Source: a virus
Virus record (IMG/VR): IMGVR_UViG_3300017528_000567
Span: 186,001 to 250,000 of that record
Reading direction: 5' to 3' (one strand)
DNA length: 64,000 nt
How positions within the stretch are numbered: the stretch's first letter is position 1; every line of letters begins with the position of its first letter. Below the pieces are notes generated by a model that saw only the letters and a program-made list of their open reading frames with translations, made no database searches and had not been told where the DNA came from. Below, one piece after another: positions 1 through 64,000 of the stretch. The translations under genes were made by a program, and so were the position numbers.

Positions 1-489
1 CGCCATGCCGGGGAACCGACCCAAGTGCATCCCCTCTACGCGGGCGACGGTCTCTTCATACACTTCACGGCGCAGCAACTCAGGCAGATAGCGTGCGTAC
101 TTGCTCGCGTGGATGTAATCAGAGAGCCCCTTCGGATCGATCGCTTTCTCATGCAGCTGCCGCATCTCCTGACGGTGATGCCGATACAAGATGTAAGCTT
201 TGGCGACCTTGTACTGATGGAGCCGCATCAACGCGATCTCCACAGCATTCTGAATCAGCTCAACGTCAACCACGTCACCCGGCAGCGAGAGCACCACTGT
301 GGTGACCACCTCGTTGATGGCCTTATCGTCGGCAGCTCCTACGCTATCTACCCACGCGGCGTAGATAGCATTGCGCAGCTTCAAAGGATCGAAGGGCTGG
401 ACAGTGACACCATCTCGCTTGCGGATCGAGCTCGGCTGGTGACTGTAGCTGACATGAGAGCCGTTGTGGACTTGAGGTTGGGCCTGCAT
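1..489 (-). CDS. nrdA: Ribonucleotide reductase large (alpha) subunit, N-terminal part, runs off left edge
   Basis: The gene reads leftwards from ATG at 489 and stays open to base 1, so only the first 163 residues are present. The N-terminus is an ATP-cone: IRKRDGVTVQPFDPLKLRNAI near residue 22, then VELIQNAVEIAL and VAKAYILYRHHR. The following segment (YARYLPELLRREVYEETVAR, then MHLGRFPG) matches the start of the reductase alpha barrel domain. The enzyme makes dNTPs from ribonucleotides for phage DNA synthesis; the ATP-cone is the usual allosteric site. The catalytic cysteines lie outside the window, so the class (Ia or II) is not settled. The clamp-loader gene lies 24 bases upstream on the same strand, which fits a replication operon. 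Confidence 0.85.
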   Translation of the reverse strand, partial: MQAQPQVHNGSHVSYSHQPSSIRKRDGVTVQPFDPLKLRNAIYAAWVDSVGAADDKAINEVVTTVVLSLPGDVVDVELIQNAVEIALMRLHQYKVAKAYILYRHHRQEMRQLHEKAIDPKGLSDYIHASKYARYLPELLRREVYEETVARVEGMHLGRFPGMA

Positions 490-512
490 GATTACCTAAG
501 ATCTCCTTGTTT

Positions 513-1475
513 TCATTGTGCCATCGATAGGATGACCATCTCGATCATCGTTCGCTTGAATGGGGAAGACGACTTCACATCAACATCTAATTTGCTGAGC
601 TGTCCCATGTAGCGAACGAGTGACCGCAGCTCATGTTTGCGGGCCGTAGGCGCTACGGCATTATTGAAGCGCCAGAGATTCTGGCCGAGAAGTCCCGCCA
701 CATCCGCCGCTGACATCCCTTTGTCAAACATGCTGCGGACCACGGTTGTGTTTTCGACGTGCTTCATCAGCTGATAGACCACGGCGCCGTACTGGGTTTC
801 GCCCGACTTGGCGCAGACTGCTCCAAACAGCTGCAAAGCGCGTTTGACGTCCTTTGCCATCACCGCCTCAGCCACGAGGCTGGGCTCCGCCTCGGGGGCC
901 TGCGTAGCAATCTGAGCTACATGTGCTTCTGTGATCTCGCCGACACTCCCGGCATAGATCGCAAGCTTTTTGATCTCATTGGCGAGCCGATACAGGTCAG
1001 GGCCTGTTGATTGGTACAGCAACTCCACCGCTCGCTTTCGAATCGCGACGCCATTACGTGTCGCCTCCTTGCTGATGAAGTCGGTGTGATATGCCTCCTT
1101 GTCCCAAGGCTTGCACTTTTTCCATTCCAGAGACTTGCCCTTGCTGGCAACAAACGACCACAGCTCCGACAAGCTCTCAGACCTAACGATGGCCGCCAGT
1201 ATCACCGATTGATCAACAGGGTTGCGCCTCTCGACATAGCGCCGCAGTTCCTTGTTCCCCTTCAGCTCTTGAGCATTGTCTAACACAATGGTCCTGGGGT
1301 CCTCCGAGCTAGCTTCGCAGAGCTCAACGAGCTCAATGTCAGTGAGCCCGTCGCCGTCCAACAAGAGCACGCGGCGACGACTCTGCCTGGTCTGTTCAAT
1401 GTAACGGTCGAGGTAAAAAGGCTCACCGCCATATGCGACGTAGAACGCGTTGAATGTGGATCCCTTGCCAGCCAC
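513..1475 (-). CDS. holA: DNA polymerase III delta subunit (clamp-loader arm)
   Basis: A 320-residue protein with the layout of bacterial HolA. It has an AAA-like N-domain without a Walker A motif (YVAYGGEPFYLDRYI at 12-26, then IVLDNAQELKGNKELRRYV), a helical middle with GPDLYRLANEIKKLAIYAG, and a C-terminal collar helix bundle. In bacteria delta opens the sliding clamp as part of the clamp loader. The start is a GTG 14 bases from the delta' stop, and the two genes are adjacent on the same strand, so they probably form one clamp-loader operon. Identity rests on the family pattern. Confidence 0.8.
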   Translation of the reverse strand: MAGKGSTFNAFYVAYGGEPFYLDRYIEQTRQSRRRVLLLDGDGLTDIELVELCEASSEDPRTIVLDNAQELKGNKELRRYVERRNPVDQSVILAAIVRSESLSELWSFVASKGKSLEWKKCKPWDKEAYHTDFISKEATRNGVAIRKRAVELLYQSTGPDLYRLANEIKKLAIYAGSVGEITEAHVAQIATQAPEAEPSLVAEAVMAKDVKRALQLFGAVCAKSGETQYGAVVYQLMKHVENTTVVRSMFDKGMSAADVAGLLGQNLWRFNNAVAPTARKHELRSLVRYMGQLSKLDVDVKSSSPFKRTMIEMVILSMAQ

Positions 1476-1488
1476 ACATCACCCCGCC

Positions 1489-2436
1489 TTAGACGAACGA
1501 TTCTGCGAGCACGGTCTTGAACTGGAAGGACAGATTGACGCTGACCTTGTTGGCGGTGTCTCGCAATGCCCCGACCTTCCGAGCAAGTTTGACCCACGCC
1601 GCCATTGGCACTTTCGCGCCCAGGGCAACGAGTGTATCGGTCACATCCACGTTGGTAGCCCGCAGAGGGTCGAGCCCGCAGATGAGCACGTCGTGAATGA
1701 CCTGCTCCATGAACTGCGCGGCTAATTCCAGGTCCTTCTTCATGGCATCTACCAAAGAAAACACTGCCCAGAGGTCTTTCTCCACGCTCGCGTGGAGGGC
1801 CTTCACGACCTGGTCTCGTAGGACTAACCTACTAGCGTTACAGTAGTCGATCGCTCTACCGGCCGATCCGTCACCCATTCGGCTATAGACAAGTGCTTTA
1901 GTAGGGTCCTCTTCGGACCGCTGAACTATCGATAGGATGAAGTCATCCGGCAAGCGGCGGTATGTGACTACCCCACAACGCGAACGAATCGTCAGCGGCA
2001 CCCTAGATAGGTCTTCCGCGAGTAGAAAGAATCGAGATGTGACCGGAGGCTCCTCGAGTGTTTTCAGGAGCGCATCCGCTGCTTCAGTCGTGAACCGATC
2101 TGCACCGTCAAGAATGAAAACGCTGAACTTGGAGGCCGATGGACAGTTGTGTGCCTCAACGATCAGCGCCCTGATCTCCTTCACATCGATGTGCTTGTCC
2201 GCAGTGACCACATGAATGTCAGAGTGCAAGTTCCGTTGCACCTGGTAGCATCCCGCGCACGGGCAATTGGCGGCGCGGGTCCCCGTACACAGAATCTCGC
2301 GCATCAAGCAGAGCAGAGAATGTCGCTTACCAACCCCCGAAGGCCCGGCCAACAGCAACGGAGACACGAGCGCGCCGGACGCTACTCGACGCAGAAATCT
2401 AGTCGCCGCCTCCTGGTGTCGAATCTCGGAGAGCAT
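1489..2436 (-). CDS. holB: DNA polymerase III delta-prime / clamp-loader AAA+ ATPase
   Basis: A 315-residue AAA+ protein. Walker A (GPSGVGKRH) lies near residue 33, followed by a cysteine cluster (CPCAGC) like the zinc module of HolB/DnaX proteins. A Walker B-like FILDGADR and sensor segment ALLKTLEEPP follow, then an SRC-type arginine finger (IRSRCGVV). This is the motor or delta' subunit that loads the sliding clamp. With the neighbouring delta gene the phage encodes at least two clamp-loader subunits. The start overlaps the end of the upstream zinc-ribbon gene by 38 bases, implying translational coupling. It could equally be called a tau/gamma-type subunit, but it is short, as expected for delta'. 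Confidence 0.82.
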   Translation of the reverse strand: MLSEIRHQEAATRFLRRVASGALVSPLLLAGPSGVGKRHSLLCLMREILCTGTRAANCPCAGCYQVQRNLHSDIHVVTADKHIDVKEIRALIVEAHNCPSASKFSVFILDGADRFTTEAADALLKTLEEPPVTSRFFLLAEDLSRVPLTIRSRCGVVTYRRLPDDFILSIVQRSEEDPTKALVYSRMGDGSAGRAIDYCNASRLVLRDQVVKALHASVEKDLWAVFSLVDAMKKDLELAAQFMEQVIHDVLICGLDPLRATNVDVTDTLVALGAKVPMAAWVKLARKVGALRDTANKVSVNLSFQFKTVLAESFV

Positions 2437-2605
2437 CGGATAACAGCAGTCCTTCCGTCCTGACGATCGGGGGCACCTGTATGAACTGCAGCACGGCCTG
2501 GAAGTTGCGGTCGCACGTGCTGCAAATGAATCGATGAACCTCTACACCACTAGGCAAGAGTTGCCCTCGACACTCGGGGCAACGGATGAACCCGTCATCG
2601 ATCAC
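2399..2605 (-). CDS. Small zinc-ribbon protein
   Basis: A 68-residue protein. I place the start at GTG 2605 because it overlaps the stop of the preceding gene in a GTGA junction. An upstream extension in this frame would only shadow that gene. Two CxxC knuckles are visible (CPEC and CSTC, about 19 residues apart), a treble-clef or zinc-ribbon layout. Its end overlaps the delta' start. It may be a small nucleic-acid or transcription accessory factor; no family is recognised. Confidence 0.55.
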   Translation of the reverse strand: MIDDGFIRCPECRGQLLPSGVEVHRFICSTCDRNFQAVLQFIQVPPIVRTEGLLLSDALRDSTPGGGD

Positions 2606-2814
2606 AAGTGGATTCTGCCGCCTACCGCGATCCCCCGGGTCACCTTGCACTTGCAGCACTGATACAGCCGGTGCCCGGGTTCTTGGCCTGAAAGCTTGAG
2701 CTCGATGGCTACGATCGAGTCGCAATCAGGGTTCTTACAACGTATGTTGATCTTTGGTGCTTCTGCCGGCTCAGAGGTCAAGCCGGGAGCGGTTCCAGTC
2801 TGATCTACTCGCAT
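2602..2814 (-). CDS. Small zinc-binding protein
   Basis: A 70-residue protein with two cysteine pairs, CKNPDC near residue 26 and CCKCK near 53, consistent with one zinc ion. It is translationally coupled to the next zinc-ribbon gene through a GTGA overlap, so the two may have arisen together or work as a pair. No specific family is recognised. Confidence 0.55.
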   Translation of the reverse strand: MRVDQTGTAPGLTSEPAEAPKINIRCKNPDCDSIVAIELKLSGQEPGHRLYQCCKCKVTRGIAVGGRIHL

Positions 2815-2817
2815 GTA

Positions 2818-3402
2818 TCAAACCTGAGATGTAGGAAAGTCTTTAGGGAAGAGGTGCTGAAGTATCTCCACGAGGCGATCATAGACATCTGGCATTCCAG
2901 ACTGGTCAGTACGACGCGGAGGGGGATTGATCTCTATTGGGTCCGGCACAGGATTTGACGGCTTGTAAGCCGTGCCCTTAGCCTCGCGCCCCACATTGGT
3001 CATTGGCAGTAGTCGCTGGATCGCGCTGTACTCGTCCCATGTGAAAAAAGACAGGAACGAGGTGAACCCGTCGCCGGGCTTCTCGGGCGGCACCTGCATT
3101 GTCCTGTTGGGCTGAGGGGACGGGATCGGATCCGGCCGAATCGCCGGTGGGGTCACCGGATGAAAATAGCCGGAACCGTAGCGAACAAACGGAAAGATTC
3201 TTCGCCAGTCCTCCCCGCGAATCACGACCGAGTACGCCCCCGGATACCGGAACTCGATATACGGGGTGCTCCCCACTACCCCGGAAAAGACTTTCGCGCG
3301 GCCGAGCAACTTGTCGACCAAGGCCTGAGCCACTCTAGGAGCGTCCGAATAGAGCAAAGGGACAAGACGCTGCCCACTCACGGTCTTAAGCCTGGAGTCC
3401 AC
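2818..3402 (-). CDS. Hypothetical protein, proline-rich middle
   Basis: A 194-residue protein starting at GTG 3402. The N-terminal half looks folded (VSGQRLVPLLYSDAP, then FRYPGAYSVVIRGEDW). The middle is rich in proline (PPAIRPDPIPSPQPN), and the C-terminus ends in an amphipathic segment. It sits between groEL and the replication genes, 3 bases from the next gene, and is probably co-transcribed with them. I do not recognise a family. Confidence 0.6.
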   Translation of the reverse strand: MDSRLKTVSGQRLVPLLYSDAPRVAQALVDKLLGRAKVFSGVVGSTPYIEFRYPGAYSVVIRGEDWRRIFPFVRYGSGYFHPVTPPAIRPDPIPSPQPNRTMQVPPEKPGDGFTSFLSFFTWDEYSAIQRLLPMTNVGREAKGTAYKPSNPVPDPIEINPPPRRTDQSGMPDVYDRLVEILQHLFPKDFPTSQV

Positions 3403-3425
3403 ACTAGGGCCGAAGCATAAAACCG

Positions 3426-5433
<2,008 letters not shown>

Positions 5434-5463
5434 CCCTCCGGCTACACCAGGAGGTGACCAGCC

Positions 5464-5859
5464 CTACGCGTCGGGCGATAAACCGATCTGCGGGGCAGCG
5501 CTCGCCGCTTGCTGCCGGTTGTGGCGACGCAACGCATATCCCGCTTCCCGGGTGTAAAACAAAAAAAGGTTGCGTGCGTAGTTGGCCGTATTCCGCTGGT
5601 TTCCCGCCGCCTGCGCCTCACGCCACTGCAACCAATACCCATGCGCTTTAAGGGCGAGCTTCCCCACGCGAGGCGGCACGCTGACACCACCTTGGTGTTG
5701 AGTCAGCTGCCATTGCTCGCGCCGAGACCAGGCTGCGATCCTTCTCTGTGCCAGCCGGCGTCTCGACTCGCTGGTTTCAATTGCAGCGCGCCGCTCCGTT
5801 TTTTCGATATACCAGCGGTACATTTGCGCGGCGAGAAAATGATAGCTGAGTGCTTCCAT
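5464..5859 (-). CDS. Hypothetical basic protein
   Basis: A 131-residue arginine- and tryptophan-rich protein, mostly predicted helical (RRRLAQRRIAAWSRREQW). It lies between the rtcB gene and the next small gene on the same strand. Its composition would suit nucleic-acid binding, but no family is recognised and the function is open. The competing plus-strand frame across this stretch looks like a shadow. Confidence 0.5.
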   Translation of the reverse strand: MEALSYHFLAAQMYRWYIEKTERRAAIETSESRRRLAQRRIAAWSRREQWQLTQHQGGVSVPPRVGKLALKAHGYWLQWREAQAAGNQRNTANYARNLFLFYTREAGYALRRHNRQQAASAAPQIGLSPDA

Positions 5860-5905
5860 AGCGGTCGTGTTCGTACGCTAACATGACCCGGAGGCCTCGC
5901 TTCGC

Positions 5906-7309
5906 TCAATCCGTGCCCTTCAAATTAGCCACGGGATAGAGCCGGCTCCGGACCGTCGCGATCCTCTCCGCCTCCAGCACCGCAAGGACTTCATCAAGGT
6001 CCTTGTAGACGTGGCCGCACTCGTCCAGCGGCGTGTGCCGATGGTTGCCGATGATGCCCTCGACCATCGTACCGCCGAAGGAGCGCTGCACATTGGCCAT
6101 CTCGTCATCGATGTACTTCTGCTTGTGCTCCAGCTTCCGCTTTGCCTCACCCCGCGCAAGCAGCCGCCCAGACCCATGGTTCACAGAGCAAGCCGACTTG
6201 TGAGCCTCGGAACCGGGGAAAAGGATTGCCGCGCCCTCGTACATCGAGCCAGGAATCAAACATGGGTGTCCCGTCGCCTCCCAAACCGTGCCCATCAGGT
6301 CCGGGTGCCCCGCGGGGAACGCACGGGTCGAGCCCTTGCGATGAACAAAGCCCTTTCTATGCGTCCCGTCCGGCAACACGAGTGTCTCCTGTTGCACCAG
6401 GTTGTGCGAGATCTCGAAATAGACCTCAAGATCCGCGTTGAAGACCTCCTGCGTTGCTTCTCTCACGCCTTCGACGATCAAGTGCCGATTGGCTACCGCA
6501 AAGTTTGCCGCCGAGTTGTGATGCGCCCAGTACTCCTGTCCGAGCGGCTCGTCCATGCGTAGCCAGGATTCTTCGCGGCGGTTCTTTGCCAACCCGCGCA
6601 GCTCCGCACCTGCATAGAAGAAGTGGTTAGCCGTCTGCCACCCGTAACCGCGTGACCCGCAATGCACCATCACCCAAACTTCGCCGGTGTCCCGGTCACA
6701 CTGCATCTCGATGAAATGGTTGCCGCCGCCGACCGAGCCCAGCTGGTCCGAGACCTTGTCGTAGGCCTTCTCGATCTTGTGAAGGTCGAGCGTGTCCGGG
6801 ATTGGGATAAATCTCCGCTCACACAGAGCCTCATCAACCCCGAGCGCCTTCGCCCCATAACGCAGGATCTCATCCGCCTTGTTCTGCGAAAAACGCTTCA
6901 TCAGCGCGGGGCGATTATGTCCCACCCCCGTCGCGACTCGCTTCTCAACTTCATCGATCCACTCGCGCCGCTTGTGCTTGCTCTTGACGGATCCAGCCGA
7001 AAGGTGCGCCTTCATGTACAGAACCCCACAAGAGATGTCGTAGCCAGACCCGCCCTGGATGACGGTATCCTCCGTCACAATCACTGACCCCACGGGCACA
7101 CCGTAGCCAACATGGCAATCGGGAAGCAGGTACGCTCCAATCACACCTTCATAAGACGCCCCATTGGCGATCTGTTGCCACACACCCTCTTCTGACGCCG
7201 CGTAGAGCTCATCAGACAGGAAAGCATGCGCCTCCGTTCGCATGGTGCCGACTCTAGGAAGGACATAATGCGCATCACCAACTTTGTAGGCCTGGTACTT
7301 GAAAGACAT
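5906..7309 (-). CDS. rtcB: RtcB-type RNA ligase
   Basis: I place the start at ATG 7309 (MSFKYQAYKVGD), with GGAG upstream; a further 17 in-frame codons are probably not translated. The prot ein is 467 residues long. RtcB motifs appear in order: PDCHVGYGVPVG, YDISCGV with a metal-binding cysteine, GSVGGGNHFIE, VHCGSRGYG, ISHNLVQQE, HRKGSTRAFPA and NHGSGR with the histidine that forms the RNA-guanylate intermediate. The family joins 2',3'-cyclic phosphate or 3'-phosphate ends to 5'-OH ends using GTP and Mn2+. In a phage it would plausibly reseal tRNAs cut by host defence nucleases. No Archease (RtcB cofactor) gene is seen nearby. Confidence 0.92.
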   Translation of the reverse strand: MSFKYQAYKVGDAHYVLPRVGTMRTEAHAFLSDELYAASEEGVWQQIANGASYEGVIGAYLLPDCHVGYGVPVGSVIVTEDTVIQGGSGYDISCGVLYMKAHLSAGSVKSKHKRREWIDEVEKRVATGVGHNRPALMKRFSQNKADEILRYGAKALGVDEALCERRFIPIPDTLDLHKIEKAYDKVSDQLGSVGGGNHFIEMQCDRDTGEVWVMVHCGSRGYGWQTANHFFYAGAELRGLAKNRREESWLRMDEPLGQEYWAHHNSAANFAVANRHLIVEGVREATQEVFNADLEVYFEISHNLVQQETLVLPDGTHRKGFVHRKGSTRAFPAGHPDLMGTVWEATGHPCLIPGSMYEGAAILFPGSEAHKSACSVNHGSGRLLARGEAKRKLEHKQKYIDDEMANVQRSFGGTMVEGIIGNHRHTPLDECGHVYKDLDEVLAVLEAERIATVRSRLYPVANLKGTD

Positions 7310-7320
7310 GACCCGACTCC

Positions 7321-7355
7321 AAAAGAAAAGGGGCGATGACTCGCGCCACCGCCCC
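7321..7355 (-). terminator. Intrinsic terminator after the vWA gene
   Basis: On the minus strand a GGGGCG ... CGCCCC stem is followed by TTTTCTTTT. It sits between the vWA stop (7379) and the rtcB start (7309), so rtcB would depend on read-through or on a promoter overlapping this short gap. Confidence 0.7.
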
Positions 7356-7378
7356 AGCATACTACAGTTTAGGAAAGG

Positions 7379-8959
7379 CTACCAACGCTTTGACTTTTGA
7401 CTGATCTTCCGCTTCTTAGGCTTTTCGGCAGGCAGCTTGTTATCTGCAACCGCGTCCAGTGGCTGGACAACCCATGGCATGGCTCCTGTGGTCAAGGTGC
7501 CAGCCCACGCCGCTGCATCATTCGACCCGCCTGCAATCTGAAAGTCCGCAAGAGCATCGCTGATGCTGAGATGGCCGGTCGGCAAACCTGTATCAGCGAC
7601 ATGGACATCGGGACCTGCGAACGTGGCAGAGACCGTTGCCTGCGATGAGTTCGTCAAGTTGACGCCCAGCGACTGCAGGTCCTGAGCGGCAGACGTCTCA
7701 TAGGTGCCGCTATACCCCCGAGTGCCGCCCCGTGTGACGCTAGCCCGATATGCCTGACTGCCAATATAGCTGTCTCGCGAGCGCAGCTGATCACCGATGT
7801 TCGTAGCCACGTTCCCGAGTCCAACGAGACCACGCGTCGTCACGTCCGTGGAAATAGTATTCATGACGCTCTGCGCACTGATGAAGTCGCCGCGCTTAGC
7901 GTGATCCTCAGCCTCAAGCTGTGCCCGGACCAGTTGAGCCAAGCCTACAACCTGGTCGAGCTCCGGGGTCGGGGTCTCCTGGTGCTCGCCGGCCTTGACG
8001 AACTGCACCTTCGCATTCGTTCCGAGGCTCTTGTGCTCGCGCCGGAGGTTGGCGTCCAAGACGTCGTAGCCGGCCTGGATATTGAACACGTTGACCTCGC
8101 GCGGGAGGGCGGACTTCTGTGCCTGCAACTTCACTGCGAGCACGAAATTCCGCGTCTCACCGGCCAGGATGTCAGACACCTTGAGCTTGACTTGGCCCGT
8201 CTCCTCCTCGTCGGCATCCACGTCCGTGATGACTTGGGTGACCTCATGGCCAGCGAGTGGGCCGATGGCAACCGTCAAATTTGTCGCGTACGTGCTCAGT
8301 AAGCCGCCGAGCTCCTTGCCGAACGCCGTGAGCGCATCGTCCGGATTCTCGACGAATGAATAGTTGCCGTTGCCCGCCTTGGACAGATCCGAAAGAAAGT
8401 CCTGAACCGCATCCTTGCCGTAACCAAAGGCACTGACCGACGCGATCCCGATATTGGGCTTCACCAGGGCAAGGAGCTCCGGCGGGGTCTTGGCCGGACC
8501 TGTGTTGGCCGCCCCATCCGTGAACAAGATGACGCGGGTGATCACCTCACTCGGCAAATCCATGTTGTTCGCGACACGGAAGCCTTCCAGCAAGGCATCG
8601 GCGATGTTCGTGGCGCCACTGAGCGTGAGCCCCTGCACCTTGCGTTTGAGGTCTTCCTTGGCCTCCGGCGTGCACTTCACAGGCTTTGACAACGTCTGCG
8701 CCGAATACGAAAACGCGATCAACCCGCAGTAGTCATTCGCGGAGAGATGATCGATGAGCTTGATCAAAGAGCGCTTCGCATACAGAAGCTTTGCGCCTTC
8801 CATCGAAGGGGATACGTCGATTAGTGGAACGATGCAGAGCGACGGGCGCTTCTCTTCGTTCGTGGTTGCCTCGGGGGCCGAGACGGTGACCACCAAATGG
8901 GCGGCCGTCTCTTGGTCAAAACGGACCTTACCGTATGTGAGTCTAGCTTCTACTTTCAT
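7379..8959 (-). CDS. von Willebrand factor A domain protein
   Basis: A 526-residue protein. A vWA domain spans about residues 40-220 with a complete metal-ion-dependent adhesion site: DVSPSM (DxSxS) near 49, the threonine in SGATN, and the aspartate in FTDGAAN. A beta-rich region follows (about 225-310), then helices. The tail is glycine/serine-rich and ends in a lysine-rich stretch (KPKKRKISQKSKRW). There is no signal peptide, so it is probably cytoplasmic or a virion component. vWA proteins are often scaffolds partnered with MoxR ATPases, but none is seen here. It is the first of three MIDAS-containing proteins in this block. Confidence 0.85.
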   Translation of the reverse strand: MKVEARLTYGKVRFDQETAAHLVVTVSAPEATTNEEKRPSLCIVPLIDVSPSMEGAKLLYAKRSLIKLIDHLSANDYCGLIAFSYSAQTLSKPVKCTPEAKEDLKRKVQGLTLSGATNIADALLEGFRVANNMDLPSEVITRVILFTDGAANTGPAKTPPELLALVKPNIGIASVSAFGYGKDAVQDFLSDLSKAGNGNYSFVENPDDALTAFGKELGGLLSTYATNLTVAIGPLAGHEVTQVITDVDADEEETGQVKLKVSDILAGETRNFVLAVKLQAQKSALPREVNVFNIQAGYDVLDANLRREHKSLGTNAKVQFVKAGEHQETPTPELDQVVGLAQLVRAQLEAEDHAKRGDFISAQSVMNTISTDVTTRGLVGLGNVATNIGDQLRSRDSYIGSQAYRASVTRGGTRGYSGTYETSAAQDLQSLGVNLTNSSQATVSATFAGPDVHVADTGLPTGHLSISDALADFQIAGGSNDAAAWAGTLTTGAMPWVVQPLDAVADNKLPAEKPKKRKISQKSKRW

Positions 8960-9170
8960 GGCCTATGCCTCTCGTTGCCGTCTGGCTATGCACTCGAGCG
9001 ACGCGGGACTGGACGGCCCCCAAAATCGGCGCGAGCGAACAGCTGGTTTTCAGAACGTCCTCTGGCAAACCCAAACCCCAGGGGGCGCGGTCAACCAGTA
9101 CGAAAAGCCCAAAACCCAAAGGCGCGGCCTCACGTGCAGATCTCTACACCAACTCCAACAAGAGAAACGC
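8960..9170. other. Intergenic region without a supported gene
   Basis: A stretch of about 210 bases between the start of the vWA gene and the terminator of the gene upstream. It should contain the promoter for the vWA gene, since the preceding transcript ends at a strong terminator. I do not see a convincing -35/-10 pair and call no gene here. Confidence 0.4.
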
Positions 9171-9204
9171 AAAAGGGGCGCCGGGGCTACTAACCCCGAC
9201 GCCC
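9171..9204 (-). terminator. Strong intrinsic terminator
   Basis: The minus strand forms a GGGCG-CGGGG / CCCCG-CGCCC hairpin with one internal mismatch and a 7-base loop, followed by TTTTGCGTTT. It lies 8 bases past the stop of the 9212-10015 gene. Confidence 0.75.
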
Positions 9205-9211
9205 ACAAGTG

Positions 9212-10015
9212 CTACCCGATCTCGCTCAGACGCTCATTCAAACGCTCGCGCCGGATCACTCGAGAACCGACCTGCTCCCGGCGATGGGCAACACGAGCTC
9301 CCCCGTGCGTCTCAACCAACTCGTTGATCCCATATCCCTTATCGAGTTCCCAGCGGTAGAACTCGTGGAGCTGGTATTTGGTGGGTGGGTAATGCTTGCA
9401 GCGGACCCAATCCTTAAGCACAAGATCATACAAGGGTGCGAACCCAGCGTCGGCTCCGGGCAACGCCTTGTACCAAACCCGGTACCACACCGCATCGATC
9501 TTGTAGTATGCGCTCTGCTCGTCGATCACGATGCCAATGGGCTTGGGCTTGGGCCGCTTCCGGGACTTAGCCGGGACCTGCCGAAGAAACCCGAGCCGGT
9601 CAACATAGAAGCCCTCATTGCGGCTCCGCGTGATCGGCGACGGCTTGTTCCGCCAGAAAAAGCTTAGGTGGGGCGGGTAGCAGGGCACATTGCCGTCCCA
9701 CACGGGCTTGAGGATCACAAAGTCGCGCAGCACGTGGAGTTTCACGTGGTCGACGACCGCCCCTCCGCCGCTCAGTGACGAGCTCAATTCAGAGAACACC
9801 TTGTCCCAAGGACGGCCCACGCTCTTGCGCAGGAACCCCTTGATGGGCGCGAAGTACTCCCCGAATTCCTTCCGTTCAAAATAGAGCCGTCGCATCCCCA
9901 GCTTGGCCGGGGCCTCTTCAGGGTCGCGATTAGCGATGCGCCGGTGCTCGCGGTAGAGTTCCCCTGCGTTGTGCCGGGGGTGCTCCACGAGCAACTGCGC
10001 CATGTCTTTACGCAT
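9212..10015 (-). CDS. Conserved-looking hypothetical protein
   Basis: A 267-residue basic, aromatic-rich protein starting MRKDMAQLLVEHPRH behind a strong CTGGAGG site. It has segments such as GIVIDEQSAYYKIDAVWYRVWYK (only part needed to recognise it) and a charged C-terminus. There is a well-formed promoter upstream and a terminator downstream, so it is a self-contained transcription unit, perhaps with the tiny leader ORF at 10033-10098. I do not recognise a domain. It may belong to a phage or environmental-bacterial family of unknown function. Confidence 0.7.
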   Translation of the reverse strand: MRKDMAQLLVEHPRHNAGELYREHRRIANRDPEEAPAKLGMRRLYFERKEFGEYFAPIKGFLRKSVGRPWDKVFSELSSSLSGGGAVVDHVKLHVLRDFVILKPVWDGNVPCYPPHLSFFWRNKPSPITRSRNEGFYVDRLGFLRQVPAKSRKRPKPKPIGIVIDEQSAYYKIDAVWYRVWYKALPGADAGFAPLYDLVLKDWVRCKHYPPTKYQLHEFYRWELDKGYGINELVETHGGARVAHRREQVGSRVIRRERLNERLSEIG

Positions 10016-10032
10016 AGTTGCCTCCAGGTTAA

Positions 10033-10098
10033 CTACAAATGACCAGGCTCGAAGCCAGGCATTGTGTTGCCAACCGGGAACATGAGAGCGATGCGCAT
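10033..10098 (-). CDS. Possible 21-residue leader peptide
   Basis: ATG 10098 lies behind TTAGGAG, a good ribosome site, and 21 codons follow (MRIALMFPVGNTMPGFEPGH and one more) before TAG. It sits between a sigma70-like promoter and the 9212-10015 gene. It may be a leader peptide or chance. The supporting evidence is only the ribosome site and position. Confidence 0.3.
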   Translation of the reverse strand: MRIALMFPVGNTMPGFEPGHL

Positions 10099-10119
10099 GG
10101 GTAGCTCCTAAGGGGACTT

Positions 10120-10148
10120 TGTATAGCCCAGTAAAGGGACGGGCACAA
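10120..10148 (-). promoter_or_regulatory. Sigma70-like promoter
   Basis: On the minus strand TTGTGC (-35) and TATACA (-10) are separated by exactly 17 bases. It points at the 10033-10098 ORF and the 9212-10015 gene and lies just after the stop of the metalloprotease gene at 10171. Confidence 0.55.
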
Positions 10149-10170
10149 GCTCAATACCAAGAATGGGACA

Positions 10171-17510: not shown

Positions 17511-19382
17511 TCATGCCGCCCACGTGGGCTTCACCAGCAGCTTAGTCTTCAAGATCGTGTCTACCAGGGACACCCGCGGAACAAAGACCGGGCCGCCGTG
17601 AGTCTTACCCACTGGAGTAGCTGAGATCAACGCACGCAGAACACGAGGGATAGCATAGACGTCGGAAAAGGTCTGCGGTTCGATCATGAAGCAGGGGATC
17701 CCCAGTCTTGCTGCAGTGTCGCGCACACTAGACGACACGCACTCACGCACCTTGAGTAGACCGAACGCAACCGGGTTGATACCAGACTCGCGCACGGCCA
17801 CTTCGAATGTTGAGTGCTCTTCTTCATCGCCGACGAAAATCATCAGCGCATCCTCATCTGCCGTTGGCTTGTACTTGCTAAGAACCCGCACGCCCTGGGA
17901 GTGCAATGTGCCGCCGCCCGCTGTAATGCCGCGGAACGCGTTCTCAACGCCAGCTGCTGATGCGTGAGTGATCTTGACCTCACGACCCGAGGTGCTGAAC
18001 ACCGAGACATGCAGCTGCTCCGGTGGGAACGCCTGCAAGAACTTTGCGATATACTGCTTGGCCTGAACGATCGCGTTGTTCATTGATCCCGAGATATCCA
18101 CGATCACATAGATGCGGAGACCCTTGACGACCTCAGCCACAGCTAGCTTGACCGCGTTATCCGCCGCTTCGTGTAGCTTCTCTTGAGTGGCCAAAGACTT
18201 GACGCGAGTCGCGATGTTCGCAGCACGCATATCCTCAGCAGCCTGGATCGCCCTCTCCCAACGCCCTCGAACCTCCTGGACCTCCAAGAGCCCGAGCTCC
18301 TCAAGCGTCGGAGTGGCGATGATCAAATCCTTGTCAGACATCGACCCAACCTCGATTGCCGCAGCGACGATCGCACGAGTGAGCCCCTGACCCTTCGGTA
18401 AAAGCCCGACCACGCGCTTGAAGCTTGGCCTGGTGCGAACAATCGCCTCACAAATCTGTTGCTCGGTGAAGCCTTCCCAAGATTCAGCCGCCTGCACCGC
18501 CTGGCCAATCGCAATCGAGCGACGGCCGTCCTGGGCCTGCACCTGCTTCCAGCGCAGAGCCTCAAAGAATCGAGGCGTCGCCGGCCGATAGTGAATGCGA
18601 CGCGCGAGCTCCATCACCGTACGACGGAAGCCAGCCTTCACCAGCCCGTCGAGCAGCTTTGGGTTTTCCTCACGGTAAAGCAACCACTTCTCTACAGCCT
18701 TAGTCCAACGACCCAAGAATGGATTGCGCGCCGAGCTCCCAAAGCCGAGCTCGCGGTTGATCTCCGCCACGCCTGGCAGCATCAACACGTCATGCACCCG
18801 GAGCAAGAGCTTCGGGTTGAACGTCTTTACATCCTTAAAGTCCTTGCCGCCCAAGAGCAACATCGCCTCGCCAACGTCGCGTAGATCGTCATCGAAGAAG
18901 GCGACTTTGCCAGCATCGATCACCGGGTCGCCCTTGCGAGACTGAACCAAGAGAAATGCCGCCATGATCACCTTGAGGTCACGGCGCTCCTGCAATAGCA
19001 AGAACTCGTGCGACGCCCAGCGAGCCGCAAACTCGTTGTCGAGTTTCCAGACCTCAGCAACCTGGCGATACAACCAAACCGCCACGTCTGCGAAGATCCC
19101 TGCCGGCTGGTAGCGGCCAACGACCCGATTCACATCCTTGATGCGACCGTCATCCTTGAGCTTGCCAAGCTTAACCTTGGCGGTCTTCTTCCCAACCTTG
19201 CGGAGCTCGTAGACGACCTTATCCCCGTCTTCAACGACGTGGGTGACCGGAAGCCACTTTACCCCGATCACAGAGCCGACGTCCGGGATCACAATACCAG
19301 CGCGATTGTGGACACAGTGATCCGAATACCCAATCACAGTCTCGAGAATGCGCTCTGCCGGGCCTAGGTTTTCGTTTGCCAT
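17511..19382 (-). CDS. TROVE/Ro60-like RNA-binding protein with C-terminal vWA domain
   Basis: I place the start at ATG 19382 (MANENLGPAERILE). The protein is 623 residues. The N-terminal and central part is a long array of helices, as in the TROVE module of Ro60/Rsr. The C-terminal part has a vWA-like MIDAS: VDISGSMNNAI, GGGTLHSQG and VGDEEEHS. The order (helical module, then vWA) matches Ro60 orthologues. In Salmonella and other bacteria rsr lies beside rtcBA, and here rtcB is about 10 kb away in the same block. A role binding misfolded or structured RNA, including tRNA, is plausible. The TROVE call is by architecture, not by a clear sequence motif. Confidence 0.65.
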   Translation of the reverse strand: MANENLGPAERILETVIGYSDHCVHNRAGIVIPDVGSVIGVKWLPVTHVVEDGDKVVYELRKVGKKTAKVKLGKLKDDGRIKDVNRVVGRYQPAGIFADVAVWLYRQVAEVWKLDNEFAARWASHEFLLLQERRDLKVIMAAFLLVQSRKGDPVIDAGKVAFFDDDLRDVGEAMLLLGGKDFKDVKTFNPKLLLRVHDVLMLPGVAEINRELGFGSSARNPFLGRWTKAVEKWLLYREENPKLLDGLVKAGFRRTVMELARRIHYRPATPRFFEALRWKQVQAQDGRRSIAIGQAVQAAESWEGFTEQQICEAIVRTRPSFKRVVGLLPKGQGLTRAIVAAAIEVGSMSDKDLIIATPTLEELGLLEVQEVRGRWERAIQAAEDMRAANIATRVKSLATQEKLHEAADNAVKLAVAEVVKGLRIYVIVDISGSMNNAIVQAKQYIAKFLQAFPPEQLHVSVFSTSGREVKITHASAAGVENAFRGITAGGGTLHSQGVRVLSKYKPTADEDALMIFVGDEEEHSTFEVAVRESGINPVAFGLLKVRECVSSSVRDTAARLGIPCFMIEPQTFSDVYAIPRVLRALISATPVGKTHGGPVFVPRVSLVDTILKTKLLVKPTWAA

Positions 19383-19475
19383 ATTACCATCCGATCTGCG
19401 CGCCAAATAAGAGTGGGCCGACGCGTGCCCAAATAGACATCGAGCTGGCAACTGAATAGGAATTCGAGACCATCA

Positions 19476-19775
19476 CTACACCTCTTTGAGGTGCTGCCAG
19501 ATCGTCTTGCGTGGGCGCCCCACTGCGAACGCCTGCAAGAGCTGCTCACGACCTTCCCGAGTCCGGAACTGTTCAAAGAGAAGCTCTTCCCGGTGACAGC
19601 TAGGGCAAGCACTCTTCACCGAAACCAGGCTGATCCACCAGACGTTCTCAGAGCTTCGCATGCCAAGCATACGACTCACAGGATCGTTGCATGACACGAC
19701 GTGCTCGCCAGCCAGCACGTGCTTGCGAACATCCTCAAGCATCGAAAATAGATCCGTCCAGGTGGTTTCGACCAT
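19476..19775 (-). CDS. Small zinc-binding hypothetical protein
   Basis: A 99-residue protein. The start is ATG 19775, which overlaps the stop of the SpoU gene in a TGATG junction. Possible zinc ligands are the CPSCHREEL segment. The N-terminal half is VETTWTDLFSMLEDV. It is translationally coupled to the methyltransferase, so a functional link is likely, but the family is unknown. Confidence 0.6.
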   Translation of the reverse strand: MVETTWTDLFSMLEDVRKHVLAGEHVVSCNDPVSRMLGMRSSENVWWISLVSVKSACPSCHREELLFEQFRTREGREQLLQAFAVGRPRKTIWQHLKEV

Positions 19776-20347
19776 CAAGACCCCGGCCAACCACAATCAT
19801 CGTAGAGCCCCATCCCCTTGGGGTCGGTCTCCACGTATGGCAGCTCGGGTTCCTCTTCAGGAATCTCCCCAAGCTTGAGAGCTCGGTCCCATAGGATCGT
19901 CGCCGTAGCTGTCGCGAGGTTGAGGCAATACCGGTTGCGCGTCGGGATGATCACGAAGCGATGGCAATGCCGGAGCACCGATTGCGGGATGGAGCCGTCC
20001 TCGGGGCCGAACACATAGACGGCGTTCTTCGGGTGCTCGAAGTCCTGCAGCCGCTCCGAGCTCGGACGCACCTCGACAGCCACGGGCGTGCAGTCGCGAA
20101 ACTGCTCAAGCGGACGATCGAACTGGACGATCTCCACTTCCTTGTAGCCCTTCATCCGCTCTTCACGTGGGAGCTTGCCGCGGCGCTCGACCTCCATGCG
20201 GACGCGGTCGCCTGTGTACCAGACCTGCTGGAGCCCGTAGCAGCTCGCGAGCCGCACGACCATTCCGACGTTGTAGGCGAACCGTGGATCGATGAGCGCG
20301 ATTGCCGGGGCGACGCCCGCGGGTGCAGCGTTCTTGCCGATGAGCAT
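19775..20347 (-). CDS. SpoU/TrmH-family RNA 2'-O-methyltransferase
   Basis: A 190-residue SPOUT-fold protein. Motif 1 (NVGMVVRLASCYGL) is near residue 26, motif 2 (VYVFGPEDGSIPQ) near 110 and motif 3 (IPTRNRYCLNLATATATIL) near 132. The knotted SAM-binding core is complete and there is no extra N-terminal RNA-binding domain. Family members methylate riboses in tRNA or rRNA. With two tRNA arrays and an RNA ligase nearby, a phage tRNA is the likely substrate, though rRNA is possible. Confidence 0.85.
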   Translation of the reverse strand: MLIGKNAAPAGVAPAIALIDPRFAYNVGMVVRLASCYGLQQVWYTGDRVRMEVERRGKLPREERMKGYKEVEIVQFDRPLEQFRDCTPVAVEVRPSSERLQDFEHPKNAVYVFGPEDGSIPQSVLRHCHRFVIIPTRNRYCLNLATATATILWDRALKLGEIPEEEPELPYVETDPKGMGLYDDCGWPGS

Positions 20348-20367
20348 GCGGCTGGTTACACCGCTGG

Positions 20368-20438
20368 TTCGGGGTGAGAGGATCGAACTCCCACAGCGAG
20401 TTCCAAAGACTCGCGTCCTACCATTAGACGAACCCCGA
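20368..20438 (-). tRNA. tRNA-Gln (anticodon TTG)
   Basis: Acceptor TCGGGGT/ACCCCGA, anticodon arm CGAGT-CTTTGGA-ACTCG, T-loop TTCGATC. First gene of the array. Confidence 0.9.
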
Positions 20439-20442
20439 ATAG

Positions 20443-20514
20443 TAGGCCTGGCGGGGATCGAACCCGCTGCTTTTTCCTTGTCGAGGAAACACTCTACCAG
20501 TGAGTTACAGGCCT
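20443..20514 (-). tRNA. tRNA-Val (anticodon GAC)
   Basis: Acceptor AGGCCTG/CAGGCCT; anticodon arm TTTCC-TCGACAA-GGAAA. Position 33 is C rather than the usual T. Confidence 0.8.
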
Positions 20515-20520
20515 ATTTTG

Positions 20521-20591
20521 TTGGGGCGGAAAGACTCGAACTTTCGAGCACAGGTGTCAGAGACCCGGCTACCAACCCGTGGCGCGCCCCA
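20521..20591 (-). tRNA. tRNA-Gln (anticodon CTG)
   Basis: Acceptor TGGGGCG/CGCCCCA; anticodon arm CGGGT-CTCTGAC-ACCTG. Confidence 0.88.
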
Positions 20592-20595
20592 ATAA

Positions 20596-20964
20596 TCACT
20601 CCCGAATCGCGTGCCGCACATACTGCTCTGGCGACATGTTCTTCAGATCATTCGTGTCATACGAAACAGTTCGTGCGTCTCCGAAGTCGTGACGCCCCCC
20701 GCCGCTCGACAGATACACGGCCTGCGTCTTGAACCATAGACGATGCTTGCCGTCCGGCGATGTCGCGTACGGGATCTTCAGCGTTCGGCTCGAAAGCTTC
20801 CAGTGCTTGGATTCAAGGTAATCGAGCAGACGGTTCCGAGCTTCCATGAAGGTCTTCGGCTTGCCGCTCTTTTTGTCATCGGCTGGCGCATCGTCCTCCT
20901 TCGCGAAGCGTTGAGCTACCCGATCCACCACTAGTGCGCTCTCAAAGGCTTGTCTGGCATCCAT
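20596..20964 (-). CDS. Hypothetical protein with RVAxRF motif
   Basis: I prefer ATG 20964 (MDARQAFESALVVDRVAQRF), because the longer frame to 21045 would run into the tRNA-Ser gene. The protein is 122 residues. The segment VVDRVAQRFAKED near the N-terminus resembles short motifs at the ends of several other proteins in this window. The C-terminal half contains WFKTQAVYLSSGGG. It lies between two groups of tRNA genes. No family recognised. Confidence 0.55.
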   Translation of the reverse strand: MDARQAFESALVVDRVAQRFAKEDDAPADDKKSGKPKTFMEARNRLLDYLESKHWKLSSRTLKIPYATSPDGKHRLWFKTQAVYLSSGGGRHDFGDARTVSYDTNDLKNMSPEQYVRHAIRE

Positions 20965-21001
20965 GCCCTTGCAGGCGCACAAAACCATTCGCGACATTCG
21001 G

Positions 21002-21087
21002 CGGAGAGAGGAAGGCTCGAACTCCAGACCCTTGCAGGTCCGCACTGTTTAGCAAACAGGCTTCGCCCCACGGCGAATTCACTCTCC
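21002..21087 (-). tRNA. tRNA-Ser (anticodon GCT)
   Basis: Type II tRNA. Acceptor GGAGAG pairs with CTCTCC; anticodon loop TTGCTAA with stem CTGTT/AACAG; long variable arm (GGACC...GGTC); T-loop TTCGAGC. Confidence 0.9.
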
Positions 21088-21095
21088 AAAGACTA

Positions 21096-21182
21096 GCGGA
21101 AAATCGAGGTCCCGACCCCCACAGACTTTCGCCTGCCCACCGCTTTCAAGGCGGGTCCCGCACCTTGCGAGTTGATCTTCCG
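21096..21182 (-). tRNA. tRNA-Ser (anticodon TGA)
   Basis: Acceptor CGGAAGA/TTTTCCG; anticodon arm CCGC-CTTGAAA-GCGG; long variable arm. Confidence 0.88.
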
Positions 21183-21185
21183 TGG

Positions 21186-21272
21186 CGGAAGCCGGAGGTC
21201 TCGATCCCCAGACCCCTTTCGGGGTCCGCACCGTTTTCGAAACGGGCTCGGCCCTTGGCCGATTCAGCTTCC
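21186..21272 (-). tRNA. tRNA-Ser (anticodon CGA)
   Basis: Acceptor GGAAGCT/GGCTTCC; anticodon arm CCGTT-TTCGAAA-ACGG region; variable stem GACCCC-GAAA-GGGGTC. Confidence 0.9.
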
Positions 21273-21276
21273 ATGT

Positions 21277-21564
21277 CTAATTCTTGCCGCCCTCTCGGAG
21301 CGACTTCATCTTCTCGAGCTCGAGCAGCGCCGCCGCAGAGACCTCCGGATTCGAAGACTCAGCCTGCAGCATCAGCAGCACGGCACACAGCGGCCACAGC
21401 TTGCGGACCTCCGCCCGTACAGCTCGGGCCTCTGCCGGCGAAGCGCTCGCCATGTACTGCTCAAACCAGTGGCTCATCTCGGGGAGCTTATGGCGGTCCG
21501 CTTCAGTGGCGTGCGCCATGAGGTGCCCGAGCTCTCTAATCTTGTCTGCGACTGCTTGGTTCAC
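21277..21564 (-). CDS. Small helical hypothetical protein
   Basis: A 95-residue, almost wholly helical protein (VADKIRELGHLMAHATE, PAEARAVRAEVRKLWPL). It lies between tRNA-Ser(CGA) and tRNA-Arg(TCG), 4 and about 17 bases from them. A small gene embedded in a tRNA array; function unknown. Confidence 0.6.
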   Translation of the reverse strand: MNQAVADKIRELGHLMAHATEADRHKLPEMSHWFEQYMASASPAEARAVRAEVRKLWPLCAVLLMLQAESSNPEVSAAALLELEKMKSLREGGKN

Positions 21565-21583
21565 AAGAGTCGCTACACCATGG

Positions 21584-21655
21584 CGCCCACGGAGAGACTC
21601 GAACTCTCAGCATCTGCGTTCGAAGCGCAGCGCTCGTCCATTGAGCTTCGCGGGC
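21584..21655 (-). tRNA. tRNA-Arg (anticodon TCG)
   Basis: Acceptor GCCCGCG/CGTGGGC; anticodon arm CTGCG-CTTCGAA-CGCAG; encoded CCA follows the discriminator (21581-21583). Confidence 0.92.
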
Positions 21656-21659
21656 GTGG

Positions 21660-21731
21660 CGTCCTCGACAGGACTCGAACCTGTGTAGCGACCTTCGGAG
21701 AGTCGTGCCTGATCCACTAGGCTACGAGGAC
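21660..21731 (-). tRNA. tRNA-Arg (anticodon CCG)
   Basis: Acceptor GTCCTCG/CGAGGAC; anticodon arm CGACT-CTCCGAA-GGTCG. Confidence 0.92.
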
Positions 21732-21734
21732 ATA

Positions 21735-21923
21735 TCACCAAGAATCGTAGTCTGTGACGTTCTTCTCCTTGTGGCAGTAACAGCATCGCACGTGGACCCC
21801 GAGCCCGATGCCGGTGATGGTGAATGTCACCTCCATCGTCCCCTGGCATTTTTTTGAGTGGCGCTTCTCGAACCCAATGAGCGCCTTGTGCTCCTTCTCA
21901 TTCGGCTTGAACACGCTCAACAT
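21735..21923 (-). CDS. Small zinc-knuckle-like protein
   Basis: A 62-residue protein. Cysteines at KKCQG and RCCYCHKEK could form one zinc site. It lies between two tRNA genes and starts with MLSVFKPNEKEHKAL. No family recognised. Confidence 0.6.
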   Translation of the reverse strand: MLSVFKPNEKEHKALIGFEKRHSKKCQGTMEVTFTITGIGLGVHVRCCYCHKEKNVTDYDSW

Positions 21924-21940
21924 GGCCAGACTCCTTTGGC

Positions 21941-22010
21941 GCCCCCGGAAGGAATTGAACCTTCACCATCGGCTTAGGAAACCGCCGCTCGTCCATCGAG
22001 CTGCGAGGGC
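21941..22010 (-). tRNA. tRNA-Arg (anticodon CCT)
   Basis: Acceptor GCCCTCG/CGGGGGC; anticodon loop TTCCTAA with one mismatch in the stem; encoded CCA at 21938-21940. Confidence 0.85.
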
Positions 22011-22018
22011 ATTCTTGG

Positions 22019-22091
22019 CGCTCCCGGAAGGAATCGAACCCTCGCGGTCCCGAGGTAGAAACTCGGCGCTCTTCCTCTGAGCTACGGGAGC
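22019..22091 (-). tRNA. tRNA-Arg (anticodon TCT)
   Basis: Acceptor GCTCCCG/CGGGAGC; anticodon arm CCGAG-TTTCTAC-CTCGG; encoded CCA at 22016-22018. Confidence 0.92.
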
Positions 22092-22109
22092 ATGGTGTCA
22101 GTACACCGG

Positions 22110-22180
22110 AGGCGCGGGCCGGAATCGAACCGACGTAGGCTGGGTTGCAACCAGCTGCCTAACCATTCGACCACCGCGCC
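22110..22180 (-). tRNA. tRNA-Cys (anticodon GCA)
   Basis: Acceptor GGCGCGG/CCGCGCC; anticodon arm GCTGG-TTGCAAC-CCAGC. Confidence 0.92.
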
Positions 22181-22189
22181 GTTATCTAG

Positions 22190-22260
22190 TGCGAGCAGGG
22201 ATAATCGAAATCCCGTCTACTGGTTGGGAACCAGCCATCCTACCACTGAACGATGCTCGC
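22190..22260 (-). tRNA. tRNA-Gly (anticodon CCC)
   Basis: Acceptor GCGAGCA/TGCTCGC; anticodon loop TTCCCAA; T arm GGGAT-TTCGATT-ATCCC. Confidence 0.9.
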
Positions 22261-22264
22261 GCGG

Positions 22265-22335
22265 TGCGGGTAGAGGGGGTCGAACCCACTCGAACTGGTT
22301 GGAAGCCAGCCATGCAGCCGTTACATCTTACCCGC
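22265..22335 (-). tRNA. tRNA-Gly (anticodon TCC)
   Basis: Acceptor GCGGGTA/TACCCGC; anticodon loop CTTCCAA. Confidence 0.9.
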
Positions 22336-22341
22336 AGAATC

Positions 22342-23076
22342 TTAGTGCCCGCCGTGCGCGCCGGTCTCGTACTTGGGCTTGCCGTCCCATTTATGAGCAT
22401 ACGCGAAACTCGTGATCTTGATCGAGTTCCCAGGCGACACGCGCTTCTTCATCTCGGGGCCAATATAGTCCCCCGGGGTCGGCATCATGTAGTCGTTGCC
22501 GGCGCTATCAGTCCGCCTAGTTGTTGCGCCGATCTCGCGGATAATAACTGACTGCGGCCCTGTGACCTCGACGACCTCGTACCAATCGACGTTCGTCTGG
22601 TCGTAGCCCCAACTCGTATACAGGATGTCACCCATGAAAAGGTCGGTCGAGAACTTCCGCTTCTCTGCTTGCTCCTCCTCCTTGACCTTCATCCGAGCCT
22701 TGCGGCTGTCTATAAGCTTCTGGATGGCTTCATCGCGCTCATGCGCTCGAGTCCCGAACGAATGGTGCCAGATGGGCTTGCTCTGCTTACCCACGAAGGC
22801 GATTGCATAATAGATGACCCTGCCGGTCTTATCGGTCCCATCGTACGTCCAGGCCGAGACATCGGTGCCTTGCGGATCAACTGGTTCCGTGTCGCGGGCT
22901 TGAGGCGGCAAGTACCGTGTGGGAGCGATCCGAGCCTCATGTTGCCCCGCGACCCGTTCGCTGAGGTCCTGACAAGCACTGGCCAGCTGTAGACGTGAGG
23001 GGCGCTGGCTCTGCGCATAACTCAGCAGGCGGCGGAGCTCGCGTTGCAACTCACTGGTGTTGGCGATCTTCTGCAT
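22342..23076 (-). CDS. Phage protein of unknown function
   Basis: A 244-residue protein. The N-terminal 60 residues are helical (ELQRELRRLLSYAQSQRPS). From about residue 75 there is a beta-rich domain with WTYDGTDKTGRVIYYAIAF and a later segment DILYTSWGYDQTNVDWYEVV near residue 155, which has the look of a conserved phage family. A charged helix separates the two parts. It is placed between tRNA groups. No enzymatic motif is evident. Confidence 0.65.
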   Translation of the reverse strand: MQKIANTSELQRELRRLLSYAQSQRPSRLQLASACQDLSERVAGQHEARIAPTRYLPPQARDTEPVDPQGTDVSAWTYDGTDKTGRVIYYAIAFVGKQSKPIWHHSFGTRAHERDEAIQKLIDSRKARMKVKEEEQAEKRKFSTDLFMGDILYTSWGYDQTNVDWYEVVEVTGPQSVIIREIGATTRRTDSAGNDYMMPTPGDYIGPEMKKRVSPGNSIKITSFAYAHKWDGKPKYETGAHGGH

Positions 23077-23160
23077 CGGTCAAATCCTTTGGGCTCGGAC
23101 CGCACGTCACGCCGTGCCTTGCCTCGCAGAAAATGGCGAAAGATAAGAGCTTTACCGCAG

Positions 23161-23247
23161 CGGAGAGAGACGTACTCGAAACGCGCCCCCCTTGCGGGGT
23201 GCCCTCCGCTTTCCAGGCGGTGACAGGCCCTGCCTGCTTCACTCTCC
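23161..23247 (-). tRNA. tRNA-Ser (anticodon GGA)
   Basis: Type II. Acceptor GGAGAG/CTCTCC; anticodon arm CCGC-CTGGAAA-GCGG; variable stem CCCC-GCAA-GGGG. Confidence 0.88.
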
Positions 23248-23251
23248 TCGG

Positions 23252-23326
23252 TAGGCCGTGCTGGAATTGAACCAGCCTGATGCCCGCATATAAGGCGGGT
23301 GAATTCGACCAGATTTCTAACGGCCC
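23252..23326 (-). tRNA. tRNA-Ile (anticodon TAT)
   Basis: Acceptor GGGCCGT/ACGGCCT; anticodon arm CCCGC-CTTATAT-GCGGG. This reads ATA directly, without the lysidine-modified CAT tRNA used by most bacteria. Confidence 0.88.
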
Positions 23327-23336
23327 ACAAGCCTAG

Positions 23337-23409
23337 AGCCTACGACTGGAGTCGAACCAGCAAACTCTAACATACCAAGTTAGCGCTCCGCCTCCGGAGC
23401 AACGTAGGC
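23337..23409 (-). tRNA. tRNA-Thr (anticodon GGT)
   Basis: Acceptor GCCTACG/CGTAGGC; anticodon arm CTAAC-TTGGTAT-GTTAG. It overlaps the last codons of the HNH gene. Confidence 0.88.
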
Positions 23410-24153
23410 AAATTCTGGTACCCGCGGACGGTCTCGCACCGACACTACACCGGGCTTAAGCCGGTTGCCTCTGCTTTGGGCTACGCGGGCATGATAACGA
23501 ACAAATGTGCGCACTCTGTGACAGTTGGAACAGACCAGATCGCACTTCGCAATCTCAGTCTGGATGGCCTCAAGGGACAAGCGACTCGCCATCCTAGAGA
23601 CGTTAAACCTCTTCGCCTCGCCCTCTCGATGATCGAAGTCCATGGCACACGGATGAAATTTTCCCCCACAATCCATGCAGGGTTTCGTGGCTTTGTGCTC
23701 CTGCAGCCACTCCCTATTACGAGCCGCGACCCTAGGGGCGCTACACCGCGCCCGCTGAGCGTACGCTGCCTTGTTGGACTTATAATGCCCGGCTGCGTAG
23801 GTTTTATGACACTGCTTGCATTGCGACTGCCGTACCCCTGACGCCTTTCGCTTGAACCCGAACTGATCTTGGTGCTTGTAAGCGTCACACTTCGCGCAAT
23901 AGAGCAGGGCCTGCCCAGAGGAATCATACGTCCGTTTCCGAGGCACGCCTCCTTTGTGCGCCGCCCCGTAATTAGTGGCCAGCCTTCTGAAGTGAGCAGT
24001 GCTGATCCCCAAAGATTGGATCTTCTGCTTCAGGTGGCTTTGGGTGCCACCTCCTTGCTTTAGCCCCAACGCGCGAAGCACTCCCGCCATTGAAACGTTG
24101 CCGGAGACCGCTCTTTCAAGGGACTGTCTTGAGTGGTGATCCGTCATGACCAC
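23380..24153 (-). CDS. HNH homing-type endonuclease overlapping tRNA genes
   Basis: A 257-residue protein. The N-terminal part has a helix-turn-helix-like segment (SMAGVLRALGLKQGGGTQSHLK). Two zinc knuckle pairs follow (YCAKCDAY, SQCKQCHKTY), then a His-Me finger: CMDCGGKF, AMDFDHREGEAK and CDLVCSNCHRVRT. The last 36 or so codons overlap, on the same strand, the tRNA-Leu(TAA) gene and part of tRNA-Thr. So the C-terminus is read through tRNA sequence, and the HNH domain ends before it. This suggests insertion next to a tRNA gene. Homing is an inference from class and location. Confidence 0.85.
   Translation of the reverse strand: MVMTDHHSRQSLERAVSGNVSMAGVLRALGLKQGGGTQSHLKQKIQSLGISTAHFRRLATNYGAAHKGGVPRKRTYDSSGQALLYCAKCDAYKHQDQFGFKRKASGVRQSQCKQCHKTYAAGHYKSNKAAYAQRARCSAPRVAARNREWLQEHKATKPCMDCGGKFHPCAMDFDHREGEAKRFNVSRMASRLSLEAIQTEIAKCDLVCSNCHRVRTFVRYHARVAQSRGNRLKPGVVSVRDRPRVPEFAYVAPEAER
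23419..23490 (-). tRNA. tRNA-Leu (anticodon TAA), short variable loop
   Basis: Acceptor GCCCGCG/CGCGGGT; anticodon arm ACCGG-CTTAAGC-CCGGT. The variable region is short, unlike the long arm of bacterial Leu tRNAs. It lies inside the HNH reading frame. Confidence 0.78.
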
Positions 24154-24199
24154 GACCCAGATGGCGCATAAGTGCCTTTGCGCCTAGTCTGCCCTTCAG

Positions 24200-24283
24200 T
24201 GCGAGCGACAGGAGTCGAACCTGCAGGTGCCACTAGGGTAGTCGGGTTTGAGCCGACCGCGTTTGCCGTTACGCCACGCTCGC
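24200..24283 (-). tRNA. tRNA-Leu (anticodon CAA)
   Basis: Acceptor GCGAGCG/CGCTCGC; anticodon arm GTCGG-CTCAAAC-CCGAC; a moderately long variable region. Confidence 0.88.
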
Positions 24284-24414
24284 AACACATACTTGAAGAT
24301 GCCCCATCGCTAGTACGCTTAGGCACCCTCCAAAATTCAAACCACAAGCCGAGTGTCAATGCCGCGCACCCCTCCCGCCGCACAGCTCAGCACAGGTCGG
24401 CGCCTCGTTCTGGA

Positions 24415-24497
24415 AGGCGAGGCAGGACCACAGCACCGAGTTGAAAGCTGCGTGCTATCTTGAGGGAGCCGCCTCCTGCCAATTGGGCTACGTCCGC
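24415..24497 (-). pseudogene. Degenerate tRNA-Leu-like remnant
   Basis: The 5' part (GCGGACGTAGCCC, D-arm GGCAGGAGGC) is like the neighbouring short leucine tRNAs. The anticodon region reads CTCAAGA, and a T-loop TTCAACT follows, but the anticodon stem, T stem and 3' acceptor do not pair. Likely a decayed tRNA. Confidence 0.5.
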
Positions 24498-24670
24498 ATT
24501 TTGAGCAGGTTGGTCGCGACATTACTAACCGCGGCCCGCCATGCTTCCTGAATCCTAGGCGTGAGCTCCTCCCACTTCGGCATGGGCAGCCCCGCATAGT
24601 TTTTGAAACCAGTGACCTCCCCATAGGCGTTGTATGCGCTCATAGCGAAGGCCTCAACATCGTATAGCAT
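24488..24670 (-). CDS. Small phage protein
   Basis: I place the start at ATG 24670 (MLYDVEAFAMSAYNAYGEVT) because further upstream the frame enters tRNA-His. The product is 60 residues. The pattern AYNAYGEVTGFKNYAGLPMP followed by WEELTPRIQEAWRAA resembles small proteins common in tailed phages, in which a helix follows a short folded N-terminus. Its end overlaps the 5' end of the tRNA remnant by 10 bases. Function unknown. Confidence 0.65.
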   Translation of the reverse strand: MLYDVEAFAMSAYNAYGEVTGFKNYAGLPMPKWEELTPRIQEAWRAAVSNVATNLLKMRT

Positions 24671-24687
24671 CCCGATCCCTACACCAG

Positions 24688-24760
24688 GGTGACCGACGGG
24701 AATCGAACCCGCTAACACGTGATCCACAATCACGCCGCGATCCTAGTTGCGTTCGGCCAC
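24688..24760 (-). tRNA. tRNA-His (anticodon GTG)
   Basis: Acceptor GTGGCCG/CGGTCAC with C at the discriminator position; anticodon arm CGTGA-TTGTGGA-TCACG. Confidence 0.9.
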
Positions 24761-24762
24761 AG

Positions 24763-24835
24763 TGCGGATAGGAGGAGTCGAACCTCCACTGGACGGCTTC
24801 TCGAACCGTTGCCTCTGCCGTTGGGCTACATCCGC
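24763..24835 (-). tRNA. tRNA-Leu (anticodon GAG), short variable loop
   Basis: Acceptor GCGGATG/TATCCGC; anticodon arm ACGGT-TCGAGAA-GCCGT. Position 33 is C. The variable region is short. Confidence 0.78.
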
Positions 24836-24843
24836 ATCATCAG

Positions 24844-24927
24844 TGCATGAGAGAGGACTCGAACCTCCACGGTCTTGCGACCAGTCGGACCTGAGCCGAC
24901 CGCGTTTGCCTATTACGCCACCCATGC
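24844..24927 (-). tRNA. tRNA-Leu (anticodon CAG)
   Basis: Acceptor GCATGGG/CTCATGC; anticodon arm GTCGG-CTCAGGT-CCGAC; variable stem GGTC-GCAA-GACC. Confidence 0.9.
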
Positions 24928-24932
24928 ATTGG

Positions 24933-25004
24933 TACGGGGTGAGGGATTCGAACCCCCGGCCAGTTGCTTGTAGGGCAACCACTCTACCGCTGAGTTAACC
25001 CCGC
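24933..25004 (-). tRNA. tRNA-Val (anticodon TAC)
   Basis: Acceptor GCGGGGT/ACCCCGT; anticodon arm GTTGC-CCTACAA-GCAAC. Overlaps the end of the next gene by 10 bases. Confidence 0.9.
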
Positions 25005-25318
25005 GTACCGAAATCTTGCCTTTGCTCCGCAGCTACTCGCAACGCCTGGACGTCGCGCGCCGAAAGCCAGCCCTCGAAAACCAGGTCCCGCTCCTCTTGA
25101 GTGAGCTCAAAACCCGGGCACCCGGCCTTGGTCAACGTGCCCTCCACACCCCCGCAGCGCCCGCAGATCCATAGATTGCAGAGACGGCAGTCTCCACAAT
25201 CTTTAGGGCAACGAGCTCTAAAGTGTACATAGGCGACCTTGACTGATATTTCACGACATCCCCGAGCAACTTCCCGCATCCTGCGTGGCTGGGGGGCCGC
25301 GTGAGTGTCTCTATTCAT
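24995..25318 (-). CDS. Cysteine-rich small protein
   Basis: A 107-residue protein with seven cysteines in CPKDCGDCRLC, ICGRCGG and AGCPGF, consistent with one or two zinc sites. The C-terminal 40 residues are helical and acidic (LTQEERDLVFEGWLSARDV). Its last codons overlap the 5' end of tRNA-Val. Function unknown. Confidence 0.6.
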   Translation of the reverse strand: MNRDTHAAPQPRRMREVARGCREISVKVAYVHFRARCPKDCGDCRLCNLWICGRCGGVEGTLTKAGCPGFELTQEERDLVFEGWLSARDVQALRVAAEQRQDFGTRG

Positions 25319-25473
25319 AGAGCAGATGCTACCCGTACAACCGCTCCATGCAACCTTCTGCAGAACCCTTTTTAAGTGGTCTCAAGATCTTGGTAACACA
25401 AGGTGATCCAAGTACCAGCTTACCCCTAACGCCACATGACTCCTGCCAATCGGCCATTCCTAAGAACCGTCAC

Positions 25474-26019
25474 TCATGCGCGCAACACAACAAATGGCTG
25501 TCTGACTCCCCCTGAGAACTTCTCTGCTACTGCCAATGCCTGCCTAACGCGCTTCTCGGGATCGATGACTGAAGATGCCTCAAGAGCTCCCAAGGCATAA
25601 CAGTCACCGCACCCTATGGCGGCGTAGTCAGCGATAGCCTCGCCGACCTGAAAATCCGAGTCGACCTCAAAGATGCGCCCCCGAAAGCCGACCAAGAAGT
25701 GCCCACCACGCTCGACGTTGCTGTCAACCTGGGAGAAACCACCCTTCTTGAGCGTTCGCCGCACCGCATCCACGAAGCTCGTACACATGTATCGGAACGG
25801 GTCCGTGCCTTGCTTCATCGGAGGTGGTTGAAACTTGAACCGCAGCAGCTGACCCATCCGAAAGCTGCTCGTGTAGCCAATCAAGCACTCCCCATTCCTA
25901 AATACCTTAGGGTCCTTCCGGACCGTGACATCCAGGTGGGAGACACCGGCTGAATCACCGCCCATCACCACTTGGTGGCGCGAGTCTCTCTTGACCTTGA
26001 GCGCTACGATGCAGGTCAC
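25474..26019 (-). CDS. Ntn hydrolase of the proteasome-beta-like type
   Basis: I choose GTG 26019 so that threonine follows the initiator (M-TCIVALK) and can be the N-terminal nucleophile. The product is 181 residues. The family residues line up: Thr1, an aspartate in VVMGGDSAG near Asp17 of proteasome beta, and the lysine in RKDPKVF at the Lys33 position. The later segment VERGGHFLVGFRGRIFEVD and the glycine-rich YAAIGCGDCYALGA fit too. Related phage and bacterial proteins are annotated as Ntn hydrolases of unknown substrate. A longer TTG start at 26049 would bury the threonine. No HslU/Mpa-type ATPase is seen in the window. Confidence 0.75.
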   Translation of the reverse strand: MTCIVALKVKRDSRHQVVMGGDSAGVSHLDVTVRKDPKVFRNGECLIGYTSSFRMGQLLRFKFQPPPMKQGTDPFRYMCTSFVDAVRRTLKKGGFSQVDSNVERGGHFLVGFRGRIFEVDSDFQVGEAIADYAAIGCGDCYALGALEASSVIDPEKRVRQALAVAEKFSGGVRQPFVVLRA

Positions 26020-26081
26020 CCCAACCAGTACACCGAGCTGGTGGGGCAACCGCTTTCGTACACCGAGGGGACGCGATCGAA

Positions 26082-28040
26082 TCAGACGGGTGGGGACCCT
26101 ACGTCACTCGTACGATCACTGGACGCGAATTGGCGCCTGATCACCCTCACGAAGTCTTCCAAGTTCACGGGCTTCGTCAGGTAGTCCAAGAATCCTGCAC
26201 GCAAACCGCGCTGCTTGTCCTGCTCCGAGGCTGCCGCCGACACCGCGATCACCGGCACGTGTTGCGTCTTCGGGTCATTGCGAAGTTCGCGTAGCGCATC
26301 AAACCCTGACATTCCCGGCAGGTTGATGTCCATGACGATCACATCCAACCTGTGAGCCCGTGCCAGCTGCAAACCGAGCTCGCCGGTGGTCGCGCTCATC
26401 AACGAGACGTCCTCGAGAAGACTGGCGACGATATCTTGCATGAACGCGAGGTTGTCTGGACTGTCTTCTACGTACAAAACGGTCCGACGCACTTGCTGCT
26501 GCTTGGTGCGCACAGCCGGTAGGTCCACCCAGAACTCCGAGCCCTCACCGAGCACACTGCGGAACCCCACATCGCCGTGCATAAGCTGAGCAAGGCGCTT
26601 CGTGATGAACAGACCGACGCCCGTACCTTCGATTGGCCCGAGCTCCTGTCCAGCGCGTTGAAATGCCTGGAAGAGCTTGCCTTGCTTGTCGAGCGGGATT
26701 CCGATGCCCGTATCCGACACCGTCAACCGAACGTGGTTCGCATCCACAACCGAGAGGTGCAGCCCAACTTTGCCCCCAGGCCGATTGTACTTGATCGCGT
26801 TCGTAGCGAAGTTCATCAAGATCTGCGTAAACCGCAGACGATCGGCGGCTATCAGCGGCAGCTCCGCGGCTGGCGGCTCCAACGTAATTTCAACCTCTGA
26901 GCGCACCGCGAGCGGCTCAAGGGTGGGCAGCACTTGCACAAGGACCTCATACGCATTCGTCGGCTCGATGGAGACGGTCACACCGCCCGAATCGATCTGC
27001 GACAAGTTCAGGATGTCCTCGATCAAGCACCGCAAGTGCTCGCCGCTGGTCAAGATCCGAGCGACTCGTTCCCGCTGTAGGCCGGACAGCGGCTGCTTCT
27101 GGTCGAGCTGCATCAGTTGTGCGAACCCCAGGATGACACTCAGCGGCGTGCGTAGCTCGTGGCTAATCAACGAGAAAAACTCGCTCCTTGCCCTGCTAGC
27201 CACGTCAGCACGCAGCTCCTCCGCACGCTTGCTATCGCTCAGATTCAAAACAAAGCGCAGCCCCTTATCCGGGTTGTTGTCAAAAGTGGTTCCGCCGACC
27301 AAAATCGGAATACGTCGGCCATCCTTGTTTAGGAGTTCTTTCTCGTAGGGATGAACCACTTTCGTAGCCCGACTCTGCTCCAGCGCACGTGCGTCTAGCT
27401 CCCACCACTCCGGTGGCGTGACTTGATCCCACCGCACTTGTTGGGTGGCCAGTTCGGCCGCGGAGTAACCGATCATATCCAAGAACGCCGTATTGGCGTC
27501 CAGTATCCACCCCTCATAGTCAGTCGTGACAATGCCGATAATCCCGGAGCTGACGAGGCCTTGGAGGAGCAATTCGCCCTTGCGGAGCGCAGCGTCTATG
27601 CGTATGTGCGCCTCTCGGAGCTGCTCGGCACGCTTGCGATCGCTCAGATCGAGTACGAAGCAGATGCCCTCACTTCCGTCGCTCACGGAACCGCCAAGCA
27701 AGATGGGGATTCGGCGACCGCCCTTATGGATGAGTTCGCTCTCATACGGAGGCCCCTCTTTCGCCCCCTCCGCCTCTTGCGACAACAACCCCAAAGGGGT
27801 GAGTTGGTCCCAGCGGACTTGTCCAGACAACAATTCTTCTTGCGAGTAACCAGTCATCTCCAAGAAGGCCGCATTCGCGTCCAGGAGGATCCCACGGCCG
27901 TCAACCGTAACGAGGCCAAGACCTCCAGAGTCGAAAAATCTCTGAAGCCGCGCCTCACTCTTGCTGAGTGCCGCTCCTACGCGTTTGCATTCAACGAGCT
28001 CGGAACGCAGTTCGTCTTCAACGGGGTAGTCAGCGCCCAT
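26082..28040 (-). CDS. Hybrid histidine kinase with two PAS domains
   Basis: A 652-residue protein. Two PAS domains (about 28-140 and 160-275), then HisKA with FFSLISHELRTPL and the phospho-acceptor histidine near residue 297. HATPase_c follows with NFATNAIKYNRPG, DTGIGIP and GTGVGLFITKR. A C-terminal receiver (about 520-640) has the phosphoacceptor aspartate in VIVMDINLPG and the lysine in DYLTKPVN. No transmembrane segment, so it is a cytoplasmic sensor. Signals for such PAS proteins include redox, light or ligands; none is identified. The gene has the same codon style as its neighbours. A kinase of this kind is very unusual in a phage. Confidence 0.92.
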   Translation of the reverse strand: MGADYPVEDELRSELVECKRVGAALSKSEARLQRFFDSGGLGLVTVDGRGILLDANAAFLEMTGYSQEELLSGQVRWDQLTPLGLLSQEAEGAKEGPPYESELIHKGGRRIPILLGGSVSDGSEGICFVLDLSDRKRAEQLREAHIRIDAALRKGELLLQGLVSSGIIGIVTTDYEGWILDANTAFLDMIGYSAAELATQQVRWDQVTPPEWWELDARALEQSRATKVVHPYEKELLNKDGRRIPILVGGTTFDNNPDKGLRFVLNLSDSKRAEELRADVASRARSEFFSLISHELRTPLSVILGFAQLMQLDQKQPLSGLQRERVARILTSGEHLRCLIEDILNLSQIDSGGVTVSIEPTNAYEVLVQVLPTLEPLAVRSEVEITLEPPAAELPLIAADRLRFTQILMNFATNAIKYNRPGGKVGLHLSVVDANHVRLTVSDTGIGIPLDKQGKLFQAFQRAGQELGPIEGTGVGLFITKRLAQLMHGDVGFRSVLGEGSEFWVDLPAVRTKQQQVRRTVLYVEDSPDNLAFMQDIVASLLEDVSLMSATTGELGLQLARAHRLDVIVMDINLPGMSGFDALRELRNDPKTQHVPVIAVSAAASEQDKQRGLRAGFLDYLTKPVNLEDFVRVIRRQFASSDRTSDVGSPPV

Positions 28041-28198
28041 ACGCGATGTTTTAGCCGCCCTCCCATGGCCACGTCCAGTACGTGAGGCAATTGGCGCACG
28101 ACTGCCTCAGTTGGGCATCGGATCGAATGGCTCTAGCGCCGTTGCGATTGTATCGAGCCTCGATACAGATGAGCAGCTAAGCCGTCTGCGATCTCAAC

Positions 28199-31100
28199 TC
28201 ATTCGGTCACGGGACGCGAAGCGAATTGGCGCCTGATCACACTCACGAACTCCTCAACAATCAATGGCTTCGTGAGGTACGCCACAAAGCCAGCCCGCAC
28301 TCCTCGCTGTTTATCGCGCTCCGATACAGCTGCCGAAATCGCAATCACCGGCACATGTTGCGTCTTTGGGTCATTACGAAGTTCGTAGAGCGCCTCAAGC
28401 CCCGACATTCCCGGCAGGTTGATATCCATGAGTATCACATCCAACCTGTGAGCCCGAGCGATCTCGAGGCCAAGCTCACCGGTCGTCGCAGTCAGCAACG
28501 CAACATCTTCAAAAAAGTTGCTTACCAAGTCCTGCATGAGCACGAGATTGGCAGGGTTATCCTCCACATAAAGGATGCGCCGTGCGTTCACCGACGCAAC
28601 TTTTGACTGCAGTGGGCGGTCCTGTAAGCGACTTCGGTCGTCAGGAGACGCGATCGGGATGTCAACCCAAAACTCCGAGCCCTCACCGAGCACACTGCGA
28701 AAGCCCACCTCGCCGTGCATGAGTTGCACCAACCGTTTTGCAACGAACAGACCGACGCCCGTGCCTTCGATCACTCCCGCTTCCTGTCCAGCGCGTTGGA
28801 AGGCTTGGAAGAGTTTGTCTTGCTTATCTTTCGGAATACCGCAGCCCGTATCCGATACGGCGAGTCGCACGTGGTTCGCATCCACAACCGAGAGGTGCAG
28901 CCCGACTTTGCCCCCAGGCCGATTGTACTTGATCGCGTTCGTAGCGAAGTTCATCACGATTTGATTAAGGCGTGTGCGGTCGGCAGCCACCAACGGCAAC
29001 TTCTCGGGAGCGGGTTCCAGAGTGATCGTGATGTCGGACTGAGCTGCCAACGGCTCAAGCGTAGGCATCAGCTCTTCCATGGCATCGTACGCGCTCGTCG
29101 GTTCGATAGACATCGACATGCCCCCCGATTCGATCCGCGACAAGTCCAAAATGTCCTCGATCAAGCGCAGCAAGTGCTCGCCGCCTTTGAGCACGTGTTG
29201 AGCTCGCTCGCGTTGGCGTTCAGGCAGCGGCGTCTTCCTGTCTTGCAACAAGAGCTGGGTGAACCCCAGGATGGAATTGAGCGGCGTACGCAGCTCGTGG
29301 CTCACTAGCGAGAGAAACTCGCTCTTGGCTCTGCTTGAAGCTTCGGCGATGGCGTGCGCCTCACGCAGTTCCTCGGCTCGCTTGCGATCACTCAGGTCCA
29401 ATACAAAGCAGATACCCTCGTCGCCGGTGCCATCGCGCAGAGCGCCACCCATCAAGACCGGGATCCGGTGGCCGTCCTTGTGGACGAATTCTTGCTCGTA
29501 CACGGGAATCACTCCCGTGCGCCGACACTGCTCCGCCACAAGAGCGCCTTGCTCCCAATACTCCGGAGGCGTGAAGTCACGCCAGCTGAGTTGTCCGGAG
29601 GCCAGTTCCTCGCGCGAGTATCCGATCATCTCCGCGAACGAAGCATTGGCATCCAAGATCGTCCCTTCATAGTTGCCCGTGACAACGCCGAAAATCCCAG
29701 ACTCAACCAGTCTTTGGAAGCGGGACTCACTATGGCGCAGCGCGGTTTCTACACGTAGGCGTTCGGCTGTTTCAGCTTCAGCAACTGCATGCGCCCCGCG
29801 CAACTGCTCTGCCCGCTTGCGATCGGTCAGATCCAGCACAAAGCAGATGCCCTCGCTCCCAGCGTCGTCAGTCAGGGCAGAGCCGATCAGGACGGAGATT
29901 CGGCGGCCGTCTTTATGGATAAATTCTTTCTCGTACGCCGGATGCGATCTCGTACTGGAGGCCCGAGACAGCTTAATCACACTCGCATCTAGCTCCCGAT
30001 ACTCTCTGGGTGTGAGGTCGTCCCAGCGCATTTGTCCGGAGGCCAAATCGTCTCGCGAGAAACCGAGCAGATTCAGAAACGCATCATTGGCATCCAGGAT
30101 GTCTCCTTGCGTGCCCGCCGTGAAAATGCCGATGATCCCGCTGGCACCGAGCCTTTCGAAACGCGCCTCACTCTGGTGGAGCGCAGCTTCGATGCGCTTA
30201 AACCCAGTTAGGTCCAGCACGAAGCATGTGCCCTGTGCAGCGTCCTCGATCTGAGCCCCACCGATCAAAACGGGTACTCGGTGGCCGTCTTTGTGTAGAT
30301 ATTCCTTCTCGTACACGGGAATCACACCCGTGCTCTGACATCGCTCCACCATCAGCGCATCTTGCGCCCGCAACTCCTGTGGCGTGATTTGATCCCAGCG
30401 TATCTGGCCAGAGGTGTAATCCTCTCGCGAGTAACCAAGCATATCCAGGAACGCCCCATTAACATCCAGGATGTTCCCCTTGAGGTCGCCCGTAATGATC
30501 CCGATGATCCCGGACTCGGCGAGTCTTTGAAAACGCCGTTCACTCTTGCGTAGCTCGAGCTCGGCGCGCTTACGTTCGGCCTCCACACGCTTGCGGTCGC
30601 TCAGGTCCAAGACGAAACAAACACCCTCATCGGGGTCGTCGTCGATCTGGGCACCGCCAATCAAGACAGGGACTCGGCTGCCGTCCTTGTGGAAGTACTC
30701 TTTCTCGTACACGGGAGCCACTCTCGTGTCCCGACAGGCCGCCGTCACACGCGCATCCTGCTCCCAGAACTCCGGAGGCGTGAGTCGATCCCAACGGAGC
30801 GATCCAGAGGCCACATCCTCTCGCGAATAGCCGAGCATCTCCAAGAATGCGGCGTTGGCTTCCACGATTGTGCCGTCATATCCGGCGGTGATAATCCCGA
30901 TGACTCCGGCCTCAGCCAGTCTGTGGAAGCGCGACTCGCTCCTACGGAGCGCAGTTTCGGTCCGCTTGTGCTCCCTCAGGTCGAGAACACAGCTGATAGC
31001 CTCGCGCCCCTGCCCAGGCTCATCAAGCACCGCAGAACCAATCAGAACTGGGACTCGGCTGCCGTCCTTGTGGAAGTACTCTTTCTCGTACCCGTGAAGT

Positions 31101-31891
31101 ACTCCCGTGCGCTCTAATTGTTCGCGCGCACGATCGTCTCTCTCCCAATACTCCGGAGGCGTGAGCCGCCTCCCGCCAAGTCGGCAGAATTCCTCCCGCG
31201 AGTAACCCAGCATCGTCACGAACGCCTCATTGACATCCACGATGTTCCGATCCAGGTCGGCCGACACGATGCCAAGAATCCCCGCATCGGCCAGTCGCTT
31301 GAAGCGTCTTTTACTCTTGACGAGCTCCGCTTCTACGCGCTGACGTTCAGCGATTTCTGCCTCAGCAATCGCTTGCGCCTTCTTGACCTCCTCAGCGCGC
31401 TTCTGACCACTCAGGTCCAGGACAATGCAGATGGCTTCGTCCGCGGTACTGTCGAGATGGGCACCACCGATCAATACTGGGATTCGCCGGCCGTCTTTAT
31501 GTACGAGTTCTTTCTCGTACGGGAGGACCACGCCTGTGCCCCGGCCGTCCGCCTTCACCCTCATGTCCCGGTCCAATAACTCCGGAGGAGTCAGCCGGTC
31601 CCAACGGATTTTCCGCGAGATCAGTTCGTCTCGCGAGTAACCAACCATACCCAGAAAAGCGGCATTCGCCTCTAGGATGGTCATTTGAGAGTTGGTCGTG
31701 AAAATGCCGATGAGCCCGGTATCGGCGAGGCGCTGGAACCGCAACTCGCTCTTACGGAGCGCTGCTTCTACGCGCTCGCGTTCGGCGATTTCGGCCTGCA
31801 GAGCGGCCTCCAGTCGTTTACACTCGAGGGTCTGTGCCGTCAATCGTGACAGCTCTAGTTGAGGGTCGCAGGCCCCTGGTTCAGTACCCAT
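28199..31891 (-). CDS. Hybrid histidine kinase with six PAS domains
   Basis: Start chosen at ATG 31891 (MGTEPGACDPQLE), parallel to the short kinase; a GTG at 31960 is possible. The product is about 1230 residues. Six PAS repeats of about 125 residues precede the kinase; each begins like RFQRL or RFKRLA and ends in VLDLSxxKR. After them come HisKA (FLSLVSHELRTPLN), HATPase_c (NFATNAIKYNRPG, DTGCGIP, GTGVGLFVAKR) and a receiver (VILMDINLPG, AYLTKPL). The repeats differ enough to have diverged after duplication. Its paralogue lies next to it, 158 bases away. Function in the infection is unknown. Confidence 0.92.
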   Translation of the reverse strand: MGTEPGACDPQLELSRLTAQTLECKRLEAALQAEIAERERVEAALRKSELRFQRLADTGLIGIFTTNSQMTILEANAAFLGMVGYSRDELISRKIRWDRLTPPELLDRDMRVKADGRGTGVVLPYEKELVHKDGRRIPVLIGGAHLDSTADEAICIVLDLSGQKRAEEVKKAQAIAEAEIAERQRVEAELVKSKRRFKRLADAGILGIVSADLDRNIVDVNEAFVTMLGYSREEFCRLGGRRLTPPEYWERDDRAREQLERTGVLHGYEKEYFHKDGSRVPVLIGSAVLDEPGQGREAISCVLDLREHKRTETALRRSESRFHRLAEAGVIGIITAGYDGTIVEANAAFLEMLGYSREDVASGSLRWDRLTPPEFWEQDARVTAACRDTRVAPVYEKEYFHKDGSRVPVLIGGAQIDDDPDEGVCFVLDLSDRKRVEAERKRAELELRKSERRFQRLAESGIIGIITGDLKGNILDVNGAFLDMLGYSREDYTSGQIRWDQITPQELRAQDALMVERCQSTGVIPVYEKEYLHKDGHRVPVLIGGAQIEDAAQGTCFVLDLTGFKRIEAALHQSEARFERLGASGIIGIFTAGTQGDILDANDAFLNLLGFSRDDLASGQMRWDDLTPREYRELDASVIKLSRASSTRSHPAYEKEFIHKDGRRISVLIGSALTDDAGSEGICFVLDLTDRKRAEQLRGAHAVAEAETAERLRVETALRHSESRFQRLVESGIFGVVTGNYEGTILDANASFAEMIGYSREELASGQLSWRDFTPPEYWEQGALVAEQCRRTGVIPVYEQEFVHKDGHRIPVLMGGALRDGTGDEGICFVLDLSDRKRAEELREAHAIAEASSRAKSEFLSLVSHELRTPLNSILGFTQLLLQDRKTPLPERQRERAQHVLKGGEHLLRLIEDILDLSRIESGGMSMSIEPTSAYDAMEELMPTLEPLAAQSDITITLEPAPEKLPLVAADRTRLNQIVMNFATNAIKYNRPGGKVGLHLSVVDANHVRLAVSDTGCGIPKDKQDKLFQAFQRAGQEAGVIEGTGVGLFVAKRLVQLMHGEVGFRSVLGEGSEFWVDIPIASPDDRSRLQDRPLQSKVASVNARRILYVEDNPANLVLMQDLVSNFFEDVALLTATTGELGLEIARAHRLDVILMDINLPGMSGLEALYELRNDPKTQHVPVIAISAAVSERDKQRGVRAGFVAYLTKPLIVEEFVSVIRRQFASRPVTE

Positions 31892-32067
31892 GTGTCTCTT
31901 TACATGCTCATGACTGCGCTCGTCCAGTGCATGTTTCGATCGGCTTATCAAAAACCACAAGCACTACAGACGCTTGTGGCCGCTGTAGCTAGCCACCGTC
32001 CCGCGACGCACTCATGACACCCAGCGGAGCCGCGGCCCCATTGTTCTTTTTCTGCCGTCTCTGAAGC

Positions 32068-32598
32068 GTGAGCCACTCCGCGCGAAAAGTCTTGGCCAGA
32101 TTTCTTGCTGCCGACCTGCAACCACCGCTAGGCGATCCGGGTGGCCCATGTCAAGTGGTTCGGCGGATTCGAGACGAAGTACTCTCCCCGGCACTACAAA
32201 AGCACCTAATAGACGAGGTCGAACACGGAGACGACCTCTCTAACCCGGAGGCAGCCAAGATCTATCAGCTCGATCGTGAGCCCGGCGCGGGCTTCATCAG
32301 GCAGCTCCTGATTGGCCCCCACGCTCAATACCGAATGGACCTCCGGTCAGTTACGGTCGACGATGTACGGAGCGCATTGGGTATGTTCAACAAACAGCTC
32401 GAAGAGCACCTGACCCGAAACCCCAAGCTGCACACACAGCTCACGACAAAGCTGACGTACGGCGACGAAATTCGTTTTGAGAGCCCCTCCGGCCTCACCG
32501 TGGTTTTCGCCATGAAGAGCGCGGGCGCGATGATCATCACGACATTCTGGGACGGGATCCCGGACCCGCGGATGCCATCGCAAGGTTGCCCGACCTAG
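32068..32598 (+). CDS. Hypothetical protein with RVL/RFL N-terminal motif
   Basis: A 176-residue protein on the plus strand starting at GTG 32068. The N-terminus ARKVLARFLAADLQ resembles the RVAxRF motifs in other genes of the window. The middle has an alpha/beta pattern (VTVDDVRSALGMFNKQLEEH) and the end contains VVFAMKSAGAMIITTFWDG. It is divergent from the large kinase gene with about 107 bases between them, so this gap should hold promoters. The two small genes that follow are on the other strand. Confidence 0.65.
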   Translation: MSHSARKVLARFLAADLQPPLGDPGGPCQVVRRIRDEVLSPALQKHLIDEVEHGDDLSNPEAAKIYQLDREPGAGFIRQLLIGPHAQYRMDLRSVTVDDVRSALGMFNKQLEEHLTRNPKLHTQLTTKLTYGDEIRFESPSGLTVVFAMKSAGAMIITTFWDGIPDPRMPSQGCPT

Positions 32599-32801
32599 CG
32601 CGGCGGCAAGACAATCCGAGCAAGGTGCTTGACCCAGTCCCCCTCGATGCGCTTCTCCACCGCGTCCTTCCGGACCACGATGTCGATCGTATGGGCGTCC
32701 TGGACCCTCGGGTCAGCCCCGAGGCTCCGGACCATGAGCTCGAACAGGTCATCGCCGAGCGCAACGCGCAAGAGATAGATTTGCTGCTCAGTCGCTTCCA
32801 T
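32595..32801 (-). CDS. Small hypothetical protein
   Basis: A 68-residue protein. I chose ATG 32801, two bases after the stop of the 32804 gene, so the two are coupled. The sequence is MEATEQQIYLLRVALGDDLF followed by a helical and basic tail (KRIEGDWVKHLARIVL). It overlaps the plus-strand gene end by 4 bases. No family recognised. Confidence 0.55.
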   Translation of the reverse strand: MEATEQQIYLLRVALGDDLFELMVRSLGADPRVQDAHTIDIVVRKDAVEKRIEGDWVKHLARIVLPPR

Positions 32802-32803
32802 GC

Positions 32804-33274
32804 TCACCGGAGATTGAAGAAGTACAGAAACGCAGCCCACCCCGACTCCAGCAACTGCGGCGCCGTATCCTGCTCCCTGAACTTCCGACCGTGCCGGACC
32901 GCCATCTCCAGCATGAATTTCGCGTGGAAAAATGCCTCGACCATCGGCCGAGCTCGCTCTAGCCAATTCTCGTTATGGCACCACTCGAACGTGTGCCCGA
33001 TGCCCCGCTGATATATCTCGAGAAAGAAGGGATTGAGCGTGGCGTCGGGAGCGAGCGCCTGCAGCGCCTCGACGATCTCTACCGTGTACGGCTGAATCTT
33101 ATAGACCTTGAAGCTCTGGTGGTAGAACCGATACACGTGATCTTCGTAGATCCACCCATCATCGATACGCCTATACAGCTCCTCCAGCTGCGGGAGATGA
33201 TCCCGCAGGCGAAAAAACAGGATGGATTGGGTCGTCGGATTATGAGTAGCGGCTTCTGGCTGGTCCATAGTCAT
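32804..33274 (-). CDS. Phage conserved-type hypothetical protein
   Basis: A 156-residue, largely helical and aromatic protein (ILFFRLRDHLPQLEELYRRI, FYHQSFKVYKIQ, HNENWLERARPMVEAFFHA). The aromatic-rich pattern resembles a hypothetical protein found in phages and environmental bacteria, but I cannot name the family. Starts at ATG 33274. Coupled with the next gene. Confidence 0.65.
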   Translation of the reverse strand: MTMDQPEAATHNPTTQSILFFRLRDHLPQLEELYRRIDDGWIYEDHVYRFYHQSFKVYKIQPYTVEIVEALQALAPDATLNPFFLEIYQRGIGHTFEWCHNENWLERARPMVEAFFHAKFMLEMAVRHGRKFREQDTAPQLLESGWAAFLYFFNLR

Positions 33275-33298
33275 CCGAATGAGCCTTCACTACGTCAG

Positions 33299-33370
33299 AG
33301 CCCAGTGCGGGGCACGATCCCGCATCACCGGGGTACAAATCCGGTGCACTGCCTATTGTGCTAACTGGGC
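33299..33370 (-). tRNA. tRNA-Thr (anticodon TGT)
   Basis: Acceptor GCCCAGT/ACTGGGC; anticodon loop TTTGTAC with stem CCGG/CCGG. Isolated between protein genes. Confidence 0.85.
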
Positions 33371-33378
33371 AAACTTCT

Positions 33379-33750
33379 TCACTCCCCAGAGTCACAGACT
33401 CGGCACCACAAGCCGCATACCCGTCCCATCACTCTATTGTAGAGAGCGTGCTTTGCCGGGTCCAACTCGTTGTCTGTGATGGCTGACTCCAGAAGTGTTG
33501 TCAGCTGCTTCCTGACCCGGTCTAGGCTTGTGTGCTCGGTATCGACAAACACGCCTTGAGGCGTCTGCACGATCGTGAACTCCCCCCATCCGACTCCGCT
33601 CTCAGAGTGCTGCAACACTACGGCAAGCCGTTCGGGCTCGACCTGCCCCCTATATTGCCCGGCCTTGGGGACACCCTCTTTGTAATACGCATGTTGCAGC
33701 CGCGCTCGTGTTGGCAAACCATCCAAGAGTTCTCGAAAGCTTGTCCTCAT
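33379..33750 (-). CDS. Hypothetical protein, tandem paralogue A
   Basis: A 123-residue protein from ATG 33750. It ends CGLWCRVCDSGE, a possible C(x3)CxxC zinc site. It shares its whole layout with the neighbour at 33777-34145: GVGWGEFTI versus GFGFGEITI, QTPQGVF versus QTAQGVF, SAITDNELDPAKHALYN versus SAITDNDQDPEKHALYN. So they are products of a tandem duplication. Function unknown. Confidence 0.65.
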   Translation of the reverse strand: MRTSFRELLDGLPTRARLQHAYYKEGVPKAGQYRGQVEPERLAVVLQHSESGVGWGEFTIVQTPQGVFVDTEHTSLDRVRKQLTTLLESAITDNELDPAKHALYNRVMGRVCGLWCRVCDSGE

Positions 33751-33776
33751 ATCGGCAATCCCTATTTCGTGGTCGT

Positions 33777-34145
33777 TCACTCTTCCGGGAAACAGACGCG
33801 ACACCGCGGGCCGCATCCGCGCTTCATGACTTCATTGTAGAGAGCGTGCTTCTCGGGGTCTTGATCATTGTCCGTGATGGCTGAGTCTACTAGCGCCGCC
33901 AGGTATTTCTTGACCCGCTCTGAGCTCATACACTCCGTGTTGAGAAACACGCCTTGAGCGGTTTGCTTGATCGTGATCTCGCCGAAACCGAAGCCACTCT
34001 CGCTGAACTGGAGCCCGACCACAACCATCTCCGGCGGAGTGTCCCACTCTCGCCCCCCGTCCTTGGGTACGCCCGCCTTGCTATCGGCGTAGCACAACGA
34101 CACATGGGTTGGCAGACCCTTCAGAACCTCTATAAAATCAGGCAT
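33777..34145 (-). CDS. Hypothetical protein, tandem paralogue B
   Basis: A 122-residue protein from ATG 34145, the tandem copy of the gene at 33379-33750. It ends CGPRCRVCFPEE. The core SAITDN segment and the KHALYNEVM part are nearly identical to its sibling, the rest is diverged. It may bind zinc at the C-terminus. A 26-base gap separates the two. Confidence 0.65.
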   Translation of the reverse strand: MPDFIEVLKGLPTHVSLCYADSKAGVPKDGGREWDTPPEMVVVGLQFSESGFGFGEITIKQTAQGVFLNTECMSSERVKKYLAALVDSAITDNDQDPEKHALYNEVMKRGCGPRCRVCFPEE

Positions 34146-34224
34146 GGTCGCTCCGTCGGGTAACGATCCCGCAGCCTTGCCACCTTATGAGAGTGGGGCA
34201 CCCACCATGGGCGCGGAGCGATGG

Positions 34225-34297
34225 TAGCGACGAGAGGATTTGAACCTCCACTAAACACGGCCTAAACGTGTCGCCTCTGCCGTTGGGCTACGTCGCC
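34225..34297 (-). tRNA. tRNA-Leu (anticodon TAG), short variable loop
   Basis: Acceptor GGCGACG/CGTCGCT; anticodon arm ACACG-TTTAGGC-CGTGT. Short variable region. Confidence 0.78.
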
Positions 34298-34320
34298 AAA
34301 CAATCACAATCACTTCTTAG

Positions 34321-34453
34321 AGGCCGCCCGTGGAGTCGAACCACTGACTTGTAAGAGCGATGCGGTGTCCCCTCGCGGGAACGAGTTCATCACTCTGGGA
34401 GCTTGCGCTCCAGCTCCGTAGGCTGGCGGGGAACCGATCCCCTGTAGGCGGCC
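34321..34453 (-). ncRNA. tRNA-Arg(ACG)-like gene with long structured insert
   Basis: The 133-nt element has a 7-bp acceptor (GGCCGCC/GGCGGCC), anticodon arm CCAGC-CTACGGA-GCTGG (loop as in the normal tRNA-Arg(ACG) at 44137) and T-arm GTGG-TTCGACT-CCAC. Between anticodon arm and T arm lie roughly 60 extra bases that hold small hairpins (GAGC-GCAA-GCTC and CCC-GCGA-GGG). Two other genes of similar length in the window have this form. Confidence 0.55.
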
Positions 34454-34548
34454 AAGACTTCGTTCTCGCTCGAGTGCCGGACCTGGTTAGCTTGTATGCC
34501 TGGTTAATAGCCGGGTGCGAGTACCATCTCGCGTTCATAGGGCTTGCG

Positions 34549-34582
34549 CCTTATGTCAGGATTCGAACCTGTGCGTGTAAGG
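34549..34582 (-). ncRNA. T-arm minihelix, possible tRNA remnant
   Basis: CAGG-TTCGAAT-CCTG (a T arm) sits on a CCTTA/TAAGG stem, giving an acceptor-like minihelix. No matching D or anticodon arms are found around it. Confidence 0.35.
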
Positions 34583-34605
34583 TCATGCTAGTGAACGAGA
34601 ACTGG

Positions 34606-34715
34606 TGGGGCCTGAAAGAGTCGAACTTTCAAGGTCTTGTGGGCACTCGAGAGGGATCCTTGCAGACCCGAGGTACTAGTGCCGTGTCAGTAGGCGGCCA
34701 CCCGCCAAAAGCCCC
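34606..34715 (-). ncRNA. tRNA-like element with aberrant internal region
   Basis: Acceptor GGGGCTT/AGGCCCC pairs, the discriminator A and an encoded CCA follow, the D-arm GGCG-GGTGGC-CGCC and T-arm GAAAG-TTCGACT-CTTTC are intact. The region between them (about 60 nt) does not give a clear anticodon arm. Length 110 nt, so it is not a normal tRNA. Confidence 0.5.
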
Positions 34716-34853
34716 ATGTGACCGTCTTTCCGGCCTGTCACTCAACTCGCTCGATGCCACTCTAGATAGAGGGTGACACAAGCTAACTCCTTGCGTGCTT
34801 GCTACACAGCCGGTGCCGAACAGGACAACCGACAGCGCAATCAATGCGTTCAT
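34629..34853 (-). CDS. Possible small secreted or membrane protein
   Basis: ATG 34853 follows a GGAG site. The first 20 residues are hydrophobic (MNALIALSVVLFGTGCVAST), like a short signal peptide; the cysteine could be a lipobox but the -3 position is glycine, so this is weak. The frame later overlaps the tRNA-like element at 34606-34715, which argues against it. Low support. Confidence 0.3.
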   Translation of the reverse strand: MNALIALSVVLFGTGCVASTQGVSLCHPLSRVASSELSDRPERRSHGAFGGWPPTDTALVPRVCKDPSRVPTRP

Positions 34854-34931
34854 CTCTATAACTCCGTCGCGCCACAGTGCCATCCCTTCATACACCGAAA
34901 GATCACAAAACCGCGCGACGCACCAAAAAAG

Positions 34932-36098
34932 TCACTTCATCTGAGCAGCCGCGGCTTGCAGAACCGCACGCGTGTCATCTGAAATTCCCGTCAGTTTCTG
35001 CACCATCCACTCAAGAATGACTTTGCCCTTCTGCATGCGCGTGAGGACCTTGGAGCCACCTTGATAGAAGTACTCGCCAAAAACCGCGTTCAGCAGGCGT
35101 TTGCCGCCAAGTCTCACGGAGATCAGCGCCACAGTATCGTGCTCACCCAACACAACAGGCTTGCCATTGAGAACGAGCGTGACCTGATACCCATCCTTGT
35201 TATACGCGCCAGCCTTGGGGTCATTGTAATGACCGGGCTCCGGCCCAAAAGTCGCCACATGCAGCTTGAGCTCGACAACCTGCTTGCGGCCCGCCACTGC
35301 TGGCGCGTCACCGGCAACTTGGCCGGACTCTACTAGCCAGTGCTTGAGAGAGATCTCTGGGCTGGCCGGCAGTTTCTCGGAGAGGCTCCAGCCTCTCGCA
35401 TCCCGCACCTTGGAGTTGAAGCGCCCGTTGTACTCGAAGTCGCCGGTCGGTAGCCCGAACGCCGTCGAGATCTGGCGATGCAGCCACGCCGGGTTACTCT
35501 GCTCGTCCTTCTTGATCGGCAGCTTGTGTGTCTGCATATCCCAGACATCACGCCGCCCACCGCCGCCAACGTAGTAGTCACTTCTTGAGACATGGACAGC
35601 AACCACAAACACATGCTGGTCAGCCGTTCGCCCATAGTACGCATACGCGTGTCGCGAGAACGATGACTCGTCACCCGAGTAGCCCCCCTTATCCCGCTGT
35701 GTCGCGGTCGTGAACTGCCACTCCACCCCACCCGGGATACCAGCGCCAGCTCGGGCCTGCTCCCAAGTGACCACCACATCCTTCGGCGGCGTCCACTGCT
35801 GCCGTGGTGGCGCATCATCAGCCCACGAAGGTTCTGTCTGCGGGACTGGCTGTGATGACCCCGGATCCTCACGGTACAGAGGCTGAGGCTTTTTCGGAAA
35901 GAGCAGATCGTACGCCCGATTGACCTCTTGCATCGCGAAGGTAGAACCGCCGCTATCGGGGTGCACATCGCGTAGCTTCGACCGAACCGCTTTCTTAGCG
36001 TCTGCCTCGGTCGGTGCGTCGTGAGGCCCGAAACCAAGCAAAGCCAGAGCTTCCTGCCTGGTCATCGTGATTCGAGCTTCGCGAAAATCGTACGTCAT
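34932..36098 (-). CDS. J-domain (DnaJ-like) protein
   Basis: Start at ATG 36098 (MTYDFREARITM). The product is 388 residues. A J domain occupies about residues 12-70: MTRQEALALLGFG, then KLRDVHPDSGGS with the essential HPD motif, then QEVNRAYDLLF. A proline-rich linker follows and a C-terminal beta-rich domain (from about 100) that is not the usual DnaJ zinc finger or C-terminal fold. J proteins recruit and stimulate a Hsp70. No DnaK gene is seen here, so the host DnaK is the likely partner. Shares its first residues (MTYDFR) with the 37135 gene. Confidence 0.8.
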   Translation of the reverse strand: MTYDFREARITMTRQEALALLGFGPHDAPTEADAKKAVRSKLRDVHPDSGGSTFAMQEVNRAYDLLFPKKPQPLYREDPGSSQPVPQTEPSWADDAPPRQQWTPPKDVVVTWEQARAGAGIPGGVEWQFTTATQRDKGGYSGDESSFSRHAYAYYGRTADQHVFVVAVHVSRSDYYVGGGGRRDVWDMQTHKLPIKKDEQSNPAWLHRQISTAFGLPTGDFEYNGRFNSKVRDARGWSLSEKLPASPEISLKHWLVESGQVAGDAPAVAGRKQVVELKLHVATFGPEPGHYNDPKAGAYNKDGYQVTLVLNGKPVVLGEHDTVALISVRLGGKRLLNAVFGEYFYQGGSKVLTRMQKGKVILEWMVQKLTGISDDTRAVLQAAAAQMK

Positions 36099-36283
36099 AC
36101 GTTGGAGCCTCAGAAGCGCAGTAGGCGGCCAAAGAAGGGGTGGCGCGCCCGACTCCCCAGGTTGAGCTCTAGCGCTACACCGGAGCGCGCAGAGCTCGAC
36201 CTGTTCAGGTCGATCCAACAATAGAAAAGCGGTGGAGGGCCGCAGCCTGTTGCGTAATTTGGAAGCGCCGCAGCGACGCAGGA

Positions 36284-36790
36284 CTAGGTCAAGTCAACGC
36301 GTCGATTGAAAGGCTGCGATCGCCAAGCCCCAAAGAGCCCAAACTCTCGCGCCTGGCGGACGGCTGGGACGAGATGCAACCAAGCTTCGTAGGGCATGGA
36401 TCCCCGCATATAGTTACATCTCAAGCAGGCGGGCAGGACGTTGGCTCGAGTATGCGCCAGCGAGTTGTCGATACGGTCAAGAGTGATCCGCATCTCGGTC
36501 TCACCACAATAGCAGCACCCCTGCCTAATCAACGCGGCCACAAAATCGCGATTCAGATCGTTACCCGGCCTACCGCGCTTCTTGTCAGAACTTCTAGAAT
36601 CCGTAACCAGAACCACAACAGGATGGTTAGCTCTGTACCGAGCATCTTTTTTGCTTCGCGCCTCCGGATGGAGAGCCCTTTTGCGCTGCGTACGGCAATT
36701 GCTACACGTCCTCCGTCGGTACCCAGAGGACGAAAGGTCAAAGCCGGACAACGGCTTCTCAACCTGACAAACTCTACAGACCCTTGTCAT
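36284..36790 (-). CDS. HNH endonuclease next to a tRNA array
   Basis: A 168-residue protein. N-terminal CxxC pairs (CRVCQVEKPL and CSNCRTQR) and a basic linker precede an HNH core: CCYCGETEMRITLDRIDNSLAHT, ANVLPACLRCNYMRGS. The histidine and asparagine of the core are present. Beside the tRNA-like genes of the second array, so a mobile or homing enzyme is likely. It lies between the J-domain gene and the tRNA-Tyr-like element. Confidence 0.8.
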   Translation of the reverse strand: MTRVCRVCQVEKPLSGFDLSSSGYRRRTCSNCRTQRKRALHPEARSKKDARYRANHPVVVLVTDSRSSDKKRGRPGNDLNRDFVAALIRQGCCYCGETEMRITLDRIDNSLAHTRANVLPACLRCNYMRGSMPYEAWLHLVPAVRQAREFGLFGAWRSQPFNRRVDLT

Positions 36791-36796
36791 CGTTAG

Positions 36797-36930
36797 TGGG
36801 GGATGAAGGAGTCGAACCTTCTATGCTTGAAAGCACCCGAAAGGGTTCCCGACGACTGCCGAAAACGAGTGTGCGGTGCTGGTCGATGCTTTCGATTTAC
36901 CGTCGAAGTGGGGCCAACCCCCAACCCCCC
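36797..36930 (-). ncRNA. tRNA-Tyr(GTA)-like gene with long structured insert
   Basis: 134-nt element. Acceptor GGGGGGT/ATCCCCC, anticodon arm TTCGA-CGGTAAA-TCGAA with GTA in the anticodon position, T-arm GAAGG-TTCGACT-CCTTC. About 65 extra bases between the anticodon and T arms contain an AGCACC/GGTGCT pairing and other hairpins. Position 33 would be G. A second normal-looking tRNA-Tyr(GTA) lies at 45050. Confidence 0.55.
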
Positions 36931-37046
36931 AATGGACCGAGTCCCTGACTGCCGCGCCGTCGTTCGACCCAGGTACTCGGCGGAGCTGGGCAACTCTTTG
37001 GCGACGTGGCAGCACCTCAGCGAGCTACACCACTAGGGTGCCGCAG

Positions 37047-37117
37047 TGCGGGTAGAGGGAATTGAACCCTCACCTCATGCTTGGCAAGCATGCGTTCGAC
37101 CGTTGAACTATACCCGC
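37047..37117 (-). tRNA. tRNA-Gly (anticodon GCC)
   Basis: Acceptor GCGGGTA/TACCCGC; anticodon arm CATGC-TTGCCAA-GCATG. Confidence 0.92.
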
Positions 37118-37134
37118 GAAACTACTGCCACTAC

Positions 37135-38220
37135 TCAAAAGGAGTAGTCGAATAACGCTGATGACGCCGTCTTCTCCTCACCGGCCTCACTCAACACCTT
37201 GTTGAGATGCGCTGCCAGATACTCCGCAATCTTGGCGGGCGTGCCTGACTTGGCGCGGAGCAATGTCTTGGCGCGGTCACCGCCGAAGAAGTTCGTGAAC
37301 TGCTCGACCTTGACCTTGACCACCGCCTGGTCGCGATCCTTCCGATCAAACCCAGCAATGGTGAACTGCAGGCGGCCCTTATCTTTGATGAAGAGTTTGC
37401 AGTACAGCGCCCCACTTCCACCGAGCTGGTGCTCCGACCGGTCGATCGTAAACTCTGCGTCACCCTTGACCTTGACCTTGACCTTGACCTTCGATTCGAG
37501 CCAATCGGCGAACTTGTTGAAGCTCATCGCGCCGGGAGTCTTCTTGACCTCTTCAGCCTTCGCCGCCGCGGCCTCCTCCTGCTCGACCTTCATCTTTGCT
37601 TTCATCTCTTCGGGATCGACAACCGTCGGAGCGACCTTGCCATCGATCAGGTCCTGCACAAGCGGCGCGGCCTTCAGCCCAACTTCCTTGCCGATCGCCG
37701 ACCAAGTTTCCAATTCCTTGCGCGCCTCGCCGAGCTCGTGCATCGACGCTGGCTTCGGCTCACCGTTGATGACCCAAGTCGCCCCCTTCAGTTGGGCTAC
37801 CAGGTGCTTGGTCTGCGCAAATACCAGCGCCTTGATCCCATCAAAGTCAGCCTTCGGAAACTCTTTCATGAACTCCGAGACGGCAGAGGCATTCGAGTAC
37901 CCGGTAAGACCAGCCCACTGAACGTGGTCTTGTGCATCCAGATACATACACCCTGCCACACCCGCATACGTACTGGCCTTGGGTTTGTTCCAGCTCAACG
38001 CGGCATCCTTCTCAGGCTCACCACCCGGATACCACGCCTTCGAAGTCTGCTCGACAAGGCGAAAGCCCTGCCTCGCCTTGAACTCTAGCCATACACGCTT
38101 GCGGCACCTGGCTTTGAAGCCACTAGGATAGTCGTCGATCACATAAGCGTTCTGAGGGCTATCGTGTCCGTACAGAGGTTTCTTGCTGCTGGCGGTGCGC
38201 ACTCGAAAGTCGTAGGTCAT
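37135..38220 (-). CDS. Hypothetical protein
   Basis: Start at ATG 38220 (MTYDFRVRTASSKK); the product is 361 residues. The middle has a charged coiled stretch (EEMKAKMKVEQEEAAAAK) and a run of alternating K and V (SKVKVKVKVKGDAEF) at about 265. The C-terminal domain has RLQFTIAGFDRKDRDQAVV. It starts with the same hexapeptide as the J-domain gene and follows tRNA-Gly(GCC). No family is recognised. Confidence 0.65.
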   Translation of the reverse strand: MTYDFRVRTASSKKPLYGHDSPQNAYVIDDYPSGFKARCRKRVWLEFKARQGFRLVEQTSKAWYPGGEPEKDAALSWNKPKASTYAGVAGCMYLDAQDHVQWAGLTGYSNASAVSEFMKEFPKADFDGIKALVFAQTKHLVAQLKGATWVINGEPKPASMHELGEARKELETWSAIGKEVGLKAAPLVQDLIDGKVAPTVVDPEEMKAKMKVEQEEAAAAKAEEVKKTPGAMSFNKFADWLESKVKVKVKVKGDAEFTIDRSEHQLGGSGALYCKLFIKDKGRLQFTIAGFDRKDRDQAVVKVKVEQFTNFFGGDRAKTLLRAKSGTPAKIAEYLAAHLNKVLSEAGEEKTASSALFDYSF

Positions 38221-38492
38221 GTCTAGAACGTGACATAAGAAGCCTATGGCAGTTAGGGGGCAACGTCCCAATCTATGAAGATCTATTGCAGACTATTTGC
38301 CAGACTATTTTGCACCTACATCTCGAGTGAAAAGCGCTAGGTTTCCCCACCGCGTCCCCTAGCGGACGCCCATTCGCCAAGCCCCCGGCTCGGCTGGTGG
38401 TCATTGCGCTCTGTGCGCTGCTTCTGGCGCGGGCAGGGAGGCACCCTACGCGCCGTAATCCTCTGGTGAGCCCGCTCATAAGAAGGGCTCTC

Positions 38493-38660
38493 ATGACTCA
38501 TTTCGTTTGCTCTAGTTGCGGCGCCGGCGTCCATCACGATGAACACCCGGAAGGCCGGCCTGTCCTTGCCTGCGATTGCGACCCCAACGAAGCCAAGCCG
38601 ATCGAGGTTCCCTACTATTCTGAAGCCGAAGAGTGGGATGACTGGATTCGAAGGCGTTGA
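38493..38660 (+). CDS. Small zinc-ribbon-like protein
   Basis: A 55-residue protein on the plus strand from ATG 38493, MTHFVCSSCGAGVHHDEH. The cysteines CSSC and CDC plus a histidine may bind zinc. The tail is acidic and then basic (EEWDDWIRRR). The composition fits phage small zinc proteins. The start and strand switch are not otherwise supported. Confidence 0.5.
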   Translation: MTHFVCSSCGAGVHHDEHPEGRPVLACDCDPNEAKPIEVPYYSEAEEWDDWIRRR

Positions 38661-38676
38661 CTCCCGGCACAGCTGG

Positions 38677-38748
38677 CGCACACGACCCGACTCGAACGGG
38701 CATTATCCTGGGTGAAAACCAAGGGTCCTACCATTAGACGACGTGTGC
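38677..38748 (-). tRNA. tRNA-Glu (anticodon TTC)
   Basis: Acceptor GCACACG/CGTGTGC; anticodon arm CTTGG-TTTTCAC-CCAGG; encoded CCA. Confidence 0.9.
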
Positions 38749-38875
38749 AGAGGTCCGTGACGGCGGCATAGAACGCAAGCCTCGCAGCCGGGCGCAGACC
38801 TCGTTGATCAAGCGAGCGCCGCCACTACGACTTAGAAGGTCGCCGCGTATTCTTAAAGCCTGTGTCACGAACCGG

Positions 38876-38949
38876 CACCCCCACGGGGCGACGATCCCCG
38901 TTCACGTCACTGAGAATGACGTATCCTAACCAACGTAGACGATGGGGGC
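38876..38949 (-). tRNA. tRNA-Glu (anticodon CTC)
   Basis: Acceptor GCCCCCA/TGGGGGT; anticodon arm CGTCA-TTCTCAG-TGACG; T-arm CGGGG-ATCGTCG-CCCCG, a non-standard T-loop. Confidence 0.82.
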
Positions 38950-39042
38950 ATGTAACCTGTAACCATACATCATGCAGGCGCTTGAACATTCACCGGCGCC
39001 CGATTGTATTCGCAGGGTCACGCAAACCGAACAGGAGTCGCC

Positions 39043-39234
39043 ATGAAGCCACGCATGACCGCCCTCACTTGCACCTTGCTTGTACGAACCTTCGCCTCTT
39101 TAGAAGCCGGAGCCAAAGAGGTAACCGAGGCACTTGGCTGGGTGAACTATTTTCTCGCCACTTGGATCAGCCTCGACCATTCGAGCTCGGTCGGACGTAA
39201 ACGTGCGGTCAAACTGCCGCCAGCTTCGAACTAG
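39043..39234 (+). CDS. Possible small protein
   Basis: A 63-residue reading frame from ATG 39043, behind AGGAGT. The sequence begins MKPRMTALTCTLLV, positive then hydrophobic, so it might be exported. Its end is 9 bases from the tRNA-Phe region. Only the ribosome site supports it. Confidence 0.4.
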   Translation: MKPRMTALTCTLLVRTFASLEAGAKEVTEALGWVNYFLATWISLDHSSSVGRKRAVKLPPASN

Positions 39235-39242
39235 GCGTGTGG

Positions 39243-39317
39243 TGGGTTGTCCAGGAGTCGAACCCGGTTCTACCGCTCTTCAGGCGGTCGCTGAATAACC
39301 GTACTAGCTCACAACCC
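39243..39317 (-). tRNA. tRNA-Phe (anticodon GAA)
   Basis: Acceptor GGGTTGT/ACAACCC; anticodon arm ACCGC-CTGAAGA-GCGGT; encoded CCA. Confidence 0.92.
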
Positions 39318-39321
39318 ATAG

Positions 39322-39395
39322 AGCCCGTGATGGGGATCGAACCCACCGAAGTCCGCGGTACGAGTGCGGTGCCTCACCATTGAGGCGACACGGGC
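39322..39395 (-). tRNA. tRNA-Thr (anticodon CGT)
   Basis: Acceptor GCCCGTG/CACGGGC; anticodon loop CTCGTAC with stem CCGC/GCGG. Confidence 0.88.
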
Positions 39396-39416
39396 AGAAT
39401 CATAAGGCGATCACGC

Positions 39417-40031
39417 TCAAGTCACGGGGCTCTCTATCGGAGCGATTGCGAAGCGGATGCGGCGGACCTGGGCCGTGTTTGCCGAGCCCACTCTGCGCAG
39501 CTGCAGCACAAGCGAAGGTGCGTCGAGTGCATTAGCCGCCAAGATAACAGACCCCGAAAAAGAAGTGTAGAAAGTCAGGTTGTTGGAGCTTTCAGCCCGC
39601 TCCACCCCCGCCCACAAGATTCTAGCCGAGACCCCTGATGTTGAATCCGCGGTCACGACGGCTAGCTCACTGTAAAAGGAGACCAGATAGTTTCCGCCTG
39701 CCAAAAGCCCTGACTGCATCGTAGCCTTGGTAACGTAAGTCGTGCCCGGCTCCGTTTGAACGCCCTCCGAAAACAACGTCTGAGCTCCACGCACGTACCC
39801 CACACCAGTGTGAGTATTACAGACATTGTCGATGGCGGTCAGATCTGCGGCGCTCGGGGTAACGTTGAACTGAAGGACGAGGGTCCCAGTCGCCACAGTG
39901 GAAAAAGTGCTCACACACTTGGCACTGGTAATGGCCGCACCGATCTGCGCCTCAAGGACCTCGATGTTTGGCCAAGAGGTAGTGAGGGCCGAGAAGCCCC
40001 CGGGCACATTCTTAGTGATTTGGTAAGCCAT
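39417..40031 (-). CDS. Probable virion structural protein
   Basis: A 204-residue beta-rich protein with many small residues, starting MAYQITKNVPGGFSA behind AAAGGA. It has features of phage capsid-decoration or fibre proteins, such as TPGTTYVTKATMQSG and a Ser/Thr/Gly-rich core (VTADSTSGVSARI). No catalytic motif. No homologue is named. Between tRNA groups. Confidence 0.55.
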   Translation of the reverse strand: MAYQITKNVPGGFSALTTSWPNIEVLEAQIGAAITSAKCVSTFSTVATGTLVLQFNVTPSAADLTAIDNVCNTHTGVGYVRGAQTLFSEGVQTEPGTTYVTKATMQSGLLAGGNYLVSFYSELAVVTADSTSGVSARILWAGVERAESSNNLTFYTSFSGSVILAANALDAPSLVLQLRRVGSANTAQVRRIRFAIAPIESPVT

Positions 40032-40176
40032 CGGTCGTCCTTTGGACCTTGGTACACCGAGAACTCCCGCCGTCCCATGCCGGCCGCGGCGGAAACCAAA
40101 ATATGCGGTTGCCTACTGATTTGTTCGGGCCGCACCCGGCACTCTCGGGCCTATCTCTCACGTAGGTGGTTCTCGG

Positions 40177-40247
40177 CACGCCGCCCGGGACTCGAACCCG
40201 GATGAAGAGTTTTGGAGGCTCCCATCTTGCCATTAGATGAACGACGT
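40177..40247 (-). tRNA. tRNA-Trp (anticodon CCA)
   Basis: Acceptor ACGTCGT/GCGGCGT with G.T pairs; anticodon loop CTCCAAA. Confidence 0.82.
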
Positions 40248-40349
40248 AAGACCCACGGGCACCACTGGAACGTCTCGAGGACGACTTACCCAGAGTAACC
40301 GCAACGTTCTTAGAACGACTTACGCGGCTTTGGTGCTGGACGTGGTTGG

Positions 40350-40421
40350 TCGAGCTGGCGGGAATTGAACCCGCTGCCTCCTGTTCCCGAAACAGGCGTC
40401 ATACCGATTGACTACAGCTCG
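40350..40421 (-). tRNA. tRNA-Pro (anticodon CGG)
   Basis: Acceptor CGAGCTG/CAGCTCG; anticodon arm CCTGT-TTCGGGA-ACAGG. Confidence 0.9.
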
Positions 40422-40425
40422 TTGG

Positions 40426-40499
40426 TCTAGATGGAGGGATTCGAACCCACGGCCTCACCGCCCCAAACGGTGCGCACTACCAGGCTGTGCTACATCTAG
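40426..40499 (-). tRNA. tRNA-Pro (anticodon TGG)
   Basis: Acceptor CTAGATG/CATCTAG; anticodon arm CACCG-TTTGGGG-CGGTG; encoded CCA directly adjoining tRNA-Pro(CGG). Confidence 0.92.
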
Positions 40500-40521
40500 A
40501 TACTCGTCACAACATTCTCGG

Positions 40522-40594
40522 TCGGCCGTAGAGGAGTTGAACCTCTTTCTCCACGTTATCAGCGTGGCAAACTAAACCCTAGTTATAACGGCCG
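40522..40594 (-). tRNA. tRNA-Ile (anticodon GAT)
   Basis: Acceptor CGGCCGT/ACGGCCG; anticodon arm CCACG-CTGATAA-CGTGG. Confidence 0.9.
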
Positions 40595-40654
40595 TGGCTA
40601 AAGCCGCCTCTCGCGAGACGGCCTCGTTGCTCCTTCCGCACATGGCGGATGAGC

Positions 40655-40846
40655 TCAGTTCGGGAGATCTTCCTCTGAGTTGACCAACGCCACCACGAGC
40701 TCGGTACCATTCGGCCCGATGCCTTCGGCGTTGAGGTAGACCTCATCAAGCGACGCCGAGTACCTCTGCCTCTTGATACCGATGGTCACGGGCCGGTCAG
40801 GGTCCGTGCATTGACTCAAGATGCGGATGAGCTCGCCGACGGTCAT
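40655..40846 (-). CDS. Small hypothetical protein
   Basis: A 63-residue protein from ATG 40846 (MTVGELIRILSQCTDPDRPV). The pattern MTVGELIxxL, then charged residues and a beta strand (RPVTIGIKRQRYSA), is common among small phage and bacterial proteins of unknown role. The frame's N-terminal extension overlaps the Thr(TGT)-like remnant, so I exclude it. Confidence 0.55.
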   Translation of the reverse strand: MTVGELIRILSQCTDPDRPVTIGIKRQRYSASLDEVYLNAEGIGPNGTELVVALVNSEEDLPN

Positions 40847-40894
40847 ACGAAAAAAATAGAGAGCGCTCGAGGAATCAGGCAGGATAACCTCTTT

Positions 40895-40967
40895 CGAGGG
40901 CGACTGGGATCGAACCAGCAACATTCTGTGTACAAGACAGATGCTCTACCAAATGAGCTACGCGTGT
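40895..40967 (-). pseudogene. Degenerate tRNA-Thr(TGT)-like gene
   Basis: Anticodon arm TCTGT-CTTGTAC-ACAGA and T-arm GCTGG-TTCGATC-CCAGT pair, but only three of seven acceptor pairs form. A normal tRNA-Thr(TGT) exists at 33299, so this copy may be decayed. Confidence 0.55.
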
Positions 40968-40995
40968 ATGCCTGATGAAGTGAACGCTCTCGGAT

Positions 40996-41065
40996 GCGAA
41001 CCCCTGGAGTCGAACCAGGTTTCTCCGGCTTATGAGGCCGGCGGATTGCCGTCTTCCCCGGCCGC
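40996..41065 (-). tRNA. tRNA-Met (anticodon CAT)
   Basis: Anticodon arm CCGGC-CTCATAA-GCCGG; acceptor GCGGCCG/GGTTCGC with two mismatches. Initiator-specific features are absent; it could also be a lysidine-type Ile tRNA. Confidence 0.75.
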
Positions 41066-41125
41066 CATGTAGAGAACTTACACCAAAAGAAAATGAGAGC
41101 AGCGCTCGAGAGATCAAGCAGAGAG

Positions 41126-41197
41126 TTCGCAAAGCGGGGATTGAACCCGCCTAGTCTTTTTTGGATGAAAGGTGCCCCACCTTGGGGCGATTTGCTT
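41126..41197 (-). pseudogene. tRNA-like remnant
   Basis: D-arm GCCCC-AAGGT-GGGGC and T-arm GGCGGG-TTCAATC-CCCGC are present, but the anticodon stem is AT-rich and poorly paired and the acceptor has five pairs. The amino acid cannot be assigned. Confidence 0.45.
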
Positions 41198-41226
41198 GTG
41201 TGCTCGATCGAAGTGAATGCTGCTCG

Positions 41227-41299
41227 GCTCCTAGGGAGGGTAACGATCCCCCAACCACGCCGTTAACAGCGGCGCGCTCTACCGTTGAGCTACCTAGGA
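41227..41299 (-). tRNA. tRNA-Asn (anticodon GTT), copy 1
   Basis: Acceptor TCCTAGG/CCTAGGA; anticodon arm CGCCG-CTGTTAA-CGGCG; T-loop ATCGTTA, which is non-standard. Confidence 0.82.
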
Positions 41300-41305
41300 A
41301 AATGG

Positions 41306-41380
41306 CTGGGACGGAGGGCCTCGAACCCCCAAATCACTTGGTTAACAGCCAAGCGGCTTACCTGCTTTGCCTACATCCCA
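41306..41380 (-). tRNA. tRNA-Asn (anticodon GTT), copy 2
   Basis: Acceptor TGGGATG/CGTCCCA; anticodon arm CTTGG-CTGTTAA-CCAAG; encoded CCA. Adjacent to copy 1. Confidence 0.85.
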
Positions 41381-41408
41381 ATGAACCGGGGACACCCCGG
41401 CAGAAACT

Positions 41409-41624
41409 TTAGAAGCAGCTCTCAACGCCCATCCCGATCGGAGCGGGGCGATGATACTGACAGCGGACTTTCTCGAGCTGCAGCTTGAGCTTACCGTCCG
41501 CGCCGACCACGTGTTGAAAATAGTGCCCGTGAGCCACGCCATCTTGGATGGCATCTGTGGAGGGCTGCAGGACTGCGATCCCACAAATGCCACACACCCC
41601 TGGTCTGATGTTCTTGTTCGGCAT
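41409..41624 (-). CDS. Small zinc-binding hypothetical protein
   Basis: A 71-residue protein starting MPNKNIRPGVCGICG. The cysteine pair CGIC and a later cysteine with histidines (VRCQYHRPA) suggest a zinc site. It lies 16 bases from the next small gene. Unknown function. Confidence 0.55.
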   Translation of the reverse strand: MPNKNIRPGVCGICGIAVLQPSTDAIQDGVAHGHYFQHVVGADGKLKLQLEKVRCQYHRPAPIGMGVESCF

Positions 41625-41639
41625 TGGTCTCCCCGATGG

Positions 41640-42008
41640 TCACCAATCGTAACAAGGGCGTTTGAAGTCCTCCAACGAGTGCCGGCTCGGAACCGTCTGC
41701 CCTGACCGCGCTCCAAGCATGTCCTTGCGAACCACTGCCGTCCCGTCAGCTCGAACGTCTTCTCGATACCACGCGCCAAAGTTTACAGCCTTCGGGACCC
41801 TCTGGCCCTCTACCACGAACAAGCACAAGCGAGGTGGTCCCCCTAATGTGCCGGCCATGTCCGTAAATTCGAGGATTGCTTTACCCGCTAGCAGCCGGTT
41901 AATCACCTTCAAGGTGGCTATACACGGCTTGTCCGGACCCAGGATCCTCATGAGATAGTTGAACCTCTTCGTTTCAAAATCTATCGCTTTTGGCATTGAC
42001 TGGCTCAA
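41640..42008 (-). CDS. Hypothetical protein
   Basis: A 122-residue protein with an alpha/beta pattern (NYLMRILGPDKPCIATLKVI, RLCLFVVEGQRVP). Starts MSQSMPKAID. No family recognised. Lies between a small gene and the first copy of the 84-bp repeat. Confidence 0.6.
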   Translation of the reverse strand: MSQSMPKAIDFETKRFNYLMRILGPDKPCIATLKVINRLLAGKAILEFTDMAGTLGGPPRLCLFVVEGQRVPKAVNFGAWYREDVRADGTAVVRKDMLGARSGQTVPSRHSLEDFKRPCYDW

Positions 42009-42022
42009 TGAACCGGGCCTCT

Positions 42023-42106
42023 CCCCGGTAGGTCACGCCTGATTCGGTCGACTGGCTTTGTGCCAAGTGGCAGTGGCGTTCCTTCGTGCGGCGCTACACC
42101 GCGGCG
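42023..42106. repeat. Direct repeat, copy 1 (84 bp)
   Basis: Shares 80-odd bases with 43145-43227, including CCCCGGTAGGTCACGCCTG and GCGGC.CTACACCGCGGCG. The central hairpin (TGGC-loop-GCCA here) changes sequence between copies but still pairs. This copy lacks the tRNA-like 3' half found beside copy 2. Confidence 0.75.
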
Positions 42107-42107
42107 C

Positions 42108-42491
42108 CTACCTGCGAGCGCCGATAATCTCAAGAACCATTTCGGCAACCATGTCGACAGTGATGAGGCCGATCTTGGCCGCGTGCGACCGCTGAACCTT
42201 CCGCTTGTACATGGAATCGAAGTCCAGATGGACCGTCGCCTCGAAGTTCGCCGACGCCAACGTGAGGGACACCGAGCCACTCAAGTCGAAGTCGCTGATG
42301 TCCGTGCCCTCGACGATGAGGAAACTCATCGAGATGCCATCGCGGACCCTACATGTACAGTACTTCTGCTTGGCATTCACAATCCTGCCAACTTCCCCGA
42401 GGAACTCCGCTTCAGCGCGCTTCAGGTAGTCGTTGAAGGACTTGCTAGTGTCGGTGCGGGGATCGGAGGACTCGGTTGCTGACTTGGACAT
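42108..42491 (-). CDS. Hypothetical protein
   Basis: A 127-residue protein from ATG 42491 (MSKSATESSDPR), after a serine/aspartate-rich leader. The central part holds TLASANFEATVHLDFD and a helix TVDMVAEMVLEII. Upstream in-frame residues would overlap a degenerate tRNA-like stretch and are excluded. Unknown function. Confidence 0.6.
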   Translation of the reverse strand: MSKSATESSDPRTDTSKSFNDYLKRAEAEFLGEVGRIVNAKQKYCTCRVRDGISMSFLIVEGTDISDFDLSGSVSLTLASANFEATVHLDFDSMYKRKVQRSHAAKIGLITVDMVAEMVLEIIGARR

Positions 42492-42652
42492 GTTCTTTAC
42501 CTTCCGGTCTAGGAACAATCCACAGGGGCCATTCTTCAAGCTCAAGATGCGTTTTCCAGAACGCACCCTTGCACACACTGACCCCTCCATCGAGCTACCC
42601 CGGCGCGGGACCCTGAGTGGACCCCATAAATCTCTGATTTGAGGCCTTATGC

Positions 42653-43066
42653 ATGCGTACCATAGGTCTCGCTCTACTATTCGCCCTCATCGCGCCCTTC
42701 TCAGCTAACGCACAGGAAAACACCCCTGCTGCGACGGGAGGATCGACCGAGGTAACATCAACCCCAAGCCACCATTCCGACACAGAGCACAAATTCGGGT
42801 TCGGGCTTCGCTTGAAAGCTGCTGTTGGTGTCCACGCTCGCGACATAGTCGACGGGCGGAGACTTCTTGACTCCGGAGACGTCGGAATAATGATTGAGCC
42901 GCTCCACTTTTACCGCGCTAACCTGAACGCGTTCGCAAGCTTTCGCTCCGTTGGAATAGGTCTCGGCCACGATGTCACTCCGCACTTCGGCCTAGCAATC
43001 CTGGCCAACACGCCCTGGGAACAATGGCGACCTACGCCATTCCTAAGTGCGTACTTCGTATTTTGA
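42653..43066 (+). CDS. Exported small beta-rich protein
   Basis: A 137-residue protein with a Sec-type signal peptide (RTIGLALLFALIAPFSANAQ) and likely cleavage after ANA. The mature part has alternating beta segments (FGFGLRLKAAVGV, VGIMIEPLHFYRANLN, SVGIGLG), like a small outer-membrane or periplasmic protein, and ends in FVF, a typical terminal aromatic of outer-membrane proteins. A phage protein sent out of the cytoplasm may act at the host envelope, for example in superinfection exclusion. Function is inferred only from the signal and ending. Confidence 0.65.
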   Translation: MRTIGLALLFALIAPFSANAQENTPAATGGSTEVTSTPSHHSDTEHKFGFGLRLKAAVGVHARDIVDGRRLLDSGDVGIMIEPLHFYRANLNAFASFRSVGIGLGHDVTPHFGLAILANTPWEQWRPTPFLSAYFVF

Positions 43067-43092
43067 GAGGGGCGTACTCTGACGAGGGCTGG

Positions 43093-43229
43093 CGTCCCCG
43101 GAAGGATTTGAACCTTCACGCCAGCCTTCGTGGCGCCTTTCCATCCCCGGTAGGTCACGCCTGATTCGGTCGACCGGCCGATGGCCAGTGGCAGTTGCGT
43201 TCCTTTGTGCGGCTCTACACCGCGGCGAC
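43093..43229 (-). ncRNA. tRNA-like element, about 137 nt, with structured insert
   Basis: The 3' end has T-arm GAAGG-TTCAAAT-CCTTC, acceptor CGGGGAC, and an encoded CCA, very like the tRNA-Arg(ACG) at 44137. The 5' acceptor GTCGCCG pairs with one mismatch. Internally an ACTGG-CCATCGG-CCGGT hairpin is seen. It contains copy 2 of the 84-bp repeat. Confidence 0.5.
43145..43227. repeat. Direct repeat, copy 2 (83 bp)
   Basis: Partner of 42023-42106, about 1.1 kb apart. The CGGCC-GAT-GGCC hairpin replaces the first copy's TGGC/GCCA hairpin. Confidence 0.75.
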
Positions 43230-43247
43230 GAAAGGTTGTGCCGCCAA

Positions 43248-43319
43248 GAGCTTGCGCGCGGACACATTATGGCGGTAACTTGAGAGCTTGCGCGCAGGGC
43301 CAGTTCGGCGGTAACGTTC
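43248..43319. repeat. Tandem 36-bp repeat, two copies
   Basis: GAGCTTGCGCGC starts each unit (43248 and 43284) and GGCGGTAAC ends it. Lies just upstream of the strongly translated gene at 43348, so it may be a promoter, operator or protein-binding site. Confidence 0.6.
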
Positions 43320-43347
43320 AGGGCATTGCGCTTGGAGGAGCGTAACC

Positions 43348-44121
43348 ATGCCAGAAAACAGCCTGCAGGATTTAAGGGACGACTGGGCCGTCGGCGACGA
43401 TGTCCTGGTTGAATATCCAGGTTATGGCGGCGTAACGAGCTCGGTGAAAGCTGGCCGCATAGTGGACAAGGAGTCGGCGTTCGCGACAGTCCGGGTCGAA
43501 AATGGCGGGAATCAGAAGATCCCCTACAAACGCCTGAGACCAGTCGCCAGGCCAACCCGCCGTGTCCCGAACCCACAAGCGGCGCAACAATCGTTGCCCT
43601 TGCCGCAGTCGGTGCCGGGGCTGAGAGCAGTCCCACCAGCGCTTGCAGGTCTCGCTGAGGCACTCACGCCCGCATCAGCCGTGGTGACAGCCGAGCCCAC
43701 TCTCGCTCCCAGTCCCGCGCCTGTAGAAGAACAGAAACTCGTCAGGCTCGCCCCACGGTCCGCAGCACCGCGAGTCATACCGGCGCAGCCAGAGCTCGAA
43801 GCGACGCCAGAGCTCGAAGCGACGCCAGTGCCCGTGCCGACACCGGTAGCGACACCGAGGAAGCGCAAAACTGACAACATCGCTGCCTGGCTTGAGAACG
43901 GCGAAACAATCCTTGATCAGCTAGCCGCCAAGGAAAAAGATCTCAAAGCAGAGACCAAGGAGCTGGAGGAACTCCGGAGAGAGGTCGAAGAGGAAGCCGC
44001 CGCGAAGCTGGCCGCCCTAGTGAAAATCCAGGCGGACATCGAGTCTTTCCGGAAGCTCAGGAAGTTCATCGCTACAGTTCGCCCGAACATCCCCCTCGTT
44101 CAGGCCGAGCAGCACGCCTAG
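43348..44121 (+). CDS. Hypothetical protein with proline-rich linker and coiled coil
   Basis: A 257-residue protein from ATG 43348 behind GGAGGAG. The N-terminal 60 residues look folded (DWAVGDDVLVEYPGYGG, SAFATVRVENGG), possibly a Tudor- or SH3-like beta barrel. A long proline/alanine-rich linker (about 65-165) holds a short repeat (PELEATPELEATP) and leads into a C-terminal coiled coil (about 190-245, ELEELRREVEEEAAAK). No family recognised; a structural or adaptor role is likely. Confidence 0.7.
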   Translation: MPENSLQDLRDDWAVGDDVLVEYPGYGGVTSSVKAGRIVDKESAFATVRVENGGNQKIPYKRLRPVARPTRRVPNPQAAQQSLPLPQSVPGLRAVPPALAGLAEALTPASAVVTAEPTLAPSPAPVEEQKLVRLAPRSAAPRVIPAQPELEATPELEATPVPVPTPVATPRKRKTDNIAAWLENGETILDQLAAKEKDLKAETKELEELRREVEEEAAAKLAALVKIQADIESFRKLRKFIATVRPNIPLVQAEQHA

Positions 44122-44136
44122 GATTCAGTGCCTTGG

Positions 44137-44207
44137 CGTCCCCGGAAGGACTCGAACCTTCATAGCAGCCTCCGTAGGACTGCGCCTTTCCTTTAGACGA
44201 CGGGGAC
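44137..44207 (-). tRNA. tRNA-Arg (anticodon ACG)
   Basis: Acceptor GTCCCCG/CGGGGAC; anticodon arm CAGTC-CTACGGA-GGCTG; encoded CCA. Confidence 0.9.
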
Positions 44208-44264
44208 AACGGGGATAAGGGTGCCCACATCTGGCCCTTATCCCCACTGAGTGTTCAGAGACGG

Positions 44265-44336
44265 TGGAGTCACGGGGACACGATCCCCGATTTCCTGGGT
44301 GCAAACCAGGTGTCTTCCCAATTGGACGATGACCCC
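44265..44336 (-). tRNA. tRNA-Ala (anticodon TGC)
   Basis: Acceptor GGGGTCA/TGACTCC with one G.T; anticodon arm CCTGG-TTTGCAC-CCAGG; T-loop is non-standard (ATCGTGT). Confidence 0.82.
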
Positions 44337-44350
44337 GAACATTGATCTGG

Positions 44351-44422
44351 TGGAGAGCACGGGAATCGAACCCGCCAACCGCTGAATGCGAAACAGCGCC
44401 GGCCCCTTGCCTGTCACCCCCC
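44351..44422 (-). tRNA. tRNA-Ala (anticodon CGC)
   Basis: Acceptor GGGGGGT/GCTCTCC with wobble pairs; anticodon loop TTCGCAT; encoded CCA. Confidence 0.8.
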
Positions 44423-44523
44423 GTCGACGCCGCTGCGAGTACGGTCGCGGCTACCGGCTAGATTCTCGACACTCGCTGTGATCTAACAGACCCTCTGTCA
44501 GATTGGCTCTGCAGCCGTCTAGG

Positions 44524-44595
44524 CGCCCCCGACAGGAGTCGAACCTGCCTCAGCTGATCGACAATCAGCCCGCCTCACCCGATGCGTACGAGGGC
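44524..44595 (-). tRNA. tRNA-Asp (anticodon GTC)
   Basis: Acceptor GCCCTCG/CGGGGGC; anticodon arm GCTGA-TTGTCGA-TCAGC. Confidence 0.9.
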
Positions 44596-44638
44596 ACAAC
44601 ACGTTGCGATAGCTCCGCAATGGAGCTACATGTCTTTC

Positions 44639-44675
44639 GCGGGGGCCTCGGGCCTTAGGAGCCCAAGACCCCCGC
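44639..44675. other. Large inverted repeat hairpin
   Basis: GCGGGGG/CCCCCGC with an inner GGGC/GCCC and interior loops. No U-tract on either side, so it is not a clear terminator; it may be an RNA structure or processing site between tRNA genes. Confidence 0.4.
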
Positions 44676-44683
44676 TAAGACGG

Positions 44684-44806
44684 ATGACACACGTCACACT
44701 CATCGCCCAGGGATCCGCCCGGTACGACCCCAATGACGTGGTCATCTCGAATTCCTATATTCAGTTGTCAACGAACGAAGACGCCACAATCGCTTATCCA
44801 GGCTGA
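44684..44806 (+). CDS. Possible 40-residue protein
   Basis: ATG 44684, MTHVTLIAQGSARYDPNDVV and 20 more. The composition is protein-like but the ribosome site is weak, and it lies between tRNA genes. Low support. Confidence 0.3.
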   Translation: MTHVTLIAQGSARYDPNDVVISNSYIQLSTNEDATIAYPG

Positions 44807-44839
44807 TCCCGGTATTCGGGGCCTTTCGCGTCTTCACAG

Positions 44840-44911
44840 TGCCGCACCAGGGAGTCGAACCCTGTGGAGCCATCTTAAGAGGATGGTGCTCGACCGTTGA
44901 GCGTGCGCGGC
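44840..44911 (-). tRNA. tRNA-Lys (anticodon CTT)
   Basis: Acceptor GCCGCGC/GTGCGGC; anticodon arm CCATC-CTCTTAA-GATGG. Confidence 0.9.
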
Positions 44912-44915
44912 GTTG

Positions 44916-44988
44916 TAGGGTCGGAGGGGATCGAACCCTCGATCGTCCGATTAAAAGTCGGCTGCTTTGTCCACTTAGCTACGACCCC
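44916..44988 (-). tRNA. tRNA-Lys (anticodon TTT)
   Basis: Acceptor GGGGTCG/CGACCCT; anticodon arm CCGA-CTTTTAA-TCGG. Confidence 0.9.
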
Positions 44989-45049
44989 AAAATAGGCGGC
45001 GTCGCAGCGTTCGTTTGAGTCGTCTCATGGATACCTATTTTCTCTCTAG

Positions 45050-45130
45050 TGGTGGGGGGCGGAATTTGCACCGCCACAGGATTAACGGCTGATTTACAGT
45101 CAGTTGGGCTCACTCGTGCCCAGCCCCACC
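45050..45130 (-). tRNA. tRNA-Tyr (anticodon GTA)
   Basis: Acceptor GGTGGGG/CCCCACC; anticodon arm CTGA-CTGTAAA-TCAG; variable region of type II; T-loop TGCAAAT is non-standard. Confidence 0.82.
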
Positions 45131-45202
45131 AGAATCATCTGGGTAGCGGCTGAGCGTCGATAGCGTTCGTGTAGCGGTTCGTGTCGCATGGTCTGAGCTC
45201 TA

Positions 45203-45239
45203 GAAACGAAAAGAGCCGCCTGGTTTCCCGGGCGGCTCT
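45203..45239 (-). terminator. Intrinsic terminator
   Basis: On the minus strand AGAGCCGCC ... GGCGGCTCT is followed by TTTTCGTTTC. It ends the transcript of the 45267-45461 gene. Confidence 0.8.
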
Positions 45240-45266
45240 CGATTCAATCCTACTTTCGTGGATTGG

Positions 45267-45461
45267 TTAGTCGAGTGCCGCCCTATGATCTGCCTCGGGT
45301 CGCGGATTGCGGGTGCTAAACACCGAGGCTTGGTGGGACGTAATGTTCTTACCGCCGAGATAGCTCGCCGACAGACCTTCAGAGCCCAAGCTCAGGACGC
45401 ACCACATCCCCGCGGTTTTCACCGACTGGGATAAGGGTCTTGATGTGAGCTGAGTCGTCAT
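45267..45461 (-). CDS. Small hypothetical protein with its own terminator
   Basis: A 64-residue protein from ATG 45461 (MTTQLTSRPLSQSVKTAGMW). It is isolated from the tRNA array by the strong terminator downstream and by about 200 bases of AT-richer upstream DNA, so it looks like a short transcription unit of its own, perhaps strongly expressed. A TTG codon upstream would extend it by 7 residues but is unlikely. Function unknown. Confidence 0.55.
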   Translation of the reverse strand: MTTQLTSRPLSQSVKTAGMWCVLSLGSEGLSASYLGGKNITSHQASVFSTRNPRPEADHRAALD

Positions 45462-45482
45462 GTCCGTGTTCTCTTGAACCAA

Positions 45483-45659
45483 GGGCGGGCGCCTAGCCCA
45501 CCAGCTACTGGTTCGTGGGTTGTTACACCTGCGAGCCTAGCACGCAAGCGGTTTCATAAAGAAAAGTGCAAAGGTTTCTTGAGAAAGTTGCAAGTTGTTG
45601 AAAGGACGGCTGGAATCACGGGCCAAGGGTAAAGATGAAGGGGTGTAGGCTCCGAGCTC
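45483..45659. other. Upstream region of the 45267-45461 gene
   Basis: About 180 bases, locally AT-rich with TTGCAAC-like and TTGCGT...TAACAA elements on the minus strand. A promoter for the small gene is likely here but I cannot fix the boxes. Confidence 0.35.
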
Positions 45660-46751
45660 CTACCGAAACTGCGTGGGAGGCGGTTTGATCGCCTGGCCCT
45701 CTTCGGGCAACGGCTGCGGCTTCCATTCTGCGATGAGCTTGCGGAGTACCTGCAGATCTTTCACAAGCCGCTGTAGGATGTGCTTCGTGTCGTCAATCCG
45801 GCCCTTGAGTAAGCGGTCCCAAGCCGGCTCTCCTGGCTTGACCATTTTTACATTGCCGGACAACTCATAGGCCAGCTGGTCGACCTCTCCATTCTCGAGG
45901 CGTCGAAGGAAGTCCTTGTGGTGAGCTTCACTCTTGTCGAGCACGCCCACTAGATGCTCAGTGCCTTCACATGAGAGCTCGAAAGGCTGGTAGCCAACCC
46001 CGTAGCAACTACCCTGAATCTGCCCCCAACCGGGCCGCTGGTAGCCGTGGAGCACGACAGTGGGCGGCGCACTACTGCGGGCCTTCAGCTTGATGTTGCG
46101 AAAACAGCACGAGCACGTCCCGCTGGCGCTACGCGTCTTGGGCTTCTTCTTCTCTCGCTCGGCCTCGTGCGTTTCCAAGCCAAGGTAGTTAGAGGCCTGC
46201 TCTTTCAGCTTGGTCTTCTTGTCGAGCCAAGCGGCGAGTGCGTAAGGCGTCATCTTTTTGTAGTCGCCGCGCTCCACCTGATTTAGATCGGCGCCCAGCT
46301 CGAAGACTTGTCCCTCCGGTGACGTAATAAGGAACCCGTCGGTCCCGACGAACTCGTGATAGGTGACATACCAAGATCCCGGCTGTCCCTCCTTCACATC
46401 CGAGAGGTCCATCACGTACTTTTGCCCGAACTTCGGAGCAGAGGGCTTGCTCGAAACCTCGAGGCGCTTCAGCTGCGTGTGCCGCGCCTGAATCTGCTCA
46501 AGGCCATACTCGAAGTGGTGTTGGGGCCGGTTATCCGCCGTCTCATAGCCCCGGGTGGTAACGAAGGCGACGGTCTTTTCCACCTTCCAGCCCCCGCCCA
46601 ACCGAGCCAGCACCTCCAACCACTGCTTGATCGTCAAGCTCGTGGTCGCGCCCTTGCGTATCTTGATGAGCAGCTCCCGGAACTTCTCTTCGGACATTGC
46701 CGCTGCGGCATAGCGCCGCGCAACACGATTTGCAATTCGCTCTCTAATCAT
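45660..46751 (-). CDS. Hypothetical protein with RVARRY motif and zinc cluster
   Basis: A 363-residue protein. The N-terminus IANRVARRYAAAAMSEEKF carries the RVAxR[FY] motif. Around residue 225 there is a cysteine cluster CSCCFRNIKL, then a conserved-looking HGYQRPGWG and the segment SCEGTEHLVGVL. The C-terminal part is helical (KHILQRLVKDLQVLRKLI). It may be a phage protein that binds zinc. Function unknown. It lies 6 bases from a structural-type gene. Confidence 0.65.
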   Translation of the reverse strand: MIRERIANRVARRYAAAAMSEEKFRELLIKIRKGATTSLTIKQWLEVLARLGGGWKVEKTVAFVTTRGYETADNRPQHHFEYGLEQIQARHTQLKRLEVSSKPSAPKFGQKYVMDLSDVKEGQPGSWYVTYHEFVGTDGFLITSPEGQVFELGADLNQVERGDYKKMTPYALAAWLDKKTKLKEQASNYLGLETHEAEREKKKPKTRSASGTCSCCFRNIKLKARSSAPPTVVLHGYQRPGWGQIQGSCYGVGYQPFELSCEGTEHLVGVLDKSEAHHKDFLRRLENGEVDQLAYELSGNVKMVKPGEPAWDRLLKGRIDDTKHILQRLVKDLQVLRKLIAEWKPQPLPEEGQAIKPPPTQFR

Positions 46752-46757
46752 GAGGGG

Positions 46758-47366
46758 TCACATGGGTTGGTCGCCAACCTGAAAGTTCAGGAGTGTTCCG
46801 TTAAAATCGGCCAGGAGAGTGCCGTAGCCGACGCGGACGTATCTCATATAGTCCGTTGCCCATGGGTCGTTCGGGATATCACCCATGCCGCCAGGAACAG
46901 GGGCACCGTTCAGAAGCGTGAAGTCCACGTACTGACCACTAGGGAGCGGGTTTATCGAATTCCACGAAACGCGGACCTGGACTGTGGCCCCAGCGGGGAG
47001 CGCCGGACCGCCAGGCGTCGACGCTGTAATGATAGCGGCACCTTGAAAGGCAATCGTTAGCACCGGCCGATTCTGCGTATCGAGCGAAAGCTGGACCGTA
47101 TCCCGAGGTGGACTGGTCAACTCGGAAGTGAGTTTGATGAGCGCACGGGCCGCGCCGGGCGGCCCTGTGACAACCTCCGCGGTCAGCGATCCACAGGTTC
47201 CAATGTGCTCGACCTCGAACTGTCCAAGGCCACGGGTCTGAAGCAATTGACCAGGGACAGGCCGATACACGTAGCCGTTAAATGCGTCGGTCCCATTCAC
47301 TCGTGTCAGGATCTGGTTGCTGGTCTGCACCATTCCGGTGGAACTAGGGATGAAGAGGTCCGGCAT
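46758..47366 (-). CDS. Probable virion structural protein
   Basis: I place the start at ATG 47366 (MPDLFIPSSTGMVQTSNQIL), since a GTG at 47399 has no ribosome site. The product is 202 residues of mostly beta structure with repeated polar and small residues (VRVSWNSINPLPSGQYVDFT). The pattern resembles phage capsid or fibre proteins. Divergent from the metalloprotease gene with about 40 bases between their starts. Confidence 0.55.
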   Translation of the reverse strand: MPDLFIPSSTGMVQTSNQILTRVNGTDAFNGYVYRPVPGQLLQTRGLGQFEVEHIGTCGSLTAEVVTGPPGAARALIKLTSELTSPPRDTVQLSLDTQNRPVLTIAFQGAAIITASTPGGPALPAGATVQVRVSWNSINPLPSGQYVDFTLLNGAPVPGGMGDIPNDPWATDYMRYVRVGYGTLLADFNGTLLNFQVGDQPM

Positions 47367-47407
47367 ACCCAAGCAATCCCATAAAAGTTCTTTTGTCACG
47401 CTATGGC

Positions 47408-48019
47408 ATGACCTCTATCCCCGAGGGGGTGCGCGAGACTCTCCGCACCGCCAGCACGGCGCTGCCGACCCAGAGTTTCACCTGTGCCTTTTACCCAGAC
47501 CACTGGAACGCATTCGTCGAGCTCTGGGCGCCCAAAATTCACGCGTTCGTTGAAGACGCCCTGGGTCCGTACGGAACCCAGCCCAAGAGCAAGATCCTAC
47601 CCCTGTCGGACGGCTTTCACATGGCCTGCGCAAACGCGAGCTTCGATCTCGTGTCAGGCCAGATCTGCTTAGGCTCTCATCTCTTTGACCAGCCCGGGGC
47701 CACGCTAGAGAAGCTCACGCACGAGATGATCCACGGCTCGCTGGCCGACTTCCCCGAGGGTGACCCGTTCTACGAAGAAGCCGTCGCTGATTACGGGACG
47801 TGGGTACTGGCACACGCGCCTCTGTGGGAGCCGTATCGCCAAGAAATGATCCAGGCTGCGGCGGACAACATCCGCAATCGCCGTGAGCGAGCTCTGAGAA
47901 CCGGCAGCGACTACGACCGCAAGAGATGGGCCGGAGGCGTCTACATGATGCACGCGTACGGCCCGTACGTGATCGCCACATTCCGGCAGCGGAAGGCTGA
48001 AGGCAACCTCACCTGGTGA
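47408..48019 (+). CDS. Zinc metalloprotease-like (HExxH)
   Basis: A 203-residue protein from ATG 47408. Zinc site THEMIHGSL near residue 107, followed by DPFYEEAVADYGTWV with a glutamate that can be the third ligand, a gluzincin layout. A GQICLGSHLFDQPG segment precedes the helix. The end is basic. It is the second of three HExxH proteins in the window, with no sequence similarity outside the motif. No signal peptide. Confidence 0.7.
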   Translation: MTSIPEGVRETLRTASTALPTQSFTCAFYPDHWNAFVELWAPKIHAFVEDALGPYGTQPKSKILPLSDGFHMACANASFDLVSGQICLGSHLFDQPGATLEKLTHEMIHGSLADFPEGDPFYEEAVADYGTWVLAHAPLWEPYRQEMIQAAADNIRNRRERALRTGSDYDRKRWAGGVYMMHAYGPYVIATFRQRKAEGNLTW

Positions 48020-48028
48020 TCACAGACC

Positions 48029-48373
48029 GTGTCTCTGATCAAGAGCATTCAACGGGTGCTCACGCCAGATCTTCTCCTGCCTCAGTGGCGCGGCAACCCT
48101 CACCCATTGGCGGGGCACTGCTACGCAGCCGCCGAATCTCTATTTCACATGATCGGCGGGAGTGTGGCGGGGGCCAAACCCTACTCGGCCCCCTGCCCCG
48201 GCGGCGTGCATTGGTGGATACAGCAAGGCGGAACCCGGCTCGATCCCACGGGCGCGCAGTTCGATAGCGAGACGCGAAAAGAGATCTACGCCCAAGGTCG
48301 AGGCAGAGGGTTCTTAACCAAGCAGCCCAGCAAGCGAGCTCAAGAGATCATCCGGCGCGTCGAGAATCAGTGA
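48029..48373 (+). CDS. Phage hypothetical protein
   Basis: A 114-residue protein from GTG 48029. It has HCYAAAESLFHMIGG near residue 30 and VHWWIQQGGTRLDPTGAQF near residue 60, a histidine/cysteine and HWW layout that looks conserved among phages. Short gap after the metalloprotease, same strand, so the two may be an operon. Unknown function. Confidence 0.65.
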   Translation: MSLIKSIQRVLTPDLLLPQWRGNPHPLAGHCYAAAESLFHMIGGSVAGAKPYSAPCPGGVHWWIQQGGTRLDPTGAQFDSETRKEIYAQGRGRGFLTKQPSKRAQEIIRRVENQ

Positions 48374-48513
48374 TGCAGCAGCATCGCCAGCGCCACTCCA
48401 GCACCAAAGGACAGCGCGAGCATGAATAGCAATATCGGCAGGGCGATCCAATCAGCACGAGGCGTGCGGACCAAAGGACCCTTGGTCTCTACAGGTTCAA
48501 TCTCTGGGTCCAT
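48367..48513 (-). CDS. Small single-span membrane protein
   Basis: A 48-residue protein from ATG 48513 (MDPEIEPVETKGPLVRTPRA). The C-terminal half is a hydrophobic span (WIALPILLFMLALSFGAGVA). N-out or N-in orientation is not determined. Its ends overlap its neighbours on both sides. Possibly a lysis-type protein, but no evidence beyond size. Confidence 0.5.
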   Translation of the reverse strand: MDPEIEPVETKGPLVRTPRADWIALPILLFMLALSFGAGVALAMLLHH

Positions 48514-49225
48514 GCCGGTACCATTGCCATCGTAAGAAAAGGTCGAGATCATCGTCCGACACAGCTTCTTCTTTTGAAGGGACCGCCTCGCTTACAGCTG
48601 GAGGTGCCTCCGATCCCCACGTGTCCCAGCCGGGCCACGCCTCCCTCGCGAAGAGCTCGATGCGGGGCCTGTCGCCCAGGAGCTCGACGATCAAGTCGCG
48701 GAAGATGGCGGGCTTGCGCGAGTGCACCTGCTGCTTGGGCGCCAGCACGTAATCGACCGGCCACTCTGGCGGCAGCACCTCATAACCATCGTGGTCGAGC
48801 TCAAACACATGCTGGACCTGGCTCTCACTGAGCAGCGGGAACACACGCTCATTCGGATGCGTCGAGAAGACCAGCAGCAGCTCATCGAGCGGCTTTACGA
48901 ATCGGGGCCGTGGGCCGCTTGCCCTGATGGGCGTGCCGTCCTTCGTGGTCTTCACCCAGATGTACGCGATGCCCTGGTAGTGCAGACCGTGCCGCTCACG
49001 CCATTGCTCGCCGCAACGCATCGCAAGGGCGAGCTTTGGACCCGTGACCCACGAAAAGACAGCGCAGCGTTTGGCCATGAACCGAGACCAATCGAACGCT
49101 GCGATCTCGAGCTCCGGCATTTGCTCGTACGTGAGCTTGGCAGTGCCGAATGACGTGTACGGCCACGGGAAGTCCGCGTAGATGATCTCGTACGGGCCGC
49201 TCTTTTCTGCGGCTGCGGCTGACAT
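48497..49225 (-). CDS. MT-A70-family DNA adenine methyltransferase
   Basis: A 242-residue protein from ATG 49225. The catalytic motif is DFPWPYTSF (DPPW type with a D-F change) near residue 18. The SAM-binding end is RIELFAREAWPGWDTWG near residue 195. MT-A70-type enzymes methylate N6 of adenine in DNA or RNA. In a phage it may protect DNA from restriction. The C-terminal tail (from about 205) is acidic. Confidence 0.85.
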   Translation of the reverse strand: MSAAAAEKSGPYEIIYADFPWPYTSFGTAKLTYEQMPELEIAAFDWSRFMAKRCAVFSWVTGPKLALAMRCGEQWRERHGLHYQGIAYIWVKTTKDGTPIRASGPRPRFVKPLDELLLVFSTHPNERVFPLLSESQVQHVFELDHDGYEVLPPEWPVDYVLAPKQQVHSRKPAIFRDLIVELLGDRPRIELFAREAWPGWDTWGSEAPPAVSEAVPSKEEAVSDDDLDLFLRWQWYRHGPRD

Positions 49226-49295
49226 GTCATCGGCTACACCAAGGGGTTGGCGCGCCGTTCGACGGAACCACCCATTTGTGCTATCCTTACCTGTA

Positions 49296-49871
49296 ATGGC
49301 TAGCGCACTCCCAACCCCCAAGCTGACTCCGGCAGAGTTCATCGAATGGGAGAAGACGCAGCTAGACAGGCATGAGTTTGTTGGCGGTGAAGTCTTCGCA
49401 ATGGCCGGTGCTTCCCCGCGCCACAACAAACTCGCCTCTAACCTGCACTCTGTTCTAGGGCGTCTTCTCCGGGGCACGCCGTGCGATGCGTTAGAATCGA
49501 ATCAACGGGTCTGCGTAGAGACTGAGTCAGGTTACGTCTACCCAGACATGAGCATCGTGTGCGGAGAGCCTAATTTTGACGAGGTCGGCCAGGCCCTCTT
49601 GAACCCGACGGTGCTTGTGGAAATCCTGTCCAAGGGCACCGAGGCTTTTGACCGAGGCGACAAGTTCCGCCTCTACCGGGCTCGCCCGTCCCTTCTTGAC
49701 TACCTTCTGGTGTCGCAGCGTGCGGCGCTGATCGAGCATTTTCAGCGCCGCGATTCCACCTGGGTGCTTGTTGAAGCTGGCGCTGAAGCCAAGGTTACTC
49801 TGGCAAACGGGACCAGTTTCTCAGTCGACGAAGTCTATGAAGGCGCGTGGCGCTTCCCGGGCGACGACTGA
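49296..49871 (+). CDS. Uma2 (DUF820)-family putative nuclease
   Basis: A 191-residue protein from ATG 49296. The Uma2 pattern is clear: LDRHEFVGGEVFAMAGASP, HNKLASNLHSVLGRLLRG, VYPDMSIVCGEP with the catalytic aspartate, LVEILSKGTEAFDRGDKFRLY, with the glutamate in VEIL and the lysine in DKF (PD-(D/E)xK). The function of the family is unclear though it is widespread in cyanobacteria and environmental bacteria. Plus-strand gene among minus-strand genes, with a short leader from a TATCCT box, so it may be a late acquisition. Confidence 0.8.
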   Translation: MASALPTPKLTPAEFIEWEKTQLDRHEFVGGEVFAMAGASPRHNKLASNLHSVLGRLLRGTPCDALESNQRVCVETESGYVYPDMSIVCGEPNFDEVGQALLNPTVLVEILSKGTEAFDRGDKFRLYRARPSLLDYLLVSQRAALIEHFQRRDSTWVLVEAGAEAKVTLANGTSFSVDEVYEGAWRFPGDD

Positions 49872-49883
49872 AAAGGAGCCGGG

Positions 49884-51482
49884 TCATAGCCCCGCGAGCT
49901 CCTCAAAGAGGTCGGGCTCACGAGTCGTGCGAAGCACCGCAACCTGATGCGACTCCGGGTCGCGCTCGATGCCAATGAACCGGCAGCCCTCCTCGAGCGC
50001 CGCCAAGCATGTGGTGCCGCTTCCGCAATACGGGTCCAGGACCGTGCCGCCCTTGGGCGTGACGAGCCTGACCAGCCAACGCATCACAGCGAGCGGCTTC
50101 ACCGTCGGGTGCTTGTTGGTCCCCTTCGGCAGCCCGCGATCGCGCTCGGCCTTGCTGACCTTGGCTGAATAGAAGAACGGGGCGTCGGGCTCGAACTGTC
50201 CGAAGAAGCGAGAGGCACCTCCGGTATCGCCGAAGCCACCCGCAGTTGCCACGGGATTCGAACCACTGAAGCCGCCTTCATATGAGACAGCTCCAGCGAA
50301 TTTACCTCCGCTCTTCCCACCCAGCGATGTCGACACCCCACTCTGCTCATCCAGGGTCTTTACGGGGCAACCGTCAGCGCATTCGTAGACAGGTACTTCA
50401 GCGGCGTCGGTTTCAAACTGGCTGAAGAAGCGGGAGGCCCCTCCAGCATCCGAGTAGCCTTGCGACGTCCGCGCGTATTCTCGGCCCTTGGCTACGTTTG
50501 TCTCGCACGCCGAGTTGTTTCGAATCCCCGGAGCCCCACCCGCCGGCCCACTCTGCGCATCCAGAGTCTTGACCGGACACCCGACTTCGCATTCATAGAC
50601 AGGCACCTCCTCCATGCCGTCCGCGTCGCCCGTCTGCTCCGACGTGTAGGCGTGGCCGGCACCCTCACCGAAGGGCTTCATCCCGTCGTCGAAACGGTTG
50701 ATGACGGGCGCTGGCAAACGCTTGGTCCCGGTGATTTTGCAATCGGCTGCGTGAGTAAGCAGGAGGTTGGCGGGCCATCGACCGTGATTGTGAACCACGG
50801 TTTCAGTCCCTTGAGTCATGCCGCCAGTCTGCTTCGACCCCGGCCCACTAGTGCGCTCCGCTCTAGGTTTTGAGCTATTGGTGCGGGTCTGGACACCAAC
50901 GCGACAAGCATCGATGTTCATCGCCCCAGTGTCAGTCGCGAGCACTTGCTTGGCGACCGTCGACTCAGCGAGCGGCTTACGAAAAATCAGCGCCGGCTCC
51001 CAACTAGGCTTGAGCGCCGTGGCCCAGCCCTCCCAAGAGGAAGCTTCCTCAGCACTGAGCCCAGCCTTCTCAAGTGCTTTTTGAACAGATAGCGCTTTGG
51101 GAAAACCAGACCCGTTCAACCACTGAAAACACTGGACCCCGAACTGACTCGCGATCGTGTCGCGACACTCGAAACCCGCAGCGCGGATCCCGATCGAGAT
51201 CAGATCGAAAGTACGCGTTCCGCCGAATGAGACCAGGTGCCCACCAGGCTTCAGAACACGGAGGCACTCACGCCAAACCGAGATCGGCGGGATGCTCCAA
51301 TCACGACCCATGAAGTCGCCCGACGTATCGAGCTCCCCGCCCTGCAGGTACGCGATGATCTCGTCCGCGGTCGGCTCTCTCGTGCCTAGCCCATAGGGCG
51401 GGTCGGTCACGACCGAGTGCACCGACTCATCCGGCAACGTCTTAAGAACGTCCAGGCAGTCGCCAAGCAGGATCTGGTTCAC
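49884..51482 (-). CDS. DNA methyltransferase (N6-adenine or N4-cytosine type)
   Basis: A 532-residue protein. The catalytic motif TDPPYGLGT is near residue 26 and the SAM motif LDPYCGSGTTCLAAL near 482, with HPTVKPLAVMRWL before it. This order is a beta-class enzyme. Between the two there is a large insert with a duplicated segment: EVPVYECxxGCPVKTLD appears twice and so does GGASRFFxQFExDA. The cysteines in the duplicate may bind zinc or form an extra target-recognition region. It lies next to the MT-A70 enzyme in the same accessory region. Confidence 0.88.
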   Translation of the reverse strand: MNQILLGDCLDVLKTLPDESVHSVVTDPPYGLGTREPTADEIIAYLQGGELDTSGDFMGRDWSIPPISVWRECLRVLKPGGHLVSFGGTRTFDLISIGIRAAGFECRDTIASQFGVQCFQWLNGSGFPKALSVQKALEKAGLSAEEASSWEGWATALKPSWEPALIFRKPLAESTVAKQVLATDTGAMNIDACRVGVQTRTNSSKPRAERTSGPGSKQTGGMTQGTETVVHNHGRWPANLLLTHAADCKITGTKRLPAPVINRFDDGMKPFGEGAGHAYTSEQTGDADGMEEVPVYECEVGCPVKTLDAQSGPAGGAPGIRNNSACETNVAKGREYARTSQGYSDAGGASRFFSQFETDAAEVPVYECADGCPVKTLDEQSGVSTSLGGKSGGKFAGAVSYEGGFSGSNPVATAGGFGDTGGASRFFGQFEPDAPFFYSAKVSKAERDRGLPKGTNKHPTVKPLAVMRWLVRLVTPKGGTVLDPYCGSGTTCLAALEEGCRFIGIERDPESHQVAVLRTTREPDLFEELAGL

Positions 51483-51490
51483 CCGTGGGG

Positions 51491-53281
51491 CTACACCACT
51501 GCCACAAGGAAGCGGTGCGCGACGCGCTCAACCACGTTACCCCGGCGATGAGCGCCCGGCTTGGACAACACCGACCGGAACGATTCCATCTGGTCTCGCG
51601 TGATGTCGTAGTTCAGCACGTAGTGCGCGAACACTTCGGCGAAGGCTTCATCGATGTCGCTCTTCCCGTAGTCAGACACTGCCTCAACCGGCGCTGGGTT
51701 GTCGAAGTAACTTTGCTGCCAAGCCTTGGACTTGGGGTCAAGTTTAGCTTCCGCTTCCGCGTTGTGGACCTTGAGCGCGAGGTCAAGGGTCGCCATGGCA
51801 TTATCGACCAACTGCTTGAGCAGAACTCTCGCGGTAGTGACCCACTGATCTCGTTGCGCGGGCCTCACCTTGGAGAGGTCGTCGGCATGCCACCTGACGC
51901 TGACCCCCTCGCTCCAGGTGGCTCTATTCAACTTCTCAACATCCGGGTTCTTGAAGGCGTCGCGCAAGCCGCGGACCCCAGACAGAGCGTCGGTTATGTC
52001 CGACGAAAGATCTCGAATCTGTTTCCTGTGCCCATCTTCCTCCTCGGGAGTCGAGACACCTGTCGCTACTGCAGAGACCAGCGCTAGAATAGCACGCTCT
52101 GCAGTCCGTATCAGGTACTTGGGCTTACTGAGATGGTTCTCGCTGTAGAGCGCGACGTCCTTCGGAGCGTTGGCGGGCCGTGGAACAGTTCGAGCTTTCA
52201 CCAACTCGGAGAACCGATGGCGCTGCTCGGGCCGCATCTGCTTGAACCAGTAGCGGTGACCAAGTTCGTGTACAACCAGCTCAACAATGAACGTGCTCGG
52301 CCGAGAGTAGATCCGGACCGTGTCCGGACCAATGAAGTAATGGCCTCCAACGCCGCCACCCGTGTTCTGGTTCGCACCGCCGCAATCATTGCACTTGATG
52401 AACGTGGTCCCGTACCACGCGCTCTCCAGACCTCGGATCTTGAGCCGTGCGTGTGCCTCCCTCAGGTAGCCGATATATTCGCGGACCTCTTTGTCGATGA
52501 CGGTCGAGTCGTCCACCACGATCTTCATGCCGAGCAGGTCGAAGTTCCGATACGCGGTTGTCAGCCCTTGCCCGTAGTTCTCCTCGAAGATCTCGCGCGT
52601 CTTCTCGAACCACTCCAGCGGGCTCCAGTCGAGCTTGCTCTTCTTCGCAGCCTTGCCGGCCGCGGCATAGAAACCGACCCGCGTGAGAAACTCCCACTTG
52701 ACGCGCCACTCACTGTCAGAGTCACCCATGATGGACGCGATCTCAACGGGCGTCGCCTTCTTGACGGTCTTCTGCGCAAGCTTATCAAGGACGGTCTGAT
52801 CGACAGTCCACTCATACTTGATGAGGTCCGCAATGGTCGGGCAAGCCTTCTCCATTCTCGACGTGACCTCAGACCACCCAAACTGTTTCAAGGATCGGAC
52901 AGGGTCCCGCTGCTCGTCAGAGCCGTAGTACTGCGACGACAGCTCACCCTGTCTTCTGTGCTTGGCCGCCACCGCCTCAAGATACTCTATGGCAAAGTCG
53001 ACCGCTCGCTTGATCACGAGACGGGCCTGGTCGTTGCTAATCATGGCATCGAACTCGGACTGAAACTTCCTGAAGTACGAGACCAGCCGATCTTCGATGA
53101 CCCACCCCCAAGCCCGAGCGCTCTCGTGATGTGGGGTCTTCAAGAGTGCCTTCAGCTCGGCCAGCTTGGTCGCAAACCATTTCTTGGGCACAACCTCATC
53201 GGCCGCCAAACGGAAGCGCTCTGCCACCCGGAGAGCAGGACTATCAGCTACGTGAATCAGGCTCGACGATGACCGCGCCAT
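51491..53281 (-). CDS. Large HELGH zinc metalloprotease-like protein
   Basis: Start at ATG 53281 (MARSSSSLIHVADSP). The product is 596 residues. The zinc site is VELVVHELGHRYW near residue 340, and near the C-terminus SDIDEAFAEVFAHYVLN supplies a possible third ligand. A CxxC segment (IKCNDCGGANQ) lies ahead of the site. The N-terminus (VADSPALRVAERFRLA) and C-terminus (VVERVAHRFLVAVV) both carry the RVAxRF motif. No signal peptide. Perhaps a virion-associated or maturation protease. Confidence 0.7.
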   Translation of the reverse strand: MARSSSSLIHVADSPALRVAERFRLAADEVVPKKWFATKLAELKALLKTPHHESARAWGWVIEDRLVSYFRKFQSEFDAMISNDQARLVIKRAVDFAIEYLEAVAAKHRRQGELSSQYYGSDEQRDPVRSLKQFGWSEVTSRMEKACPTIADLIKYEWTVDQTVLDKLAQKTVKKATPVEIASIMGDSDSEWRVKWEFLTRVGFYAAAGKAAKKSKLDWSPLEWFEKTREIFEENYGQGLTTAYRNFDLLGMKIVVDDSTVIDKEVREYIGYLREAHARLKIRGLESAWYGTTFIKCNDCGGANQNTGGGVGGHYFIGPDTVRIYSRPSTFIVELVVHELGHRYWFKQMRPEQRHRFSELVKARTVPRPANAPKDVALYSENHLSKPKYLIRTAERAILALVSAVATGVSTPEEEDGHRKQIRDLSSDITDALSGVRGLRDAFKNPDVEKLNRATWSEGVSVRWHADDLSKVRPAQRDQWVTTARVLLKQLVDNAMATLDLALKVHNAEAEAKLDPKSKAWQQSYFDNPAPVEAVSDYGKSDIDEAFAEVFAHYVLNYDITRDQMESFRSVLSKPGAHRRGNVVERVAHRFLVAVV

Positions 53282-53283
53282 AA

Positions 53284-54117
53284 CTATTCCGCCGCGTCCT
53301 CCAGCTCCTCGACCATCGCCGGATACTCGCCCTTGATCGCTTGGAAGATGAGCTTCTTGTATCGGACCCAAGCCGTCGCCGTTAGCGGGCCGCCCGACGC
53401 ATTCGTCGCATGGTCCAGCATCGACGGCTTCCCCCGTGCAGGGTTACCAAGGATCTCAACATCGCTAAAGCCTTCCATCAAGAGCCGAACGTACTGCTCG
53501 GCCGACGGGTGAATGCGACGGAGCTTCGCTTTCATCTCGGGAGAGTCTAGGACGGTTTCCTCGTCCCCTGGCTCCATGCCTTGGCTCGGAGAGCGATCGA
53601 GGAACCCAGGCCCTTCATCTTCATCATCACGCCGCAGAGTCGACTCACCGAGCTCGAACCGCTTCCGCCGCAGAAGGTTGATCCCGTCGTTGTACAGACT
53701 GCGCATGACGTAGGCCTCAGCCTGCCGGAGCGAAGTGCCGGCTTTGATGTACTGGTCCGCCTTCCCCATGAACTTCACCAGGAACGCGCTCAGGATGTCC
53801 TCGACGATCTCTGGCTTGTGGTACTTGCGCATCAGCGACAAGAACGCCTTCTTGCCGAACTCGCGGCCGTAGGCCGCCGGCAAGCGGTTCACGGAATGCT
53901 GCGCGATCCACTCACTCGCGGGCTTCCCATTGATCGCCGGCATCCCCTCGACCCCGTTCTCAACGAACAGGCCGTACATGGCGACGCCGAAAGCGTCGGT
54001 TGTGCTACTGGCTAGTCGGCATACGACCTGTGCGAAGCGCTCCCATAAAGGGAGGGAGGCCCAAATCATGCGCCGGATCTGTGCGGCGGTCCTAATCAGC
54101 TGTGCGACGCGTTCCAT
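53284..54117 (-). CDS. Sigma-factor-like protein A
   Basis: A 277-residue protein. The middle (about residues 100-155) has a helical region like sigma region 2: KPEIVEDILSAFLVKFMG then AYVMRSLYNDGINLLRRKRF. The C-terminal part holds DDEDEGPGFLDRSPS and a helical end. The similarity to sigma-70 region 2 is by pattern. Preceded by an RVAQ-like N-terminus (MERVAQLIRTAAQ). Adjacent to a second such gene, 29 bases away. A phage-specific transcription role is a hypothesis. Confidence 0.55.
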   Translation of the reverse strand: MERVAQLIRTAAQIRRMIWASLPLWERFAQVVCRLASSTTDAFGVAMYGLFVENGVEGMPAINGKPASEWIAQHSVNRLPAAYGREFGKKAFLSLMRKYHKPEIVEDILSAFLVKFMGKADQYIKAGTSLRQAEAYVMRSLYNDGINLLRRKRFELGESTLRRDDEDEGPGFLDRSPSQGMEPGDEETVLDSPEMKAKLRRIHPSAEQYVRLLMEGFSDVEILGNPARGKPSMLDHATNASGGPLTATAWVRYKKLIFQAIKGEYPAMVEELEDAAE

Positions 54118-54146
54118 TACCCCTGCAGGGGCACAAAAGCACTAAC

Positions 54147-55112
54147 TCACCCCTCAGCGGCTTCATCGCTTTCGATCACGTCGTCAGCGGGCAAGCCCCC
54201 GCCCAGCTGGATGGATCTGATCACAGACTTGCGCACTCGTATTGGGAAGCCGGCGCCCCTGAGCGCCTGCGGTAGCGTCGCCCCCTCTTGAAGTTGGGCG
54301 AAGACCCGCTCTTCAGCAGTGCCGTCTGGTGGGACTCCAAACGCCACGAGGCACGATTGAAGGGTCTCAGCGAGCAGAGCTCGAGCCTCGCTCAAAGCGA
54401 TCTTCACCTCGGGGGGCGCTTGCCTCACCTCCTCCAAGGTATCCTCCCAAGGGATCGCGTCCCCCTCCTGCCCGCGAAGCGCTTGGGGTCGCTCCTTGTG
54501 GCGTCGCTTGAGGGTGCGACAGAAATTCGCGTAGTGATTGAGGACTGCCGTGGTCAAGTAATTTTTGAACTGGCTCTGGGTCGCTCGCGGCTCAGGGATC
54601 TTTGCATTCCCCTCGGGGCGACTCATCCCATAGATGCCGCCATCTTTTACATCCAGCCCCCAGACCTTAAACGGGTAACGAAGCTTCCCCTTGATGATCT
54701 CACCCCATGTGAGCGCGATCACATCTTCATAGGCAAAGCATGCGTCCTTGGCCGTGAGCCAATCGACCCCTCGAATCCTGAAGTCCGCTATGTTCACCGG
54801 CGTTGGCATCCACACCCGGCATTTGCCGGTGTGGTACGCCTTTGCCGCCTGAACCCATTGAAACCAGCTCACCCCAAGAAGGTCACAAGCTCCGATCGCT
54901 GTGAGCACCTTTGGTGTTTGCTTTTGAAGGTGAGCCTCAAATCGCTCTAAGAGGCGGGCTTCCAAGATTTTCACCCACACGTAGCTGTGAAGATCCTCGA
55001 AGTTACTCTCCACTTGGTTTGATCGCTGAAGAAGCTTTTTGATGTGTGATCCATACAGCCTTTGAAGCTCTGGGTAAGAACTCGGGACGATGAATCGCTC
55101 GGACGACATCAT
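54147..55112 (-). CDS. Sigma-factor-like protein B
   Basis: A 321-residue protein with RFIVPSSYPELQRLYGSHIKK at the start and NFEDLHSYVWVKILEARL near residue 38, resembling sigma region 2 core-binding helices. Near residue 183 SQFKNYLTTAVLNHYANFCR and KRRHKERP are similar to the DNA-binding basic helices. The C-terminal part has a helix-turn-helix-like VFAQLQEGATLPQALRGAG. It faces the long noncoding region at 55113-55890. The call is by pattern only. Confidence 0.5.
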   Translation of the reverse strand: MMSSERFIVPSSYPELQRLYGSHIKKLLQRSNQVESNFEDLHSYVWVKILEARLLERFEAHLQKQTPKVLTAIGACDLLGVSWFQWVQAAKAYHTGKCRVWMPTPVNIADFRIRGVDWLTAKDACFAYEDVIALTWGEIIKGKLRYPFKVWGLDVKDGGIYGMSRPEGNAKIPEPRATQSQFKNYLTTAVLNHYANFCRTLKRRHKERPQALRGQEGDAIPWEDTLEEVRQAPPEVKIALSEARALLAETLQSCLVAFGVPPDGTAEERVFAQLQEGATLPQALRGAGFPIRVRKSVIRSIQLGGGLPADDVIESDEAAEG

Positions 55113-55890
55113 AGCTTTCTCTAAGAACGTCGATTGACTCAGCTCAGCTGACTCAAACTCGGGCGAATCGGTCTCTGGGAAACATCTCTACGAAGTCGAG
55201 TGAAGTGTGTCAACGAAGACCTGAACGAAGTGGATCACTCGTGTGACCAAAAGGATGACTGTGAATGTTTTGTGTTTAGCGGGAGGGAGCAGGTGAACTC
55301 ATTGAAGCTGTTTCTCTCGGTGTCGGATGATTTGGTTGAGTCGATTGTGTCGGTTGATTTGAAGGAGTAGCGGGAGCCGGTCTTCTTATCGTGAGTTGAG
55401 AACGCGTTGCTTCTTGAGCTGGTTGATTTGGTTGAAGTAAATCATGGGTTGATGGAGGAGTTGAAAGAGAGGTAGTTCTGAGATGAGCGGTGGGACTGGG
55501 ATTTTGAGTAACTCCAACTTCAGCTAACCCTAGAGTGGAAAAGAACTAAAGATCTCTTCTGTCTAAGGGGAAAGTCTTATCTCTTAGGGATACGTTCAGA
55601 CTCTCTCAGCCTACTTAGCTGGGATACCCTGTCTCTGGGGAAGAACGATCCCCTGGGTACCCATAACCATCGAACACCTTGTAGTGCTTATCTACTCTGG
55701 CGGTGTTCGAAGCATCCGACCCTCGTAAGCGTCGGTTGGAGCAACGAGGCCTTTCCTCTCAGATCCCGAGTAAGCTCTCAGGTTGATGGGGTCACCGCGG
55801 TGACCAAGGGGCTTAGGACCTAGACCCGTGCGGCCACGGGTTATCATCCCCGTACACCGTGGGGCGGCGCCCTGGTGTACTAATTCGACC
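55113..55890. other. Long gene-poor region of about 780 bases
   Basis: No reading frame over 60 residues is convincing. The plus strand is rich in G and T from 55230 to 55490, with short repeats such as GGTTGATTTG. A 25-codon frame (GTG 55293 to 55370) has a perfect GGGAGG site and no other support. A hairpin GGGGAAGAACGATCCCC is at about 55638. It might hold an origin, a promoter region or a regulatory RNA. I see no clear box. Confidence 0.4.
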
Positions 55891-56187
55891 ATGACCCCTG
55901 CTTTTTTGACCCTCTCGGATGTCTTGGGAGAGCCCAAGGTACGCATGGATTTGCCACTGCTTAGGCTAGGGGACAGGCTGGAACTACGATTCAACCTTCA
56001 ACGGCGAAACTCTGGTCGGACCGAAGAACTCTGTGTGTCCGGCGAGTACAAGGTGATTTCTTTGGTAGTCGACACGACTCGAGGCGCACCGCGGCAACTC
56101 GTTCACGTGTCTGCCACCGGCGTAGCACCCGGGTGGAGGTCTATCAAGAATCCGCCACCGTCACGCTTCCCGCTTCATGGCCTCTAG
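55891..56187 (+). CDS. Small phage hypothetical protein
   Basis: A 98-residue protein from ATG 55891 (MTPAFLTLSDVLGEPKVRMD). The sequence has PLLRLGDRLELRFNLQRRNSG, then LVVDTTRGAPRQLVHVSATG, which looks like a conserved phage family with a beta-rich fold. It overlaps the end of the next gene by 27 bases. On the minus strand a 100-residue frame covers the same place; I treat it as a shadow. Confidence 0.65.
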   Translation: MTPAFLTLSDVLGEPKVRMDLPLLRLGDRLELRFNLQRRNSGRTEELCVSGEYKVISLVVDTTRGAPRQLVHVSATGVAPGWRSIKNPPPSRFPLHGL

Positions 56188-56592
56188 GTAACGCCAAAGG
56201 ACTGCCCTAGCGGAAGCTGTGACTACGGGGGAAAACTTCTTGAGCTTTTTCCACCGGCGCTTCGGTGAAGGCTCGGGCACCTTCATGGGCTTGACCTCGG
56301 GCACCTCGACGACGGGCTCGGTGAGCTTGAACGGCTTCTTTTCGTCCTGGGGGTGGATCGGGGCTGGGGGTGACTTGCGTGGCACCTCTGGCTTATCGGG
56401 CTTCCTGGGGCGTCTGGGAGGCTTTGCTTTGCCTCGCCAGCGTGGGTCGCCCGCCCGGTCCTTCGGAACCTTGCCGAAGTCACTCGGGTTCTCCTTGAGC
56501 GTCTCGGGCAAGACGTAGACCGTGCGCCCCGTATCCTTGTTTTTGACCGGGACGCCTTTGGTGCGTTTTTTGTATGCCTGCTTGGGGCTCAC
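56161..56592 (-). CDS. Basic proline-rich protein
   Basis: A 143-residue protein starting MSPKQAYKKRTKGVPVKNKD. The first 45 residues (GRTVYVLPETLKENPSDFGK) look folded, and the rest is basic and proline-rich (PKPPRRPRKPDKPEVPRKS) ending in a helical segment (ARAVLWRYLEAMKRE). Probably nucleic-acid binding or virion-associated. No family recognised. Confidence 0.6.
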   Translation of the reverse strand: MSPKQAYKKRTKGVPVKNKDTGRTVYVLPETLKENPSDFGKVPKDRAGDPRWRGKAKPPRRPRKPDKPEVPRKSPPAPIHPQDEKKPFKLTEPVVEVPEVKPMKVPEPSPKRRWKKLKKFSPVVTASARAVLWRYLEAMKREA

Positions 56593-56670
56593 GCTTGAGG
56601 GATCCGAACGAAGGATCCGTCAACGCCGAGTCGCGTTTGGGCACGTCGAGCTCGACGGTCTCCAAACGCA

Positions 56671-56705
56671 ATCAGGGCGGGACGCATAGCGCGCCCCGCC
56701 CTGAT
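56671..56705. terminator. Bidirectional-type terminator hairpin
   Basis: ATCAGGGCGGG ... CCCGCCCTGAT. It follows the stop of the helicase gene at 56720 by 15 bases. The U-tract is weak, so termination strength is uncertain. Confidence 0.55.
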
Positions 56706-56719
56706 CGATTCAACGCCTG

Positions 56720-59700
56720 TTAGCGAGTGACGGCGGTCGCCCCGCTCCGAGCCTTTGCACGCTTCGCCGGCTTTGCTTCCGGCACCGTGCCGCTCGACAG
56801 CATTGCCCACAGCTGCTTACCAATACTGAGCCCGGTCAGGTAGTTGTCCGGCCCGACACCGGAAGCGAGCAACGAGGACTCGGGATCCAATCCGTCCGTG
56901 GCGGTGCTGACCGCCACCTTGTGGAGCAGGAGCTCGTGTAGTTGCTCCTGCAACGTGTCTTTGTAGATGGCAAACAGGATCCGGGTTTCTTTGTCCTGTC
57001 CGATACGGTCAACACGGCCCGTCGCTTGACGGTAAATCAAGGGGTTACAGGTCGGGTTCTCCAGCCAGATCTCGGTGGAAAAATGCACCAGGTTGTTAAG
57101 ACCGGTCTGAATGGCGACCGGATTCGTAACCAGCACGCGCGCCTTCTTCTTGACCACATTCTTAGTGATCCACTCCTGCCGCTTGGCCGTCCCCACCTTG
57201 TCAGCATACAGAATCGGGACCTTCTCGCCGATGGCGGCAGAGATGAGCCCCGCGATACGGGGCAACAAGCTAACGTGCCAAGGGAACACCATGACGTTAC
57301 GCCCCTCCGCGAGCTCGCTCTTGATGCGATCGAGCATCCACTGCTCTTTAGGCAGGATGGTACTCGCCGGTAGCCCTTCTTGAGAAGTGACCAGCTCGCC
57401 GCTCGCTGATTTCGGGTACCTGATCTCATAGGCACCCGAATCGGAGTTACCCAAGTCAACCGTGGCCCGATCCAAGAAGCTGGGAAACTCCGCCAGCTGC
57501 CCGAAGAGCTTACCCGACAGATCGGGAGTGAATTTATCCTTTTTGATACGCGCGATCAACTCGCTCTTGAGCCTGTCGTAGCGCGCCTTAAGAACCGGCC
57601 CCGGCTCGATAAGGTGCCGCTCTTGGATGCACTGCGGCAAGTCCAGAGCTAGATCGGCCTTGTGTAGAGTCACGGAGATCGGCAACAGGTGCCGCAGCAG
57701 GAATAGCGGCAGAACACCGGGAGCGTTGCCGATCACCCTCTCCGTGGTCGTCACGCGATCCGAGACTGCCCCGAAGGTGATCACCTCATCGTCTTTATCC
57801 GAGCGCTCCGTTACGAGGCGCTTGCGGTAGCCGTAGCGATCGATGAAGCGCTGCTTGTCGGCCCGTGAAAACTCAGCCCGAAACGCCGCAGAACACGACC
57901 ACATGGTCATGAATAGGTGTTCGGCGTAACCATTCATGATTGACCCGGACATCTGAATCGTAGGCAGTGCCAGCCCCGTGAGCCGGTGAGCGGACTTCTC
58001 TTGAGCCGACGACTCTGATCCGTACTCGTGACACTCATCCAAGACCAGGAAATCGAACGTCGAGGGATAGCGGGTCTGAATGTGCTTTGCGAGGGCAATG
58101 CGCCGTGGTTCGGGCACGGCCTGAAACAGAAACTCGCCACACTCGGCCCCCCAATGGAGATTAGAACGAGACGTGAGAGCGCGGGTTGCCCGGCAACAAG
58201 CCTCTAGACTGGTGGCCTCCACACCGCCAAGCTTGAGCTTTCCGCCCTCCCAGGACACCCCGAGGTCTAGGACCCTGACATGGGTCGCACCATTCTTAAC
58301 ATCCTCGACCGAGCTCTCAAAACCCGTCCAAGGGTTGTAGATTGTCGTAGCCGACGGTTTACGGTGCCGCGCCACCAGCTCGGTCTGTAGCGCGCAGCCG
58401 GGAGTCAAGAGATGGAGCAGTTGACGGCCGAACTCCTGATCCGAGTAGATGATCTGCCTTAGAAAATAGTCGGCCATATCGGCCGTCTTGGTCTGGTCAT
58501 TCAAGGCAACCAAGGACCAAGCGATGGCACGCCGGAGAGACTCGTTCGCAGCTTCGTCCGCTTGCGCGGTACTCTTGAGCTGTTCGATCGCGGCGTCCAA
58601 GTAGCCGCTAGGCAACCCGGCGAACGCCTGAACGTTGTCCTTGTGCCATGCCAGCGAGCGCAAGCCCCAGCGCTGCTTAACCAGGCTCTCGATGGTGTCG
58701 TTACCCGGAGCGAACCGCTTCAAGTAATGCACCAGCTGCAGGACCGTGCGAGAGATCACGCCCGTGCCGTGCAGAGTCTTTGCCTCGCAGCGGGTCCGCT
58801 TTTTGGCGTGGTCCTCCGTGGGCGTGAGTGCCCCGCACCGCGGGCAAATGTCGCCAACACTGATCCAGCCGTGGCCAAGCTTGGCGGTTTCTCGAGACAG
58901 AACCGAGATGATCATCCGCTCGGATGTGTCTCGCGCGACCGCCTCGAGCTCACTCACCTCGGTCAGGATCCTGACTTCGGCTTCCGGGATGACAGCGGCA
59001 ACTTCATCCGACCAGGACTTCAAAAGATGAGGCGGACACACCACAAGCGGGCGTTTAGAGCCGACAGTTTTGGCGACCACCAGGGCGACCGTGGTCTTGC
59101 CCGACCCGATCTCGCCGAGCAAGAAGGCAGACTTGCCGCGCCGTTTCCTAATGGGTAACCCGTGACCGCCGAGCAACATTACAAGCGCCTTCGCGGCGTC
59201 CTGTTGCGCCAGGAAAGGAGTCCGTGCCGTAGGTGCCAGTGGGATCGAGTCACGATCCCGTCGAGGGTCGTACAGGATCGGACACTGTTGCTCCATGACA
59301 CGCGTGAGGCTGTTGCCGTAGTGCTTGAGCAACCCCGACACCGATAGCGTGTCGATCGTCCCCGCGAAGTCCCCTTCGCTGTTCAACGTACGGTACTGGT
59401 AAGTCGAGAGGTCGAGGACCGTGACGTCAAGTTTGGGTTGCTGAACTTGAACCCACGCTTTGACCTCGCCGTGCTTGTCCTGCTTCTCTTCAACGGTCCG
59501 GTATTCTTGAGTAAAGACTCCCTTGACCAGCAGCGGCGGCAGCGTCGCATCATCGGAGGTTACGCGCGAGCCATTGAATATCCCCGACGCGATACCACTC
59601 GCGATATGCGCCGGCCTAGGCGGCGTGGCCACGGGGTACGTGCGAAGCAGCAGCTCATCGAGCGGGAGCTCTGGAAGTATCCCCGGGACCCTGACCCAAG

Positions 59701-60481
59701 AGCCGTTGCGCCCGGTCTGCACCCACGGCCTGACTTTCTTGAGCAACCCCGCGACATCCGCCGGGCGCTCCTTCCACTCGGTCAGGATATCCCCATGGCG
59801 AGCAACTTCAGGCATTGCCGCCAGCGGCGCATCCCCAAAACGCGGGAGCTCGGGAAGCCCTTTGCCCGTCGCGAAGCGCTCGACCTGGCTCACGATCTTC
59901 GGGTCTGGCTGCATGCGAGCCTCGACACGTTGGGCAAATAGGACGACCTGTTTGAACGCGTCGAAGTCCTGATCGGGGAACTTGAAGCAGTGGAGGTTAT
60001 GGTAGTGCGTGGCGAGCTCAGTCGCGGAAGCCTTCAAGGCGTAGAACGGCACCACGAAAAGCAGGATCCCTTGGTCTGCGAGCGCGCCAGTGAAGCGAAC
60101 GAGGAACTTGTTTTCGAGTCGCCCGTGCACCTTGTCTGTGTCGTAGGGCGGATTGAGGTACAACAGCGAGATCCCCGTGCCCCGCTTGTAAGTGATTCGG
60201 AACGCGTCACTGTGCAACGCATGCTTGATCATGCCGCCCGTCGACCGAAGCACCTCATAACGAGTGCTTTCCATCTCGCAGGCGTAGAGACGTGACGACG
60301 CCCCTTTTGACAGCGACTTCATCAACGCGTGTATGGCTTCGCCGTCGCCCGCACACGGGTCCATGAACGACACCTGGGTGTCTTTACCCAGGTAGGGTTT
60401 CACGAGGTGTGCGATACGCGGGATCAGGTGGCCCGGGGTAGGAAAGTAGCCGCCGATTGCAACGGATTCAAGGCGTGCCAT
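56720..60481 (-). CDS. DNA methyltransferase-SF2 helicase fusion
   Basis: A 1253-residue protein. N-terminal class I methyltransferase (about 1-200): GGYFPTPGHLIPRIA, SFMDPCAGDGEAIH for SAM and LLYLNPPYDTD as the catalytic motif. The helicase is at about 450-1170: Walker A EIGSGKTTVAL, DECHEYGS (Walker B, DECH) and motif VI RQATGRVDRIGQ, as in SNF2-like enzymes. A CPRCGA pair is a possible zinc site. It is of the type seen in antirestriction and restriction-modification-like systems (for example DarB-like or DISARM-like proteins combine methylase and helicase), but neither is established. The next gene overlaps its operon, starting one base upstream. Confidence 0.88.
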   Translation of the reverse strand: MARLESVAIGGYFPTPGHLIPRIAHLVKPYLGKDTQVSFMDPCAGDGEAIHALMKSLSKGASSRLYACEMESTRYEVLRSTGGMIKHALHSDAFRITYKRGTGISLLYLNPPYDTDKVHGRLENKFLVRFTGALADQGILLFVVPFYALKASATELATHYHNLHCFKFPDQDFDAFKQVVLFAQRVEARMQPDPKIVSQVERFATGKGLPELPRFGDAPLAAMPEVARHGDILTEWKERPADVAGLLKKVRPWVQTGRNGSWVRVPGILPELPLDELLLRTYPVATPPRPAHIASGIASGIFNGSRVTSDDATLPPLLVKGVFTQEYRTVEEKQDKHGEVKAWVQVQQPKLDVTVLDLSTYQYRTLNSEGDFAGTIDTLSVSGLLKHYGNSLTRVMEQQCPILYDPRRDRDSIPLAPTARTPFLAQQDAAKALVMLLGGHGLPIRKRRGKSAFLLGEIGSGKTTVALVVAKTVGSKRPLVVCPPHLLKSWSDEVAAVIPEAEVRILTEVSELEAVARDTSERMIISVLSRETAKLGHGWISVGDICPRCGALTPTEDHAKKRTRCEAKTLHGTGVISRTVLQLVHYLKRFAPGNDTIESLVKQRWGLRSLAWHKDNVQAFAGLPSGYLDAAIEQLKSTAQADEAANESLRRAIAWSLVALNDQTKTADMADYFLRQIIYSDQEFGRQLLHLLTPGCALQTELVARHRKPSATTIYNPWTGFESSVEDVKNGATHVRVLDLGVSWEGGKLKLGGVEATSLEACCRATRALTSRSNLHWGAECGEFLFQAVPEPRRIALAKHIQTRYPSTFDFLVLDECHEYGSESSAQEKSAHRLTGLALPTIQMSGSIMNGYAEHLFMTMWSCSAAFRAEFSRADKQRFIDRYGYRKRLVTERSDKDDEVITFGAVSDRVTTTERVIGNAPGVLPLFLLRHLLPISVTLHKADLALDLPQCIQERHLIEPGPVLKARYDRLKSELIARIKKDKFTPDLSGKLFGQLAEFPSFLDRATVDLGNSDSGAYEIRYPKSASGELVTSQEGLPASTILPKEQWMLDRIKSELAEGRNVMVFPWHVSLLPRIAGLISAAIGEKVPILYADKVGTAKRQEWITKNVVKKKARVLVTNPVAIQTGLNNLVHFSTEIWLENPTCNPLIYRQATGRVDRIGQDKETRILFAIYKDTLQEQLHELLLHKVAVSTATDGLDPESSLLASGVGPDNYLTGLSIGKQLWAMLSSGTVPEAKPAKRAKARSGATAVTR

Positions 60482-61288
60482 CTAGCGACTCCCCGCGTGC
60501 TTGAAAAAAGTTTCAACTTCTCGTGCCAAGACTGTCTCGAAATTCTCGTGGTTGGAGCGGAACACTAGCCCTTGCCTGAAGCCAACTGTTTGCACGTCTG
60601 TCTCATAATAGCTGTGTTCCTGATGGGTGCCAAAGTCACGCCCAACAGAAAAGCTATCTTTCGGGGCGAACGAGGCGAGGCTATTTTTGAGGCATGCTGT
60701 CATCAGTTGCATGTAGAATCGGCCATCAGCGATCAGAGGGCACCGCGTGCGGCGATCCAAGTAAGCCGCAAACAAGTACGCGGTTGTAGCCCACTGCTTG
60801 ACCCACTCCGGCCCGAGCTCATAGCCACATCGTTCAAGGTGCCGCGCGAGCGCCGCCGTGGGTAGACTCTGTTGCTCGTGCCACTCTTGCGTCGGCAAGA
60901 GCACGAAGCCGATCCCCTGTGGGTCAACCATTCCGGGATCTATCTTGAAGAGCTCAGGCAAGAAAATCGTGGCCAGGGATCCTTCTTCCTCTTTTTGCCA
61001 GATCGTTTGATAGTGTGCCGACCGCAAGAACTCGAAGCGATCTTCCTTACCACTGCGGTAGTATCCGTAACGTTTCTCGCAGGTTACCCGCCGCCCCGAC
61101 GTCAAATTCGCCATGAAGGCCCGGAGCTCCTGATCGGACCCGCCGAACATCGCCCAGACCGGACGCATGTTGTCAGACCCGGACGCACCGCCACTCCAGA
61201 GCAGATCGGCCTCTACCGAGGCCAGCAGGACAGCACGAAACGTGCGGCCCTTACCTTCGCTCTTGGGTTCTATCCAGACGTTGCGCAT
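60482..61288 (-). CDS. Partner of the methyltransferase-helicase
   Basis: A 268-residue protein whose stop directly adjoins the start of the helicase fusion (60481/60482), implying tight coupling. It has an alpha/beta layout (IFLPELFKIDPGMVD, GIGFVLLPTQEWHE) and a C-terminal helix. No catalytic motif recognised. Perhaps a specificity or accessory subunit of the helicase system. Confidence 0.65.
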   Translation of the reverse strand: MRNVWIEPKSEGKGRTFRAVLLASVEADLLWSGGASGSDNMRPVWAMFGGSDQELRAFMANLTSGRRVTCEKRYGYYRSGKEDRFEFLRSAHYQTIWQKEEEGSLATIFLPELFKIDPGMVDPQGIGFVLLPTQEWHEQQSLPTAALARHLERCGYELGPEWVKQWATTAYLFAAYLDRRTRCPLIADGRFYMQLMTACLKNSLASFAPKDSFSVGRDFGTHQEHSYYETDVQTVGFRQGLVFRSNHENFETVLAREVETFFKHAGSR

Positions 61289-61352
61289 CTACACTCCCGA
61301 CTTAGCCCGCCCTATACACGTCAGGCGTCGGGAAACTTCAAGCGCTTATGCA

Positions 61353-62096
61353 TCAAGTGCTGGTCGGCTGAAACCCGTCGTAATACACGGCTTTAGCGGG
61401 CACATGCGCAAATTCCACTCTTGGGTGGCCCGGGGTCACGATCATCGCCGTCAACTGGCCGCCGTACACGCACCCCGTGTCGATCCCATAGCAGGCCCCG
61501 CCCGCGAACCGATCGATGCGCGGCTCGGTCAACGAGTAGATCGCGTGCCCGTACACGACAGACTCCGGACCTGTCCAGCGGCTCGACCAAAAGACCGTGT
61601 CGGCGGGCTGCTCGAGACGCCCCTCTTGAAAGCCGACCATCTTACCCTCTGCATCCACGTACCGCACCCGTGCGACCGCATTGGATTGCTTGGCCACGGG
61701 GTATGCCGGCTCGAGCCCGCCGTGCACTGCGACCAGGCCCTCCCCTAAATCGAGCATCAGGGGGTTGCCGTTGAGCCACTGAAGGTCCTGGTCTGACAGG
61801 GCCAGGTTCTGCTCGGCACGTACTCCATGTATCCCCTGAACCGGATTCTTTTTGGCGCCGCGTGTTTGCTCGTGTCGACGCCAGCGGATGTGCTTGTCTT
61901 CATGATTGCCGCGCAGCACCTCGATGCCCTGCTCTTGCGCGAGACGCACACACCCCACCGGGTCTGGACCTCGGTCCATCAGGTCTCCGAGCTGCACAGC
62001 TCGATCGCGCCCGAGCTCGTACGAGACCAATGTCAACAACGCCCGGAACTCTTCCAAGCACCCGTGAACGTCGCCTATGATGATAGTACGGCCCAT
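61353..62096 (-). CDS. PPP-family metallophosphatase
   Basis: A 247-residue protein with the complete metallophosphatase signature: IIGDVHGC at 6-13, QLGDLMDRGPD, VLRGNHEDKH, AVHGG and YGHAIYS near 195, then GIDTGCVYGG. The layout matches bacterial PPP serine/threonine phosphatases and diadenosine-tetraphosphatase (ApaH-like) proteins, similar to lambda phosphatase. Substrate not known. It may dephosphorylate host proteins or degrade signalling nucleotides, and in this genome it may counter the phage kinases, which is speculative. Confidence 0.88.
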   Translation of the reverse strand: MGRTIIIGDVHGCLEEFRALLTLVSYELGRDRAVQLGDLMDRGPDPVGCVRLAQEQGIEVLRGNHEDKHIRWRRHEQTRGAKKNPVQGIHGVRAEQNLALSDQDLQWLNGNPLMLDLGEGLVAVHGGLEPAYPVAKQSNAVARVRYVDAEGKMVGFQEGRLEQPADTVFWSSRWTGPESVVYGHAIYSLTEPRIDRFAGGACYGIDTGCVYGGQLTAMIVTPGHPRVEFAHVPAKAVYYDGFQPTST

Positions 62097-62141
62097 TTGG
62101 CCGATTACACCAAAGTCTCCTGAACGCCAGACGGTCGCCGG

Positions 62142-62495
62142 CTACACGGTCCAAGTATCGACGACGTGAACATCTCTGAGCGGGCGGTTCAGGGCTCCTG
62201 TGTAGCTCCCCGCTGAATAGTCAGGCGCACCGGTGACGACCCAGGTCGCATAGAGGCCATTTGTCGTCTGATCCATCCCTCGCATCTTGTAGTACGTGGC
62301 TCCAGCAGACCACTTCGTTGTGTTCTTGCTCAAGTCGCCTACCGTATCGTTGATCCAACATGAGAGCTGGTTCGTTGCCGCCGCGGCCAAGCTGTCATTA
62401 GCAGTCTGAACGTTTGCGTACACGTTCAACTTGCACGTTGACGCAGTGCTAGACGCGCTTGCCAGCCAATCGATGTTTAGCGCCGAATCTGCCAT
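62142..62495 (-). CDS. Small structural-type protein
   Basis: A 117-residue protein from ATG 62495 (MADSALNIDWLASASSTAST). The sequence is Ser/Thr/Ala-rich with NVYANVQTANDSLAAA and GATYYKMRGMDQT. Its start lies just inside the end of the larger structural gene at 62500, so it is translationally coupled. A tail-fibre or decoration protein is likely from position and composition. Confidence 0.55.
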   Translation of the reverse strand: MADSALNIDWLASASSTASTCKLNVYANVQTANDSLAAAATNQLSCWINDTVGDLSKNTTKWSAGATYYKMRGMDQTTNGLYATWVVTGAPDYSAGSYTGALNRPLRDVHVVDTWTV

Positions 62496-62499
62496 CTTA

Positions 62500-63873
62500 T
62501 CACCCCGCCGGAGTTGTGACCCCATCCCAGGGAAGCCAGAAATCCCCCACAGCGATGAAGGACTTACCCTCGATAGTATCCTTGAACGTAGCTCTTGGCC
62601 CACCGGTATGCCTAACCATGGTTGACCAGCCCTTCACCCCTGAGTAAGGAACGGCTATAATCCCACCAGTTCCACCCGAGGTTGGGAAAGTCCAGGGGCT
62701 TGCCCTCATATACACGATGGGAAGAGCTTCTGGCTTTCCGCTAAACGGATTCGAGGCCAGTCCACGGGCCGCCTGAACCAGCATCTGGGTTGTACTGGTG
62801 TTGCCGATTCCATAGAAGCACGGTTGCACAAACAAGAATTGTGTAGCCGCTGGGTCCATAAAGGCCCAACAACCATCGTTGATAATGCCAGGAGCTAACC
62901 CCCACGTCGTAAGAGGCTGGGTCGCGTCCTTGATATATCCAAGACCCGTGGTCCCCGTATAGCCGCCAACTGCGGAGAACACGTTGGCTCCCCCGATATG
63001 AAAGACGAAAGGGTCGGGATCTTCAGGCACAGATCTTACAGGATCCATGATGATTCCACCTCGCAAGGCGCCGCGTGGGAACTCTTGCATGGCGAACCAG
63101 AAACCGTACGGCGCCGTACCGGAAGCGAACCCTTGACAGATGACTTGCGATTTCGTGACTCCTTGAGATATCCATTGACCAGGGGTAGAACTCGCGACCC
63201 CGCTGTAATAGTCATTATTGGACGACGTACCAACCTGCCCCGCGATGTACGCTTCATCGGTTGCAGTCGGTGGCAAGTCGAAGGCCACGGCACCTCCATA
63301 CGCGCCCGTGAACTTCGCCGCCCGAGAATATTTGATCTTCACTCTCCCCACGGCATCATGTTGGACCACCAGTTCGCGGACGCCAGCAGGATCCTGCAAT
63401 CTTGCCCACGCTGACGGGTTGTCCCATCCAAACGCCCCTGTTCCTGTGCCGGTGAACAACTTGGCTGAATTCGTTCCTGTGTGGGTACCAGACTGGGTAC
63501 CACCACTCGTACTGATACCGATTCCGCCTGGACTCGCCGATATTCGGAAGGAGTTGGTTGTCCACCCCGTAGGCAACACATAATATGTCGCACCGGCAGT
63601 AATCCCAGTCGGAAGAGTCCCTGTCGTCGTAATTACGAAGGGGGCATTCGAGTTCGAAGGCATACCATGGTTTACCCACGTTACTACTGCATTCACTGAA
63701 ATAGATATCGTGATCGTGGACGTGCCTGATGCCACAGAGTAGATAGGGGCAGTGAGGAACCCATTCCCAGAGCCCAGGTAGCGCCAGCCCGCACGAACCA
63801 ACATCTCAACCAGCGTTGAGATGACGCCACCGTAGCTATCGGGAAACTGATTCAAAACATACGCGTCTGGCAT
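62500..63873 (-). CDS. Virion structural (tail or fibre) protein
   Basis: A 457-residue protein. The N-terminal 55 residues are a folded anchor (MPDAYVLNQFPDSYGGVIST). A Gly/Thr-rich region follows with TTGTLPTGITAGATYYVLP and FRISASPGG, a module that I believe is shared by many phage structural proteins. The C-terminal part is a beta-rich domain (from about 150) ending DFWLPWDGVTTPAG. Its neighbour upstream ends FWLPWDGATTPRND, so they are tandem paralogues. Confidence 0.7.
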   Translation of the reverse strand: MPDAYVLNQFPDSYGGVISTLVEMLVRAGWRYLGSGNGFLTAPIYSVASGTSTITISISVNAVVTWVNHGMPSNSNAPFVITTTGTLPTGITAGATYYVLPTGWTTNSFRISASPGGIGISTSGGTQSGTHTGTNSAKLFTGTGTGAFGWDNPSAWARLQDPAGVRELVVQHDAVGRVKIKYSRAAKFTGAYGGAVAFDLPPTATDEAYIAGQVGTSSNNDYYSGVASSTPGQWISQGVTKSQVICQGFASGTAPYGFWFAMQEFPRGALRGGIIMDPVRSVPEDPDPFVFHIGGANVFSAVGGYTGTTGLGYIKDATQPLTTWGLAPGIINDGCWAFMDPAATQFLFVQPCFYGIGNTSTTQMLVQAARGLASNPFSGKPEALPIVYMRASPWTFPTSGGTGGIIAVPYSGVKGWSTMVRHTGGPRATFKDTIEGKSFIAVGDFWLPWDGVTTPAG

Positions 63874-63875
63874 GG

Positions 63876-64000
63876 TCAGTCATTCCTCGGGGTTGTCGCG
63901 CCATCCCAAGGCAACCAGAACGGTCCCACACAGATCCATCGTTTGTCATCCATCGTGTCTGAAAAAGACGTTCTATAGACGGTCGTCCAACGCAACATGG
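63876..64000 (-). CDS. C-terminal end of a paralogous virion structural protein
   Basis: Only the last 41 codons are in the window. They read YRTSFSDTMDDKRWICVGPF followed by WLPWDGATTPRND and a stop. This matches the end of the 62500-63873 protein (FKDTIEGKSFIAVGDFWLP WDGVTT). So at least two copies of the structural gene stand in tandem. Confidence 0.75.
   Translation of the reverse strand, partial: MLRWTTVYRTSFSDTMDDKRWICVGPFWLPWDGATTPRND

Follow-up and report, generated by a model that had tools for sequence, protein, structure and literature searches.

We consider it likely that a set of tRNA-like elements in a 64,000-nucleotide stretch of phage DNA (hereafter the window) are phage Y RNAs that partner the phage's own Ro60 homologue, the extra arm they carry being the Ro-binding stem. 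Observed here are a common architecture, covariation, a permuted order, and co-occurrence and linkage with a Ro60-like gene. From these we infer that Ro would bind the arm, that the RNAs would be stable as such and that they would play the role proposed below. The elements and genes concerned are listed in Table 1.

Table 1. RNA elements and protein genes of the window.
Feature	Coordinates	Strand	Description
E1	34321-34453	minus	linear Y RNA-like; acceptor 7 bp, D arm, giant arm, TACAAG, T arm
E2	36797-36930	minus	linear Y RNA-like; giant arm, TTCAAG, T arm
E4	34606-34715	minus	linear Y RNA-like without anticodon arm
P	34462-34602	minus	circularly permuted Y RNA-like; covariance-model span 34467-34591
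Ro60-like protein, 646 aa	17511-19451	minus	helical N-terminal part, then vWA; Ro60-like by predicted fold
319-aa protein	16539-17498	minus	function unassigned; conserved neighbour of Ro-like gene
JAB-domain protein	16141-16521	minus	Prok-JAB 28.6 bits (cut-off 25); conserved neighbour
ThiF/E1-like protein	15127-15717	minus	64.4 bits (cut-off 28.1)
RtcB RNA ligase	5906-7360	minus	possible RNA-repair partner; not in element itself

A sequence-only reading of this DNA had listed three tRNA-like genes. Two of them, E1 and E2, stand as described: an acceptor stem, a T arm and a 5-bp anticodon arm are seen in both, as are some 60 extra bases folding as hairpins between the anticodon and T arms. The anticodon loop of E1 is CTACGGA (Arg ACG-like) and that of E2 is CGGTAAA (Tyr GUA-like, with G33), the E2-type anticodon stem-loop recurring identically in relatives L020, L049 and L085. 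The third, at 43093-43229, is not one of this group: over its 5' part it duplicates, at 88% identity, another element (42005-42112), and its 3' part is similar to that of the window's tRNA-Arg(acg); the pairing of its ends as an acceptor stem (6 of 7) looks, from the sequence, fortuitous. The earlier list also lacked E4 and the permuted element P. E4 runs from an acceptor stem (GGGGCTT/AGGCCCC) through the D arm, giant arm, CACAAG and T arm to ACCA, and has counterparts similarly devoid of an anticodon arm in L196 and L197. The inner helix of P is formed by pairing of 34594-34602 with 34462-34470; P, which was absent from the training set of our covariance model R1, matched that model over its full length at 66.4 bits (E 1.7e-17), the next match scoring 40.2 bits. 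None of the 38 genes called by ARAGORN in the window falls on E1 or E2. Similarly, Rfam at gathering scores (33 matches in the window) placed no family, whether a group I or other known intron or tmRNA, on E1, E2 or E4. E1, E2 and E4 are all 100% identical in the near-identical relative L002, which is hence uninformative.

Sixty-seven distinct relatives, 44 linear (E) and 23 permuted (P), were found in jumbo-phage contigs. A table of 56 candidates, about ten of which we judged by eye to be chance matches, contributed to none of the counts. The strict parser returned 43 elements in 633 kb and none in the same DNA reversed, and the elements are therefore not products of chance. Two of the 67 strict elements, in which the D arm and outer helix lie more than 48 nt apart, were excluded from feature counts; E1 escapes the parser, we think, since its D arm begins 2 nt late. 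Near-copies occur among the loci (L216/L217/L255, L240/L242 and L266/L267). The named public record KX853510.1 (Virus Rctr197k), which derives from an enrichment, holds an unannotated copy; such phages probably infect myxobacteria. Across the relatives, the arm is constant and comprises an outer helix of 8 bp, an internal loop (CUC) and an inner helix, with UACA(A/U)G at its base. Even among divergent phages CUC does not vary, and ACA.G varies hardly or not at all. In the E topology the arm folds as a closed hairpin and the tRNA ends are the usual ones, with CCA or a similar triplet often following. In the P topology the RNA begins and ends at the inner ends of the arm, and a linker closes the acceptor stem. 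An anticodon arm is present in 22/22 strict P elements and in at least 30 of 43 E elements, the latter being a lower bound because the automatic call misses some, including E2; one P element (L011:10200-10303) is without it.

Covariation was strong in both topologies. In the P alignment (A2; 22 sequences, 25 pairs), 96.7% of cells were paired, compared to 47-48% when the alignment was slid by one column, and two-sided changes numbered 147 versus 43.8 in shuffles, a value reached by 0 of 500 shuffles. The E alignment (A3; 36 sequences, 22 pairs) comprised E1 and 35 of the 43 strict E elements, the eight omitted having no anticodon arm or an odd D arm or length, and yielded 247 two-sided changes versus 75.5 in shuffles, again reached by 0 of 500. 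The anticodon stem, which played no part in choosing members, showed changes on both sides at 5/5 pairs in P and 4/4 in E. Among 48 elements picked without demanding arm pairing, 42 formed at least 6 of the 8 outer-helix pairs at a fixed distance of 10-12 nt before CUC, as opposed to 14 and 8 elements at different distances and 29% when strands were cross-paired. The inner helix of 13 P elements scored 9.1 with its own strand and 4.9 when crossed. The "giant variable arm" that had been offered as one option is thus supported, the arm helix covarying across the 36 linear relatives.

The best matches of the 646-aa protein suggest a Ro60-like predicted fold. The top eight Foldseek matches of its model in the PDB were all Ro60/TROVE proteins (E 2e-7 to 4e-6, 541-566 columns), with low TM values (0.20-0.37), an rmsd of 9.8-11.6 and 13-16% identity; the Ro60 structure of Thermus phage phiLo (9l5y) is among the matches. 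VIA-align returned 2i91 (Z 13.6, 368 residues) and 1yvp (Z 13.4, 412 residues), many or most of its rows covering the vWA domain alone. The fold model itself is middling (pLDDT 73.8, pTM 0.45). As in Ro60/Rsr, a helical N-terminal part is followed by a vWA domain with a DxSxS motif, of which D452, S454 and S456 are invariant in 12 homologues. The protein differs from Ro60/Rsr in its low identity, in having no TROVE match at E <= 1 in Pfam or NCBIfam, and in the setting of its gene among ThiF-like, JAB-like and 319-aa neighbours, the ThiF/E1-like gene lying immediately upstream of the RNA cluster in related phages. TROVE proteins have been noted in a small fraction of jumbo phages (PMC7824862). 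A 789-aa vWA protein (10958-13327), the first bait for relatives, is not the Ro-like one.

The Ro-like profile A1 matched in 23 of 26 element-bearing records, the window included (weakly in G012 and G014), and found no such protein in the other three. Conversely, of 56 loci fetched by the protein alone, 31 carried an element no more than 10 kb away (none in the reversed control), as did 18 of 38 previously unseen contigs; the strict search found none at 25 of the 56. Model R1, built from the 22 P elements, which score by construction, gave 44 matches scoring 55 bits or more, spread over 30 of the 56 loci, every one on the Ro strand. In L276, three E elements lie immediately upstream of the Ro-like gene; in the window the RNAs are ~15 kb away from it. 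This linkage could in part reflect shared phage ancestry.

The closest known counterpart of the P elements is YrlA (RF02553), with which they share a stem formed by their own ends with an internal loop, a T arm, a closed acceptor stem, a D arm, the permuted order and a Ro-type protein gene nearby. A stem formed by the ends with an internal loop and a permuted tRNA-like domain are the layout given for YrlA in PMC8394870, and Y RNA is described as circularly permuted relative to tRNA in PMC11472068. The "tRNA mimic" option of the sequence-only reading is thereby supported, YrlA being a known tRNA mimic. Rfam aligned P elements in register with YrlA, the best scoring 30.1 bits along the full model; the gathering score of 69 bits was reached in 0 of 26 records, and the window's P element gave no YrlA match. 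As tandem ordinary tRNAs reach up to ~30-35 bits with this model, sub-cut-off scores were not used alone. The phage RNAs differ from YrlA in the anticodon arm of P elements, which the YrlA consensus lacks, in their multiple copies per phage with differing anticodons and in the unpermuted E elements. A Ro protein, Y RNAs and RtcB also come together in the Salmonella rsr-yrlBA-rtcBA RNA-repair operon, as PMC7790460 describes. The phage likewise has a Ro-like protein, RNAs with tRNA-like domains and RtcB in one genome, but there they are phage-borne, the genes are spread over some 30 kb and RtcB is found in only 10 of 27 records. Class II tRNAs, too, have a long arm inserted between anticodon arm and T arm. 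The phage arm differs from theirs, and from that of tRNA-Sec, to which we liken the compact D arm of the E elements, in being far longer and in its invariant CUC, conserved UACA(A/U)G and many anticodons. DNA similarity searches of the window at 33-45 kb against named phages gave no match, and those with three element clusters gave short tRNA-like matches only. The stable RNAs species C and D of T4 were considered as a model and set aside, the literature searched having yielded nothing usable on them.

It is improbable, in our estimation, that the arm is instead a small variable-loop intron and the P elements permuted tRNA genes, an unknown nuclease or ribozyme and a ligase (RtcB or other) converting both into ordinary tRNAs. 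In algae and archaea, permuted tRNA genes are broken at a bulge-helix-bulge and spliced. A bulge-helix-bulge intron was rejected here, the arm having one internal loop as opposed to the two 3-nt bulges required. Permuted genes of that kind are known (PMC3978253) and share with P the order 3' half, linker, 5' half; the phage elements differ in their long conserved two-helix arm and mostly short acceptor linkers. Splicing would also be consistent with a cut in E1 after AG and before GUC, which, read from the sequence, would leave a canonical AGGUC variable loop, with the RtcB encoded in the window, with discriminator bases that often agree with the anticodon (read from the element table) and with several permuted linkers that start with ACC. 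The "small introns" option of the earlier reading nevertheless fits poorly with the restricted occurrence of RtcB, with members missing an anticodon arm and with the composition of the loops, U33 being found in 27/43 seven-nt anticodon loops (non-U in 16) compared to 984/1048 in ordinary tRNAs (non-U in 64); nine further loops have 8 nt. Moreover, the arm is followed by anything from 1 to 17 nt or more, and excision would therefore leave no constant spliced loop. The D arm is compact in 27/43 E elements versus 137/1006 ordinary tRNAs, as though the arm stays, and in 19/22 P elements the linker that closes the acceptor stem has at most 10 nt. Finally, BLAST of halves of the 43 elements against 546 ordinary tRNAs revealed no intron-free orthologue that would place a junction, the matches being mainly T-arm similarities and a few partial 5'-half matches.

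Quite improbable, too, is that these are working tRNAs with no Ro partner, whose giant arm shields them from defence nucleases cutting in the anticodon loop or the variable one (Septu, retron-Eco7, anticodon nucleases). The altered position 33 of many loops and the prevalence of GTA, the commonest anticodon (5 of the 43 seven-nt loops), would suit such a shield, but the same arm is carried on some 20 other anticodons, members without an anticodon arm would be unable to decode, most P acceptor stems end in short loops, and both the Ro60-like gene and the constant CUC and UACA(A/U)G sequences would be left unexplained. That the elements are decaying tRNA genes, linked to the Ro-like, ThiF and JAB genes by mere synteny, is barely plausible: the carriers are all, apparently, related jumbo phages that keep large tRNA arrays (38 ARAGORN genes in the window), yet decay does not account for the two-sided covariation, the constant arm motifs or one arm in two topologies, and the Ro-like protein of most carriers is 51-70% identical to that of the window, the phages therefore being well diverged.

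As phage Y RNAs, the elements would use the arm, from outer helix and CUC loop to inner helix and UACA(A/U)G, as the Ro-binding stem, and the remainder (acceptor, D, T and usually anticodon arm) as a tRNA-like effector module read by tRNA-binding machinery. The phage would make this RNA in two topologies, P being built as in bacterial YrlA. Most likely, the RNAs would serve as scaffolds that show, on a Ro ring during infection, either a tRNA-like bait or a tether to PNPase or tRNA-targeting nucleases. More tentatively, and on balance unlikely, the E elements may be chargeable tRNAs bearing a Ro-binding stem and represent the unpermuted ancestor of bacterial Y RNAs, with both forms kept in one phage.

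Bacterial Y RNAs are permuted tRNA mimics whose origin is not obvious, and here a single phage holds both forms, adjacent and with the same arm. The inside-out form is known; the right-way-round form with free acceptor ends is most likely previously undescribed, no description of a straight form beside a permuted one having been found in the literature searched. The descent of Y RNAs from tRNAs with a Ro-binding variable arm thus becomes testable, as does the purpose of the tRNA-like part. Jumbo phages would possess a Y RNA system with many copies, diverse anticodons and a Ro60 of its own, of which tRNA-cutting defences would be the natural opponent.

Three tRNA-like genes with a structured insert had been proposed in the window by the sequence-only reading. 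For two of these, the linear elements E1 and E2, an acceptor stem, D, anticodon and T arms, and a structured insert between anticodon and T arms were confirmed; neither was called by ARAGORN or Rfam in the window, in which ARAGORN placed 38 tRNA genes, all without exception on the minus strand. The third (43093-43229) turned out to be a copy of a separate repeat, which supplies its 5′ half, followed by what is left of a tRNA-Arg-like 3′ part. The repeat is ~85-105 nt long, and its internal hairpin varies between copies with the pairing kept. Two further elements were recovered from the window (positions 186001-250000 of a source record of 255,478 bases), namely E4 and a circularly permuted counterpart, P. 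The second-best match of the covariance model that located P reached 40.2 bits and fell on tandem tRNAs. E4, P and E1 form a tandem inside 400 bases, with E2 ~2 kb off. Protein genes of the window and other structured RNAs noted in carriers are listed alongside in the Table.

Table. Positions of the elements and of other features noted in the window and in related loci (window positions unless a locus is named)
Feature	Positions	Strand	Remarks
E1	34321-34453		
E2	36797-36930		
E4	34606-34715		anticodon arm absent; found in a search for T arms with acceptor strands that match
P	34467-34591		66.4 bits, E 1.7e-17, covariance model built from other phages
Separate repeat	42005-42112 and about 43144-43227	-	copies 88% identical
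Separate repeat	L002 416-523		
P, unannotated	L282 21696-21815		KX853510.1 (Virus Rctr197k); 83.4 bits
GroEL	3426-5063	-	phage-encoded
RtcB	5906-7360	-	phage-encoded
HNH protein	13664-14200	-	matches IscB/Cas9d HNH region; members of its family lie close to the element cluster of several further carriers
Four-gene set	15127-19451		
Large proteins	26082-28040 and 28199-31960	-	two related proteins with internal repeats, between tRNA blocks; 61% identical across 666 columns
tRNA-like stretch	L009 7732-7932	+	G001; uncalled, 201 nt, 7-bp acceptor and T arm, different insert
RNase P RNA	L197 12010-12374	-	element-bearing phage contig G018 (362,937 bases); bacterial class A, 299.5 bits
tmRNA	L193 6896-7295	-	element-bearing phage contig G005 (323,174 bases); 101.1 bits

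The same element is carried by a relative, G001 (411,618 bases; one protein 55% identical), together with tRNA-like genes ordered 3′ half, linker, 5′ half. More carriers, many of them contigs 157-416 kb in size, were obtained by scanning viral contigs with a pattern and with a stricter version of it. A strict parser demanding a T arm, acceptor, D arm, pre-T-arm motif and an arm helix at a fixed distance before CTC returned 43 elements (30 E, 13 P) from 633 kb and none from the reversed sequence; once a protein-based search was added, the total over all loci came to 67 (44 E, 23 P). Of the loci that the initial loose pattern had retrieved (119, totalling 1.11 Mb), only 10 contained strict matches, and these ten are loci of the element-carrying phages of this study. 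The carriers are probably all related jumbo phages, so that the instances of linkage and of conservation counted here are not wholly independent of one another.

The giant arm consists of an 8-bp outer helix, one or a few bases, CUC and an inner helix, with UACA(A/U)G (variants CACAAG and UUCAAG) directly 3′ of the second outer strand. In E elements the inner helix closes into a hairpin, frequently with a GNRA loop; in P elements it pairs the RNA's own ends with each other, and a linker (at most 10 nt in 19/22) connects the acceptor strands. Among 48 elements (31 E, 17 P) gathered without requiring arm pairing, 42 had at least six of the eight arm pairs at the expected distance; other distances gave 14 and 8, and exchanging strands between elements gave 29%. 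Two-sided changes were seen in 21 of 25 pairs in an alignment of 22 P elements, which had 96.7% of its cells paired and a covariation score of 0.736 (0.225 when shuffled), and in 21 of 22 pairs in one of 36 E elements (0.743 vs 0.226), CUC being invariant in both and ACA.G invariant in the former and nearly so in the latter; since acceptor, T, D and outer pairs, CTC and the motif were parser selection criteria, counts on those are biased towards the structure, the anticodon stem and inner helix being unselected.

The anticodon loops were varied, with 23 different triplets in 43 seven-nt loops; nine more elements had 8-nt loops. Position 33 was not U in 16 of the 43, compared to 64/1048 ordinary tRNAs from the same loci (Fisher 9e-9), and was a purine in 11 compared to 4/1048 (Fisher 1e-13). 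A compact D arm was present in 27/43 E elements vs 137/1006 ordinary tRNAs, and CCA, CTA, CCG or CTG followed the discriminator in 36/43 E elements. Thus, the body of the elements is that of a tRNA, yet one often not tuned for decoding.

Element neighbourhoods have in common a 629-aa-type protein, a 317-aa protein, a JAB protein and a ThiF-like protein, and the window holds the same four-gene set. In 16 of the 17 loci with a ThiF-like gene, a count that includes near-copies (sets of three and two loci), the first motif-plus-T-arm lay 80-565 nt past its stop; the RNAs of the window have a different location, ~15 kb upstream of the gene for a 646-aa Ro-like protein (17511-19451, minus strand). 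The best PDB matches of the AlphaFold2 model of this protein (pLDDT 73.8, pTM 0.45) were eight Ro60/TROVE chains, including one phage Ro60, with low TM-scores; sequence profiles did not name TROVE for it, and its predicted Ro membership is based on the ranking of the fold matches and on the order of its domains.

The Ro-like family profile matched 23 of 26 element-bearing records, weakly in G012 and G014, and gave no match in G017, G022 and G024. Two good P matches (81.1 and 74.1 bits; L201) occur in G017, whose record is 64.5 kb long. For G022 (L208) and G024 (L209), R1, the covariance model from 22 P elements, gave no match of at least 55 bits in the parts covered by the search, and the pattern matches there are therefore probably due to chance. 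In the reverse test, 56 loci in viral contigs were picked by the Ro-like protein alone; a strict element lay inside the fetched flanks of 31 of these, several of the 56 ending less than 4 kb from the gene, and in 18 of 38 contigs not seen before. R1 gave 44 matches scoring 55 bits or more, spread over 30 of the 56 loci, and every one lay on the same strand as the Ro-like gene; the model's maximum in element-free tRNA arrays (L009, L010, L188, L189, L199 and L208) was 41.1 bits.

The Ro-like protein was also found at 14 loci of bacterial genome contigs (L268-L281), titled as Myxococcota, Deltaproteobacteria or Proteobacteria assemblies and the isolate Paraliomyxa miuraensis. Two of the 14 had P matches of 95-96 bits and two had strict E elements; one of the latter, L276, has three E elements immediately ahead of its Ro-like gene. 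Occurrence of the family in Myxococcota assemblies and P. miuraensis suggests myxobacterial hosts. Virus Rctr197k encodes the protein as well (58% identity), and its P element lies ~1.1 kb behind a ThiF-like gene.

In YrlA, as described in PMC8394870, the ends of the RNA form a stem holding Rsr and a tRNA-like domain (D, T and acceptor arms) binds PNPase; according to PMC11472068, Y RNA can be superposed on tRNA given circular permutation, and in a Listeria phage, RNAs that are abundant and lie close to a candidate Rsr gene were suggested to be Y RNAs (PMC12282133). P elements share the layout of YrlA, with an anticodon arm extra, and are aligned in YrlA register by the Rfam YrlA model. Filing them as YrlA was rejected because their scores are far below the cut-off and the model also scores tandem tRNAs. 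P elements are built like YrlA and probably work in a similar way. The E elements correspond to the un-permuted version of these Y RNA-like elements. Most likely, protein and RNA make up a predicted Ro60 ribonucleoprotein in which the RNA displays a tRNA-like body, and which may serve as a tether, gate or decoy.
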